Shown: piece by piece, positions 1-64,000 of the stretch
Numbering within the stretch: position 1 is the stretch's first letter
How the letters are laid out: every line of letters begins with the position of its first letter
Assembly: GCF_020382885.2 (NCBI RefSeq)
Contig: NC_058498.1
Span: 19,125,001-19,189,000, forward strand
DNA: 64,000 nucleotides
Source: Scatophagus argus
Lineage: Eukaryota; Chordata; Actinopteri; Scatophagidae
Reading direction: 5' to 3'
Notes under the pieces: generated by a model
Seen by the model: the letters and a program-made list of their open reading frames with translations, nothing else
What the model was told of the DNA's origin: nothing
Database searches by the model: none
Position numbers and translations under genes: made by a program

Positions 1-2230
<2,230 letters not shown>

Positions 2231-3098
2231 CAGGTTTTTATTTGTGGGTCAAACTTTGATCTGTCGCTAAAGATAAAGCTGTAATCCCAGTTTTCTCCCT
2301 CCTTTCACCTGGTACTTATGTTTAATTTTAGAGCAACTTCAGTCGTAATACATCGTGATGGGTTCTCTTCCGCATCAAGAAAAAGTTGACAGTCATTTCC
2401 GCGGTGGTCACGTGACAATGTTATTGTTATCTTCATCAGCTGCTCCGAGGACACATTTCAATCATGACTCTGAAAACAGGTTTAATCAAGGTTACAGCGG
2501 AGATAATAAATGTTTAAAATTAAATATCTGACGTTGTGGAAAAAATGGAAATTAAATTAATCCAACCAAAACACAAGTGAATTAGTTATTATAATAAAAT
2601 AATATTGTTACTACCATATCTAATATATCTACTTTTAATTTTATGTTATATTATAATTTACATAATAGTTATTTGATTATGAAAATAAAATCAGGGTGAT
2701 ATTTCAAAATAAAATGATTTGATCCTCATACATTAAATAAACATGCACACTGCTCCTTGTGGATTGAATAACAAATTTACACTTTAATACATCTATTAAA
2801 AAGGCAAAAAAAAGGTGCAAAATATCTAGAAATCTTACAACACCTGGGGTAAACAAAGATAAATATACTGTAGAATAACAGCGTAAAGGAGATGATGCAC
2901 ATGGCAGATAAATGCATTTTGGTAGCACATCGTGTTGCTCTAGTTTTAGTCCAAATTTATTCAACATATGACAGCTCATTTTAGCTTCAATCAAAACCAA
3001 GCTGCATGTACAGTACATATAGATTTGACACTGTGGTTTCTTTCCCCTTTATTGTGATTGTGGTACAGGCAGACATGAAGGCAGAGTCTGGGTGGTCA
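2231..3098. other. Intergenic: vps4b 5' flank and ankrd29 3' end
   Basis: About 0.87 kb lies between the vps4b start and the ankrd29 stop. It holds the vps4b 5' UTR and promoter up to about 2460, then AT-rich sequence, and the short ankrd29 3' UTR at the right end. I see no open frame with family resemblance. A minus-strand AATAAA (3048-3053 on plus as TTTATT) is a candidate ankrd29 poly(A) signal, about 46 bp past its stop codon. Confidence 0.6.
2407..2416. promoter_or_regulatory. CLEAR/TFEB-type E-box palindrome in the vps4b promoter
   Basis: The 10-base palindrome GTCACGTGAC begins 177 bp upstream of the vps4b ATG, next to a GC-rich patch (TTCCGCGGTGG). It matches the CLEAR consensus bound by TFEB and other MiT factors at lysosomal and autophagy genes, and the extended site of USF. 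Regulation by TFEB is inference; the match to the consensus is seen directly. Confidence 0.55.
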
Positions 3099-6000
3099 TC
3101 AGCTGCCTCCATTTAAGATTTTTGGATGTAAAACCTTTAGGATGCGATCGCTCTTTGTAAGATCTGCAGGGAGCTCATTATTCTGCAAAACACACATGAG
3201 GAAAAGTTTACAAGCTAAAGTTATCTACTTATGTTTGGTCTGTATGGTCTTCTTAAGTGCCTTACCTTGTTGGGTAGTGTGGGGTCTGCGTGGGCCCCAA
3301 GAAGGAGACGAACAGTTTGAACATTTCCACCCATAACAGCAGCATGAAGAGCAGAGGAGCCATTCTGGAGACAGCAGTTAAAGATATTCCTAAAGTCAGG
3401 GATATTGAATTCTCTAGACATTAACAAAATGATCAACTCTACAAGTGCCTTCCTGGAGTCTTCTCATATGCCAAGCTAACCGTCTCCTTGTGGTGGCTAC
3501 ATATTCACCACACAGACGTGAGAGAGGTATTGATCTCATTTAATCCACAGCAAGCGTCAAAGCCCACGGCAGCAGCATTTACCTTGAGAAGGCCAAGTGA
3601 AGGAGAGAACTTGAGAAGTTCCTCGATGACACTGTTGTGTCCCTTAAAAGCGGCTTTGAATAAAGCTGTTGATCCATCCTTGAGAGACAATAAAGAAAGC
3701 ACACAATTATTTAACAAAACAATCTCTACCCACAGTCCTTCAACCAAATCACACGGTCCTCATCACTAAATACAATTTGCAATCTTTTATTCCAGTTAGT
3801 CTTGTTGGCACAAAAACACTAAATGCAATCCATCAATAATTCCTTTATGTGCACTTTCATGGGCTTCAGTAATTCAAAAAGAACAACATACTTGTCTGTC
3901 AGCATCCCGATCTGCACCACGTAAGAGTAGCACCCTCACCACCTCACTGTGACCCATCTGAGCTGCCATCCACAGGGGGGCAGTGCCATCCTGGAAAACA
4001 CATGGAGAGGGCAGTGAAGAAGGACATAAGAGGGAGGAAGTGAAAAGAAAGAGGAATATTAGAGTCACTGCAGGTATGAGATAACCTGGAGGGATGAGAA
4101 GGAGGAGGTGTGAGCTATGAAAGGAAAGGAGAAACCCTGCAGCTTTGTCCTTTAAATCACTAGATATGCTAAAGAGGTGAGGGCTTTACCTCCCTCGCTT
4201 GGTTAACCTTGGCACCAGAGGAAAGTAGCTGACGAATCACAGTCACATGGCCCTCCTGGGCAGCGAGAAACAGAGAAGTGGCACCATCCTGGAACATAAA
4301 AGAATCATCTCGTACATGTCTTCTGTGCTGTGCATGGATTGCAAAAACAAGGACGCAAAAGCTTCCAACTAAGCAAATCACATATTCTTAACATACTACT
4401 ATATTATTACTGCTTTATGAATATATGTTTGTGCAGTCAGGCTGTTTTCTCATGGCTAAAAACAGATGCTAATCCTGCCAAATGTCAGTTGTGTCTGACT
4501 CAGCAGTCTGCAGAAACCTGAGAGGCTGGATTCCAGCTGCTGGGACTCTGTGTGCAACTAACCACCACGTTCCTGACAGGCAGAGCTGCTGACAGGTCTG
4601 AAAGAGGCCAAAGATGTGGATACATACAGGAAGGGAGCTCACATTCAACTGGTCGTGAACATTGGCTCCATTTTTCAACAGAGTGTCCACCACCTTGGAG
4701 TGTCCATACTGAGAGGCGACAGTGAGGGCTGTGCCACCGTCCTGCCACAAAAACACACCAGAAAGACAAGCTAGCAGTGAGGCAAATACTTGATAATCAC
4801 TACTGATGCAGAAAGAACATCACTTAAGTCTCCAGCGGTGTAAAAATGCAACCTGAGCTGTATATTTTGTGCATCAGTTTTGTTTCCTTATCTCTGCAGC
4901 GCTCCGAATCACGGTCTGAGACGATAGCATCGCAGCAGTCTCAATCACACCCAGCATTATGTGATGAGTGCACATCATTGTGCTCTGCTGCATACCTTTG
5001 TCTGGAATTCAGTGGAGGCACCGAATTCAAAGAGGAGCTTCACGACGTCATTATGGCCCTGCTGGGAGGCGAAGAACAGGGCGGTAGAACCTGTCTGGAA
5101 AGGGTGATGAAAAAAGATATAAGTGTCTTCATACAGATGTTAACAACTTTCCATGTTTGCGTGTACTTTAAATGTAGAATACAAGAGGCAAAATATTCAG
5201 TTAAAGGCTTAGATTACGCTTTTGCCATGTCCCTCGTGTTCACAGTGTCTATTCTTATTCTCAAACTCATGACGGCATGAAATGAAATGAAAACATCAAA
5301 TATGTGTGTGGCAATAAAGAAACTATAATGTTCCCCAAATTTTTACATGAAGCAGGCATAAATGTCATATTTACATCCCTTTTCCTTTTTTTGCCACTGT
5401 TTGAGGTTTGACCGAAACTCATCTAATTTCATCATAATCTTGTTATTCTACAATCGTTGAATGTTGTCCGACTGAGACCACCAGGTCTCAACCAATCAAC
5501 ATTTAATAATCATATAACAGTAGTGAACAGAAGCACTGATGTGTACTGATGAGTTTTCTTTCGACCAAATTGCTTCTCAAACATAAAGCTAACATAAACA
5601 CAGAAGCACTGTTTAAATGAGTGGTTTAGCATTTTAGGGCTTTTGCTAACGAGATTTAGATGACAAGATCAATGCCACTCTTGTTTCTGTGTGCTAAATG
5701 TGAAGCAACAGCCAGAAGACACTTATTTTAGCTTAGCACAATGACAGGTAATATTTTTTGCAAGATCTGTTAGTTAGAGTCACTTACAGCTCTGAAGGCA
5801 ATTTGGCATAGTGGCTAAACTGGGCAATCAGTTTTAAGTTTGTTATGGGCTTGCTAGCTATTTTCCCATCATACCTCTCTCTGATAGTTGATGTCAGCTC
5901 CTTGCATGATAAGTTCTTTGACACACTCATAATGGCCACTGTACGACGCCACCATCAACGCTGTCGTTCCATACTGAAAAGAAACATGGCAACAATAAAC

Positions 6001-6712
6001 CAACAGTCTTTGGTGCTTAATTTTTGCTGAAAAGGAGAAACCGCTAAATTCTGCAGATTTTCCAACCCAACACAGGAAACCCTCACACTTTGATATGATG
6101 AAAAAAAAAACATGATGTGAAAATGATTGTGAAAATCTGATGGAAGGACTACACATAGCACCACAGAGGTAAGGGTTGAAGCTCTCTGTATCCCTACCAC
6201 AGGTGGGCTATGGTTAAAGCGTGCAGCTGAGCAGCCAGGACATGCAGAATCCGTACACTGTCTCTGCAGTCTGCGTCCACGCGTCCACTGTTGAGCAGCA
6301 GCTGAAGTAGAGCCAAATTCCCCTTCCTCGCTGCCCAAAACACAGCATTAGCCAGGGGTGTTTCCTTCTGGAGGGTAAATACACATAACAACCACTGACC
6401 TTAAACCACCATTAAGGTATTATACACACTGACAGGAGAGTAAAGCCAATAGAAACAGACTATAGAGTGTCATTTGCAGATGCAGAGTTTTAAAGGTTTT
6501 AAGTGTTCGGATATGAACAACCATCAGTAATTCCAACGGATCAATAATCAAACACATACACTTTCCCTCTCTTTCAGGAATGGGATTCCAATTGTTTATT
6601 TATTTATTTTGCATCAAACAGCACGCCCACAGATATATTCAATGCAGGTGTGAAATTTAAGTAGGACCACCTGCCATATGAAACCCTATGATGCACACAC
6701 GTGCACGCGCAG

Positions 6713-6746
<34 letters not shown>

Positions 6747-6947
6747 CTTCAGTGCATTAAAGTCTATTAACAGCCAACAGAATTCCAGCTCATACCGGTT
6801 TCCTATACAATTAGACACACCACGTCGTTAAACAAACCCTGAAAAAGAACAAGTGTACACTTTAGGAGGAAGCAGAGCGTAATCTGTTTTCTCTCTGAGG
6901 CCCTGCAGACTGATGGATGGAAAAGGCTGGTTTACCTTAAAAGACAT
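3099..6947 (-). CDS. ankrd29: Ankyrin repeat domain-containing protein 29
   Basis: This is a complete ten-exon gene: 6936-6947, 6257-6367, 5875-5973, 4996-5094, 4643-4741, 4190-4288, 3892-3990, 3583-3678, 3266-3364 and 3099-3182. It totals 897 nt and 298 residues, against about 301 in human. The first coding exon supplies only MSFK, and the next begins KETPLAN as in human ANKRD29. Middle exons are 99 nt (one is 96), each encoding one ankyrin repeat of 33 residues with hallmark DG(T/A)APLW, AAQxGH, VVxxLL and GAD elements. All introns are phase 0. The C-terminal exon ends ILNGGS. There is no signal peptide or membrane segment, so it is probably a cytosolic scaffold. Its biochemical role is poorly known in any species. 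CpG-rich sequence around 7020-7150 is the likely promoter. Confidence 0.95.
5630..5750. repeat. Fragment of an inverted-repeat dispersed element (GCTAAGCTAAGC family)
   Basis: This piece in an ankrd29 intron reads TTTTGCTAACGAG...AGCTTAGCACAATGACA. It resembles the ends of the elements at 10090-10290 and 17820-18390, which carry AGCTTAGCTTAGC-type ends and an internal CTAAATGTGAAGC-like segment. I treat it as a decayed copy of a small non-autonomous element common in percomorph genomes. Family assignment rests on recall and on the shared ends. Confidence 0.35.
6711..6742. repeat. (AC)n microsatellite
   Basis: A dinucleotide CA/AC tract of about 30 bases lies in the first intron of ankrd29. 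It follows a degenerate GTGCACGCGC stretch that is itself alternating purine-pyrimidine. Confidence 0.9.
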
Positions 6948-6949
6948 CA

Positions 6950-7170
6950 CGCAGACCTCATTCGTGACTCATGTTTCTTCCTGTGCACTCATTCATTAGA
7001 GACGATGCTGAGTGCCTCTGGTCTGTTTTGCCGCACTGTGTTTGGGTGTTGGCGGCGCCTGTACGCGGACATAATAACAGCCAGAGAGTCAGCTGATCTC
7101 AGCCTCTGCAGTCAGTGCAGCGCAGAGGCACGGTCGGCCGCTAGGGGGCGATGCTGAGCACATACGGTCA
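6950..7170 (-). promoter_or_regulatory. Probable ankrd29 promoter / CpG-rich 5' region
   Basis: The 200 bp upstream of the ankrd29 ATG is richer in GC and CpG than its surroundings (GGCGGCGCC around 7050, GCAGCGCAGAGGCACGGTCGGCCG around 7120-7140). No TATA box stands out. A CTCF-like core, CCGCTAGGGGGCGA, lies at 7138-7151. Confidence 0.4.
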
Positions 7171-7239
7171 TCCGTGAGTAAATCCGGCACATGGATTCAG
7201 TTTAAATGGCTAAATAAATTTACTCAGTTGTGCTTCACA

Positions 7240-7946
7240 ATAATTGTGATGTGCTTGTACTTAACTTGACTATTTCCATTTTGTGTTAATCTCTACTTCT
7301 ACTGCTCCACATTTCAGAGGGAAATATTGTACTTCTTACTCCATTTAAATTATGTGGCAACTTCAGTTGGGCTCTACTAGTTAGCCACCTGTATAAATTT
7401 GGATTAACTAGTGGTTCTTAATTTGTTTGGCTTGTGTCTATTTGCAGTGCCTAGTAGAGTCACATTTCAGATTAAATCTTTAATGCAGCTATTGAGCTGT
7501 TTGCAGTTCCACCAATGGAATGGCTTCAATGAATTAAGTAATGAATTACTCGGGGTGAGATGTTCACTTTTTCCCAGTTCACTCAGTATTTATCCCAAAA
7601 AGCAAATATTAAAGAAAAGTACACAAAATTAACACAAAATTATGTCATGACACCTCAGGTTTATTTTGTTAACCTTAGGTGGGAACCTGAAGCTCATGGT
7701 GGAAGCCACTGAACTAAACTACACAATGATGCTTCAGTATTAATCATCTTACAATATTATATCACTGTCAGGAGCCACTTTTCTACACTATGAGTACTTT
7801 TACTTTGAATACTTTACATAGATTTAGCTTATAATACTTACTTTTGCTTAAGTAGGAGTTTCAATGCAGGACTGCCAGTTGTATTTTTACATTAATGTAC
7901 TGTCACCTTACTTAAGTAAATGATGTAAGTACTTCTTCCATCACTG
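7240..7946 (+). repeat. Dispersed teleost repeat with ACTTAAGTAAA...ACTTCTTCCA(T/C)CACTG end
   Basis: The segment contains TACTTCTACTGCTCCACATTTCAGAGGGAAATATTG near the left, ACTTTTACTTTGAATACTTTACA in the middle and ACTTAAGTAAATGATGTAAG...TCCATCACTG at the right. I recognise this pattern as a very common percomorph dispersed repeat. A truncated relative ends similarly near 53110, and a short one near 56510. Class is not assigned. Confidence 0.5.
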
Positions 7947-8172
7947 GTTTTGGAAAGTTTGATGTCAGGTGTTATGGTCAATTATAAACTGGTATTTGAA
8001 GGATTTACAATATTGCAAGTTTAGCTCTCTCTAAATGATAATGGAGGTATTACTGAGGAGGAGCAGGCAAAGCATCTTATTTTTGTTGACTAATGTCCTT
8101 CTCAGGTGCTGGTAAGAGTGTTGATTTAAGGATTCAGTAAAGTACAGTGAAAACATGTGTTTGTTGCAAAGC

Positions 8173-8179
8173 TATATAA
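8173..8179 (+). promoter_or_regulatory. TATA box of the cathepsin gene
   Basis: TATATAA sits 56-62 bp upstream of the cathepsin start codon at 8235, so a start site near 8204 would leave a short 5' UTR. This implies a focused, possibly tissue-restricted promoter, unlike the CpG-type promoters of its neighbours. Confidence 0.6.
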
Positions 8180-8234
8180 GGAAGGTTGAACGTGAGTCTG
8201 TTGCTGTGCAGCTGTCCAGTGTCACTCTCTGACC

Positions 8235-11200
8235 ATGGGAACAAAACAGACTCACATCCATGCAGGTAAGCTGGTCAGGGCTTTTCATTTCATATGGAAT
8301 GCAGTCTTAGGAAAAATTAATTGAATCCTGAAAGTACTCAACTACTCACTTTCATCAAATGACATAAGGTATGTCTATAGATGCTGATTTTTCTGGTTGT
8401 ACAATATGTTGGATTTTAGCGCTGCATCATAAAGAAGAACAACAATAACAAGCTTTAAGAGAGAATTATCTCTGATAAATTAAACTAAGGAGCTTACAGA
8501 CTGCCCTGTACATGCAGCAACACTGACATCATAGGTTTCATTTGTGACAGATTAGATATCATAAATATTGGATCTTCAGTTCAGTCATGAGAATGACATT
8601 TTTTGTGAACAAATGGATTTGCAACATACAGAATTATGTTATTATCACATAGCCTTTACAAATGAGGCTTTTACAGGGTCCCACAGATGAACAATTCAAA
8701 ATCAACTTTAGAAATGGCAGCTGCTGTGTTATTCCTTTACAGAGAGACTCTTTAGAGGTGTTGGAAAGTTTATTTTTTTCTTTTTATCATTTTGGACTTG
8801 ATAGAGCTTGTCTTAACAGAGGTTTTATGCTGCCACACAGCATAAAATTATTTTAAGAAACATAACGCAAAAATTAGGATTATATAACTTGAAATGAGTT
8901 GTCTTCTGATGTGCACAACTCAGGCATGGTTAGTATAACAACTGGCATTGCTCTGAAGTTTTAACTTGCAGGCCAGTGTGATCAGAATGCATAATTAATT
9001 AATCATTGAAAAATCAGAGATTTTATTTTAATTTCTTAATCATTTACTGATCTAAAATCCAGATTTTACTGTAAGGTAAGGTAATTGACAAACTGTGATA
9101 GTAAAACATTTTTAAGAAGGTATGAACAAAAGGAATGACTCCAATGTGATGCTCATGTCCATGTAGTGCAGCAGGCCAGCTTCCTGCTGAGAGCATCTCT
9201 GCTCTTTGCCCTGCTGTGTGGCCCACAGCATGTGGTTTCAGACTCAGATGAGGCAGTCCTGACTGACTGGGACATCTGGAAGAGCAGCCATGGCATAGCC
9301 TATGACGAAATGGTGAGAGTGACTCCACATCTGAAAAATAAGCACACAGTAAGTGCCTGTGTGATCTTTCTGATATGTTTTGTGTTATTGTGCAGGACGA
9401 CATGCAAAGGAGGGTCATCTGGGAGGAGAACAAAAGGATGATTGATGACAATAATCAAGGGTTTTTCATGGGCACGAAGTCATTCACTATGGCCATGAAT
9501 AAATATGGAGACCTGGTAAGGAGCCGTGTTTCCTCTCCACTGCCTACAATCTCAGCTCAAAGTCACACAAAGCTGTGCTTCAGCTGTATTTTGATTAAAT
9601 CAAAGCTTTCATTACATTGATAAATTAGTCATAAGTTTATAAAGAAAACCAGCTTTTGACTAAGTTTGGAAAATACCAACATGGTTGAATTTTTTACTCT
9701 AACTTATTTTATTGATAAGATAAGATAAGACAATCCTTTATTGATCCCCAAAGGGGAAATTCGAGTGTTGAAGCATCTCAGGACAGAATAAGTAGAAATA
9801 AGTAATGAAATATAGGAATAAGCAAATAATATTTATTTTTAATACTAATCCAAATCAATACATTGTAATTCAATACAAAAAAAATCAAAGGTGGCTATTC
9901 AGACTAACCATACTACTACTGCAGGTCAGTGATTGTTTTATGAATTACTTGACAAAGCAGGATGCTGTGAGGACTTGCACCTGAAGGAATGGTTGTACAT
10001 TTTGAGAGATACATACGCTTATTCAAAAGTCAGATCAGAATATTGATTCTTCTCTATCTATCCATTCAAAATAAAATTCCAGCCAGCAGTCATCTAGCTT
10101 AGCTTAGCGTAAAGACTGGAAACAAGGGGAAATAGTTAGCTTCAAACAACAAAGATATGAAATGTTCATTTGTGAGTATTAGAGATTTTGGTAAGTGCAT
10201 TTTGTTACCATTGGGCAGAGCCAAGCCAGCTGTTTCACCATGTTCCTGTGTTTGTGCTAAGCTAAGCTAACAGTACAGATACAGGAGAGGCTAACTAACT
10301 TGCCATATTGTACACCAATAATGTCTTTTATTGGGAAACAGTCTTCTTTATGTTCTTCACATGTAGACAAAACAAGAGTACCTGGTCTTGCAAGGTGCCT
10401 TGATAGATGTCGGATTTGCCAAGAGAGGAAAGACTGTCTCATCCCGAAGGCTGCGAAACAATGCTAGGAAGTTAGATGCTTGGGTTGTTGACTACAGGAA
10501 GATGGGTTATGTCACTGAAGTGAAAGACCAGGTAGGACATCCTAAAGTCACTTTGAATTGCTTTAATTCAAACTGAATCATGACCATCTTCAGATGTATG
10601 TTTAAATGTTTTTCACAGGGCTACTGTGGCTCGTGCTGGGCTTTCAGCACTACAGGAGCTATCGAAGGACAAATATATAAAAAGACAGGTCAGCTTATAT
10701 CTTTGAGTGAACAAAACCTTGTGGACTGCTCCAAATCTTATGGCACCTATGGCTGCAGTGGTGCCTGGATGGCCAATGCCTACGACTATGTGATCAGCAA
10801 TGGACTGCAGTCAACAAGTACCTACCCATACACCTCTGCGGTGAGGCTCAACTTGCTGGGTCTTCCTCAATTAAAACGGTTCAAACAGTTCATTACTACA
10901 GGCTACCATTAACTTTAAGCTCTGTATTTCTGTCAACAGGATACCCAGCCCTGTTACTACGACAGCAGACTTGCAGTTGCCCATATCAGAGACTACAGGT
11001 TTATACCCAAAGGAGATGAGCAAGCCTTAGCTGATGCAGTAGCAACTATCGGTCCAATCACAGTGACCATTGATGCAGATCATTCAAGCTTTCTGTTCTA
11101 CAGCTCAGGTTAATTATGTTAAAATGATCTCTTTTTACAATCATTATGTCATATTTTTTCATGCCACTATGGTCAGTATTTTCATGATAAAATGGAGTCA

Positions 11201-11720
11201 AATTACTGCATCTATGTGAATTACGTTTCCCATAGTTACAAACCCAGCTCTATGAAGCTTGGAAACATCTTTCAGCTCAGCATTTTTCTTCTTCAGGTTG
11301 ACATGACTCCAAATGAATGATAATGTTGTTCCAAGTGGCGAAACAATCAATTAATGCAAGTTAAAATTTTCTTAACAGGAATATACAATGAGCCAAACTG
11401 TAACCCTAACAATCTGAGTCACGCAGTGCTTCTGGTTGGCTATGGCTCTGAAGGAGGCCAGGATTACTGGATCATCAAGAACAGGTCTGACAAAACAATA
11501 CATATAGTAAAGCATCATAGGTTGATTTGTCAAACACTACATTTTCTTTTATTCTGTATTGTATATCATCTGTACAAAAGTTTCTTGTGTTTTGTTTGAA
11601 TAAGCTGTTTTTTCTTTTAGTTGGGGGACCAGTTGGGGTGAAGGTGGCTACATGCGAATCATCCGAGATGGCAGAAATGCTTGTGGCCTTGCGAGCTATG
11701 CTTTGTTCCCTATTCTGTGA
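8235..11720 (+). CDS. Papain-family cysteine protease, cathepsin L/S/K-like, complete
   Basis: This is a complete eight-exon gene: 8235-8265, 9167-9312, 9396-9515, 10367-10531, 10619-10840, 10940-11108, 11379-11484 and 11621-11720. It totals 1059 nt and 352 residues. Residues 1-35 hold a hydrophobic signal segment ([13 protein letters not shown]) behind an unusual 14-residue polar N-terminus. The I29 inhibitory propeptide spans about 40-135, with an ERFNIN-like [12 protein letters not shown] and MAMNKYGDL. The mature peptidase C1A domain starts near residue 136. [10 protein letters not shown] gives catalytic Cys160; His299 lies in [11 protein letters not shown] and Asn319 in IIKNSWG. The product should be a lysosomal or secreted endopeptidase made as a zymogen. 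Oddities are DYR where the mature start usually has DWR, and GCSGAW in place of the usual GCxGG. I cannot say which fish cathepsin this is, so no symbol is given. Confidence 0.93.
9718..9775 (-). repeat. LINE/SINE 3'-end fragment (GATAA-tail, TTATTGATCCCCAAAGGGGAAATT)
   Basis: GATAAGATAAGA followed by AATCCTTTATTGATCCCC and AAAGGGGAAATT is a recurrent 3' end of teleost retroposons. It sits in the third intron of the cathepsin gene. A similar end in the opposite orientation (TTCCCCTTGGGGATAAATAAAG followed by CTGATTCTGAT) lies at 13147-13185. Confidence 0.5.
10090..10290. repeat. Small inverted-repeat element in cathepsin intron 3
   Basis: AGCTTAGCTTAGC (10096-10108) and GCTAAGCTAAGCT (10256-10268) form a near-perfect inverted repeat about 170 bp apart. 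They enclose AAAGACTGGAAACAAGGGG and GGCAGAGCCAAGCCAGCTG. The structure fits a non-autonomous MITE-like element, and the inner blocks resemble the copy at 17820-18390. Confidence 0.5.
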
Positions 11721-13838
11721 TTCCCATGAAATGTCTCAGCTGAATGCTAATACTAAACTCTCACGCTCAAACCTCATTCATTGTTTTTAAAGTGCTCCAG
11801 TTATCCTTATTTTCTGAACCTTCTGCTGAACCTTTCTGATACTGTAGATAATGTTTTGTTTAAAAACATAAGTCTTTTACAGTGAAAATATTGCTTCTCT
11901 CAGGGACATTGTACTGTGTGTACAACCTCTAGCCAGTCTCTGTGGCTAGAAATTCAGTTAGTGGCCCAAAAATTTTATTAATTGGCAAACTCACAAAATA
12001 TGAATATTTAAAAGTGGGAATCTTTATATCTCAATATCAATGAGACTATGTAACTTTGGATACAGGTTAATATACTATAATACTAGATAATATAGATAAC
12101 AAATATAAGACTTGCTCCAACCTTTTTGGTCTGGTATGGAATGCGGCTTATGGTGGCTAATTTTGATAGTGTGTGCAAACTTACTGTAGCCTAGGGTAGA
12201 CCTATAACAGACAATGCTGAGTGAATTAGCTGACTTTGTGACTCGACTCTATATGTGATACTGTTACAGCAGTTTCTCATTGTAGCTAAATGCTGACGAA
12301 ATTCAACACCAAAATTACACAGTGAAATCAGTTATTCCAATGGAGTCATCGCATTGCTAGACTTTATAGTGGAGATGTAGCAAATCTGTGCAAATTTTTT
12401 ATTTCATTTTGATAAATTTTAATCTGAGTTGTGTAGTTAGCCAGTAGGTAGCATTCTTGACATTGCTGGAGAGTCTAAGCACCAGTGCGCAACTTTCATA
12501 GGAATGACTGAAGGCGTAAACCTCTGATACTTGACAAAACAGAAGCTGTTGCTCATTAGCTCAGCTGTGTTACACCAGCTGTTACACTGGTCCAGTGTTG
12601 CCAAGTCTTTTCCAGTGAGTAGCTAGCTTGCTCCTGAAGTTGTTAATAGTTGTCAGATGACATTATATGCTTATTTGCATATTGACAGTGTCATCACCCA
12701 ACAATTTAATAGTTGTGTCAGCTATATAAAATGTAGACAGAGAAATCTTTAGCCAAATTATCACAAAAAACACATAACAGGCTCAAGGAGAAATATATAT
12801 ATATTTTTTAATGCTTACAATTTATTTAGAAGTAAAGTCACTAAGAGGGTCTGAAAAGCTTCTGAATCCAGCAGGAAAGTTGTCAACACTGAGCTGGTCC
12901 TCAAAAGATCACAGTTTGCTGAAAGTAGTGAGGAGTTTGGTACAAATATATCACAATGTGTGGTCTTTTTCTCCTCTTCAGTAACATTACTGATGAAACG
13001 ATGAACAGTCGTGGGAAAAAATGACAAAGGGGGCTAAACGGCATCACAGAGAAAACTGAAAGAGCTTCTAGAACCAAATATTTCCTGTGACAAGGGGATG
13101 CTGCATCATTCTTTGTTGTGACCAGGCCTTAACTTAAAGAAAAGAATTTCCCCTTGGGGATAAATAAAGGAATTCTGATTCTGATAACTGTAACTTGTTC
13201 CACAAGTTACATAGTCTTACTATAACAATGAGTAATAATTATTTATCACCATTTTGTAGACAAAACCTGCTAGTTAATTGTTTTTAATTGCAATATATTT
13301 CAGACCGCAAAAGGTTTTTGTTGCAATAACACTGTTGTTTGTAGAAACTGAAGTGACATATTGAGTGCTGGAGGGATGAATGCGGTGGGGAACAGCCTGG
13401 AGCCAGGATTCAACATCAATCTGTCTGAGACAGAAGAAAATAAAATGATGTTTTGTATTTTCAATGCAAATACATGTTTCAGTTTTGTTTCCTGTGGCAT
13501 ATCCTTGCATATTTTTCTACCAATATAAACAATACTTTGTCAGTTACCTACTAGATCAGCTGAAGTACCATTTTCTTCTGAGTCTATTTGTCACTGTCTT
13601 TTGCATTGTTCAACACAGTTCACAAACCTGCTCCAAGTTCAACCATACCTTGTAATAGTAAAGTTGCTCAGAGGGTCTGAAAAATCGACCACACCTCACT
13701 GAACCTTGAGCCGATATGCACTGTGCACTCATTCACACTTACTGTTTCTTTCTGTCCAGCTTTTTTTCATGTCTCAAATAAAAAGCTCCAAGGTTCATCT
13801 GTGAGGAGGAGGAGCTCTCTGACAGAAAGAGAGAGAGA

Positions 13839-13872
<34 letters not shown>

Positions 13873-13923
13873 GAGAGAGGTGTTTTCACTGCTCAACTCT
13901 CGTGGCTTTCCGAATAGTTTATA
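11721..13923. other. Intergenic between cathepsin and lama3
   Basis: About 2.2 kb downstream of the cathepsin stop holds no recognisable protein family. Contents are AT-rich sequence, a retroposon 3'-end fragment at about 13147-13185 and a GA microsatellite at 13826-13879 just upstream of lama3. There are also some minus-strand exon-like pieces, described among the findings. No canonical AATAAA lies close behind the cathepsin stop. The right end must include the lama3 promoter and 5' UTR. Confidence 0.6.
13826..13879 (+). repeat. (GA)n-rich tract upstream of lama3
   Basis: A purine tract made mostly of GA dinucleotides, interrupted by GGAAGA, ends about 45 bp before the lama3 start codon. 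GA tracts in promoters can bind GAGA-type factors and form triplex DNA; any regulatory role here is inference. Confidence 0.85.
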
Positions 13924-16900
13924 ATGCAGTGGAATAAATCTTTGCTTTGCAGTGTAGTGTTTTTGTTTTTTCTTTGCTTTTGTCCACTTTGTACTTCTAC
14001 TGAGAAACATTCAAGGTGTCGCTCTGACACACACACTCAAATCCATCATAAGACACATAACACAAAAAAGTTTTGTGATCCTTCCTTCAGCAACCAGACA
14101 GCACATGCTACCACTCAGGTATGGCAACTCTTTCTGTTGCATATTACAGTTTTTCTGTATTTGTTCTGCAGTTTTTGTCAGTGAGGAGATTACAGGACTT
14201 GTGTGGTGTCAAAGGTTAAAGAATTGTTCTGACTCCTTAAAAGTTAAAAATTGTTTTCTTCTGATGTGAGTGTGATAGGCCACTATCACTATCAGATATC
14301 TCCCAAGGAATAAAGAATTTTCAATTAATTTCATGGCATCTTAATCTCAGTCCTAGATATTCAAAACCCTCGTCAGGGTACAGTGTTCTTGTACCTTTCC
14401 ATTTCCAAGACTCGCTCTCTCCAGTGTGCATATCACCATGTGCGTTTCTCTCTGTCTCCGTATCGCACCCTGATTTACAGCTCAGACCAGTAGAGCCTCA
14501 GTGGACGGATGTTCTCAGTGACAAATTCCTCTGATAGTGTATGTGATTAGTTAAATGTTAAATTCACATGTTCATTTCATTTGATAGGTTTCTCCTAAGC
14601 AGGTCAGTTGTGTTGAGAGTGTTATCTTGTGTTAATTGTACCAGAGCTGACTGGTTAGCTTTCTGTGTCTATACAGAAGTGCATCTCTGGCTTCTACAGA
14701 GAGCAGACTGGACCACACAGGGGTCAGTGTGTGCCATGTAGCTGCAATGGACTCTCCAATGAGTGTAATGAGCATACAGGGAACTGTATGGTTGGTTTAC
14801 ACACACACACACGCGCACACACACACACACACAATTACTATGTTCAATTGATGATCCAAACCACACTTAAAGGCTGACACATGTGTTGGTCAGCCAAGGC
14901 ACAAAACATGTTGTTCAAGCTGTGTTTCATCTAATCTCACCTCCAGGACTGTCAGTTCAACACCACCGGGGACCACTGTGAACAGTGTAAAGAGGGTTAC
15001 TATGGAAACGCAGCAGACCGGACCTGTCATGCCTGTCCATGCCCCTCTACAAGGAACAAGTTGGTATTTTTCTTTTCCAATTAAACCAAACTAAAATGAT
15101 TTCTTGCCCCACATCAGTATGAAAATCTTTCTCTTTCTCTGTACAGTTTTGCTTTGGCCTGTCTGGACATTGGCTCAGGAGTGGTTGAATGTTTGTGTAA
15201 ACGAGGTTACAGTGGAGCCAGATGTGAAAGGTGGCACAAAACCAAAGCATCATTTACATTTCAGCATTACTATCAGTGCACCAAAATGTTGCTCACCAAT
15301 CCCATGTCTGTTGCTCAATGCAAAACATATCACTTATGATGTTTTGGCATGTGGGTCAGATGCCAAAAATATTATAGGTTAAGAGCAGAGCAACCTTTGC
15401 CTTAATTTTTTTCTTCTCTTTAAGATGTGCATTTGGTTACTATGGTAATCCAATAGTGGATGGAGGCAGCTGCAAGCCCTGCAGTTGTGAGGGCAGCACC
15501 TTGAACATTTGTGATTCTCTGACCGGAGGTGAATATACATTTTCACACAATATACACACAGATAAAGGTTAAGGAGAAATAGCTTTCGGGTAAATAGAGT
15601 CATATGTTTATCACTAATCAAGACTCATATTATTTTGAAGGGTTGGGCAGTTTAATATTGGACTTCCATGTAGTTGGAGGACTCACAAGAGACAGATTTT
15701 AAAAAGAATGGCCACAAGTAAGGTTGCAGATGACTTTTGGTCCCTAGTATGAGTCAAGCTCCAAAAACACTTTAGTCTTTCTTTTAGTTTTTTGTTGGAT
15801 GTGGTCAGCTTGATAAACAAGCCTGAGTGGGGAAAATAACCCCTGATGGAGCTGGGGCTATTTTCTCAAACCTTAGAGCCACAGAAGACATTAACTATTT
15901 TCACAGACTGAGTAGTACTGCCCATCATGACCACTAAACTGGCCTTAATGTGATGAGATTCCCTTTAATATCCTTTCCTTTTAATAGATTGCATCAAATC
16001 TGGTGACAACAGCTGTGGTGATCACTGCCAAGGTGAGTTTGTGTTCACACAAAGAGTTATAGAAAAACAACAACAACAAAAATAAACGAAAAAACTAGTA
16101 GAACTAATATTTTGTGTTTAATCCTTTCCTTGTATTTACTAACAGAATGTGACAGCTGTACGCTTGCCTTACTGGTTGACTTGGAGAAGATGAACAAAGT
16201 CTTGGCTCAGCAGAAGCAGAACATCACTAATGGCCCTGGTTCACTCCCCAGGCTGAATCACCTGCAGGCTAACATCTCTGCAACCAAGGTACAGGTCATG
16301 CAGGTTCCTGTCTGTCGGGGTGTAGCTGTCCTTTAAAACATTTTCTATCGCAAAGAGTTTGCTGAATGGGAGAGATCTCAATTTCTGTTATATTTGTTTG
16401 ACACAAGTTCATGTTCAGAGTACTTTTTACCCACTACTTTTTTACTTTTGCAGTTTTTGGTTGGGAGCCACATCTCTGCTGTGACACATCTGGAGCCAGA
16501 GGTGGAACAGCTGGAAGCAAATGTGGATGTTGTTGGAGAAGACTTTAGTCAACTGATTGATGAGGTACCTGGAGTGAATTTTCCTCAGTTAATCAAAATG
16601 AAACTCAGTTGGGAATTCAGGAGTATAATTCAGTTTTACTAAATTTTAAATGTGAAATATTGCTTGAATACTGCAGGAGGTATTTTTTTAATAAACAGAT
16701 TACATCACATACAACAGGAAGCGATGACCTACTGAGTATTATGAAACTCTCTTGTTTTTACTGCTGAGTGTAAACAATGAATGTACATAAATGGCTCTGA
16801 AAATCCAAGAAACATTGATACAGTTTTTGAATTATGATTAACTATCCAGGCATTTAAAACCGTGTCAGCTCCAGAGGTGGTCTTGGAGAACATGAATAGA

Positions 16901-19900
16901 ACAAAGTTAAAAGCAGAGAATCTCATCTGTGAAGCTGAAGCTCTCCTCACAGTAGTACAAGGTATACCAGTTAAAAATTACTATATTGTATGTGTTATCA
17001 ATGTGGTGACATTACAGCACTGTCCTGCAGGCAGGCAATAAGAGATTTAATGAAAGCTGTGCCGATTATTATAATAAAACAATACATAAAAACATATTAT
17101 TAAGTAAGTAAGTGTTCATAATTTTAATCATTTCTGTTTAGTAATGTCAGATTGGGTCAAAAGTAGCATACCATGCCTCTCCTCTCCAAGATCTCATGGC
17201 ACTTGTTAAGAAAACTGTATGCTTGCTTAAATCCAAGTGAGTCTTACCCACAGACTATCATTCACAGTATTGTCTCTGTCATTGTGGTTTGTCAGATCTA
17301 ATAAGGCAGTTAACTGAAGTGAAACATGGAGAGTCAGAGACTCTTTCTGAAAACAAGAAATCCAGGATGATTGAAGAGGCTCAGCGCATCGTGCAGGAAA
17401 TGAGAGAGAGAGGCTGCACTGCTCACAGAGACAAAGCTGGCAGAGCGCAAGAGGAGGCACATACATGTGAGATTTTATCTATTCTGGCAAAGAGATTATG
17501 TTCAGTTTATGGATAAAATGCAGTGCGGTGGCATGTTACTCAGATGTTTGGCTCCTCACTATGACATGAACTGCATTCACTTCACAATGATGTGAAGTAG
17601 GAGGTGCCTCATGGAGGGCAGGTCTGTTTCAACAATCCACAGCTCTCCAGCTTTTGAAGCTGAAACCACCACTGCACTAAGTTTGATGAACAGCAACAAA
17701 AAGAGATTTGTGATCACTGGCACTTCTGGAAAATAACAGTAATTTGAAAAAAACAAAAAAACCTTTGATTTGAACTCCCAGGTTTGGCTTGGCATTTTAG
17801 AAAATGCGTGTATTCACCTTTTTTTTTGAGAGAGGGAAACTTTAGGAGATCGACAATACTCCCACCTCCCTGCTTCTTCACACTTCATAACAAATGATCA
17901 AGTTAGCTGTGCTTCAAGTTAGCTACATAGATATATTTATGATAGTTAAGTGTGAACCAGTCACATAAAGTCATTGTGACTTGAACATTTGTTAACGGTG
18001 AGCAACAGGAATTCTTGACACCTTCCTTCCTGCATTAAATCATCATGAGTCATGCATTAGATAAGTAAGTACTTACTGCTACTAGATTATCTTAGCTGAC
18101 AACAAAGACTATAGAAACAGGGGAAACGGACAACAAGACACACCCACTAATACCTGTAAAGGTAGCTGACACACCTTATCTCATTTGTTTAATTAGCTAA
18201 ACACAGACATAAAAACAACATGTTGTAATGGGGAAGACTCTTTCTTGGCACAGTGACTTCCTGAAGTCTTCTTGTCACCGTGAAGTGTTAAACAGTGAAC
18301 TTTAGAGGTGCTGGTAGCACTTTGACACAGCCAGGATAGTTGTTTCTTTGATGCTAAGGTGAGCTAACTGGCTGCTAGCTGTAGTCGCAAACTGTTGCTC
18401 CTTTAAGAATAAACTTTATTGTTTCGATGAACAAAAGACATAACAGTTAATCTAAATTAATGAAAGACAACACGTGAGGACAACAATGACCAATAAATAT
18501 GATGAACAACCCTAAAGAAGAATATGAATGAGATGATGTATATTGCCTCGACATATAAGATTTCTAGTCTGTGTATTCTCCTCAGTGTTGGACATTATCA
18601 GGAACATGACAGATTTTCTTCTGAGGGAAGTGACTGAGCTGCTGTCAGATACAGAGGATACAGTGAACAAGACACAGGGCCTCAACCTGAAGAGTTGTAC
18701 TATGCTACAACACCTGGAGGTGACGTGAAACACAGCTGGCATCACTCATATCAAACATTTCTCATGTATAATAGGACATTCTATTGTGTCATACTGATGT
18801 TTTCATGTTTTTTTTGTTCATTATTTGTCAGCATCTTCACACTCAGCTGGAGAGAGAACAAAGTACCCTCCTTCCCATGACAGAAATGACTAAAGTGCTG
18901 CTTAAGAATATTACAGACATCTTTTTAATGCTTGAAGAGATTAAAAAAGTAAGCTGGTGTCTTTTACCACTGTAATTCCACTCAAGTTTTGGAGTGTGCA
19001 AACATTGTGTTATTATTGTGTGTAAATTGCAGGAATTTGAGAATGATTCAGCTCAGCTAGATGGCGGTAAGCTGCAACTTGCAAAGAAGTTAAACAGCAT
19101 CTTCCTTATTAAAGCAAAGGTGGATATTGTGACCAGGGCTGAGAAGCATGCAGAGGAGCTTAACAGAGTGGCAGCAGAGTTTCAACAGTAAGTGTGAAGC
19201 AGAGGAAATAAAGAAAGTGGATAGGTATTACTTTGATTGACACTGAGGACAGCTGTGTTGATGTCGACATTAATACACCATGTTATATGTTACTGCAGAG
19301 TTCTTAATTATGCTACCAACAGTAATGACCTGCTCATTGGCGTGGATATAGGAGCTAATGACAACATCAGAAATTTAATAGAAAAGGCAGAGATGGCAGC
19401 AAATCAGTCCTGGGAGGCTGTTGCACAAGCCTTAAAGGTAACTTTGTGTCCTGTTTTTAGTAATACTTAGTGGAATACCTAATTGAGTGTTTAGTAATGT
19501 TAATGCTTATCAAAAATATTGATTTTGTCATAATGAATCAGAATGTGAAGGAGGGAGGTCTGGCCAACAAAGCTAAAGGACTCAATGATGATTCAACTGA
19601 TCTACGGACAGAAGCCAGTGAGACTCAGGGCGACCTGAAATGTGCGTAAACAGCATCATTTGTCAGTCAGATCCATTGCTGTATTTCCTCAAACAGTGAC
19701 CAGGACCTCACCTGCAGAAGGTACCAAGCCTTTATTTGAAATAGGCTTGTATCAGAGGCAGGCTTTAACTTCTAATTCCATTTGCTTGTATATTTGTCAT
19801 ATTTTGGTATGAAGCCCCATTTTGACCCGCTCCTGTTTGCTTTGTTAACGTTACTACATTATGAAGTTAATACAAATTGAGCACTTCCTGCATCCATTTT

Positions 19901-22900
19901 TAATTAAAAGTTCGCTAGCATTTCAGTGGACAGAAACCCTTTGTTTGCAGGGTTCCCATGTGGCACTTGAAATGTTGCTACTGCCATCTTGTGGCACTTG
20001 TACATTAACCTACTACAAAATACAATTTGGCAGAGATAATAACATAAACATTCCCAAAGCAACTGGTATTGGACAATAATACCACTGTTTTTTACCCAGC
20101 CATTATTTGGGACTGGCCTTTATTTGAGGAAATACAATATTTTAATTTTGAGTGCACAAATGTGAAAAGCGTTAAAATTTCTTTTGAACAGTCCTGTCAC
20201 ATACATTGAATGTCCACAAAGATCATGTGATTAAGAAAAACGATAAAGGAGACTCACTGGGAATTGACATCTCAACCACCATTGATGACATCAGAAAGAT
20301 CAAAAATGGTTGGTGGATCACTTAAACTTTAAACTTTAAACTGAGGAGGCATGAAATAACAGAATATACACTGACGCAATCACAGTACATCATAGTGTCT
20401 TTTTGATTTCAGATGACATAGAGGTCCTGATAGAGTCTGCAAAAACAGCTTCCTTGGCCTCTAACTCCACAGTCACTGATACAACAGAAAGACTGAGGAA
20501 TATCAGCCAGAAAGTGGAGGCAATAACTTTATCCAACGTCAGTGTGAATATAGACAATATGCTGATTGATGCAGGCCAGGCATGTGAGTATTAATGGTAG
20601 AAAACACTCACCTTCAAGTATAACACTTTCTTCTATTTCTAGACTTATCATATTCAATGGATGTCATCTTGCAGGTGGAATTTAATCATGCAATAGTTTG
20701 ATTAGTTATATTTGTTTTTGGTCTCTGTTTTAGTGAAGAACTTGAACAGAACCATTTCTGCTTTGAAAGACAAGGTCACACAAGTAGAGGCTCTCAGTGG
20801 GAAGGTGTCTCCTAATGCCAACATAACGGAAAGTATCAGGAAGATCAAAGATGTGATTAAGGAGACAAGAACCTATGTTAATAGGGTAAGTGTTCATTTA
20901 AACCTTGACCTTTCCATCTTTAATGTTAACAGTGGATTAAATACTGCTTCTACTGTATGTGAACTGTATCAGTGATTGACTTGCAGAGAACTGGCCTATC
21001 GACTAACTGTAGTTCCTCCAGCTTCAAAACATAAAAGCATCATTCAACGTATCATTTTGCTTTATCAGCCTACAACTTTACTGTTTGGTTGAATCTCACA
21101 GCCCTCATGCTGTTTTCAGTTGCTGCAGACAGCAAAAAAGCTCAGAAAAATCTATGTTAATGAGTAGCTCATTAACATAGTGTAGCATTTAGCTGCATAA
21201 GAGGCAGATATTTCGCTCAGGAGCTGGAGGCTGAAAAAGACTTACATTTACCTCATGTCTCATACACACACACACAATTTCATATGAACACTAATGTTGC
21301 TCCAAATCTGCTGGATGTAGAAAAAAGAATATTTAAGTTTGCCTGATCAACTTAAGAGATTATATCAGCTCTAATAAAAATCAGTTATTGCAGGTTTAAC
21401 AAAGACAGTAAAACATCTTTTCCAGGAATCCATATTTACACCAACACTTTCTACCCTGGTTGATTTTCTCCCAGCTCTCAGTTGCCACCACTTTCAATGG
21501 GAAGGGTCATGTGGAGCTTCATCCCCCAAAAAACCTTGAAGAGATAAAAGCGTTTACAGCTGTGGATCTGCTTATCAATCGGCACCAAAACAATCCTTCC
21601 AAGGCTGACTACATACGTAAACGACGGCAGGACAAACGCAGAGATGCCAGCTTCTTTGTTTTCTACCTGGGCAACAAGAATGTGAGTAGGCCTCCTTCCT
21701 GTCATACAGACAGATGAGTGATTTTGTGATCTGAATGACAGATATGTACTATTTTTATCTGTTTGTCATTTTCAGGCTTCTGGAGACTACATTGGGATGG
21801 CTATCAGAGACAAAGTGTTGATTTGTGTTTACAAGTTGGGTGGAGTTGTCCATCAGGTGGAAACAAGCCAAATAACAGCAGTTACTAGTGTAAACTCCTC
21901 AGACTTTGACAGGGTTGTCTTCCACAGGTATTCCATACAGATGTTCCTACAGATGTTTCGTTAGGGACCTTTTGCTCCACCAGTAAGTGTAATAACAGGT
22001 TGCATCTGTGTCAACATTTTCTGCAGAGTTTATCAAGATGCTGAAGTTAACATCACACATAGCTTCACATCACAGAGGCCTGTCAGTCTCCCTCCTAAAC
22101 ATAACCTCCCAAACACGCTGAGCGGCATCCTCAACCTTGATCCAGACAGCATTGCTTTCTACGTGGGTGGCTATCCTGCGGACTTTGCGGTAAGCAGTCA
22201 CTGTCATTATCTCATTATAAATTTATTTAATTTCCACACTGGTAGAAAGAGGAGGAAAAAAGACTACTATCAGGTTTTTATTGATTTGAATTGGCATACA
22301 CTGGAAATGGAAAAGTCTCAAGTACAACTTACTTATCAAAAGTTCAAACTCTAACCCATTTAACAAACCTGCTCTTTGACCAAGTGTGTCCTATGACCGT
22401 GGGCAAGATTAAATACATACGTTAAGCAATGAAAAAAACTGACCAGTTTGAAGAGTCACAAATGAACTACAGCTCTGAACAATCACTAACCTACTGCTGA
22501 AGAAAATACGATCACTTATGAAAATATGCTGAGTGAACTAATCTGCCATCGACATGCTGGCTGTTTTCAATCTTTGCTTTTGATTCTTTCAGCCTCCGGT
22601 GGAATTGCATTACCCTAAATTCAGAGGAACAATGAAACTCTCCTACATAAATGAGAGTCCTGTTTGTCTTTTCAACTACAAGCGTGCTGTGAATATGGAT
22701 GCAAAGCAGCCTGTTGTTAAGTAAGCATTAAAAATTTACCTTGTTTACAGGTTATTGTGGTTAGAATGGCTGGAAATTATCAAAAAAATACTAAATTATC
22801 CATTTTTTATTTTTTTTCCAGGATTCCCAGGTCAGGGGTGTCTGATTATTATGAGGGAACAGGTTACCGCATGGCATTAATAAAAGATCCAGACATGATG

Positions 22901-25900
22901 AAGAGAAGGCAGTTCAAGTTTCACACAAACAGCCGAGAGACAAACGCCTTGTTATTCTACATTGGCAATGAAGTATGATGTTTTTGATCGCGTTGAACAG
23001 ATTTGCAGAAGCGTCAGTCAAACGTTTTACAGACAGCATGTGTCTAAACAGTATAAATTTTGTGTTTTATCCATTACAGGAGTCTTTTTTCTCTGTGTTT
23101 TTGGAGAAAGGCTTCCTGGTGCTTCAAGGAAAACAAATGGGTCGAGAAGTGAGACAGCAGAGTGCTGAAAAAGTGTCTCTATTTGTAAGATGATCTAAAA
23201 TAAGAAACCTTACTAAATGAATTTGTGCAAGCTTTCTGAATTCATGTGTTTTTTTTTGTCAATTTATAAACTGTTCTACTAAAATTATGTGTCCTGTCTC
23301 AGGACAGACACTTTGCAATCCTTATTTCAGGCACTTTTCTTGTGCACTATGGACCAAAGCAGATCTCCACAGATCACAATCAAACAATCTACACAAGTTA
23401 TTACATCGGGGGTCTGCCAGCACCGCTCAGACAGAGGTAACAAAACAGATAAAAGCAGCATTCACAGCCTTAGCTCATCAGATTAGCCTTTTGTGCTGTT
23501 TTCTGTCTACTTACACCTTTGAATCTCAGACACAACATCACAGCTCCACCGCTGAGAGGATGTGTGGATCACCTGACAGCAGATGCTGAGATTGTTCATT
23601 ACAACAAGACCATTGGTGTCAGCGATGGATGTCCACTCTCACTACTGGTACTGGAGCCCAAAAGAGATGAGTAGATACCAGGCTGCTCTAAGTTTCATAC
23701 ATATGACTGAACATTACCCTAAAATACCTATCACTCACGTCATCAATATTTTGAGAAAAATATTTCCATGACACTGTGTAACTTGTTACAGACAGCCTGC
23801 ATTGCTGACAATATGATTCTGAAACCCTCCTGTGTGTATTAGAAGGAGGAAATTTGAGTTAGCTATTATTTACACCTTTCACTTGTAAAAAGATCAAGGA
23901 TGTCTTTGTTATACCCAAGGGACAACTTGTAGTACAGACAACAGCACACACACAACCTCAGCAGGACACATATACAAGTTAAAACACATTAAAATGATTG
24001 CATAGAAATGTAAAATCACAGTGAAAAGTAAAAATAATAAAATTCTCCGGGGTCACCATGGAGCAATGTGTAATTTCTTCTGCGAAAAGTCAGGAAAAAG
24101 AGACTTTGGATATGATTCTAATATCAGTGTGTTTCTGGCTTGTGTAGGGTGTTCATTCAGCTACGTTGTATTCTACTCTGTTTGTTGATTCCCTGTTTGC
24201 CTGGGATGAAAAGCCTCTCAGAGTCTCTCTGGGCTTCAGGAGCACAAACAGAAATGGTACTCTTCTGAGGAGCAGCTCTCAGGTAAACCCTGCAAGTCTC
24301 ACATCCAGCTTTAAGAGAGCATCAAAGGCTAAACATCAAGATGACTCAGTACTCTCTGATGTTCTGCAGGACTCCACCTCTGTGCATGAGCTGAAGTTGT
24401 CCCTGCATGATGGCTATGCAGTATTTAACAGTGATAATTACACCTTGAGGTCAGAGAGAAGGTACAGTGATGGAAGCTGGCACTACTTGTCTGCAGTAAG
24501 CAGGCCTACAGGGTAAGATATGTCCCTCTGTTGTTTACAGTTATACCTTTGTCCCATTTAAAATTTAAAACCAAGATGTCACTGAAGCTGCTGTGATTTT
24601 CTCAGGTTAGAGCTCAGCATTGATAATGTGAAGGTAACCGAGGAACAAATGCCCCATAGCAGGCCAGTGGATCAAAATTTGCAAGGAGGGAAATTCACAG
24701 GCTGTATTGCTAATCTTTATACAAGGAGGTTTGTAAATATTTTTGTAAACTTTTTAAATGCCATAGCTGTTCTCATAGGGATGATGATTTGTCCATTTCT
24801 CCTACAATGGTTAATAAAAATCTCATCTGACACAGGCCTGAGAAGATTTTCATACCTGTCGACCTCAGCTTGTTTTCACTAAAGGAAAATGTAGTCATTG
24901 GCCAGTGCAGTCTTCTACCCCCAACACACACTGAGGTTTTACCAGCACCTGTACTGAAACGACCCCAGAAACACAAACCCGTGAGTGCAGCAAGCCATTA
25001 TTTCTCCAGCACAACAACAATAATAATAATAATAATAATGTGCTTGTTGGTTTTATAACGAGAAAGTGATGCAGGTTATTTTTCTGCTGTGTGTCAGATT
25101 CAGGTTCCAGCAGGTAGCCAATGCAGGAACCAGCAAGCACAACATGGTGAATACCAGCTGCTTGAGGAGCACAGCTGGCTTAGTTACACCCTGCCACAAG
25201 AAGACCTTAATTACAGGTAATGGTGGTTTGTACATAATACATCTTGTTTTTTCCTGAAGATATGAAAAATTGACAGTTCTCTTTAGAGACATTATCATTA
25301 TGGTTTGACATCCTGTACAGGATGTTGTCTATTGAAAGTGTAATTCTGTATTTTTACATTTCATTCATGTAAGTATTCATCTATCTATCCATTCATTCAT
25401 CCACGTGAACAGTAAAGTAGAATTCACTGTTGTACTTCTCTTGTGTCTCAGGCCACACTTCTCTCTTGACATCAAGACCAAGTCGTCCAAAGGGTTGATC
25501 CTCCATGTAGCAGGGAGAGGAGCCGTCCCCTTGCTGGCTCTGTACTTGGCCAATGGCAAGATTAAGATGTCACTTGGGCAAAACAGAACCATCCAGCACA
25601 AGCAGAAGAGCAACGATGGGAACTGGCACAGAGTAATTGATGATTTTCTAAGCCTCGCCCATCCAGTTACTGTTGCTATGACAGCCAAGCTTTTTTGTCC
25701 CAGCACAACACATGGGGTTTGCAGTGAAAATGGTGGCAAATTTACCTCTTAAAATTAACAATAATTTGGGATCTTTAATTACCCACAGTAAGCTGTTTTT
25801 TACATCTCATCTGTGGATTTTGGCAGCTGAATTGACGTCTCTCACAGATTATATCAGCTACAGCTAGCTAAACTGAGCTGGTTGAAAAATGTCTCCCCCT

Positions 25901-27769
25901 GAGTTTTCAAATGTTCCCAAATTATTTATTTATTCAAATTATTTTGTTCGTAATGTCACTTAGACTTAAGACACTTGGATCTCAGCCTGAGGGTGATCCA
26001 CCAAAGCATTTCCAAGACTGATGCTTAGTATGAATCATATACACACTAACATAAGTAAACATAGGTCGCAGGTTTAAATGTATCAGAATTCTTCTTTCAC
26101 ATGTAGTGACAGCCTAAGCTTGACAGACCTTTCTACCTATGGTTGGTAAACTAATTTGTATTCAGAGGCAAGACTTACAAATGGTCAATAACAGTACATT
26201 TCCATGCCTATGACACATACAGTTGCATTACACAAACGTTACAATATCATTTCAGTCTCCTGTCGATCACAGAGACAGTAACCTATAATCTGTTTAGATG
26301 AAAGTCTTTAAGTAGACAACTACCTGTGTGACAGGTTGTCCCTCTGTGACAGGTTGAGTTCAGTGTGGAGAAAAGCACTTTTCATCTGCTGGTTGATGGA
26401 GTCCGTGTGACTGATGGACATCTGCCAAACAATGAGGGATCATCTCTAGACCTGCACAACCCGGTGTATCTGGGAGCTGATCCGATAAGCACAAACACAA
26501 AAGTCTTCATCACAATTCACTCATTGACTACTTATTCACCAACTATGCCAAATATTTTTCCCACATTTGTTTGTATTAACCCCTTTCTCTTTTCTCATCC
26601 TCCCACAGGGACACAATGTTCCTGTGAATAGCGTGATTGGATGTATACGGGATTTCAAAATGAATGAGCAGGTTACTGGGGAACCGGAGGCAAACCACAA
26701 AATTTTACCCTGCTTTGATAAACTCACAGAGAGGGGGACGTACTTTGGTGGTGGTTACATCATGTTAGGTTTGACTAATTTCATAGATCCTGATACAGTG
26801 TTTATCCCTGTTGTCTGTTTATGAGTGCAGGATAGAAAACAAACACTGACCTCAAATCTAAAGAGGAATGTCTCTGTTCTAGATGAGTACTTCCCCTTTG
26901 GCTCCCAGTTTGTGTTGTCCTTTGAGCTGCGCCCTCAGTACCTAACAGGTCTTCTCTTCCATGTTCAAAGTCACAAGACCAGCCTTAATGTGTTCTTAAA
27001 GGAAACCAAGGTAATTTTAATTTAATTCTGAAGGAACAATGACAGTTGGTCAGACAGCAGTTCAGAAAAAGCTGTATCAATTGAGCAAACCTTTATGTGT
27101 ACTGACTGTAACCTTTTACCAGCTGGGTGTCAAAGTGAATGATGGCCACCGTGCTGTCAGTGTTTCAGTGACTCCACGTGAAAGCCTCTGCGATGGGAAA
27201 TTTCACATCGTCACAGGTACGAGTTCTCATGGTGACATTTCACAAACTTGATAATATATGAAGAGCTCTAAATTTTATATTCTCATTTTATCATCATCCA
27301 GTGTCCAAACAACGTGAAGTTCTCAAACTAGTGATGGACTCCATGTCCGAGCAGAAAGCTGTCCCCCTTTCATCTACTTCGTATTCAACAACACTGGATA
27401 CACTTTACATTGGAGGTAAATCCATCAAATATTTCACAAAGTATCTTTTAAAAAGTCAATATTCTTTTTTTCTACCATTGTACGTTCTGTTTTGAATCTG
27501 TGTCAAACACACAAAACAAAAAAATCCAAATCAAAAAAGAAATAAAGAAAAGAAAAAGCATACATCCACTGTGAGAGTGCACGTGAGAATCTTCCATTTC
27601 TACTTTTTCTTTTCTCCATTTAGGGACAACAAAGCAGAGCCAAGTCTCTGTGACCTCACCATTTGTGGGCTGCTTGCGAAATGTGAAGCTTAATGGAAGG
27701 TCTGTTCCATTGGAGACAGGATCCAGGGTGGTTGGCCCTGTGAGCATCAATAGGTGCCCTGCAGACTAA
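13924..27769 (+). CDS. lama3: Laminin subunit alpha-3, short (3A-type) form, complete
   Basis: Laminin alpha-3 is the alpha chain of laminin-332 and related epithelial basement-membrane trimers, which bind integrins and dystroglycan. I traced 38 coding exons, beginning 13924-14118, 14677-14790, 14947-15059, 15147-15230, 15425-15528, 15988-16032, 16146-16288 and ending 26883-27010, 27123-27216, 27302-27415, 27624-27769. All phases close, giving 5073 nt and 1690 residues; human LAMA3A has about 1724. Residues 1-26 are a signal peptide, about 66-220 are Cys-rich LE (laminin EGF) modules, and about 225-755 form the N-glycosylation-rich coiled coil. LG1-LG3 span about 760-1290. A basic linker (KRPQKHKP) marks the usual processing region, and LG4-LG5 span about 1367-1690, ending VSINRCPAD. 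There is no LN domain and no room for 3B exons upstream. A basic insertion in LG1 is discussed among the findings. Confidence 0.96.
14804..14833. repeat. (CA)n microsatellite
   Basis: A CA tract with one CGCG interruption lies 13 bp inside the donor of lama3 intron 2. Confidence 0.85.
17820..18390. repeat. MITE-like element in lama3 intron 10
   Basis: The intron contains AAAGACTATAGAAACAGGGG, then GTAAAGGTAGCTGACACACC, ATCTCATTTGTTTAATTAGC, and GGCACAGTGACTTCCTGAAG followed by TCTTCTTGTCACCGTGAAG. It closes with GATGCTAAGGTGAGCTAACTGGCTGCTAGC. These blocks in this order are typical of the GCTAAGCTAAGC inverted-repeat family, also present at 10090-10290. The outer limits are approximate. Confidence 0.45.
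19680..20136. mobile_element. Non-autonomous DNA transposon (MITE) with perfect 14-bp terminal inverted repeats
   Basis: TGTATTTCCTCAAA at 19680-19693 is matched exactly by its reverse complement TTTGAGGAAATACA at 20123-20136. Next to both ends are sub-terminal inverted blocks (CCTTTATTTG and GGCCTTTATTTGAGG). The 457-bp element fills most of lama3 intron 15 and contains no coding capacity. A target duplication is not obvious, so the superfamily is not assigned. Confidence 0.75.
21090..21400. repeat. Dispersed repeat in lama3 intron 18, related to 46400-46750
   Basis: The 23-base block around AAAATCAGTTATTGCAGGTT (21376-21398) recurs identically at 46725-46747 in an osbpl1a intron. Both copies also hold TTAGCTGC-type and TGTTGCTCCA segments, so I consider them members of one dispersed family. 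A small (AC)n tract lies inside this copy near 21265. Confidence 0.5.
23870..24050. repeat. Retroposon-type fragment in lama3 intron 26
   Basis: The phrases GATCAAGGATGTCTTTGTTATACCCAAGGG and CAGACAACAGCACACACACAACC resemble the TTATTGTCACCCAAGGGG...ACAACACAGCACACA module common at the 3' end of fish retroposons. It lies just upstream of the exon at 24148. Assignment is tentative. Confidence 0.35.
25017..25040. repeat. (AAT)n microsatellite
   Basis: Seven consecutive AAT/ATA units lie in the 117-bp lama3 intron between exons 24836-24980 and 25098-25216. Confidence 0.9.
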
Positions 27770-28167
27770 GGACATTTAATTAATGCATAACACCAACTTC
27801 TTTAATGCTGCAGACCTTTTGGCATCATTACAAAGTTACATTGTGCAGACATCCTTTGTTCAAACCATCTGCAATTCTATTTGCTAAGCCCAGCCCTGCT
27901 TACCTAATGCTGCTCTGCCTGTAAGCTTTCCATTTTAGCACAGCTCATAAGGGGACAGATTTACCAAAAGCCTTGGACAAAAAGGCTTGTCATTTCTTTT
28001 TGTATTCAATTGAGTTTGTCAGCTGAAATAATGTAGTTGTATTTAATCGACTGCAGCAAGCTTTATGACTTGACTTGAAAATGCGAAAAGACTGAGTATA
28101 AACATAAATTTTCAAATTAAAAAAAGTTGACTGAGACCAATTCAATGATCCATCAAAAAGACCTTGA

Positions 28168-28173
28168 AATAAA
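28168..28173 (+). terminator. lama3 polyadenylation signal AATAAA
   Basis: A canonical AATAAA lies 399 bp after the lama3 stop codon, in an AT-rich 3' UTR. It is the first canonical hexamer I see downstream, so it is the likely cleavage signal. Confidence 0.6.
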
Positions 28174-28557
28174 GAAATTGTTTTGTATTGCAGTGCAGAA
28201 GGAGAGTGCAGTTAGTCTGAGTGTTATAAGGAACAATGTAAGATCGCTCAGATTATTACGTCATTTTAACATCACACAGTGAGCTTTCATATTTCAGCAG
28301 GCAGCAGAGGTTCCAGTTATACTTTTCTGTTTATGTTTTAACAGTGAATTTTAATAGTCAGTTGTACGATAACTTAAATTCAATCAATGTGCTTATCATG
28401 TGCAGATGATAGCCCCCTCCCTTAAAAAAACCAAACCAAACAAAAAAACAAGGTTGTGTAACATAGTGGTTTAGCTCACTATACTAGTAAATGTAAGATA
28501 GCTTACAATGGAATACACCTTTAATTAAATTAATTTAAATTTAAATAAACTGAATTG

Positions 28558-28872
28558 AGGGTGGCACGGTTAGCACTGTTGCCTAACAGCGAGGGGGTTC
28601 CAGGTTCAAATCCTTCTGTGTGGAGTTCTCCCTGTGCCTGTGTGGCTTTTCTCCGGCTTCCTCCCACAATCCCAAAAACATGCACATTAGGTTAATTGGC
28701 TACTCTACATTGCCTCTAGGTTTGAGTGTGTGCGTGAGTGGTTGTCTGTCTTTGTGTGTCAGCCCTGCAAATGACTGGCGACCAGTCCAGGGTTTACCCT
28801 GCCTCTCACACCTTAAGTCGGCAGGGATAGGCTCTGCCGACTTAAGGGACAGGCTATAGAAAATGGATGGAT
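28558..28872 (+). mobile_element. tRNA-derived SINE-like teleost repeat
   Basis: The element starts GGGTGGCACGGTTAGCACTG and carries an RNA polymerase III B-box-like GGTTCAAATCC at 28603-28613. It continues with TGTGGAGTTCTCCCTGTGCC and CAAAAACATGCACATTAGG, and ends GCTATAGAAAATGGATGGATG. This architecture is a very abundant fish repeat with a tRNA-like head. It sits between the convergent 3' ends of lama3 and osbpl1a. A short inverted block (CTTAAGTCGGCAG and CTGCCGACTTAAG) near 28813-28845 can form a hairpin. Confidence 0.7.
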
Positions 28873-29989
28873 GCTCATCTAGTAGCTACCTCTGGATGTT
28901 TCTTCATGGTACAAGATAACAGCAAGTAAAGCACAAATAAATTTAAATTAATTCACTAAATAGACTTATTAAAAAACAAAACAAACAAAAACAATTTAAA
29001 TCACAAACTGTACTTAGCCTCAGTTATGTTTTTAATTATTCCTGTATTCCTGTACTTTTCCATGCACAGCCTCATTCACATATCTTGTAACTGCCCTTTG
29101 GGCATGACACATTTGCTTTTATTTACTGCATATGACTGACACGTCCCATGTACTAGATTTTGAGAAAACAACTCTCCTTTACATACAGTACATATAAGTA
29201 TAGAAGATAAAATATTTTTCCACATTCCACAAAATGCCTCAAAAATCCTGTACGTTTTACATCATGTGACCTTTTAACCTCAACTCAAGATTGTTTCGTA
29301 GATTTTAGATTTTCAGCAAAAATATTAATAAAACTCCTCACAAACTCAATACTTGTGTTTACTTTATGAAATACTGTGCACAACAGACAGAATACAGTGA
29401 AGGAAAAAAAAGATCAAAATTAGTGCCAAACGATTCTTTGAAGTGAAACACTGATATAGAAAATATACTCTATGTTTCTGTGAGTGTGTATGTACAAGAC
29501 AAAAAACATGAGGAGAAATGATCCACATGAAACTCATAATAGCTGTGGTTTTGTGAGTTTAGAGTCCAAAAAAAATGTGAACGATGTGATGAGGTCAGTT
29601 AAGGTCGAATTTGTGTCAAGTATATACATGTACAGATATACATATACAGTCAAAACACTATTATGAGCATTAAAAAGACAACAACGCACTAAAATCATGA
29701 CCCCCTGTTCATCAACTCTCCACTGGGTTAAATCTTGTCTCACTGTAAACAAATGCTAAATTTCAAAGCACTGTCCAACAACTTTACATTTCCTGACATT
29801 TAAATATTGATTATTGACATTTTTATGTAGTTTTGATATCATAAAGTTGATTAATTAAGGCCACACAAGTCTACTGGTTGCATATCGCTTGTAGTTATTG
29901 TAGTTATTCCATTAAAAAACAGAGAAATTAATGCTGCTCTGTACTGAGGGCACTCTATGGTGCAAATGTCCCTGTGCAGGACATGTCCA
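28873..29989 (-). other. osbpl1a 3' flank / probable 3' UTR
   Basis: This AT-rich sequence lies downstream of the osbpl1a stop codon (minus strand). A minus-strand AATAAA (plus TTTATT at 29118-29123) would give a 3' UTR of about 870 nt. No other gene is visible. Confidence 0.4.
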
Positions 29990-32900
29990 TTAGTAAATGT
30001 CAGGCAGCTCACTGTACTTTCTGTCCCAGTATCCACCAGAAAAGAGCCAGTCCTGGGAGCTGGTGTGGGGGTTTTGCCCCTGCTGAAACCACCTGAAAAC
30101 ACAGCAGACACACATCAGCCTAAAGTTTAATCTTGTATCAAACCAGCATGTGCAGCAGCTACTATCAGGACTCAAACAAATCAGAGAAAGCCAGGGAGGA
30201 ATGTCAGGCATGCATATGGGTAATTTGCTATGAAGTGACATATTTTGTCATTGGAGGGAACTCACTCCAACGAAATTTGTTCTCTGCATTTAACCCACCC
30301 AAGTGACGTGCACACACACACAGCAAACCCGGGGCAGTGGGCGACCGCGTGCAGCGCCCGGGGAGCAGTGGGGGTTAGGTACCTTGCTCAAGGGTACCTC
30401 AGCCATGGACACCGGGACAGGGAATCGAACCAGCGATCCACCGGTTACGGGTCCGACACCCTAACCGCTGATCCACGACTGAGATTGGCTGTTTAGGTTT
30501 TCTACTTTTGACTAAAATTAACTTTATTCTGTTTTTATCTTTGTTGCATAAAAGTAAGGAATGAAATGATTTGGAGTAGGGCACTCCCATGGCATTTCAC
30601 TCATTTCATCAAGGGGCAAGAAATGGGGCTGTCATGCTGGTGGGAGGGAGAGCAGATTAATCTCTAAAACTGTGATTTTGTCATTGGTCAGAAGAAGAAA
30701 GAAATCAGAAGAAAATTACAGAGTCAAGGTTTAAATTTAGAGAATAAAAATTGTTTAGAAAACACTGAGACTGCAAGGACAAGGGATCATGTTGCACATT
30801 TCAGGCACATCATTCAGACAGCGCTAACCTTGGACCCAGGGCAGGACTCCTTAACATCAGAGAGAGGGAATGCAACAGAAAAACAAGACAGATGAAGGTA
30901 AACTGCAGATTTAGCTCCAGGATTTCACAGCAACAAAGTATGAAACAGTGTAGAAAGAGGTGATAAATATCACAGCATTAAAAACTGAAATAGTATATGT
31001 ATTTCATCACAATGTAAATTACAACCATGCAAGCTGAATTTAGCAAGTCAAACAGAGGATAAGCTGACCATGACAATGTTAAAGATAAACATACAGTATG
31101 GATCAGCATTTTGGGTGATACGCTTTAATATTTTCTTGAGATTGATACTTCTCTTCTGTCTGTATATGAAGCTACTCCCATTGGCTGGTTAGCGTAACTT
31201 TGCATGGAGGCTGAAAACAGGGAAACAGTTAGCCTGACACTCCCACTTGTCCGATCAGGCAAGTGGGTCAGAAATCTACTTGCCTGCAGTCAACTTTAAA
31301 TTGCCCCCGTATAAATTTTATCTATTAGCACTTATCAAATAACAACAAGGACTAAAGTTAACTGTCACATTTTATCTTATCCACCTTGCTCTCAGACTTG
31401 CTGCAAACTGCACAATAGTTGGAGATGCAATCACATCTTCTAATGCCGCCCAAATAAACTCCTGTTTACAGGATAACTGAAATGTCTGCTTGTGCTTCAC
31501 CTCCTTAATGTCTTTACCTGCCACCATTTTCTCACAAGTGTGTGTTTGGTGCTGCACCAATAAGTGGTGAAAAAGGTAAAAAAAAAAGTAAGAAGTGGTT
31601 AAATACACAACTAAATAAATAAATCAAAAATGGGAGTTCTAAACCAGGAAAAAAAGAATTTTGTCATATCTTTAAGAATATCATTATAGCAGAAACACCC
31701 TGAAATACTGTGATATTATTTTAGGACCATGTCACCCACCCCTACTGCATACATTAACTGATTACATGAAAGTCTAAGCAGCGAAGAGAGGAGAACACTT
31801 TCACTAACAGCCTCACCTCGTCTTCCACTCTTCATCAGATTTGGAGCGGTTTTTGCGAGCAGCTCTTTGTTTCTCCTCAAGCCTTTTCTTCTCCTCACTT
31901 GCAAGGTCTGTTGGAATAATGATATTGTGGAGTTTCAGGCTGCAGTGAGAGTGATTTTGTTTGTTTTGAGCTCCAGTATGACACCAACAATCATTACCAA
32001 TGTCACCATTCTCCATGGCTCGTATGTCCGGTCTTAGCCTGCAGTCAGTCTGAGGAATGACCCCCTCCATCTCCTTATGCAGCTCGTTAAGCTGCATTGC
32101 AAAGGTCGTGAAGCTGTACATCTGCAGTTAGAGAAAAGATTCATTCTGTATTTTAGAACATTACAAACTCAAAACACATCCTGATTTTGAGTCTACTTGC
32201 TGCTGAAAGCGAGTAATCGGTCAGACCTGGGCAGAGTTGGCTGGTCTGGGTGCGATTCTCCACAGCAACTGGCTGCCAGGAATCACCTCCACAGTGTCTG
32301 CAGCTGGAGAAGGAGCCTCATCCTGACCCTCACTGCAACCCTGAACACCAGAAACCAAAAGTATGCTGCTCTGAAAAGTCTACATATTAATGATGTTCTC
32401 TGCATTACTAAAATCATTTTATATGACTCTGTGCCTTTGACCGTGAAAAACTTTGAGATTTTACATCAAATCAGTCATCAAATTGCATTATGCACATCCT
32501 GAATCACAGTAACAAACTGATTTGATTTCCTGCTGTTCAGTAGGAAACTCTTCACACTGTTTTACTGACTTTTTTGTCCTCTGCCCCCTTCTTATTGTTT
32601 TTCTTATGCGCTTCGAAGGCAGCAGGGTCAATGACATACAGGCACTCTGTCCACTTCCCATAGAGAGCACACTGCTTCTTTTTACTGAGGAAAACACACA
32701 TACACATAAACACCAGATTATGATTTCAGTCAGACAGAGAAAAACATCCTGCTGCATGAGCTAAGGATGGCTAACAAAAGCTTTCTTGAAACTTCAGCCA
32801 AGTGAAACATTTTCAGTTAAAAAAAAGTCCAGAGTCACAGGCGAGTATGAAGGCTCGTGTGCTGTCATTTATGTTCATCTGTTTTTTCTGTCTTTATCCC

Positions 32901-35900
32901 CCATCTCTTAACTTTTATTTCGCATTAAAGACCATGTCTGGTACAATGTACAATGGCTCGTACACACAATCATTAACTGTGTGAGCTGTTAATAAATCAT
33001 TTGCAAGATGATTTGATTTTGTAATGTGTTCTGAGGTCACATTTAAGTTAGAAATGTGCTCAGAGGAATGCACATTGGAAATCCACTTAACTTTGTAGAT
33101 CCTGATTTACAAATGAAGCATATTTAAACAGCTTACTGAAATTCCAAGGAATACGAACTGTGACATTCATGAAATCCAAGGGTGCTGGTTGCAGTATGCA
33201 AAAAGCGTTCACTATTTCCCCCAGCATTCAAGACAAGAATAGTAAGTCTTTGTAGCAAAGATAACTCTACTTAAATTACTTCTGATTGTCATGCATCAGT
33301 ATAAGCCATACCTTTTATCCAGAATATACCCTTCAACCTTGTGCAGTTCCTTTCCAAAAAGGCCACATGGCTTGAAATTGAGGAAGCACCTTTCACCAGT
33401 TCTAGGAGAAAAAAAAGAGGAAAAACAGGATATTATCCTCTCACTCTCTGCTGGCTGAATCATGCAGGACTTCCTTATCTGCTCTATTTCCTCCTTGATG
33501 ATCAAACTTCCTCAAAATATTTACATTGACAGTGTCAGACTTGTCTATTTGACGGATATGCAAAACTTAATGTTCTAATCATTATATAAATGTAACATAC
33601 ATGCATGTAAACATAAATGGTACCCAATATATATATACAAACATTACAGTCGGTGTGTAATTCTTTTGTTCTCTTACCTGTGATTGATCACCTCCACATT
33701 TCCATACTGCTCAATCCACAGCTGGCCCACAATGATGTTGTGAACACAACAAGTGGGATTTGTCCATGTGTAGGCTTCGCCGTGCCTGAAGACAAAACAA
33801 TGACTTTAAGGGGAACATCACCGATTTTACTTATCAGCTTGAGGCAAGAGGCTCAAGGCTGGGACACAGCTGGTCAAGTTGCATTGTAAGTAATGTAGGC
33901 ACCATGTTTTGACAAGAACAAGCAATGTGTGGAATAAAAAGATAACATTTATGGTTTTAACGCACTGATTTCCAACAATATTATTGGAGTGCAGTGCTAA
34001 ATCAGTGGAGAATGCACACAAATTAATAGACCAAAGACACAGAGGAGTTCTTTGTTCTTAGTGCAAGCACAGTCACAGCTCTTCCCAATCAAATTTATTT
34101 GTCTTTTTAAGAAGAGGAACAGTTGATTGATTTTTCAAAAGAAAATATTATATTAAAAAAATACAATTAATGGTTTTTTAATCAGCTAAGAAGTTCTCAC
34201 TTGGGCAGCTCCAGCGTGATGACACCTTTCGGCTCTGCTTCCACGCTCTTGCCCCAGAACTTGAGTTTGGGATAGATGGATCCGTGAAAGACAAAATCTT
34301 GCTTCAGGCCCTCAGCATGGAAGGTGCTGACCGGAGGGTGGTGGCTCACCTGCTCTGATATGAGCCGGAAACCCAGATCCTCTCTGCGACAAACAGAGAG
34401 GCAGCAAGCATCATAGCTGTGACATATTAGGTAATGTATTTAGTACGCATCAGGGTCAAATGTGTGCTGTATGATCCCGCTTACCTGACCAGCTCATAAG
34501 TCTCTCCTAGCAGTGGGTTGAAGGGTTTACCTGTCCGCTCCCACTGCGAGGCCACAGCCGACACAGCAAATGCAGCCACACACTGCCAACAGCAGAAAAA
34601 CACACATTCCAGATCATACAGGTTAGACTCAAAAGCAAAGGTATAAGTCAGTTAAAACATAGCTTTATATGAGAAATTTGCAGGATGTTACACAGCACAC
34701 TACCTTCATCCTCTCAATAGAGTCTGCAGACGTGTTGGCCTGATGGATGAGGTAAGTGTGCTCCATGTACTCTGTCAGACGCTGCAAGAAGCTGAGTGGC
34801 TCATTGAAAATCACTGGCATTGTAATTTTGGAGAGCTCCTAAAAAGACATTCAGATTAACTGAGGGACGAGGTTTCATTCACATTCACACAGCAGTCCTA
34901 TGAAAGTGTAATATTCATGTTAAGAGTAGAAAAGGCCAAGGGAATGCTGGCCTTCTTCAACTCAAGTATACACACATAATTTTATATCACTTTGGACAAA
35001 ACTGTCTGCAAAAAGAGTAAATGTAAATGTAGCGTTGTATCAAACGTATCCCTCTCTGGTTCTGTGGAGCAAAGACTTAGATTAAGATTAAGATTAAGAA
35101 GATTAACAAGAATAAGGGTTATTTTTAAAGCTTTAATGCTGTGCTTTACTGTACATTGCAGCCTTTAACTAATTGCTAATGTTAGTAGTGCTTATAAGAC
35201 AATGCTAACATATTTCTGTTAAGCAGGTATAATACCGTGTTTACGATTCAAATATCTTTTTTTTTTTTTTGCCATTTGAGGGCAGTGGAAAGGGTGGAAA
35301 CAAACCGTAAACTAAACACTGAGACATCATGATTGATATTGTAAATTTGTTAGCTAACAGTAGGCACTTTACACATCCAGTAGTTTTAGAGAAACATTAT
35401 CATTCATTTCGAGCTGTGCTTCTGGTCTCCGGATGAATGAAGGTCCAATATTCACCCTCTAAAAATCCATGCGGCATGCTATGGCTGAAAATGAGAGAGA
35501 TGAGCAGCCAGACACCTCAGTGGTGCACTAAAACTCATGTAGCCAAGGGGGAACTGCAGATTCAGGGGACAATTTTCTATAAGTTTATACCCATGAGTTC
35601 CACCTTACAAAAAATACTGACTGCAGCTGCATATGTGGTCATGAAGAGGACACATTAACTTTTGACTTGATATTGTTGGATAAAAAGTCATGGAAACACC
35701 ACAGTTATTAAAACGAACCCTGAGGGACATATGAGTGTTTATACCTAACTTCATGGCAATTTATTTTGAAGTTTCCGTCAAAATCACAAATGTCAACCTG
35801 GTGGTAGAGCTAGAGGAAAAGTAAGAGAATCACCAAGGTTATCTGGATTCATCCTCTGGTTGACCGACCGACTGACTCAATAACCAACACTGCTGGCATA

Positions 35901-38900
35901 GCTAATAAAAAACGATATATGAATAACATTCTCACCATCCCAATGCAGTTTCTCAGGATACTCCAAATACTGAAGTCATTTCTTGAAAACATTGGTGCAG
36001 GTAGGCTGGTTCTGAAACAACACACACAAGCAAACAATTGCAATGCTTCTGTTAGGTGTGTATGATGCAACGACTTGTGCAAGTTTCATGAGAATCAACA
36101 CACCAGACACAACAGCCATAGGCGTCATAATCTATTTGAGTGAATGTAGTCAACGAAAGACTGTAATGTATTGTCTTACACACTGGAGCAAAGCCCAGAG
36201 AGACAATCAACACCGGTATCAAAGATGACAGGCAGCCTTGGGAATTTTCCATCTTCAAGTATATATACTTGATACTAACAAGTAATATACTTAAAATCAC
36301 AAGAATATAGCAACTTTCATATGATAATAACTGAATTTAAAAACAAATCAAATAGTAAACTCCAAAAGCTGACTGGAGGGACCGGACAACTTTGAATCAA
36401 TCTGTAGACTGATTACTGCATCGCACTGTGACCTTATCAATATTTAAAAGCCCCAACACAGAGCTCAGTTCTTTCAATACAACTCTTTCTTTTTCCTTTG
36501 CCAGACAGGGCCTGACTCTGAATTATTCACAGTATGAAGTGGAAAGACCTGAGGGAGGACATGAAAATTAAAAACAAAGAATTGAGAAAACAGTGAGAGC
36601 CGGGTGGGGAATTAAACAACCTGACATTAATATCTAGGATACGGTCCAGCAAGAATAAAACAGCAACTATAACAGTCTGACATGAGGAGAAGGGCCCTTT
36701 GTTGAGGTTGTCCATCTTTTGATGAATGGTGGATAAAAGCATGTCAGTAGTCCATTTAGGAAATGGTGGGTGCATACAGCACTGCCGACCTATGCTTTGT
36801 GATCCCGTTGGGTTGAGTCTGGTCCTCGTCTCCATGGTGATCCTCCTGCAACATACTGGAGGGGCTGCTGCAAGGGATGCTTAACATGACAGAGCCTTCG
36901 TCCTCCTCCTCGTCCTCCTCAGAGGAATGGCTGGCCACTGTCTCAAAGCCACTCAGGGAGAGCTCTGAATCTGATTCTGACAGAGATGGACACATGAAGA
37001 CAATTCAGTGTGACCACAAAATGCTCACAAAGCTCTAGTCACCGTTCATTTAGTATTCAATAATTAGTAGAAGAATATTATTTATTGTAGGACATTTTTT
37101 AAAAGAGGAATATAATCAAATTAACTTCATCCAGTACCTGTGGATATCTTTTATAGTGTGATGAGAAAGCCATGAGAACAGATATATTTTCAAATCAAAT
37201 GGGTGGGTATATCAGGCAATGTTAGATTAATCAACATATTTCATATTCATTTCTGTATTTAGCATACTGTCTGATGAATAACTAAATAAGAAAAAACTTC
37301 AGTTCAGAAAAGCCTAAGATACATGTCGGAGGCCATGTAGAAACAGTGTTGTTGTTACTCAGTTTGTCCACCAGAGGGCAGTGATAAGTTTATTTTTATA
37401 CTGTTAGATGTGCTATTTAGAACACATTTTGGTCACAATTTTTGACACAAAAAAATCTTTATGAAAAATTTTTGTTTTGATAATGTTTTCTTGTGGAAAG
37501 TTAATATCCTCACTATAATGAAATCAGATTTCTTTAACTCTCCAACACATCAAAACTGTGTAGATCACAATAAAAATAGTGAATGGTAAGCTGCTTTGGA
37601 TAACTCTGTTAGCTACATAAATGTGTTGTAAAGTTTTGTAATGAACAATGCTATTCATGACATATTTCAGATTCACTGGAATTTAAGTGAATAATTAGGT
37701 TAGAGACCATGTAAGATGTCATGTGTCTGTGTTAAAAAGTGGCTGAGAATGATCATGCATGCAATGTTTTCTTTGCATGCTATCAGCACAAAATCGCAAG
37801 TTAATTATTTTGTTATCACAAGAAAACAAAAGGTCGTTTCCTTGTATTCATCAGAGATCAGAGTGCCCTGCCAGCATGCATAGCAGTCAACTGTAGCTCA
37901 TTTATGCTGAAAATGTCCGATGGAAGAGGACCCACTATTGACACAACAGACTGTACTTCAGTCAAGCTTTAACACGGGCAGCAACTGCATCGTGTCTTAC
38001 TGATAACATTCAGTTCAGTGGGATTCCAACCCACGGCATCAAAATGACTGCAGCCCCAGCACCAGACCACACTACAGCACAGGTACACTTCAGTGATCCT
38101 GATGAGACTGTTTATTTTCTGATAAATCTGATAAATGACTAATTTTCTTGAAATGTCAAGAAATTGGCCTTTGGTTTTTTTTTAAGACAACAAGATAAAC
38201 TAATCCTTTATCATGAGAAAACAAGCCTTATTATCGAAAGCTAAACTGTGATTAACATGTGATTTTGAGATTTTCTAAACCATCAAGACTGTTTGTGTTA
38301 AAAAAATACTCTTAGATGATATGTTGCTATCAGATTTTTTTTGAACTGCCAAACATCAACAGACCAATAATAAAGTGGTATCAAGTGTCAGGCTGTAATG
38401 ACAGGACTGCATAACAAATTAGTCACTGAACAATCATTATCATATTCATGTCACGTTTGCTATTCATCACAATAGTAATGACAACAAATTTTCAGCTTAA
38501 TTAGTATTAGAAAAACATGTTGATTCTATTAATATCTTAAGTACACTATTACCATCATTCAATTGGTATTTTTTGCTTTTGCACTCATGTTATATGATTA
38601 GAATTTCATTTATTGAGAACTGCTATATCAATGAAGAAGAAAACAATATATCACAAACATCACTATCAAAACATACATCATGCTCTAAACCAGTGAATGC
38701 AGATCCCTTATGCAGCTCTAGCATTTCATGTTCATGTCAGCCTTGACACATCCAAGTTCCAAACTTCTCTTCAGCTACAGAACTGGTGATTTAAGGTGCT
38801 AAGATTTTGTTGTCATTGACGAAGTTTAAATAAACAGAACTAAAAACAAGCACAAACTTTTGTGAAATTTTCAGTTTTGTAACCATTTTTGAAAAAGGCC

Positions 38901-41900
38901 TCAGTCATGCCGATTTTCTTTATGTTACGACACCAAGCAGCTTTTCCACACCAAAGGCACTCGTTCATGTGAAAAGGCTTCGGTTATTTCAACACAACCA
39001 GGCAACATTTGCTCTTACGTCACGCCTGAGGAGCAGTAAAACATACTGAAGACATTCAGCGGCAGGTAAAAGTATTCCAGTGTCCTATTGGTAAATGACA
39101 GAGTAGTGAGTGTGAGCGGTAGCTTGTCACAGAATCTCCTGAGCGTGCGTGATCACTTGTCAACTCACCGGACACAGCGTCGTGGAACTCATCTTCACTG
39201 AGGGCGCTCGGCAGTGAGGATCCCTTGACGACGGATTGCTCAAGTTCGTGGTGCTCCGTTGCGAGAGTCTGCAGCGCTTCAGAGAGGATCTTATTCTTCC
39301 CTACCTCCTGCTCCAATTTCAGACTGCGCACCTGAGCTCACCACACACAAACACAAACAAACACACAAGCACACACACAGAAAGAAAGAGACTAATCACT
39401 CACATACTGTATACACTAACATTCTATCTTCCACCGAGACAACCAAGTGTTTTCACAGCCTCCAGAATTTTATTCAGTCTGTCATAACAAACAGAAACGT
39501 GTGTGACTATCAGACCAGCTGTGATGGCAGTGGGTCTGCAAATAAGCAGCCTGTTGACTGACTGATCCTCTCCAGCACTATCCACTCAGCATAGGACCCA
39601 GACAGACAGAGACAAAGCTAACAGGGGCGAGCCATGTTTATCTGTAATGCAGGACAGCTGCCTTGACGCTGGCTTCTCAAATGGCCTTGCGGAGAACATA
39701 ATTCCTGTGGAGGACAGTGGATCAAATGACAGGTAATGGACTCAGGTATAAACCATCAACCAAGCCCCCCCTTTTTACAGAAGGCACGGGGGTTGATAAT
39801 ATGAAGATGTGTTCACTTTTTAAGATGAAAATCTTAACTTCATTGTTTCCATTGATAGTCTAACAATGTGTAAATACAAAGTATGGGGACCACAAAAGAG
39901 GCAGTGTTTTGTTTTGGATTGTCAGAGAAACATTCACAAGATATTAACCAGGACCCGGGTTTAAGTGCTGTATAATGACAGAGTGTAGTTCACTCGCCAT
40001 CCCTGTAATATAGTGAACTTTAAAGAGGAAATTCCTGCTGCTTGACCCGCACACAGGTGGTGCAAACCAGCGCTGCAGGAGCTGGAAGTGATTATCTATC
40101 CTTCACGGGGGAAATGAAACCATGCTGCTTTATTCAGACTTCATACTATCATGTGCAGACCGAGACATACAGTGCATGTTTGAGTTATCCCTATTGAGAC
40201 CAGGCCTATTCATGGTGACAGCTCTGAGATCCTGTGAGCCTTTTATCGTGCGCTCTGCCACTGCAGATCGCTGTTCAAAAGGCTGCACAGCTGAGCGATT
40301 GAGGCCTGGCACAGGTGTAAGCCCTGAAAGCATTGGACTCGCTGTTAAACTGAGAACATTCAAATGGTTTTTGGCAGCCTTTGGGTACACACGCCATGCT
40401 GTCCCTTCTTCAGATCCCAGAGAAATTCAACTATCTTGTTCATAGGTCAAAGCTGTGTTACTAGCATGAGTGTGTGGACAACACAAAAAACACATCTGAA
40501 TTGATTTTTACCAGTATTCTCGGATTTCAGTGATTCAAGCATTGGTCTTCAATAATTTTATCCACATTAGTATGCAGATTTCTTGTTTTAGCTGAGGAAT
40601 ATGACGCTCGTCAGACAGGAAAGCGTCAGAGAACTCTGTTCGTTGTGAAATCTTGCCAGGGTGAACGCATCTTAATTCACATACTCAACGACACAAGTGT
40701 GCATTCATCGCTGCAACTGCTGCAGTGCAAGAAAATCAGCAGCACTACTACACACCTGTTTAAACAATCAACAGAGAGTAGACAGTGACAAAGAGTAAAA
40801 CTGAAGACGCTCTTAGATCTCTAGTGTTGGTTTAAGATTTGTGTCACTGTGTGTAATTTCTATAAAACTTGAGAGAGGAGATTAGGATTACAATGAAAAT
40901 CTGATATACATCATATCATCATTGAGTCCCCTTGTTAAAGCAGCTCTGAGCATTAGCAGTATTAGCAGCAATATCAAGATATATAAGACGAAATAAATAT
41001 GCCCAAGAATTGGTCACATTGTTTATATTGTGGGAGGCCATTCCACACAATGTTGAATATAGAGTTGCGGGTGACTCTGGGCCTCTCTAACTATAAAACA
41101 TTTCTTAACTTTCATTTTTAATTCTTCAAATTAACATTTAAACACATAATAAAGACTACAACAATGTATAAAATCTGCTAAATATGATTCTGTAGGTTAC
41201 ACATACATTAATTCATTATTATGACACAACAGGCATTTTATAAATATGCAAGAATTTAGTTTATAAATATCTTTTCTAAACATTTAGAATGGAGTCCCCA
41301 CAATCCAGCTTTATGTAATGCAGATGCAGTTGCTGTCTAATTTCATAGCCACAAATTCATTTCCCATTGAGACTAGAAGTACTTAGAAAGCAACGCAGGT
41401 AAGAGAGGTAAGAGATGTATTGGTAAACACAATCCACAGGAAAAAGCACAAACATGATAGAGGATATTGTTTCATTTATGTATGGGATACCACTCACCAT
41501 TTGTGATAAACCGTTGCAGGCAAATAATAAGCTTTCTTGGCATTAAAAGTGTCATAATCAACCAGATGCATCATTTGCCTTCCCCAGAGTATCAGTCATT
41601 TCTGTTTCAGTAATGAAAACACCCAGTCAAAATTGGTTTCCAAAATCCAGAATTGAAATTCTGGCACCCTGTTTTTGCACGCAAAGGATGAATTCATATT
41701 AATTAGGTGAACATGCAACTTTTCCTCTAGTGCCATCATGAGGTTTATTAGTGAAATGTTGAGATGAGTGTTGGGTTGATCGGATCATGTCCTCACAGGC
41801 TGAATCGCAATAACTTTGGTGATCCTCTAAGTTTTAATGTTGCGCCATCATCAATTTCACCATTTACCAGTTGAGTATAAATTACTATAAGTGTTACGTT

Positions 41901-44900
41901 TACAAGCCATTCTTAACTTCACAAACATCAACAAGCCACACAGAACCTCAGGAAGACAGAACGTCGTGCACTGGATCTTATGTGACTCACCATGTATTTA
42001 GTCAAGTGATATATACATTATCAGAGAATTTATGTACTGGGTTGACACTCGTTGTGAGCTATAAGCGGTGCCATCTATTTTCTTTCTTGGAGGGATGTAA
42101 TCTATCCACTGAATCCTTCCATTATAATCAAATCCATTGAATCACACACAAAGAAAACCCATCTGACAGCGTATAATCACTGCACTCCACCGAGCTGCTT
42201 TCATAAGAGGTCTGAATTGTGTCGTGCTTTCTTACGAAACATATTTTGCTTTTACATGTTTTTCTTTAAAAAAAAAATCACTTCATATCTGAGGGTCACA
42301 GCCACAAGGATCATGTTGATTACATTATTTGAAGTCTGTATATTTTTAAACGGTCAGTTAGCTCAAATCGCAAAAGAAATATGTTTAATTACTCAGCCCC
42401 CACGGTCTCCACGGAGGCCATGAAGATACTTTATCAACATTTATGCGTCTGTGCAGACACAATATCTTGGTTACACACCCCACAGATATCAAACAAACTA
42501 CTGACTTGAGTCATTTGAGTAAACTTACACAACATGACTCATGTTTTATGGGCTGTAGAGAGTAAAATGCTGCTAATGACTGGTAGTAGACAATGATAGA
42601 TAAAAACCTGACTATTAACTGCTAACAGACGTTAAAACAAGGACACAAATTTGCCTCGGGGAAGCTGACACTTACCCCTTCCTGTTTGGAGAAGAGGCTC
42701 AGACAGACTCTGAGACTGCAACTGGTTTCGCTGGACAACTCACAGATTTCTTGCATTTTGTGCAGTATGGCGGATGGGAAACCTGAGGGAACAAAGATAT
42801 CAAAGAGGGACCTCCTGCCCAAAGAAATGACTGAATGAAGTCAAACAAGCTGCTTATAAAGCTGAAGAAGCTCACATGCATTTGAAGTGTTTTTTTTTTC
42901 ATGCACTCACAAAAACAAACAACAAGGACAGCAAACCTCTAATGACAAAAACAGATGGTGCAGACTCTTAATTATGAGCATTTCAGACATTGTTCCTTCA
43001 GTACAGTGCATTTAAATCTGCTTGATGACGCTTGTTTTCATTTCCACGCTTGGATGGTTATGTGAGGTTTCTCCTCCATTAGGTATACTTGAATATATAT
43101 AAAAAAAGCTATTTAAATCTCATATAAATAACAGGTTTTACTTTCTGCTGGCCCATCATTTTTCATCATGGACATGAGTGCTGCCACCTCCTCTTCCAGT
43201 TTCTTCTGGCTGGCCTCGGCTGCCTGGTTACAGAGAGAAGAGAGGAGACTGCAGATGAACAAAGGCAGTGCAGAGTGGGAGGTCTGGGGGGTTTCTAATT
43301 ATGCAAAAACACTACCAATCATTATGCTGCTAATTATGGATTTTCTTGTTTACAGCCACCTGTAGTGAGTCTGATAGCTCCCCAAGTGACATCATTTCCT
43401 CTTCCTCCTCCTCACTACCCTGCTCTTGGGAGCAGTAGTGTGTGCTGTAAGCTGAGTGCTCTTCCAGTGCATCCAGCCATACCTATAAGACAATAACAGA
43501 TTTTGTTCTTGGAAAGCCCTTGGAATGATGAGCTTACACATCGAATGGTTCTGAAATATTGAGGTTCAAACTTTACACATTCTAGATATCAGTTGTCTAA
43601 CAGGTACCGTGAAGGTATTTTAAATATACAGTATAATATTAAAGTCCTGTCACATTTTTAAATTTGATTTTCTGAATTAGGTGGATCACAAATGGAACCA
43701 TCTGATATCCTCAACTCAGTACTGAAAGTTTCTCTGCTAAGACGTGACTGAAGGCTGAACTGTCTTTGGGATGTGATTTGCAAGCCAAAAGAAAGTCTAC
43801 CACTGTCATACTATGAAAGCGGAAACAGCATGGAAATTTAGCTTTTAGCATCGAGCTGCAAGTAATAAATCAAAGCATCTGTATGCGTCAAAGTTCAAGA
43901 ACAACACTCAGAACTCAGATGTGTTCCTGCTCCTTTTTTTGATCTTAACACATCTCATTAAAATCAGGATTAGACCTGATCCTGAAAGTGACTACACTGG
44001 CTGCCTCACATTTAGGCTTAGTGCTTTAACTTTTCAGCTGTAATGAGTAGGCAGTGTTTACACTTGCTATACAGGTGACAAAAAATAAGCATTACTGAAA
44101 GCTTAAGCTTAATTTTAGCTAAATCAAAAACTCACAATGTCAAATTCTAAATACCTGAGTGCACACACAGACATATATTTGGCTGTATTTATCTTAACTG
44201 CCAAAGTTCTACAATAGTTTTACAATAATGAATACAATAGACAAATGAAAACATTTTAATATAATTTTAATGATAATATTTAAAGTTTGAAAAGGGAGCT
44301 CTTCTGATTACTAAAACGGGAACTATATTAGCACATAAATAAGTATTTTGTAAGTATGGCAGAGTATGGTAAAGGCAAAGCTACACATGATACTGAATTT
44401 TTAAAATATTTGTGGGTCGCCAAGTCCAGTTTCCTCAGCTTTTTTGCATGCAAGTCTCAACTAAATCAAGTCTCACAGCAGAGTACAAGTACAAGTACCA
44501 AGTCACCAGCTCTGACAGAGCCCTTGTTGAAACAAACAGTTCCTACTTTGTTTAAATGCAGAAATTACTACTAAGTAAAGTAGTACTAAATTACATTCCT
44601 TAAGGAATGTAAGGTACAAAGATTTTCACTGACAAATTTGAGTTGATAATATAATTAATAATAAATAATAACTCTCTGTGGTCTTTTACATTTCCGACTG
44701 AACTACCTGGCATTATCCCCAGAATTCAGTTACTAATAATAACATTAATTTGTACTCAAACTGAGTAAAACTAAGCTGTGTAGCTAATGTTAATAAGCTA
44801 GCTGTCTGGTATAGTGGCTATTGGTAAAAATGGGTGTTTGAGAAAGTTAAAAAAAAGAGAAAAAAAAGTAACTTTGAGCTTAGTTAGAATTTGTATCAGA

Positions 44901-45042
44901 GTCATTTGTGTTATCAATTGAGGTTACAAAACTAAACTGTGCAACACTTCCTGTTCCTTTAAGCCCTTTATCTTCTGTCAGGAAGAGTGAGGCAACATGG
45001 CAGAGAGGTTTTCTTGTGTTAGTTAGACAAAGACTAACTCAG

Positions 45043-45083
<41 letters not shown>

Positions 45084-48000
45084 CAGTAAAAGTAAAAGTA
45101 AAAGTAAAACGAGACCTAAGCAAAATGTTAATACACTGTCAAAGAAGGTCAGGTGAACTTTTACTACATTGACAGAAGGAATACAACGTACTTTTCTCGC
45201 TGCCTCTGGGTCACTTTTAGGTGACACTTTGAAGTGATGCACACTGTCGTCAAAGCACTTGAGCGTAAAAAGGCAGCTATCTTTGACTCTGATCTGGAAA
45301 TGATAACATCAAAGACATTTTCTTGTGCAAAAGTTAAACCCACATAAATGCAACACTGAAGTCAAAAAATGTGAAACATTAGCTTACCATGCATTGGGCA
45401 TTTGTGATTTACAGCCTTGCCTTCTGACATTGGCAACTGCATCTGACCTTCACATGAGATAGAAAGAGGTTATATTCTCCTCAGATCTTTTCTTTTCAGG
45501 CTGTGGTCTTTTTGGACAGATGAAACATTTTCAGTGGCAACACAGAAGACACAATCCCTTCATTTTCCAATTCATCTGTCACTTATACCACCTTTCTAAT
45601 CAAATGCATGCAAGACTTCCACTGATCTGTTGCGCAGAGCTTTCCAAATGCATGATTCAAGAAGCACAGCCAAAGACGACACCTACTGTTTAGGATACCA
45701 GGATAAAACTCCATCTTGAAGGACGACCCAAAAGGAGCGCCAACCAAAAAATCTGGAGCTCTGCAGGATGAAGAAAACAGAAGAATGAGCGATGTGATTT
45801 TCAATGTTTCTATTACTGCTCAGTCTTTTCTGATTGGCTGACAGAGAGGCAGAGAGACAGCAGCACCTTGAGAGAACACAGCAAATTGTAAATACAGGAA
45901 CGCATTTGTCAACACTTGTGGTGCATTTAAAAATACATTTCGAATGCTTAAGACCCAGGCACATACAGAAAAGCTGAAGCGAGTTATGTACGTTTGTTGT
46001 CTCACTGATTAACTCAGCAGGTGAAAATGAAGTCAATTTTTAGGGTTCCCCAATGCTGCCATCACTTAATTTGGAAGCTGCCGTAATTGCCAGTTTTTGC
46101 CTTTTAAATAGCACTCAAATCAACATCCAAGTGGTAATTACAACTAAGACTATATTCAGCTGTGGATCAATACACATTTGGTGTGCTATTGAGTATTTAC
46201 AGCATCAGAATGGTGTATGAGGGAAAGATTCAAGACAAACTACACTGGCTGTGTTCATTGTATACAAAACAACATGTCACCCAGTGAAACAGTGAGGCTC
46301 TCTGTGCTTATAATAATTTTTGGATGGAGGAATGAGACGTACTACTTATATGTGTAATGGGTCATTAGTGGTAAATAAACAGAATTATCACCCAAGTCTG
46401 CAGTGTTTGCACATTATTTTAGATTTATGGCCAGCAACATGCTGTTTTGGTTCACTCTGACGGTGCAGCAGCAGCAGACACTGGCATTTTACAGCAAAAC
46501 TGAATGTACGCCCATTCAGTTAGGAACATGCTGTTGAACATAATGGAACATTTAGCTGCTACAGAGGAGTAGAGAGAGATGTAGAGAGCGAAGAGCACAA
46601 CTCTGAATGTAAGTGTTGCTCCATTTCCACTGGATACACTGGTTGCCAACATGTTAGCCACATTCACTAAAACATGATAATGGGTCAATTATTACACTTT
46701 ATTTTCCTCTGATTCTAAAGGGCCAAAAATCAGTTATTGCAGGTTTATCTTGTTAACTTGCAAGTGGCTAAAAGGCTCTGTTCAGTAGCAAATGTAGCTC
46801 TGGGCCTTTTGTCACTGCATATCATAACGAAATAAGTACAGGTGTGACTGATAACATTAATAATGGCGGCATTTTAAGTCTTCATTAAATTTTTCTCCCA
46901 AGTCATCACTGCTGCATTGTTACATTTTTCCAGTTGTCAAATATTTTAATGTTGTGATCATTTTCATGTCTGGTGTTAAAGTGTTGGGTGGGAGATGTGA
47001 GTACGTCTCTACTGATATCGACTACAAACATGATCCCTGCAAGATCTAATCTGTGGTGTTTGATTAACTCAGTGTCATGCAGTGATGGGAAAGTATTTCT
47101 CATTTTCCTCTTAAGGGCTGAGATGCTTTGTGAATAACTTTTCCCTTTACAAGGATCTGGTCTTAACTCTTAATTGTTTCTTGAAATTCTTGGAAAACTA
47201 CAAGAACTATAAGATCAAGATTTTTCTCAGAATTTGATCACCAGGAGCAACTCCTTGTACTAGGAAGCTTCATGAACACAGCAGTTACTTTTCAAAATAG
47301 AAGTACAGTTTCTTTTTTAAAACAAAAAAGGCTACACAAGCCAATCACAGTCCATCCGTGTTTTAGCCGTCATGTTTTATCCTTCATTTTTAATTTTTTC
47401 CCTCTAAAACAAAATGACTTAGACAGCATGCGCATTGTACAGTGCTTTATGTGACAACAATCATCTTAATTAAAAACACACTGACAGCCTCTCTACACCA
47501 GCCACACTCCACGATAGTAACAAATGAACAAGAACACAAAAAAATTCCTGCATTATTAAATTGAATAGCCTATCTTTAAGTGTAGCAGTAATAAATAACC
47601 TTTGTAGTGCTTGATTTACTGTAGCTAATTCTTTGATGCAATACAGAATAGGTAGCTTCAACAATTTGTTTAATTTTTTTTATGTTAAAGTTTTGTACAT
47701 TTAACTTACAAACCAAATGCCCAACTGAACCTTATTTTTTACTTAAACCTGGTAATAAGTTACACCACTATATTGTATTGCAACATGTTTGTGTTTGCAT
47801 GAGTTTTCTGTATTTATATTTGTGTCTCTAAATGCAACATAGTAAATGTTTATGAGCATATGAGCATAGTTTCTCCATTTGCCCGTGTGTTCTCAATCTG
47901 TAATGGATAGGGCTTTCTCAGGAAACACAGATTATAACTTCCAAACTTTACCTTAAAAAGAAGTCCTTCGTACTTCTTGACATGGCGGATCATACCCTAA

Positions 48001-50827
48001 GAACAGACACACAGAAGAGAAACATGAAGAAAGTAAAAAGCAAATCAAAAAACAATTCCAAATACACTATATAGAAAAAAGAATTGGGAGACCTGACCAT
48101 TACAGCAACAGGGACTTTAATGAAATCGCATTCTAAATACACAGACAGCTTGGCAGCTATAGCAGCTTCCACTCTTCTGGGAAGGCTTTCCACAGCATGT
48201 TGGAGGGTTTCTGTGGGAATGTTTGCCCATTCATGCAGTAGAGACTTTGTCTCTGTTGCAGTTCATCCCAAAGGTGTTGGATGGGGTTGAGGTCAGGTCT
48301 CTGTGTGGGCCAGTCAAGTTCTTCCTCACCAAACTCATCCAGCCATGTCTATATGGACTTTGCTTTGTGCACTGGAGCACAGTCATGCTGGAATAGAAAA
48401 GGGCCTTCACCAAACTGTTGCCTCAAAGTTGGAAGCATAGCATTGTCCAACATGTCTTGGTATGCTGAAGCATTAAGATCTCCCTTCACTGGAAGTAAGG
48501 GGCCCAACCCCTGAAACAGCCCCATCCCAATACTTTTGTCTATATAGGACAACTTTAGGAAGCCTAGCACAAGCTGACCACTCACTCGGTGAATGTTGCC
48601 TTCAAGGACCTGCTTCATTGCTGTATCACTAGCCAGGTCAAACACTGTCTGGCCTGTGAGTTATAGACACAGAAATTATTAGACAATTGGGACTTTAGTA
48701 CAACAGAAAACACATACACAGAGGACTGTTGCAAATTTCAAGGAGTCATTTATATCTAAACCAGCCACATCATAGTTGTCACATTTCTTGCATTGAGAAT
48801 CATGTTCCAGTCATAGAACAAAAAAAATAGATGTTCAATTCTGAACACTTCTGCAGAAGCGATAGGTGCTTACTTGGTATGTTATTATTTCTTTCAATGA
48901 AGAAATAGACAGCCTTGACAGACAGACCTTGTGAACACACTTAAAATTGTCTCTCACTCAACACCAGACAGAATATTTTTGGCATAACCAGCAATCTTAG
49001 AGGTATGGAGCAGTATCATTTGTTAAAGGATGAGATGAGATGATGTGATGTTATTCTATATTTTCCTTGTATGATATTTCATTGCTGATGTTCTTGTTCA
49101 TGGAGTGAAAAGGGGTCATTCAAGATTGCCGGCTCTGGCTGATGGGTCTTACCGTTCTTGTTCTTGATGTTGGGGCTGGCTCCACTTTTGAGCAGCTTCA
49201 GGGCACATTGCTTCTGGCCGCGATAGGCTGCACAGTGCAGCGGAGTGTTACCCAGCAGGTCTGTGCAGTTGATGTCTGGAGATTTTTTCCTGCTGAGCTG
49301 TGACAAACACACACAGGACAAAAACAGATGGGTTCTCTGATCCCAAATGTCCTCTAGGTCTTCATTATTCTGCTACGAATAGAAACACGACACTTTGATT
49401 TCTCACTCCGCGTAAAAGAGCTGGAATAGTAAATGTTTTTCCATTTACAACTGTGCTGCTGTCATTGAAAGGACATAGTCGAATACATACCTGTCTGGAC
49501 TTGTGAAGATATTTGAGAATACAGCTCACACTGACAATGTTAACATGCTTATGGTTGAATCTTTACCATATTCAGCATCTTAGTTTAGCTGAGATGAAGA
49601 TTAGATATTTCAGTTAAAATAACTAAGGTCAACACTACAAGAAAAGTAACCGAAGGCATTAGGATTCTCCCTCTAGGACCCATGAATAACCACAGACAGT
49701 TTTGTGGTAAATTCAATACTATGATCGTAGAGATGTTTCATTCTGGACCAAGGTGGTAGATCAACCGACTATCACTGCAATCAGCACTGCAAGTCATGCT
49801 GCTGCCATGACTACTAAATCTGAATTGAACTGAATAAAACACCCAGAGTATGGCAAAAGTTACTAGAGAACATTACATACACACAAATCAAACATGAGCA
49901 TCTGGCACTAACCAGCTGAGTTAGAGTTGAAAAGTCTCCTTCCCGTGCAGCTTCTAAAAGTTCCTCCTCCAGTTTCCTCTCCTCTGTTCTCTCAGCCGCT
50001 GATAACAGTAAAAGGATGGGATTACACATTATATAAGCAACTTGTATGAATGAATGTTAAAACATTAAACATGGAGATTTGGTAAAACATGTCTCTGTGA
50101 AATGACAATGTGTCTCTCTCACCTTCTAACATGCTTCTGATCTCTGGATTTTGAGTGACATCTTTGGGAATCTGTGCTGTCCCATTGATGACAGTAGCAC
50201 ATGCATCATAGTGCAGCAGCAGCATGACAACCTCCTGATCAATACGTGATTGATTGATGATTGATTGATTGACTGAATGGACGAATAAATGCATGCACAA
50301 AATCATACTATCAACAAAGAGACGAGAAGAGCACAGGAAAACTTCAAACCTGAAAAACTCATAACGCATTAAGGTACCTTTCTTCCTGTGAAGGCAGCTT
50401 TGTGCAGTGGTGTATCTCCGATGTTATTGGGCAAATTAACGTCTGCACCTGCCTGCAGGGGGTAACAACACACACACACACATTAGCCACACACTTAATC
50501 AAAATCTTAAGCAAAAATCTCAAACTGTTGCCCCAAATTGCTCTACCTTCAGTAATTCTTCCACTACGTCTTTGTGTCCAAAGTAACAAGCCAAGTGAAG
50601 AGGCGTCCACCCCAGGTTCGACTTTTTCTTGCCTGAGGAACAGTACAAACTGTGTTACACCACAAACTATGATCGACATTATTCCTGTGCCTTACTCATG
50701 TACCTTTGCAGTTTATGTTGATCTGCTTCTCTTCCTTTATCTTGGACATGAGGAGCATCTGAATCCCTGGCAGATCACCGTTCCGGGAGTATTGCAGAAA
50801 CTGCTCCTCTGGCTCCAGCTCCTCCAT
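29990..50827 (-). CDS. osbpl1a: Oxysterol-binding protein-related protein 1 (ORP1), with one frameshifted exon in the long form
   Basis: ORP1L sits on late endosomes, binds Rab7 through ankyrin repeats, senses cholesterol and contacts the ER through VAP. Exons on the minus strand run from 50704-50827 (start MEELEPEEQ) through 50547-50632, 50378-50452, 50123-50234, 49913-49998, 49153-49297 and 48586-48653 (ankyrin region). The PH domain uses 47952-47996, 45687-45760, 45388-45447 and 45192-45293; a coiled-coil linker uses 43360-43482, 43142-43223 and 42676-42782. Then come 39169-39331 (FFAT-like EFHDAVS), 36790-36976, 35936-36011, and the ORD exons 34704-34838 to 29990-30092, including EQVSHHPP in 34201-34383. 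The protein ends SELPDIY. All phases agree except exon 45388-45447 (60 nt), where 1 or 4 nt seem missing and a stop follows near residue 292. With four bases added the protein would be 959 residues, against about 950 in human. Confidence 0.93.
30241..30482 (-). mobile_element. tRNA-derived SINE, minus orientation
   Basis: Read on the minus strand, the element begins near 30482 with CAGTCGTGGATCAGCGGTTAG and has a perfect polymerase III B box, GGTTCGATTCC (plus 30421-30431). It continues with GAGGTACCCTTGAGCAAGGT and TGCAGAGAACAAATTTCGT. I recognise it as a widespread teleost SINE. It lies in the last intron of osbpl1a, in the same direction as the gene. Confidence 0.7.
35180..35885 (+). repeat. 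Dispersed repeat copy 1 in osbpl1a intron (GTCAACCTGGTGGTAGAGCTAGAGG type)
   Basis: Key phrases are GACAATGCTAACATATTTCTG, TTCATGGCAATTTATTTTG, CAAATGTCAACCTGGTGGTAG, AGAGGAAAAGTAAGAGAATCACC and GACCGACCGACTGACTC. They occur in the order known for a common percomorph dispersed repeat. It ends about 50 bp from the first ORD exon, 35936-36011. Related copies lie near 49500-49810 and 51410-51760. Confidence 0.55.
36977..39168. other. osbpl1a intron with a perfect CTCF-type core
   Basis: This 2.2-kb intron sits between the FFAT exon and the acidic-linker exon. It is AT-rich and holds no recognisable reading frame. CCACCAGAGGGCAG at 37368-37381 fits the CTCF core consensus completely. The internal ORP1S promoter of vertebrates is expected somewhere upstream of the ORD exons, and this intron is one possible place. 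I could not identify an ORP1S first exon. Confidence 0.4.
39332..42675. other. Large osbpl1a intron, no gene seen
   Basis: This is 3.3 kb of AT-rich sequence. A CA/AAAC-rich stretch (39343-39380) lies next to the exon. A GC-richer patch around 39980-40440 has several chance reading frames on both strands without family resemblance. I see no RNA gene or transposase. Confidence 0.4.
43483..45191. other. osbpl1a intron containing the poly-C tract
   Basis: The intron lies between the end of the PH region and the coiled-coil exon. It is mostly AT-rich and unremarkable, with a 40-base C homopolymer and an AGTAAA repeat at its left-gene end. No coding content is recognised. Confidence 0.5.
45043..45082. 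repeat. Homopolymer of 40 C (G on the gene strand)
   Basis: An uninterrupted run of 40 C bases is followed by GCAGTAAAAGTAAAAGTAAA repeats. It lies 110 bp from osbpl1a exon 45192-45293. In the pre-mRNA the tract is poly-G, able to form G-quadruplexes. The true length is uncertain because such runs are error-prone to sequence. Confidence 0.9.
45388..45447 (-). pseudogene. osbpl1a: PH-domain exon of osbpl1a carrying an apparent frameshift
   Basis: The exon begins after AAG (acceptor) and ends before GTAAGC, both good splice sites. In frame from the preceding exon it reads SDAVANVRRQGCKS, clearly homologous to the human PH-domain loop. The following exon, 45192-45293, is open only in phase 0 (IRVKDSCLF), which requires a length of 1 modulo 3 here. 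The last part of the exon in that phase reads TNAQCM, so the frame changes around 45403-45408, at the TCACA just after the CKS codons. As written, the spliced frame meets TGA at the exon junction. It may be a real allele or an assembly or base-calling error. Confidence 0.75.
45761..47951. other. osbpl1a intron within the PH domain
   Basis: This 2.2-kb intron holds a dispersed repeat copy at about 46400-46750, sharing a 23-base block with 21376-21398. The rest is AT-rich. No coding content is recognised. Confidence 0.45.
48067..48547 (-). mobile_element. Internally deleted Tc1/mariner element
   Basis: The ends form inverted repeats: CTATATAGAAAAAAGAATTGGGA at 48067-48089 and the reverse complement of CTATATAGACAAAAGTATTGGGA at 48525-48547. 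On the minus strand the interior encodes only the C-terminal part of a Tc1 transposase, in broken frames (GPLLPVKGDLNASAYQD, FLFQHDCAPVHKAKSI, PDLNPIQHLWDEL, ESLPRRVEAAIAAK). The N-terminal DNA-binding half is missing. The 481-bp element lies in the osbpl1a intron between exons 48586-48653 and 47952-47996, only 38 bp from the former. Because the transposase frame joins the exon frame upstream, a naive ORF call fuses them. Confidence 0.88.
49490..49810 (+). repeat. Dispersed repeat copy 2 in osbpl1a intron
   Basis: GACAATGTTAACATGCTTATG, TTTACCATATTCAGCATCTTAG and GATGTTTCATTCTGGACCAAGG followed by TGGTAGATCAACCGAC match the start and end modules of the family seen at 35180-35885. The middle appears deleted. 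Confidence 0.5.
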
Positions 50828-51409
50828 GGACCCCTGCAGAGGAAATACAAAGGAAGGAGAAACAGTGACAACAAAAAATGCCTTTTATCTCTGTGATGCG
50901 GGTGTAATTAAAAACATCCTTTCAGAAGCACGCATGCACTGAGTCTCTGAAAAGGAAATCAGAAGCTGTGGGAGGTTTATGTTTAATTTCATGTTTATTT
51001 GGGTGGCTGAGGGGACTAATCTGCATTTTTAATGTTCTTTCATGCTTTTAGGTTGTACTGGGTTCTCTTTAAAATAGATGATATTTCGTTTGAAGGCCTT
51101 GTCTTGTACATAGAGAGCAAAATGCTGTACAATGATTCAATCAGACTGATAACTGAAAGGCCAGAAAGAGAAAAAGATACCTCTGAGCAACAGATAGATA
51201 AGAATATAAGAAATCATCAGTCAGTGGCAAAATAAATGGAGAGTTATCATCAGAATCTGTGCAGATATGAAGTGTTTAAGTGTCAAGTACACAATAATGC
51301 CTTTAAAAAGGTGGAGTTAAACGGGAGAGTTACTTTCACTAAGCCATTCTTACAATATCAGTTGAACAAACTATGGACTGCAAATTCACAAACCTATTGA
51401 GTCCGTGAG

Positions 51410-51760
51410 GCTATACTTACTTAAATGCTACAGCATGCTACCATGCTCACAATGACAATGCTAACATGTATAGTGTGGTGTCCTTATTTGGTCAGAAACT
51501 ATACTATATTCAAGTTCTGACCTGATGATAGTGATAGAGGAAAAGTTAACGGATCAACAAATGTATTACAATTCAACCCGACGGGCACATGAATGCATGT
51601 ACCAAATAAATTTTAGGGAAATTTACATTTACATTTCAACAAATGTCCAGCTGGTGGTGGGGGTACAGGAAAAGTAAGGGGATCATCACAATCAGTGGGT
51701 TTCATTCCCTGGGGAACATGAATGTCTGTGGCAATCAAGCAGCAGTCCCCCGTGTGGGTC
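51410..51760 (+). repeat. Dispersed repeat copy 3 in osbpl1a 5' intron
   Basis: TGCTACCATGCTCACAATGAC, GACCTGATGATAGTGATAGAGG, CAACCCGACGGGCACATGAATG and AAGGGGATCATCACAATCAG are diverged versions of the modules of the family at 35180-35885, in the same orientation. Confidence 0.5.
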
Positions 51761-52331
51761 AATCTGCAGATAAATGAATCCTACATTTTCCAAAATGAAA
51801 TTGGTCTTTCATTAGGCACTCCCTGCCTGGTAAATAGCCATCTCTGTCACGTTTAGTTTCTAACACTGGCTTTTTTAAAAAAATACTGTAGCCTTCAACA
51901 ACAAGCGGAAATAACTCTGGTGACATCACTGTGAGAAAGTCAGAGTTACTTCAGGGTTAACTTTAAATTTTCAGTTTTAGTAAACTGAATTTTTTGTGTA
52001 AAATCTGTGAAGTGCACCTTTAAAATGATTCATCAAACCTCCAGAGAGCTTGGAGGACTTGTTGGTTTATATTGCTGAATAAGCAATCATCTGTCATTCT
52101 TTAGAACATGTGAGGAAAAAGTCACAAGAGTCACACGAGGGAGGAAACGTGTCAGATGGGAGAAGAAGGAAATGTGAATTATTACAAAGGTGGCGGTGCC
52201 CAGACCAGCCTTACAGGAAGGAAAAAACATCCTCACACACACACATGATGTTCTGTATTTGCAGTCAAAATGCTGGCATGTGGTGTCAACAAGGATAAAG
52301 CTTTCAATGATGTTAAGGCATTTCACATGGC

Positions 52332-52354
52332 TAGGGTTAGGGTTAGGGTTAGGG
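52332..52354 (+). repeat. Interstitial telomeric repeat
   Basis: TAGGGTTAGGGTTAGGGTTA followed by GGG is nearly four uninterrupted copies of the vertebrate telomere unit TTAGGG, within the osbpl1a 5' intron. Short interstitial telomeric tracts usually arise by telomerase-assisted break repair. Confidence 0.9.
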
Positions 52355-53287
52355 TGAACAGGACACACAAGAGATGACAAATCAGAAGTGTGCAAAGCAT
52401 TGTGAACAAAGCCTCGGCTATCACTAAAACAGGTTTTCCTGGGACTGAAAAGCATGTGACAGTAACAGTTACTCAGCCTGTCTTTCTACTGCACACTTCA
52501 AAATTGGGAAACACCTTAAAATTCTCCCTATAAACTGTAGCTGTATATGGCCCAGTATAACCAGAATACATACAGAGTTTTCTTTGGTGTTTTCATTGTC
52601 ATTATTTAAAATACTGTTTTAATTTGTATCTAAAAAAAGACATAATGAGCGTCCAATTGAGTAGTTAGCAGTTCCACCGCAATACACATTCCCCCTTGAA
52701 ACGTTTCATATTGTTTCATTTGAAGAACTGTTTGAGGCCCAGAAGTGTCAAACTGTCCATTAATCCCTCTCTCATGATTTATCTCATAACGCCTCCTATT
52801 TCACTTGTGACCCATAGTGTGGTAACCACCGGACAAAACTGCAAGTCAAGCATAAACCACTGTTAATCATCAGTGGGTCCGTATTAACATTAATTCCGTG
52901 CTTAATAATTCATCAGTCACGTGAGCACTAAGTGTTCTTAATTTGACATTTTAAGCGCATTTCGCTGATAATACCTCCTCACTTATTAAGCAATATCTTA
53001 AACATATTTATACAAAATTGAAATTTGAATGCAAGACTTTCCATCGTAATGGAGTTTTGTACATCCTGACACTTTTACTTAAGGAGCCTCAAAAATTTGA
53101 CTAGTTCTTCTACCACTGCTGTCCAGTGAGTTTTGCATTTATATTTCTATGTGCTCCACAGTGAACGTGTGAATGAGTGTACTCTTAGCGGCGTGAAGTC
53201 ACTCCAGGTTTCTGCATATAAAAGCCGATGATACCAAACAGGCAGATGTGTCATTAGAGTAACACATCGGCAGGAACGGACACTTAC

Positions 53288-54009
53288 TGTTTTAACTAGT
53301 TTGGTCCTTTGAAGTGAAATCCAGGGTGTTCAGGCAGAGTTGCTCTCACTCGGGCCCTCTGTGAGGCTGCATGTGACGTTTAAAGCCCCTCTAAGATCGT
53401 TTCCTGCAGCTCCACTACAACACAGTCACACTACAACAGCGCGGCGCGTATGATGAGCCGACACATCGCACCGTCACTCACATAACACACATCCCCTCAT
53501 TTACTGTCGTAAAGCTCGTCGATGGCGAAATATAGCTGTCTCACTCTCACACACTTCCACACACACCTCTGTTTTCTGTTTACACTGACATCAGCTGATT
53601 TACCGAGAGCGGAACTCGACGGGGCAAAACGTTTAGACCTTTCAAAATAAAAGCCCTGACCCTTATTTCATACGCAAATGCCCCGCGACGTGTGAGTCAC
53701 GCGTACTCTTCCAAAAAGTTAAAATGACAAATTCACAGCTAGGGTACTTTGGCTACTATGCTACGTTGCTTTTTATCTCTTGCGTCGTCTTTGTCCAAAT
53801 ATTTAGTCCTTTATTGAGCGAACAGAACCCGGAAGTAAAAAGGTGTAGCCAATCAGCTCTGCCCTGGAAGAAATTTACAGGTCTGCACTTGCATGCTGGA
53901 TCTCATCTCAACATGTAGTTCATGTGCTAGAAGTTTGATCTAACCTGCTTTTTAAAAACTGATTCATGTTCATATTTTAATAGGTAACACTTGATGATGA
54001 AATAACCAA
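53288..54009. promoter_or_regulatory. Divergent promoter region of osbpl1a (minus) and impact (plus)
   Basis: The interval between the inferred osbpl1a first exon and the impact ATG is under 0.75 kb, and its GC and CpG content rises around 53430-53700 (CGCGGCGCG, CCCCGCGACG). A minus-strand donor, ACA|GTAAGTG, at 53287/53288 is a good candidate 3' boundary of the untranslated osbpl1a first exon. There is no obvious TATA box in either direction. Human OSBPL1A and IMPACT have the same head-to-head arrangement. Confidence 0.5.
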
Positions 54010-57000
54010 ATGGCCGACATCATAAATCCGGAGAATGAGGGAGACCTTCAGGCTCAAGTAAGCTATTATTTTTTGCTTTGACAACCTCTCTGACAAAGTT
54101 AAGACAAGTTGTCTTTAGTGTCTGTCCTCTCGTAGTATTTTGATGTGGCCTGCAGAAGGCTAAATAGCAGGTCTAAATGTTGGCAGGTGTAGCAGAGGTC
54201 CATCAGCAGACAGTTTACAATGGTTTAATATTGATCTCAAATAGTATTTAGAATAAATCCAAATCTGAGCCAAATTCTTTATCTGTCTGAGAAACGCAAT
54301 GCAGGTATAGACTAATTAAAATGCTCGAGCACCTGTGCACATACCTTAAAATAAAGAAACACACACACACACACACACTCAATGGAGGTTTCTCTCCCAA
54401 GGTGTCTGGATTCATTAACACATATCCATGTGCTGCTGGAAGCTCAGCAGGTGCTGCATAGTAGACACAGATACCACACATTAACACAGTGCAGCCTGAA
54501 CAGCATGAAAAAAGACAAGAGGTGGACACAATTAACACCATCACAAGAACTCATTATTTAACTTGTAGTGTTATGTGCTAAAACGTGTGTGTCTTTGTTG
54601 GAGTTTAGCCCCACTTAGTGCCTTTCATATCTTGTCATTACATTCGTGTCAGTTCAGGGTTTCTGACAAATAAAAACCTGGTGATCTTTGAAAAGCCCAG
54701 GAGGTTCAGAACACTTAGTGCTGTCCAGAAGGTATTTCCATAAGACACACGTGGTAGACATGCTCTGTCAGGTTGCACAATAAAAGATTTTAACCTCTTT
54801 TACAAGTCTCAGTTACATTATAGTATTAAGTATATACTATTAAGTGTGGTATTATAGTGCAAAATCTTTTTTGCTGTTTTTTATACAACACAAAGAGAAT
54901 ATTAATCTGTAACCAAACCTAACCTAACCCTGCCCCTATTAGGGGAAAATCTAAACTAGAATGTAACATCAGGATAGACAAATAGTTTCACTTCATATAA
55001 ATTGAGCGTACACACACCCGCACGCGCACACACACACACACATATACACACACACATACACGTGTAGCATGTTAACTTAAAAGTTTGAATCCTCCATTGC
55101 GTCACTGATCCAAATGTCTCGATTAATTCATAATTAATTGTTATTTTTTCCACATATTTAGATTGAAGAAGTCGAGGCTCTGTCCTCCATCTATGGGGAT
55201 GAGTGGTGTGTTATAGATGAAGCTTCGAGAATATTTTGCATCAAAATATCCAATGACTTGGAGGAGCCAAAACTGACAGCATGTTTGCAGGTAGAGCAAA
55301 GGAAAATCTTGGATATGAATCCCAAGTGTCCAGCATTGCAGTTTGTTTGTAATGCAGTCTATGATTTTTTTCTTATTGATCAGATAATTCTCCCTCCTGA
55401 TTATCCGAGCATATCCCCGCCAATCTACCAGATCAAGTAAGTCTACTTTGCCTTTCAAATTTAATCTTGCGGTGATGTGCTGAATTGATAGAACAACATC
55501 CCACTCAAAAACCCACTCATCGTCCTACTCAATAATCCTCCATTTGTTTTCGGCTTTTGTAGTGCAGCGTGGTTGCGAGGCCCTGAGAGGGCCAAATTGG
55601 CAAACAGTCTGGAAGACCTCTATGTGTGAGTGCTTCTTGTAATTTCTGACTTCACAAGGAGGTACTGTAGAGTGATATCAGCCACAACAAAAGCTTTTCA
55701 TGGTTGTTTCCAGAGTGCAGTTTCTTTGTAGTCTGTGTCTCTTAGAATCCCTTCATATGGAAATATTTAAATTTCAACAGGGAGCACATGGGGGAGAGCA
55801 TCCTCTATCTGTGGGTGGAAAAAATTCGAGAATTCCTCGTAGAGAAATCCCAGAGTTCAGAAGCAGGTGAGCTATGAAACATTAAATTCATGATTGAAGA
55901 ACACACTTACTCGAGCAATTTGTAATGACTTTAAATGACATTTGATAGATTTATGAGTCCAGACACAACAAGAGCAGGCTTTTCACTGCACTCATTTTTC
56001 ACTGAGCTCCGTCCCCTTACTGTTACAGCTTACTGTTTCTACGCTTGTCAAGCTGTTTGTTCTCATGTGGCACATAGATGGTTTGGGGACAGATGCTATC
56101 ATTTCGAAATTTGTTGTGTCAGGATGTTTCTGGATGTCTCCCATGTTTCCAGATGCTTTGCTTTAAAATAAAAACCCTGTAAAAGAACCTTGAAGGTATG
56201 ACATGCAGCAGTTTCTTAAAAACACAATGTTTAGGCTCATACTGTGTATTTTGAGACTCTCTAGAAGTTTATAGTCGTGTCTATATTTGCAGAGACTCTG
56301 ACTTCTGCCTGTCTTTCCATAATTTCTTAGTACTTTGTTGTGTCAAGATGTTTCTGGGTGTCAGCCTTTGTGCAGGGCTGCGTAGCCTCCAGCCAATAGC
56401 AGATCAGGACTGTCTGTGTCTGCCATAAAGAGACAAAAGAGAAAGAATCTCAAAATTGTACTTAATTTTGTACAATACTTGAGTAAATGTACATAGATAT
56501 TCCACCACTGACCATGGAATTGCAATAGAAAAGAGCATACTATTATGCTATACTATATACTAAGTAATTTGGAAGAAAGATTTATGTTTTTATCCTCTCA
56601 GTCTCAGTCTACAGTCTGCTTTTAAAAAATAAATGAATTTTAGGATGAGGAATTAGTTTGGCAAATGCAACACTATCTAATGCAGGTTGCATTAACGCAG
56701 CATAGTGGGGCTGCTGGACGGTAGACATATCAAAAGAGACCAGAGCCCTCTGCGAAAATTGGCAATGTATATTCCATACACTATGTGTTTGTTTGTTTGT
56801 TTGTTTGTTTTGTTTTTGTCTTTTAAGCACTTGGTTTACCATTTAAATTCTATGAATGCCAGGTATTATTCTTAACACAGCGCCACACGCGTCGCTTCAT
56901 CATGAAGAGAAATCCAATGCTTGACGGACCAACTACCGTGCCTAGTTACGGTTGCTAAGCTCTGACTGGACAGTCTCTTTATGAGGGAGGGGTCTAGCAA

Positions 57001-57761
57001 GCAGTCAGTTTCAAGCTTTCCAACAAGCTGCAGTAGAGGATAACATCCTTACATGTTAAAAACTTGGCTCTGACAAAGCCTTCTGTTAATCAGTCATTAC
57101 ATCATTTTTTTGTATAAACAAATAGTCATCAAAGGTCCAGATGAGACTTGACTGAATGCAAGCTCTGTTAACTTGCTCCTCCATGAGTGACACGACTGTG
57201 TGAGGTGGTCGTAAGTTGTGATAAGATGAGCACAAAGGCCTGTAGGGGCCTTAAAAAGCCATCTGTGCCTGACTTTGAGTGACTGCATTGAATTAAGATC
57301 GATATCTATGTAATGCCTTCTGTTAGCTTGGCAGAATCTTTTGAAGTGTGAAACAAGATGAAGATGCCCAAATTAAAGATTTTCTACAAGTGTCACCATA
57401 CATGGTTATTTATAGCCGAGCCCAGCAGTATCTATTATTGAGGCAGATGGTCTCTTTTGACCAACAAGGCTGAAAAATATTAACTGCCCTGCCCATTGTT
57501 GCATTGCATAAATTGTGCTCTCTGTGCGATTCATGTGGTAATAAGTATAACTGGTCATACCACTTAAGCTCAAAGGAGCGGGATTGACGGCTTATTCCCA
57601 TTCACATGACAGGAGCGTGGCGGAGAGAGGGAAGAGATAAGACTGAAGATGCACAATTCACAGAGAAGGAAATGAAAAGGGAGTAACCATGACAGTGAGG
57701 AATGTAAAAAGATGTGATAAAGTTTGGTTGAATAAAACTAACCGGAAAGCAAAGGATGCAA

Positions 57762-57792
<31 letters not shown>

Positions 57793-60700
57793 CAGCAACA
57801 ACAACAATAATAACAACAGCTGTAATAATAGAAAAAGGACTAATAATGATGGCAGCTATACTAACTATAATAATAAAAAAAATTAGCAATTAGAATAACT
57901 GTAATAACAACAATAATAATAATAATAATAATCATAATAATAATAATGATAAAATGATAAGAGGAAGCAGGGTCATTTTATTTTTTTCTTTCATTCACCT
58001 CCAAACAAAAGCCCTCAAAATCAACACAAATGAGAGTTCCTCATAGCTGCTTTACTTTTGGCAGCGTGTGTGTATATGCAGTCACAGAATAAACACTATA
58101 GGCTTACTAGCATTGTAATTGTGAGCTTCTTAGATTTGTTTAACTCTGATCACTGCTTTTATTATTGTCATCTAAGATTCAGCATATAGTTTCTTAAAAA
58201 AAAATGCTGCTGATATTTTTCTTTTTATCAAATCCACCTAAAAAAACAATGAAAACAACAATGACCTGATCCTGCTAACGTGTGCTAAGCAGGAAGAGCG
58301 GATCATCCTAATCAAAGGTTGGTGGATTGATATCCAGCTTATCCACTCTGCACATTTAAGTGTCCTCGGGCAAGATTCTGAATCAATGGCATCATTTACA
58401 CTGGAGATGCGGACATGTCGCCTTTACTTTTCAAAATGTTAGATTTGTCCCCCTTACGCTTATTTATTCCGATTTTTTATACAAACTTAAGTCTTTGAGG
58501 TTAAAATTCTTCCTTGTTAAGCTCCTTGTTTTGGACAGGCTTTCTGGGGCTTAGAGCCAGCTGGACAATGAATTTTAACAATTTAAAAATTTTAGGGCAA
58601 ATATGTGGAATACTCTACAAAGAGTGCCCCACCACTCACCTGATCTCTAAACCCAGTTGAGATTGCATTTCACTTGCTGAAGACAAAACTAAAGGCAGAC
58701 CCATGAACAAACAACCCCTGTAGACAGCTGCCATGAGGACCTGGCCAAACATCAGCAGGAGGGAGAAAACACAGCATTTGGATTCCTTTCTTGCGGCAGT
58801 ACTAACTTACTTAACCAAGGATTCCTGATAAAATGAACATATACTTCCAGACCCAAGTGCACATAGAGCATCAACTGATTTTAGACATTGCTCACATATA
58901 GCACACCTTTGTTTCCATAACAACGGAGCACTAATTTCATCTCATCTGTTGTTTTTTTTTTTTTCATCCCGCTGCATTAGCTTACATTAACAAGTAGTAG
59001 ACATTAACAACATTCACCAACTTGACCAGTTTCTGCACTGTTTTTGTTTGTGTGTTTTGTGATTAACTCTGAGAAAAAAGTGATAATTGCATTCTGCTCA
59101 GTCAAATTTGTCTAATTCTTGTTAAATATAATATCAGCATCTTTACTGCTCCCCTTTACTACTCCCAGAAATCTCATATCAGTCAGGTTATGGTAATTGG
59201 TGTCTTCTATTATTAATTATCTGTTGCAGTGTAATGAAATCATGTTTGTGTCATCATTAATCTCAACATGCTCAGTATGTGTCACTTTAATGACAAGCTG
59301 CCTCGCTTGGGAACAACTCACTGTAGACTTTTTCATGTTCCAGATTAAAACTAACAGCTTTTTTTTCCTTAACATGACATGATGTTTCTTACCTGTCCCG
59401 TTTCAGTGGAACAGTCAGAAAAAGTGAACATGACTGCTGAGGAGGAAGTGGATGATGATGAAGATATAATAGACTACAGGACTTTCAAACTGAGCACAGA
59501 GAATGCACATCTCTTCATGGATCATGTAACAGGTAACCGCTCATTGCACTTTGATAGGCTTTGTTGCATTAGAACCTGTGCTTAGAATTCAACGTAACAC
59601 ATACTGAGCTATGATGTGTAGCCTTTTGTCCCATAGATGAGGAGGTGCCTCCTATAAAACATGGAAATGCCATCACAGACCGACGCAGTACCTTCCAGCC
59701 TCACTTGGCACCTGTGGTGACTCCCAGACAGGTACGCATCGCGAATGACATGTTATTACACCGAACAAAAATATGAAATCTACATTTTAGAGTGGCCTTT
59801 TATTGTGAGCAGCCCACAGTACACCTGTGCAATAATCATGTTGATTAATCAGCATCTTGATACACACCTGTCAGGTGACGAAGGAACACAGATTTTAACA
59901 AATTTGTGAACAAAGTTTCAGAAAAATAAAGATTTCGGGTCTTAGATCTTTTATTACAGCAGTATTAAGCAGTGTTACCTTTATATTTTTAAATCAGTGT
60001 AATTTTACTTTACCACCCCAGACTGTGAACAAAGACCCTATGTGTGAATTTATCCAGTGAAAAATTAAATTTATTTTTCTCAAACCATGAAGACAAGCAA
60101 ATGACAGCTGTTACAATTTTCAGTAGAAATCACTGGAGGACAGGATGTAAATGTGCTAATTTGCACAGCAATTTCAGGAAATTAAACACCATTTTACTCG
60201 TTTCTGCATGCAGATCTCATCCTGTGGCTCCCAGGTAACACACTGACTCATCTTTCAAGCTTCTGCCCACTGTGAAGCAATATTAGGCAAAAAATATTTA
60301 CAGTCACAGCTGTCAGCTGTCCTCAGCATTTGCATGTTTTTTTTGTAGTCTTATATCTCAATTATTATTATTCAACCAAAGATAGAATTGAGAAAAATAC
60401 CAAGATCTGCTTCACTAAGAGTAAACTGGAGAGTTTGCAGTAATTTAAGGCATTATCAAAACATATTATTATTTCATCACTCTTATTTTCGATGTTATGA
60501 TGACATTTTCCTCAATGATGCCTGTTTCTTATTTTTTTTTTTTTTTAATGTTTCTTGTCTCAACAGAAGTGCTCTTGTTAGTCACTGGTCCCTCAGTTTT
60601 CAGTTGCATGCCTCCTGTGGCCCAGTAGACTTAGTAATAACCAGCAAACTAGTTACCTTTCGGTGAGGGCAATATTTCCCCCCCAAAATCTCAGAAAAAC

Positions 60701-63700
60701 ATTTTTTAAAGTGTTAAAGTGCTGAATTAACCAAGTAGCTGGTGCAGTAAAAGAAGAGAGCGTGAAGAGCTCACCCTGAAGTCAGTGGTGTCAGTCAGGA
60801 AAGGTGCTTTATATCATTTAAAATGACTTGGAAAAATGGTAAGCATATGGTATAATATTAAGTGCATCTGCTCTAATGAATAACAAAAACTAGAGGCTGG
60901 CTGGACTCATTTTACCAGAATGAGAAACACCAACAGTAAAGATTTTAACCTACGGCAAATGGAAAAATGTTTAGCTGTGAAAGTATCCTGTAGGGGAGTG
61001 AATATATTAATGAATATATTAAAGGCAGCGGAGTCGTCATCCGAATCCTGTTTATTAAACCATAGTTTGTGCTCCAAATATATTTTTAACCATTCAAATC
61101 TTGGTTTTACGTATAGGAAATGTCATCTCCCTTCATAAACAGTTGACTAATGCTGTGCATTAGTCAGTAGCGTCAGACAGTACGCTGACCTCAGAAGCTG
61201 TTGTCTGCACAGTAAGAGCATCATTTTCAAACTCACATGGCTTTGAAATTGACTTGTGTTTTTTCAAAACACGTCCCATCAGAGATGGAAGCAGTTTATA
61301 TTTAACATTGTGCTTAAGTAAAACAAAAGATACAATCTTTGTGTCAGCAGTTTTCATTGGCAATAGAGCAGATGTAAAGGCTTGTGAGAGTGAACTGAAA
61401 GAGTATGACATGATATTCATTGTTCCCTGGTGTGTGTTGCAGGTGAAAATGGTCCTAGAGAAACTGTATGAAAACAAGAAGATTGCTAGTGCCACTCATA
61501 ACATTTATGCATACAGGTTAGTAATGTTATATGATTTATATACGATGATATATGTTCTAACATCTCTCATGAATTTGTTATGCAGACCATGTTAGTGTTA
61601 CAGCGGGTCTCATTAGTGGAGAAGAACATTAGATAAAGTACGCCTGTCTGTCTTCCCTAAAGGGCACATTTCTTCATTAAAGGTCAAATAAGGTACCGGA
61701 GAAAGTGAAGTCTTATTTATAGTATTGTGTATTATGTGAATTTCTGTGTGGTTTCTGCCAGGATGCCTGCGTGTGCAACTTTTTCCAATGTGGTCTAATG
61801 AGGTCGGTGTTGAGCTGCCATTGCACTGCCTGGGTGGTCATTACTGATGACATTTGGACTAAAAAAGAACTTTCTTGGTGAAGAGGCTGGCAGTTCCACA
61901 GCGTCATCCTCTGACCAAAATGTCTTAATGCTCTCCCCCATAACACCAAGCTGCTGCGATTCTCTTTGTCATAGGATTTACTGTGAGGACAAGCACAGCT
62001 TCCTGCAGGACTGTGAAGATGACGGTGAGACGGCCGCAGGGGGGAGATTGCTCCATTTACTGCAGGTTATTATTTCATTAATAAAATACTGGCCTTGAGC
62101 CACCATTTTTTCAGCTGCATACTAAACATTTGAAAAAGACAGAAAGAACTGAAGAATGAGTCAGTTCAGTGCACACAAAGCTTTTACCCAGCATTTGTTT
62201 TCCAAATTTGCTAGCTGCGTCCAAGTTTCTTTTGGCTTCTGCATGCTTAATTTGTGTCTGTTCTAAGCTGCCTTTTTCATTTTCACAGTATTCATAATTT
62301 GGCATCTGCTTTGGCTTTTAAACTTGAATTGTTTTGAGTAAGGAGCTTTCCACAGACTCTGACAATATACTCATGTTTTCTGTGGAAGTTTAGTATGTTT
62401 TCTATTGTAAAGCTTTTCAAGGCATATTCCTCCTTAAACAACAGTATATATGTATATATATATATATGTATATATACATATACACACACACACACACACA
62501 CTATATTGCCAAAAGTATTCTCTCACCCATCCAAATAATTGAATTCAGGTGTTTCAAAATCACTTCCATGGCCACAGGTGTATAAAATCAAGCAAGTAGA
62601 AGCAGCCTGCATGCCGGCTTCCACAAACATTTGTGAAAGAATGTGCCACTCTCAGGAGCTCAGTGAATTCCAGCGTGGTACTGTGATAGGATGCCACCTG
62701 TGCAACAAGTCCAGTTGTGAAATTTCCTTGCTACTAAATATTCCACAGACAACTGTCAGTGCTATTATAATAAAGTAGTAGGGTAGGCCGTGGTAGGTAC
62801 GTGGTAGGCCACGTAAAATGACAGAGTGAGGTCAGCGGGTGCTGAGCCACATAGTGTGCAGAGGTCGCCAACTTTCTGCAGAGTCAATCGCTACAGACCT
62901 CCAAACCTCATGTGGCCTTCAGATTAGCTCAAGAACACTGTGCAGAGAGCTTCATGGAATGGGTTTCCATGGCCGAGCAGCTGCGTCAAGCCATACATCA
63001 CCAAGTGCAATGGAAAGCGTTGGATGCAGTGGTGTAAAGCACGCCGCCACTGTACTCTAGAGCAGAGGAGACGCGTTCTCTGGAGTGACGAATCACGCTT
63101 CTTCATCTGGCAATCTGATGGACGAGTCTGTTTGGCGGTTGTCAGGAGAATGGTACTTGTCTGACTGCATTGTGCCAAGTGTGACGTTTGGTGGAGGGGG
63201 GATTATGGTATGGGGTTGTTTTTCAGGAGCTGGGCTTGGCCCCTTACTTTCAGTGAAAGGAACTCTGAGATTTTGGACAATCCCATGCTCCCAACTTTCT
63301 GCACAAAGCAAGGTCCATAAAGACATGGATGAGCGACTTTGGTGTGGAAGAACTTGACTGACCTGCATAGAGTCCTGACCTCAACCTGATAGAACACCTT
63401 TGGGATGAATGAGATCAAAGACTGCAAACCAGACCTTCTTGTCCAACATCAGGGTCTGACCTCACAAATGTACTTCTGGAAGAATGGTCAAAAATTCCCA
63501 TAAACACACTCCTAAACCTTGTGGAAAAAGTTGAAGCTGTTATAGCAGCAAAGGGTGGGCTGACATCATATTAAACCCTTTGGATTAAGAATGGGATGTC
63601 ACTTAATTTCATATGCATGTAAAGACAGGTGAACGAATACTTTTGGCAATATAGTATATAATATATAATATATATACTCTGTATATATACTCTTAAGCTG

Positions 63701-64000
63701 TGTCCCAAGTCCACACCACATACTAATCCTACGCAGTTTTGACTTAGTAATGTGTTCATATTGAAAAAGTGACAGCTGTCAAAAAAAATTGAAATAATTA
63801 TGTATGGTGGTGGAATGCCTCCAGCAACATCTCTCAGGGATACAGTTTCATAGTCACACAGTTAATATTTTTGCTACCATAATCACTTCCCAAACCCAGC
63901 TAGATTCAATTTACAATTACAGTATATTAACAGAGAAATGTAACAAAACATCACATTTGAGAAATTTGATTCACCAAATGTCTTAAAAAATGTTTTAAGC
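54010..64000 (+). CDS. impact: IMPACT (RWD domain and ancient-domain protein), 5' part; 3' end beyond right edge
   Basis: IMPACT binds GCN1 and blocks activation of the eIF2-alpha kinase GCN2, sustaining translation under amino-acid stress. Coding exons are 54010-54057, 55162-55290, 55384-55436, 55563-55625, 55781-55866, 59407-59532, 59637-59731, 61443-61516 and 61975-62065. They give 255 in-phase residues of about 310. Residues about 15-125 are the RWD domain ([41 protein letters not shown]). An acidic linker follows, then the Impact/UPF0029 domain with [31 protein letters not shown] and [15 protein letters not shown]. The exon or exons with the conserved SRWYGG region and the basic C-terminus are not in the window. 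Intron 9 holds a Tc1 element. Orthology is very secure. Confidence 0.95.
54359..54379. repeat. (AC)n microsatellite
   Basis: A CA tract of about 20 bases lies in impact intron 1. A second, interrupted CA/CACG tract lies at about 55009-55061 in the same intron. Confidence 0.85.
57767..57955. repeat. Compound microsatellite (GA)n, (CAA/TAA)n
   Basis: A GA tract is followed by ACAACAACAATAATAACAACAG and, after an interval, by AATAATAATAATAATAATCA and similar units. Confidence 0.85.
58615..58795 (+). mobile_element. Fossil fragment of a Tc1-like transposase (C-terminal part)
   Basis: The sequence after CACCACTCACCTGATCTCTAAACC reads, with interruptions, like the end of a Tc1 transposase: [18 protein letters not shown], then GPGQTSAGG. 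It matches the usual [16 protein letters not shown]...AVKAWQSI segment. Stops and indels break it, and no terminal repeats are visible. Confidence 0.55.
59732..61442. other. impact intron 7, no gene seen
   Basis: This is 1.7 kb of AT-rich sequence with a T-run at 60531-60546. Chance reading frames on both strands have no family resemblance. Confidence 0.45.
62440..62500. repeat. (TA)n/(CA)n microsatellite at a Tc1 insertion edge
   Basis: An alternating TATATGTATATATA tract passes into (CA)n and abuts the left end of the Tc1 element. TA-rich sequence also follows its right end (63653-63690), which fits the TA target preference of Tc1. Confidence 0.85.
62501..63654 (+). mobile_element. Tc1/mariner transposon, near full length, decayed
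   Basis: Terminal inverted repeats CTATATTGCCAAAAGTATTC occur at 62501-62520 and, as the reverse complement, at 63635-63654. The 1.15-kb interior encodes a Tc1 transposase in several frames. It has an N-terminal helix-turn-helix region ([20 protein letters not shown]), [10 protein letters not shown] with a catalytic Asp, [20 protein letters not shown], a decayed [13 protein letters not shown] region, and a tail [10 protein letters not shown]. In-frame stops and frame changes (for example TAGTAG near 62777) make it inactive. It sits in impact intron 9, in the same orientation as the gene. Confidence 0.92.

Follow-up and report, generated by a model that had tools for sequence, protein, structure and literature searches.

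Human OSBPL1A encodes a long protein, ORP1L, and a short one, ORP1S, which comprises residues 514-950 of the former (437 aa) according to PMC6381110. In the targeting of ORP1L to late endosomes, the ankyrin repeats bind Rab7, the PH domain aids membrane binding, and the FFAT motif reaches VAP, as described in PMC6363164 and PMC8264513. Cholesterol esterification was reduced in ORP1L-null HeLa cells, and in double-knockout cells the re-expression of either ORP1S or ORP1L helped cholesterol exit from late endosomes, with both together helping more (PMC6381110). Damaging variants of the gene are also on record in people. For example, eight occurrences of probably damaging OSBPL1A variants were counted among low-HDL participants, 116 of the 120 damaging variants in the candidate genes were heterozygous, and an OSBPL1A nonsense variant in people was cited, all in PMC9126845. 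The duplications and losses of the OSBP-related family are covered in PMC10243569, and a word search of the main text of that paper found neither "fish" nor "teleost". Among the matches listed for two title searches (osbpl1a with zebrafish, and OSBPL1A with loss-of-function), no title dealt with the loss of ORP1L in fish; only titles were covered, and absence from the literature is not claimed.

The osbpl1a gene of Scatophagus argus

The window analyzed in this study is a stretch of 64,000 nucleotides on contig NC_058498.1 of S. argus (positions 19,125,001 to 19,189,000 of the forward strand). The genome comprises 570.7 Mb in 48 contigs of chromosome-sized pieces, of which the host contig accounts for 26.9 Mb. 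A complete osbpl1a (ORP1) gene of 27 coding exons was rebuilt from the letters of the minus strand, with its start codon at 50827 and its stop codon ending at 29990 (Table 1). All 26 introns begin with GT and end with AG. Because the exon ends were picked by eye and fitted to GT-AG boundaries and phase, this agreement is partly by construction, but the long open frames are not. Exons 1-10 were open over 291 codons, and exons 11-27 were open over 666 residues to the natural stop in a frame that differs from that of exons 1-10. Chance does not account for two open frames of 291 and 666 codons whose ankyrin, PH, and oxysterol-binding matches follow one another as expected.

Table 1. Coordinates of the osbpl1a features discussed in the text, numbered from the first letter of the window.
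Feature	Positions	Strand	Description
Exons 1-8 and introns	47952..50827	-	Frame intact; runs from the start codon through the ankyrin region
Exon 9	45687..45760	-	First part of PH domain (SSRFFGWRSFWVVLQDGVLSWYPKQ)
Exon 10	45388..45447	-	60 nt; phase 2 at entry; exon that breaks the reading frame
Interval holding the frame break	45388..45408	-	Exon 10 positions 40-60
Single TCAC of exon 10	45404..45407	-	Slippage here possible
Exon 11	45192..45293	-	102 nt; second PH part (IRVKDSCLFTLKCFDD...); weak PH match, E 0.6
Poly-C run of 40	45043..45082	.	Intron 11; poly-G on gene strand
Exons 12-15 and introns	39169..43482	-	ORP1L-only linker; FFAT-like EFHDAVS; frame intact
Exons 16-27 and introns	29990..36976	-	ORP1S-like frame with oxysterol-binding domain; intact

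The downstream piece matched the oxysterol-binding domain of Pfam (PF01237) at 503.6 bits, and among solved structures this part was closer to ORP1 (5zm6, 819.9 bits) than to ORP2 (5zm8, 716.9 bits). The upstream piece carries ankyrin repeats (Pfam Ank), for which the ORP1 structure 8zq3_B (290.1 bits) ranked second to a designed ankyrin protein (290.4 bits). With ORP1 as its closest oxysterol-binding domain and with N-terminal ankyrin repeats of the ORP1 type, the gene is identified, as judged by sequence similarity, as ORP1 (OSBPL1A). Additionally, a stretch of the presumed human ORP1L sequence matched exons 9, 10-11, 12, 14, 15, and 17 in order.

The PH domain of the long form was not readable in one frame. 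Its first half matched PH structures (best 25.7 bits) and scored 21.0 bits with PF00169, which is under the cut-off of 25.1 for that family, and PF00169 was not listed by Pfam for the whole 291-aa upstream piece at E 0.001. For the second half, Pfam returned no PH family and only two unrelated families (E 0.2), and the only matches among solved structures were two PH chains of the ceramide-transfer protein (E 0.6 and 0.69). As the halves cover residues 12-51 and 66-103 of 5jjd, the frame break sits between them, in mid-domain. Pattern scans for the PH halves gave 26, 7, and 242 matches (the first and second halves in viral contigs and the first half in prokaryotic contigs), none of which was confirmed; with viral and prokaryotic collections scanned, these counts are uninformative on fish.

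An in-frame methionine in exon 16 (36852-36854) opens a frame of 433 aa through the oxysterol-binding domain. The gene shares with human OSBPL1A the order of its parts, from the ankyrin repeats through the PH halves and the FFAT-like site to the oxysterol-binding domain, and an ORP1S-like in-frame start is likewise present in the fish. It differs from the human gene in the interruption of the ORP1L frame at exon 10. A putative FFAT-like site, EFHDAVS, which may bind VAP, was observed in exon 15 at about 39170-39190. The fish has a histidine at what we presume to be the human Y477 site. Residues Y477 and D478 of the human ORP1L FFAT are named in PMC4906411.

Position and size of the frame break

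The frame break is confirmed in the sequence of this assembly. In agreement with the first-pass annotation, 26 of the 27 exons of the rebuilt gene were in consistent phase, and exon 10 alone was off. Both of its annotated readings were also reproduced: the entering frame reads QSDAVANVRRQGCKSQMPNA and then meets TGA at the junction of exons 10 and 11, and when read in the phase that exon 11 requires, exon 10 closes with ITNAQCM and the product continues as IRVKDSCLF. The demanded frame contains a TAA at exon 10 positions 37-39, which, together with the TGA of the entering frame, confines the break to an interval of 21 nt. The longest homopolymers in this interval did not exceed three bases. 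A query of 201 bases around exon 10 matched a single place in the genome, and hence gave no pointer to a misplaced duplicate.

The frame deficit known from the sequence alone is one base modulo three, which a consensus error at a single base would be enough to produce. In the window, 35 nt separate the CK and SCLF codons, and if the human ORP1L spacing is 13 residues (39 nt), four bases are missing. The 17 residues given earlier for this spacing were a misfit, as they would produce a deficit of 16 nt rather than four. The four missing bases claimed alongside them do fit a presumed human spacing of 13 residues, but from the sequence the shift is known only modulo three, and a deficit of one base would fit if the fish loop lacks one residue relative to its human counterpart. 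TCAC is present once in exon 10, as had been stated; replication slippage at this copy, proposed on that ground, is possible, but with the shift fixed only modulo three it is not established as the cause.

Routes by which splicing could bypass the break were scored with splice-site matrices trained on the 26 introns of this gene, which favours the annotated sites. At loose thresholds, 7 of 47 acceptor-donor-acceptor combinations around exons 10 and 11 kept the frame, each using at least one cryptic site. The combination with the best summed score cuts exon 10 after 45429 at a GT donor of 3.5, whereas the normal donor of this exon scores 8.6 and the weakest donor in use in the gene 3.4. Second in rank is a GC donor after 45421 (6.3) joined to an acceptor that lies 5 nt inside exon 11 (5.9). 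Cryptic acceptors of exon 11 at 45288 and 45243 scored 5.9 and 1.8, respectively, compared with 10.6 for the normal acceptor. A joint skip of exons 9 and 10 (913 aa) and a skip of exons 9-11 (879 aa) were both in frame, and either one removes much of the PH domain. Exon 10 skipped alone was out of frame, an upstream shift of its acceptor was blocked by the TAA of the demanded frame, and no candidate was found for a single replacement exon between exons 9 and 11 (25-199 nt, bounded by AG and GT, scores of at least 3, right phase, and open). A frame-keeping alternative splice, named in the first-pass annotation as what would overturn its claim, would thus on paper be available through joint exon skipping and cryptic sites, but not through a replacement exon within those limits.

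Explanations for the break

A local consensus or assembly error beside the poly-C run, in a fish that has a normal ORP1L, appeared, by a small margin, to be the most likely explanation, with a probability of roughly 0.45. The figures behind this and the other explanations are judgements and were not computed; they place a segregating allele second, a fixed loss third, and frame-keeping splicing last. The consensus carries one isolated frame-breaking indel in exon 10 with the rest of osbpl1a intact; under the error explanation, this indel would have arisen in the stretch beside the 40-base run. With several sequencing methods, runs of this kind can reduce both coverage and accuracy. The run is exactly 40 bases long and is separated from exon 10 by 305 bases, close to the 300 bp of the first-pass annotation, which had raised assembly error as its alternative. 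It was the sole C or G run of at least eight bases in the window and its 20 kb flanks (84 kb), and the longest such run in a 200 kb sample (20 stretches of 10 kb, one per contig, from 20 contigs) was 12 bases. Being exceptional against that sample, it lends the error explanation some weight. Furthermore, a single lesion, with the other 26 exons in phase and both frames open, is the pattern that an error, or a change of very recent origin, would leave.

Several observations count against an error. The poly-C run lies outside the exon at the distance given above, the 21-nt interval is free of longer homopolymers, the genome is in chromosome-sized pieces, and the exon 10 query matched one place only. 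A gap of four bases, if the human spacing of 13 residues holds, would also be an unusual consensus error. Titles in the literature yielded no base rates by which error and allele could be weighed. The preference for an error over an allele is our inference; if it is correct, the break serves as a warning for automatic annotation, which may report the gene as being of low quality or missing.

A real loss-of-function allele, private or segregating, in the sequenced fish is somewhat less probable than an error. Such an allele would place a premature stop in the ORP1L transcript, which would probably be degraded, and ORP1S, if made, would be spared. Seventeen exons lie downstream of the stop in the ORP1L message, which invites nonsense-mediated decay. 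The break is sharply confined, the remaining gene is open, and the ORP1S-like frame is untouched, all of which are in keeping with an allele. A deletion of 4 nt could have arisen at a short direct repeat, although slippage here is no more than a possibility. Damaging OSBPL1A variants occur in people, and with most of the candidate-gene variants heterozygous (PMC9126845), a carrier fish is plausible. Moreover, HeLa cells without ORP1L were obtained, and ORP1S alone helped cholesterol leave late endosomes (PMC6381110). The human variants resemble the present case in being damaging changes of the same gene; in contrast to them, the fish break hits the long form only and is known here from the assembly sequence alone. 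Individuals may carry many loss-of-function alleles, and an allele of this kind would be one of them.

A fixed and recent loss of ORP1L in the species or population, with ORP1S kept through an internal promoter, is unlikely. The first-pass annotation had suggested that ORP1L was lost and ORP1S retained. Part of this was upheld, since ORP1L cannot be completed as read and the ORP1S-like frame is untouched, but a loss at the level of the species is only a suggestion. The other ORP1L-only exons and splice sites look intact, and none of them contained a second lesion. The intact state of the other 26 exons and their splice sites argues against an old loss, and any loss would have to be recent. The in-frame start in exon 16, with 433 aa compared with the 437 of human ORP1S, is consistent with a fixed loss, as is a CpG-rich patch at 38901-39300 upstream of this start. 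The patch contains 21 CpG in 400 bp against a window median of 4, ranks second in strength among the CpG-rich regions of the window, and could mark an ORP1S promoter. However, it lies over coding exon 15 and the first part of intron 15, and this overlap makes it weak evidence for a promoter and may itself explain the patch.

It is improbable, slightly more so than the fixed loss as such, that the species recently dropped the full-length late-endosomal ORP1L and now depends on ORP1S, or else on an ORP1L deprived of its PH domain by the skip of exons 9 and 10. A real and fixed break would mean that the function of ORP1L is separable from that of ORP1S in a living vertebrate, and a true species-level loss would amount to an experiment of nature on the roles of the long form and of the PH domain. 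Compared with a lineage-wide loss, an error in the assembly or a damaged allele of an ordinary kind is the better explanation of the break. A pseudogene or long-standing gene loss was rejected, with one lesion only, 26 open exons, and GT-AG introns. Splicing that avoids the break and yields an ORP1L with a shortened PH domain is very unlikely: the two in-frame skips and the 7 of 47 combinations would allow it, but the normal donor (8.6) and acceptor (10.6) outscore the cryptic sites, neither an exon 10 skip nor a replacement exon provides a frame, and all forms that preserve the frame would have an impaired PH domain.

Other features of the window

In intron 11, AGTAAA is repeated about four times (45085-45109) next to the poly-C run. 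The strongest CpG region of the window (53301-53900) is located between the first coding exon of osbpl1a and an impact-like gene, and the CpG-rich sequence at 53301-54011 is possibly a promoter shared by the two. The latter gene is on the plus strand with exons past the window end, and its name is a presumed one, given by resemblance to a human sequence.

Two repeat-like stretches, at 48060-48560 and 62500-63650, were seen by eye to contain a similar phrase (cctgacctcaacc...cacctttgggatgaa) in opposite orientation, looking like the remains of one transposon family. A tRNA-like box, ggttcgattcc, was seen by eye on the minus strand at 30240-30490 in intron 26, and the surrounding stretch resembles a tRNA-derived SINE. 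Open stretches at 3874-6207, 10577-10912, and 24148-25752 resemble ankyrin repeats, a papain-type protease, and laminin G-like exons, respectively, and these names are putative.
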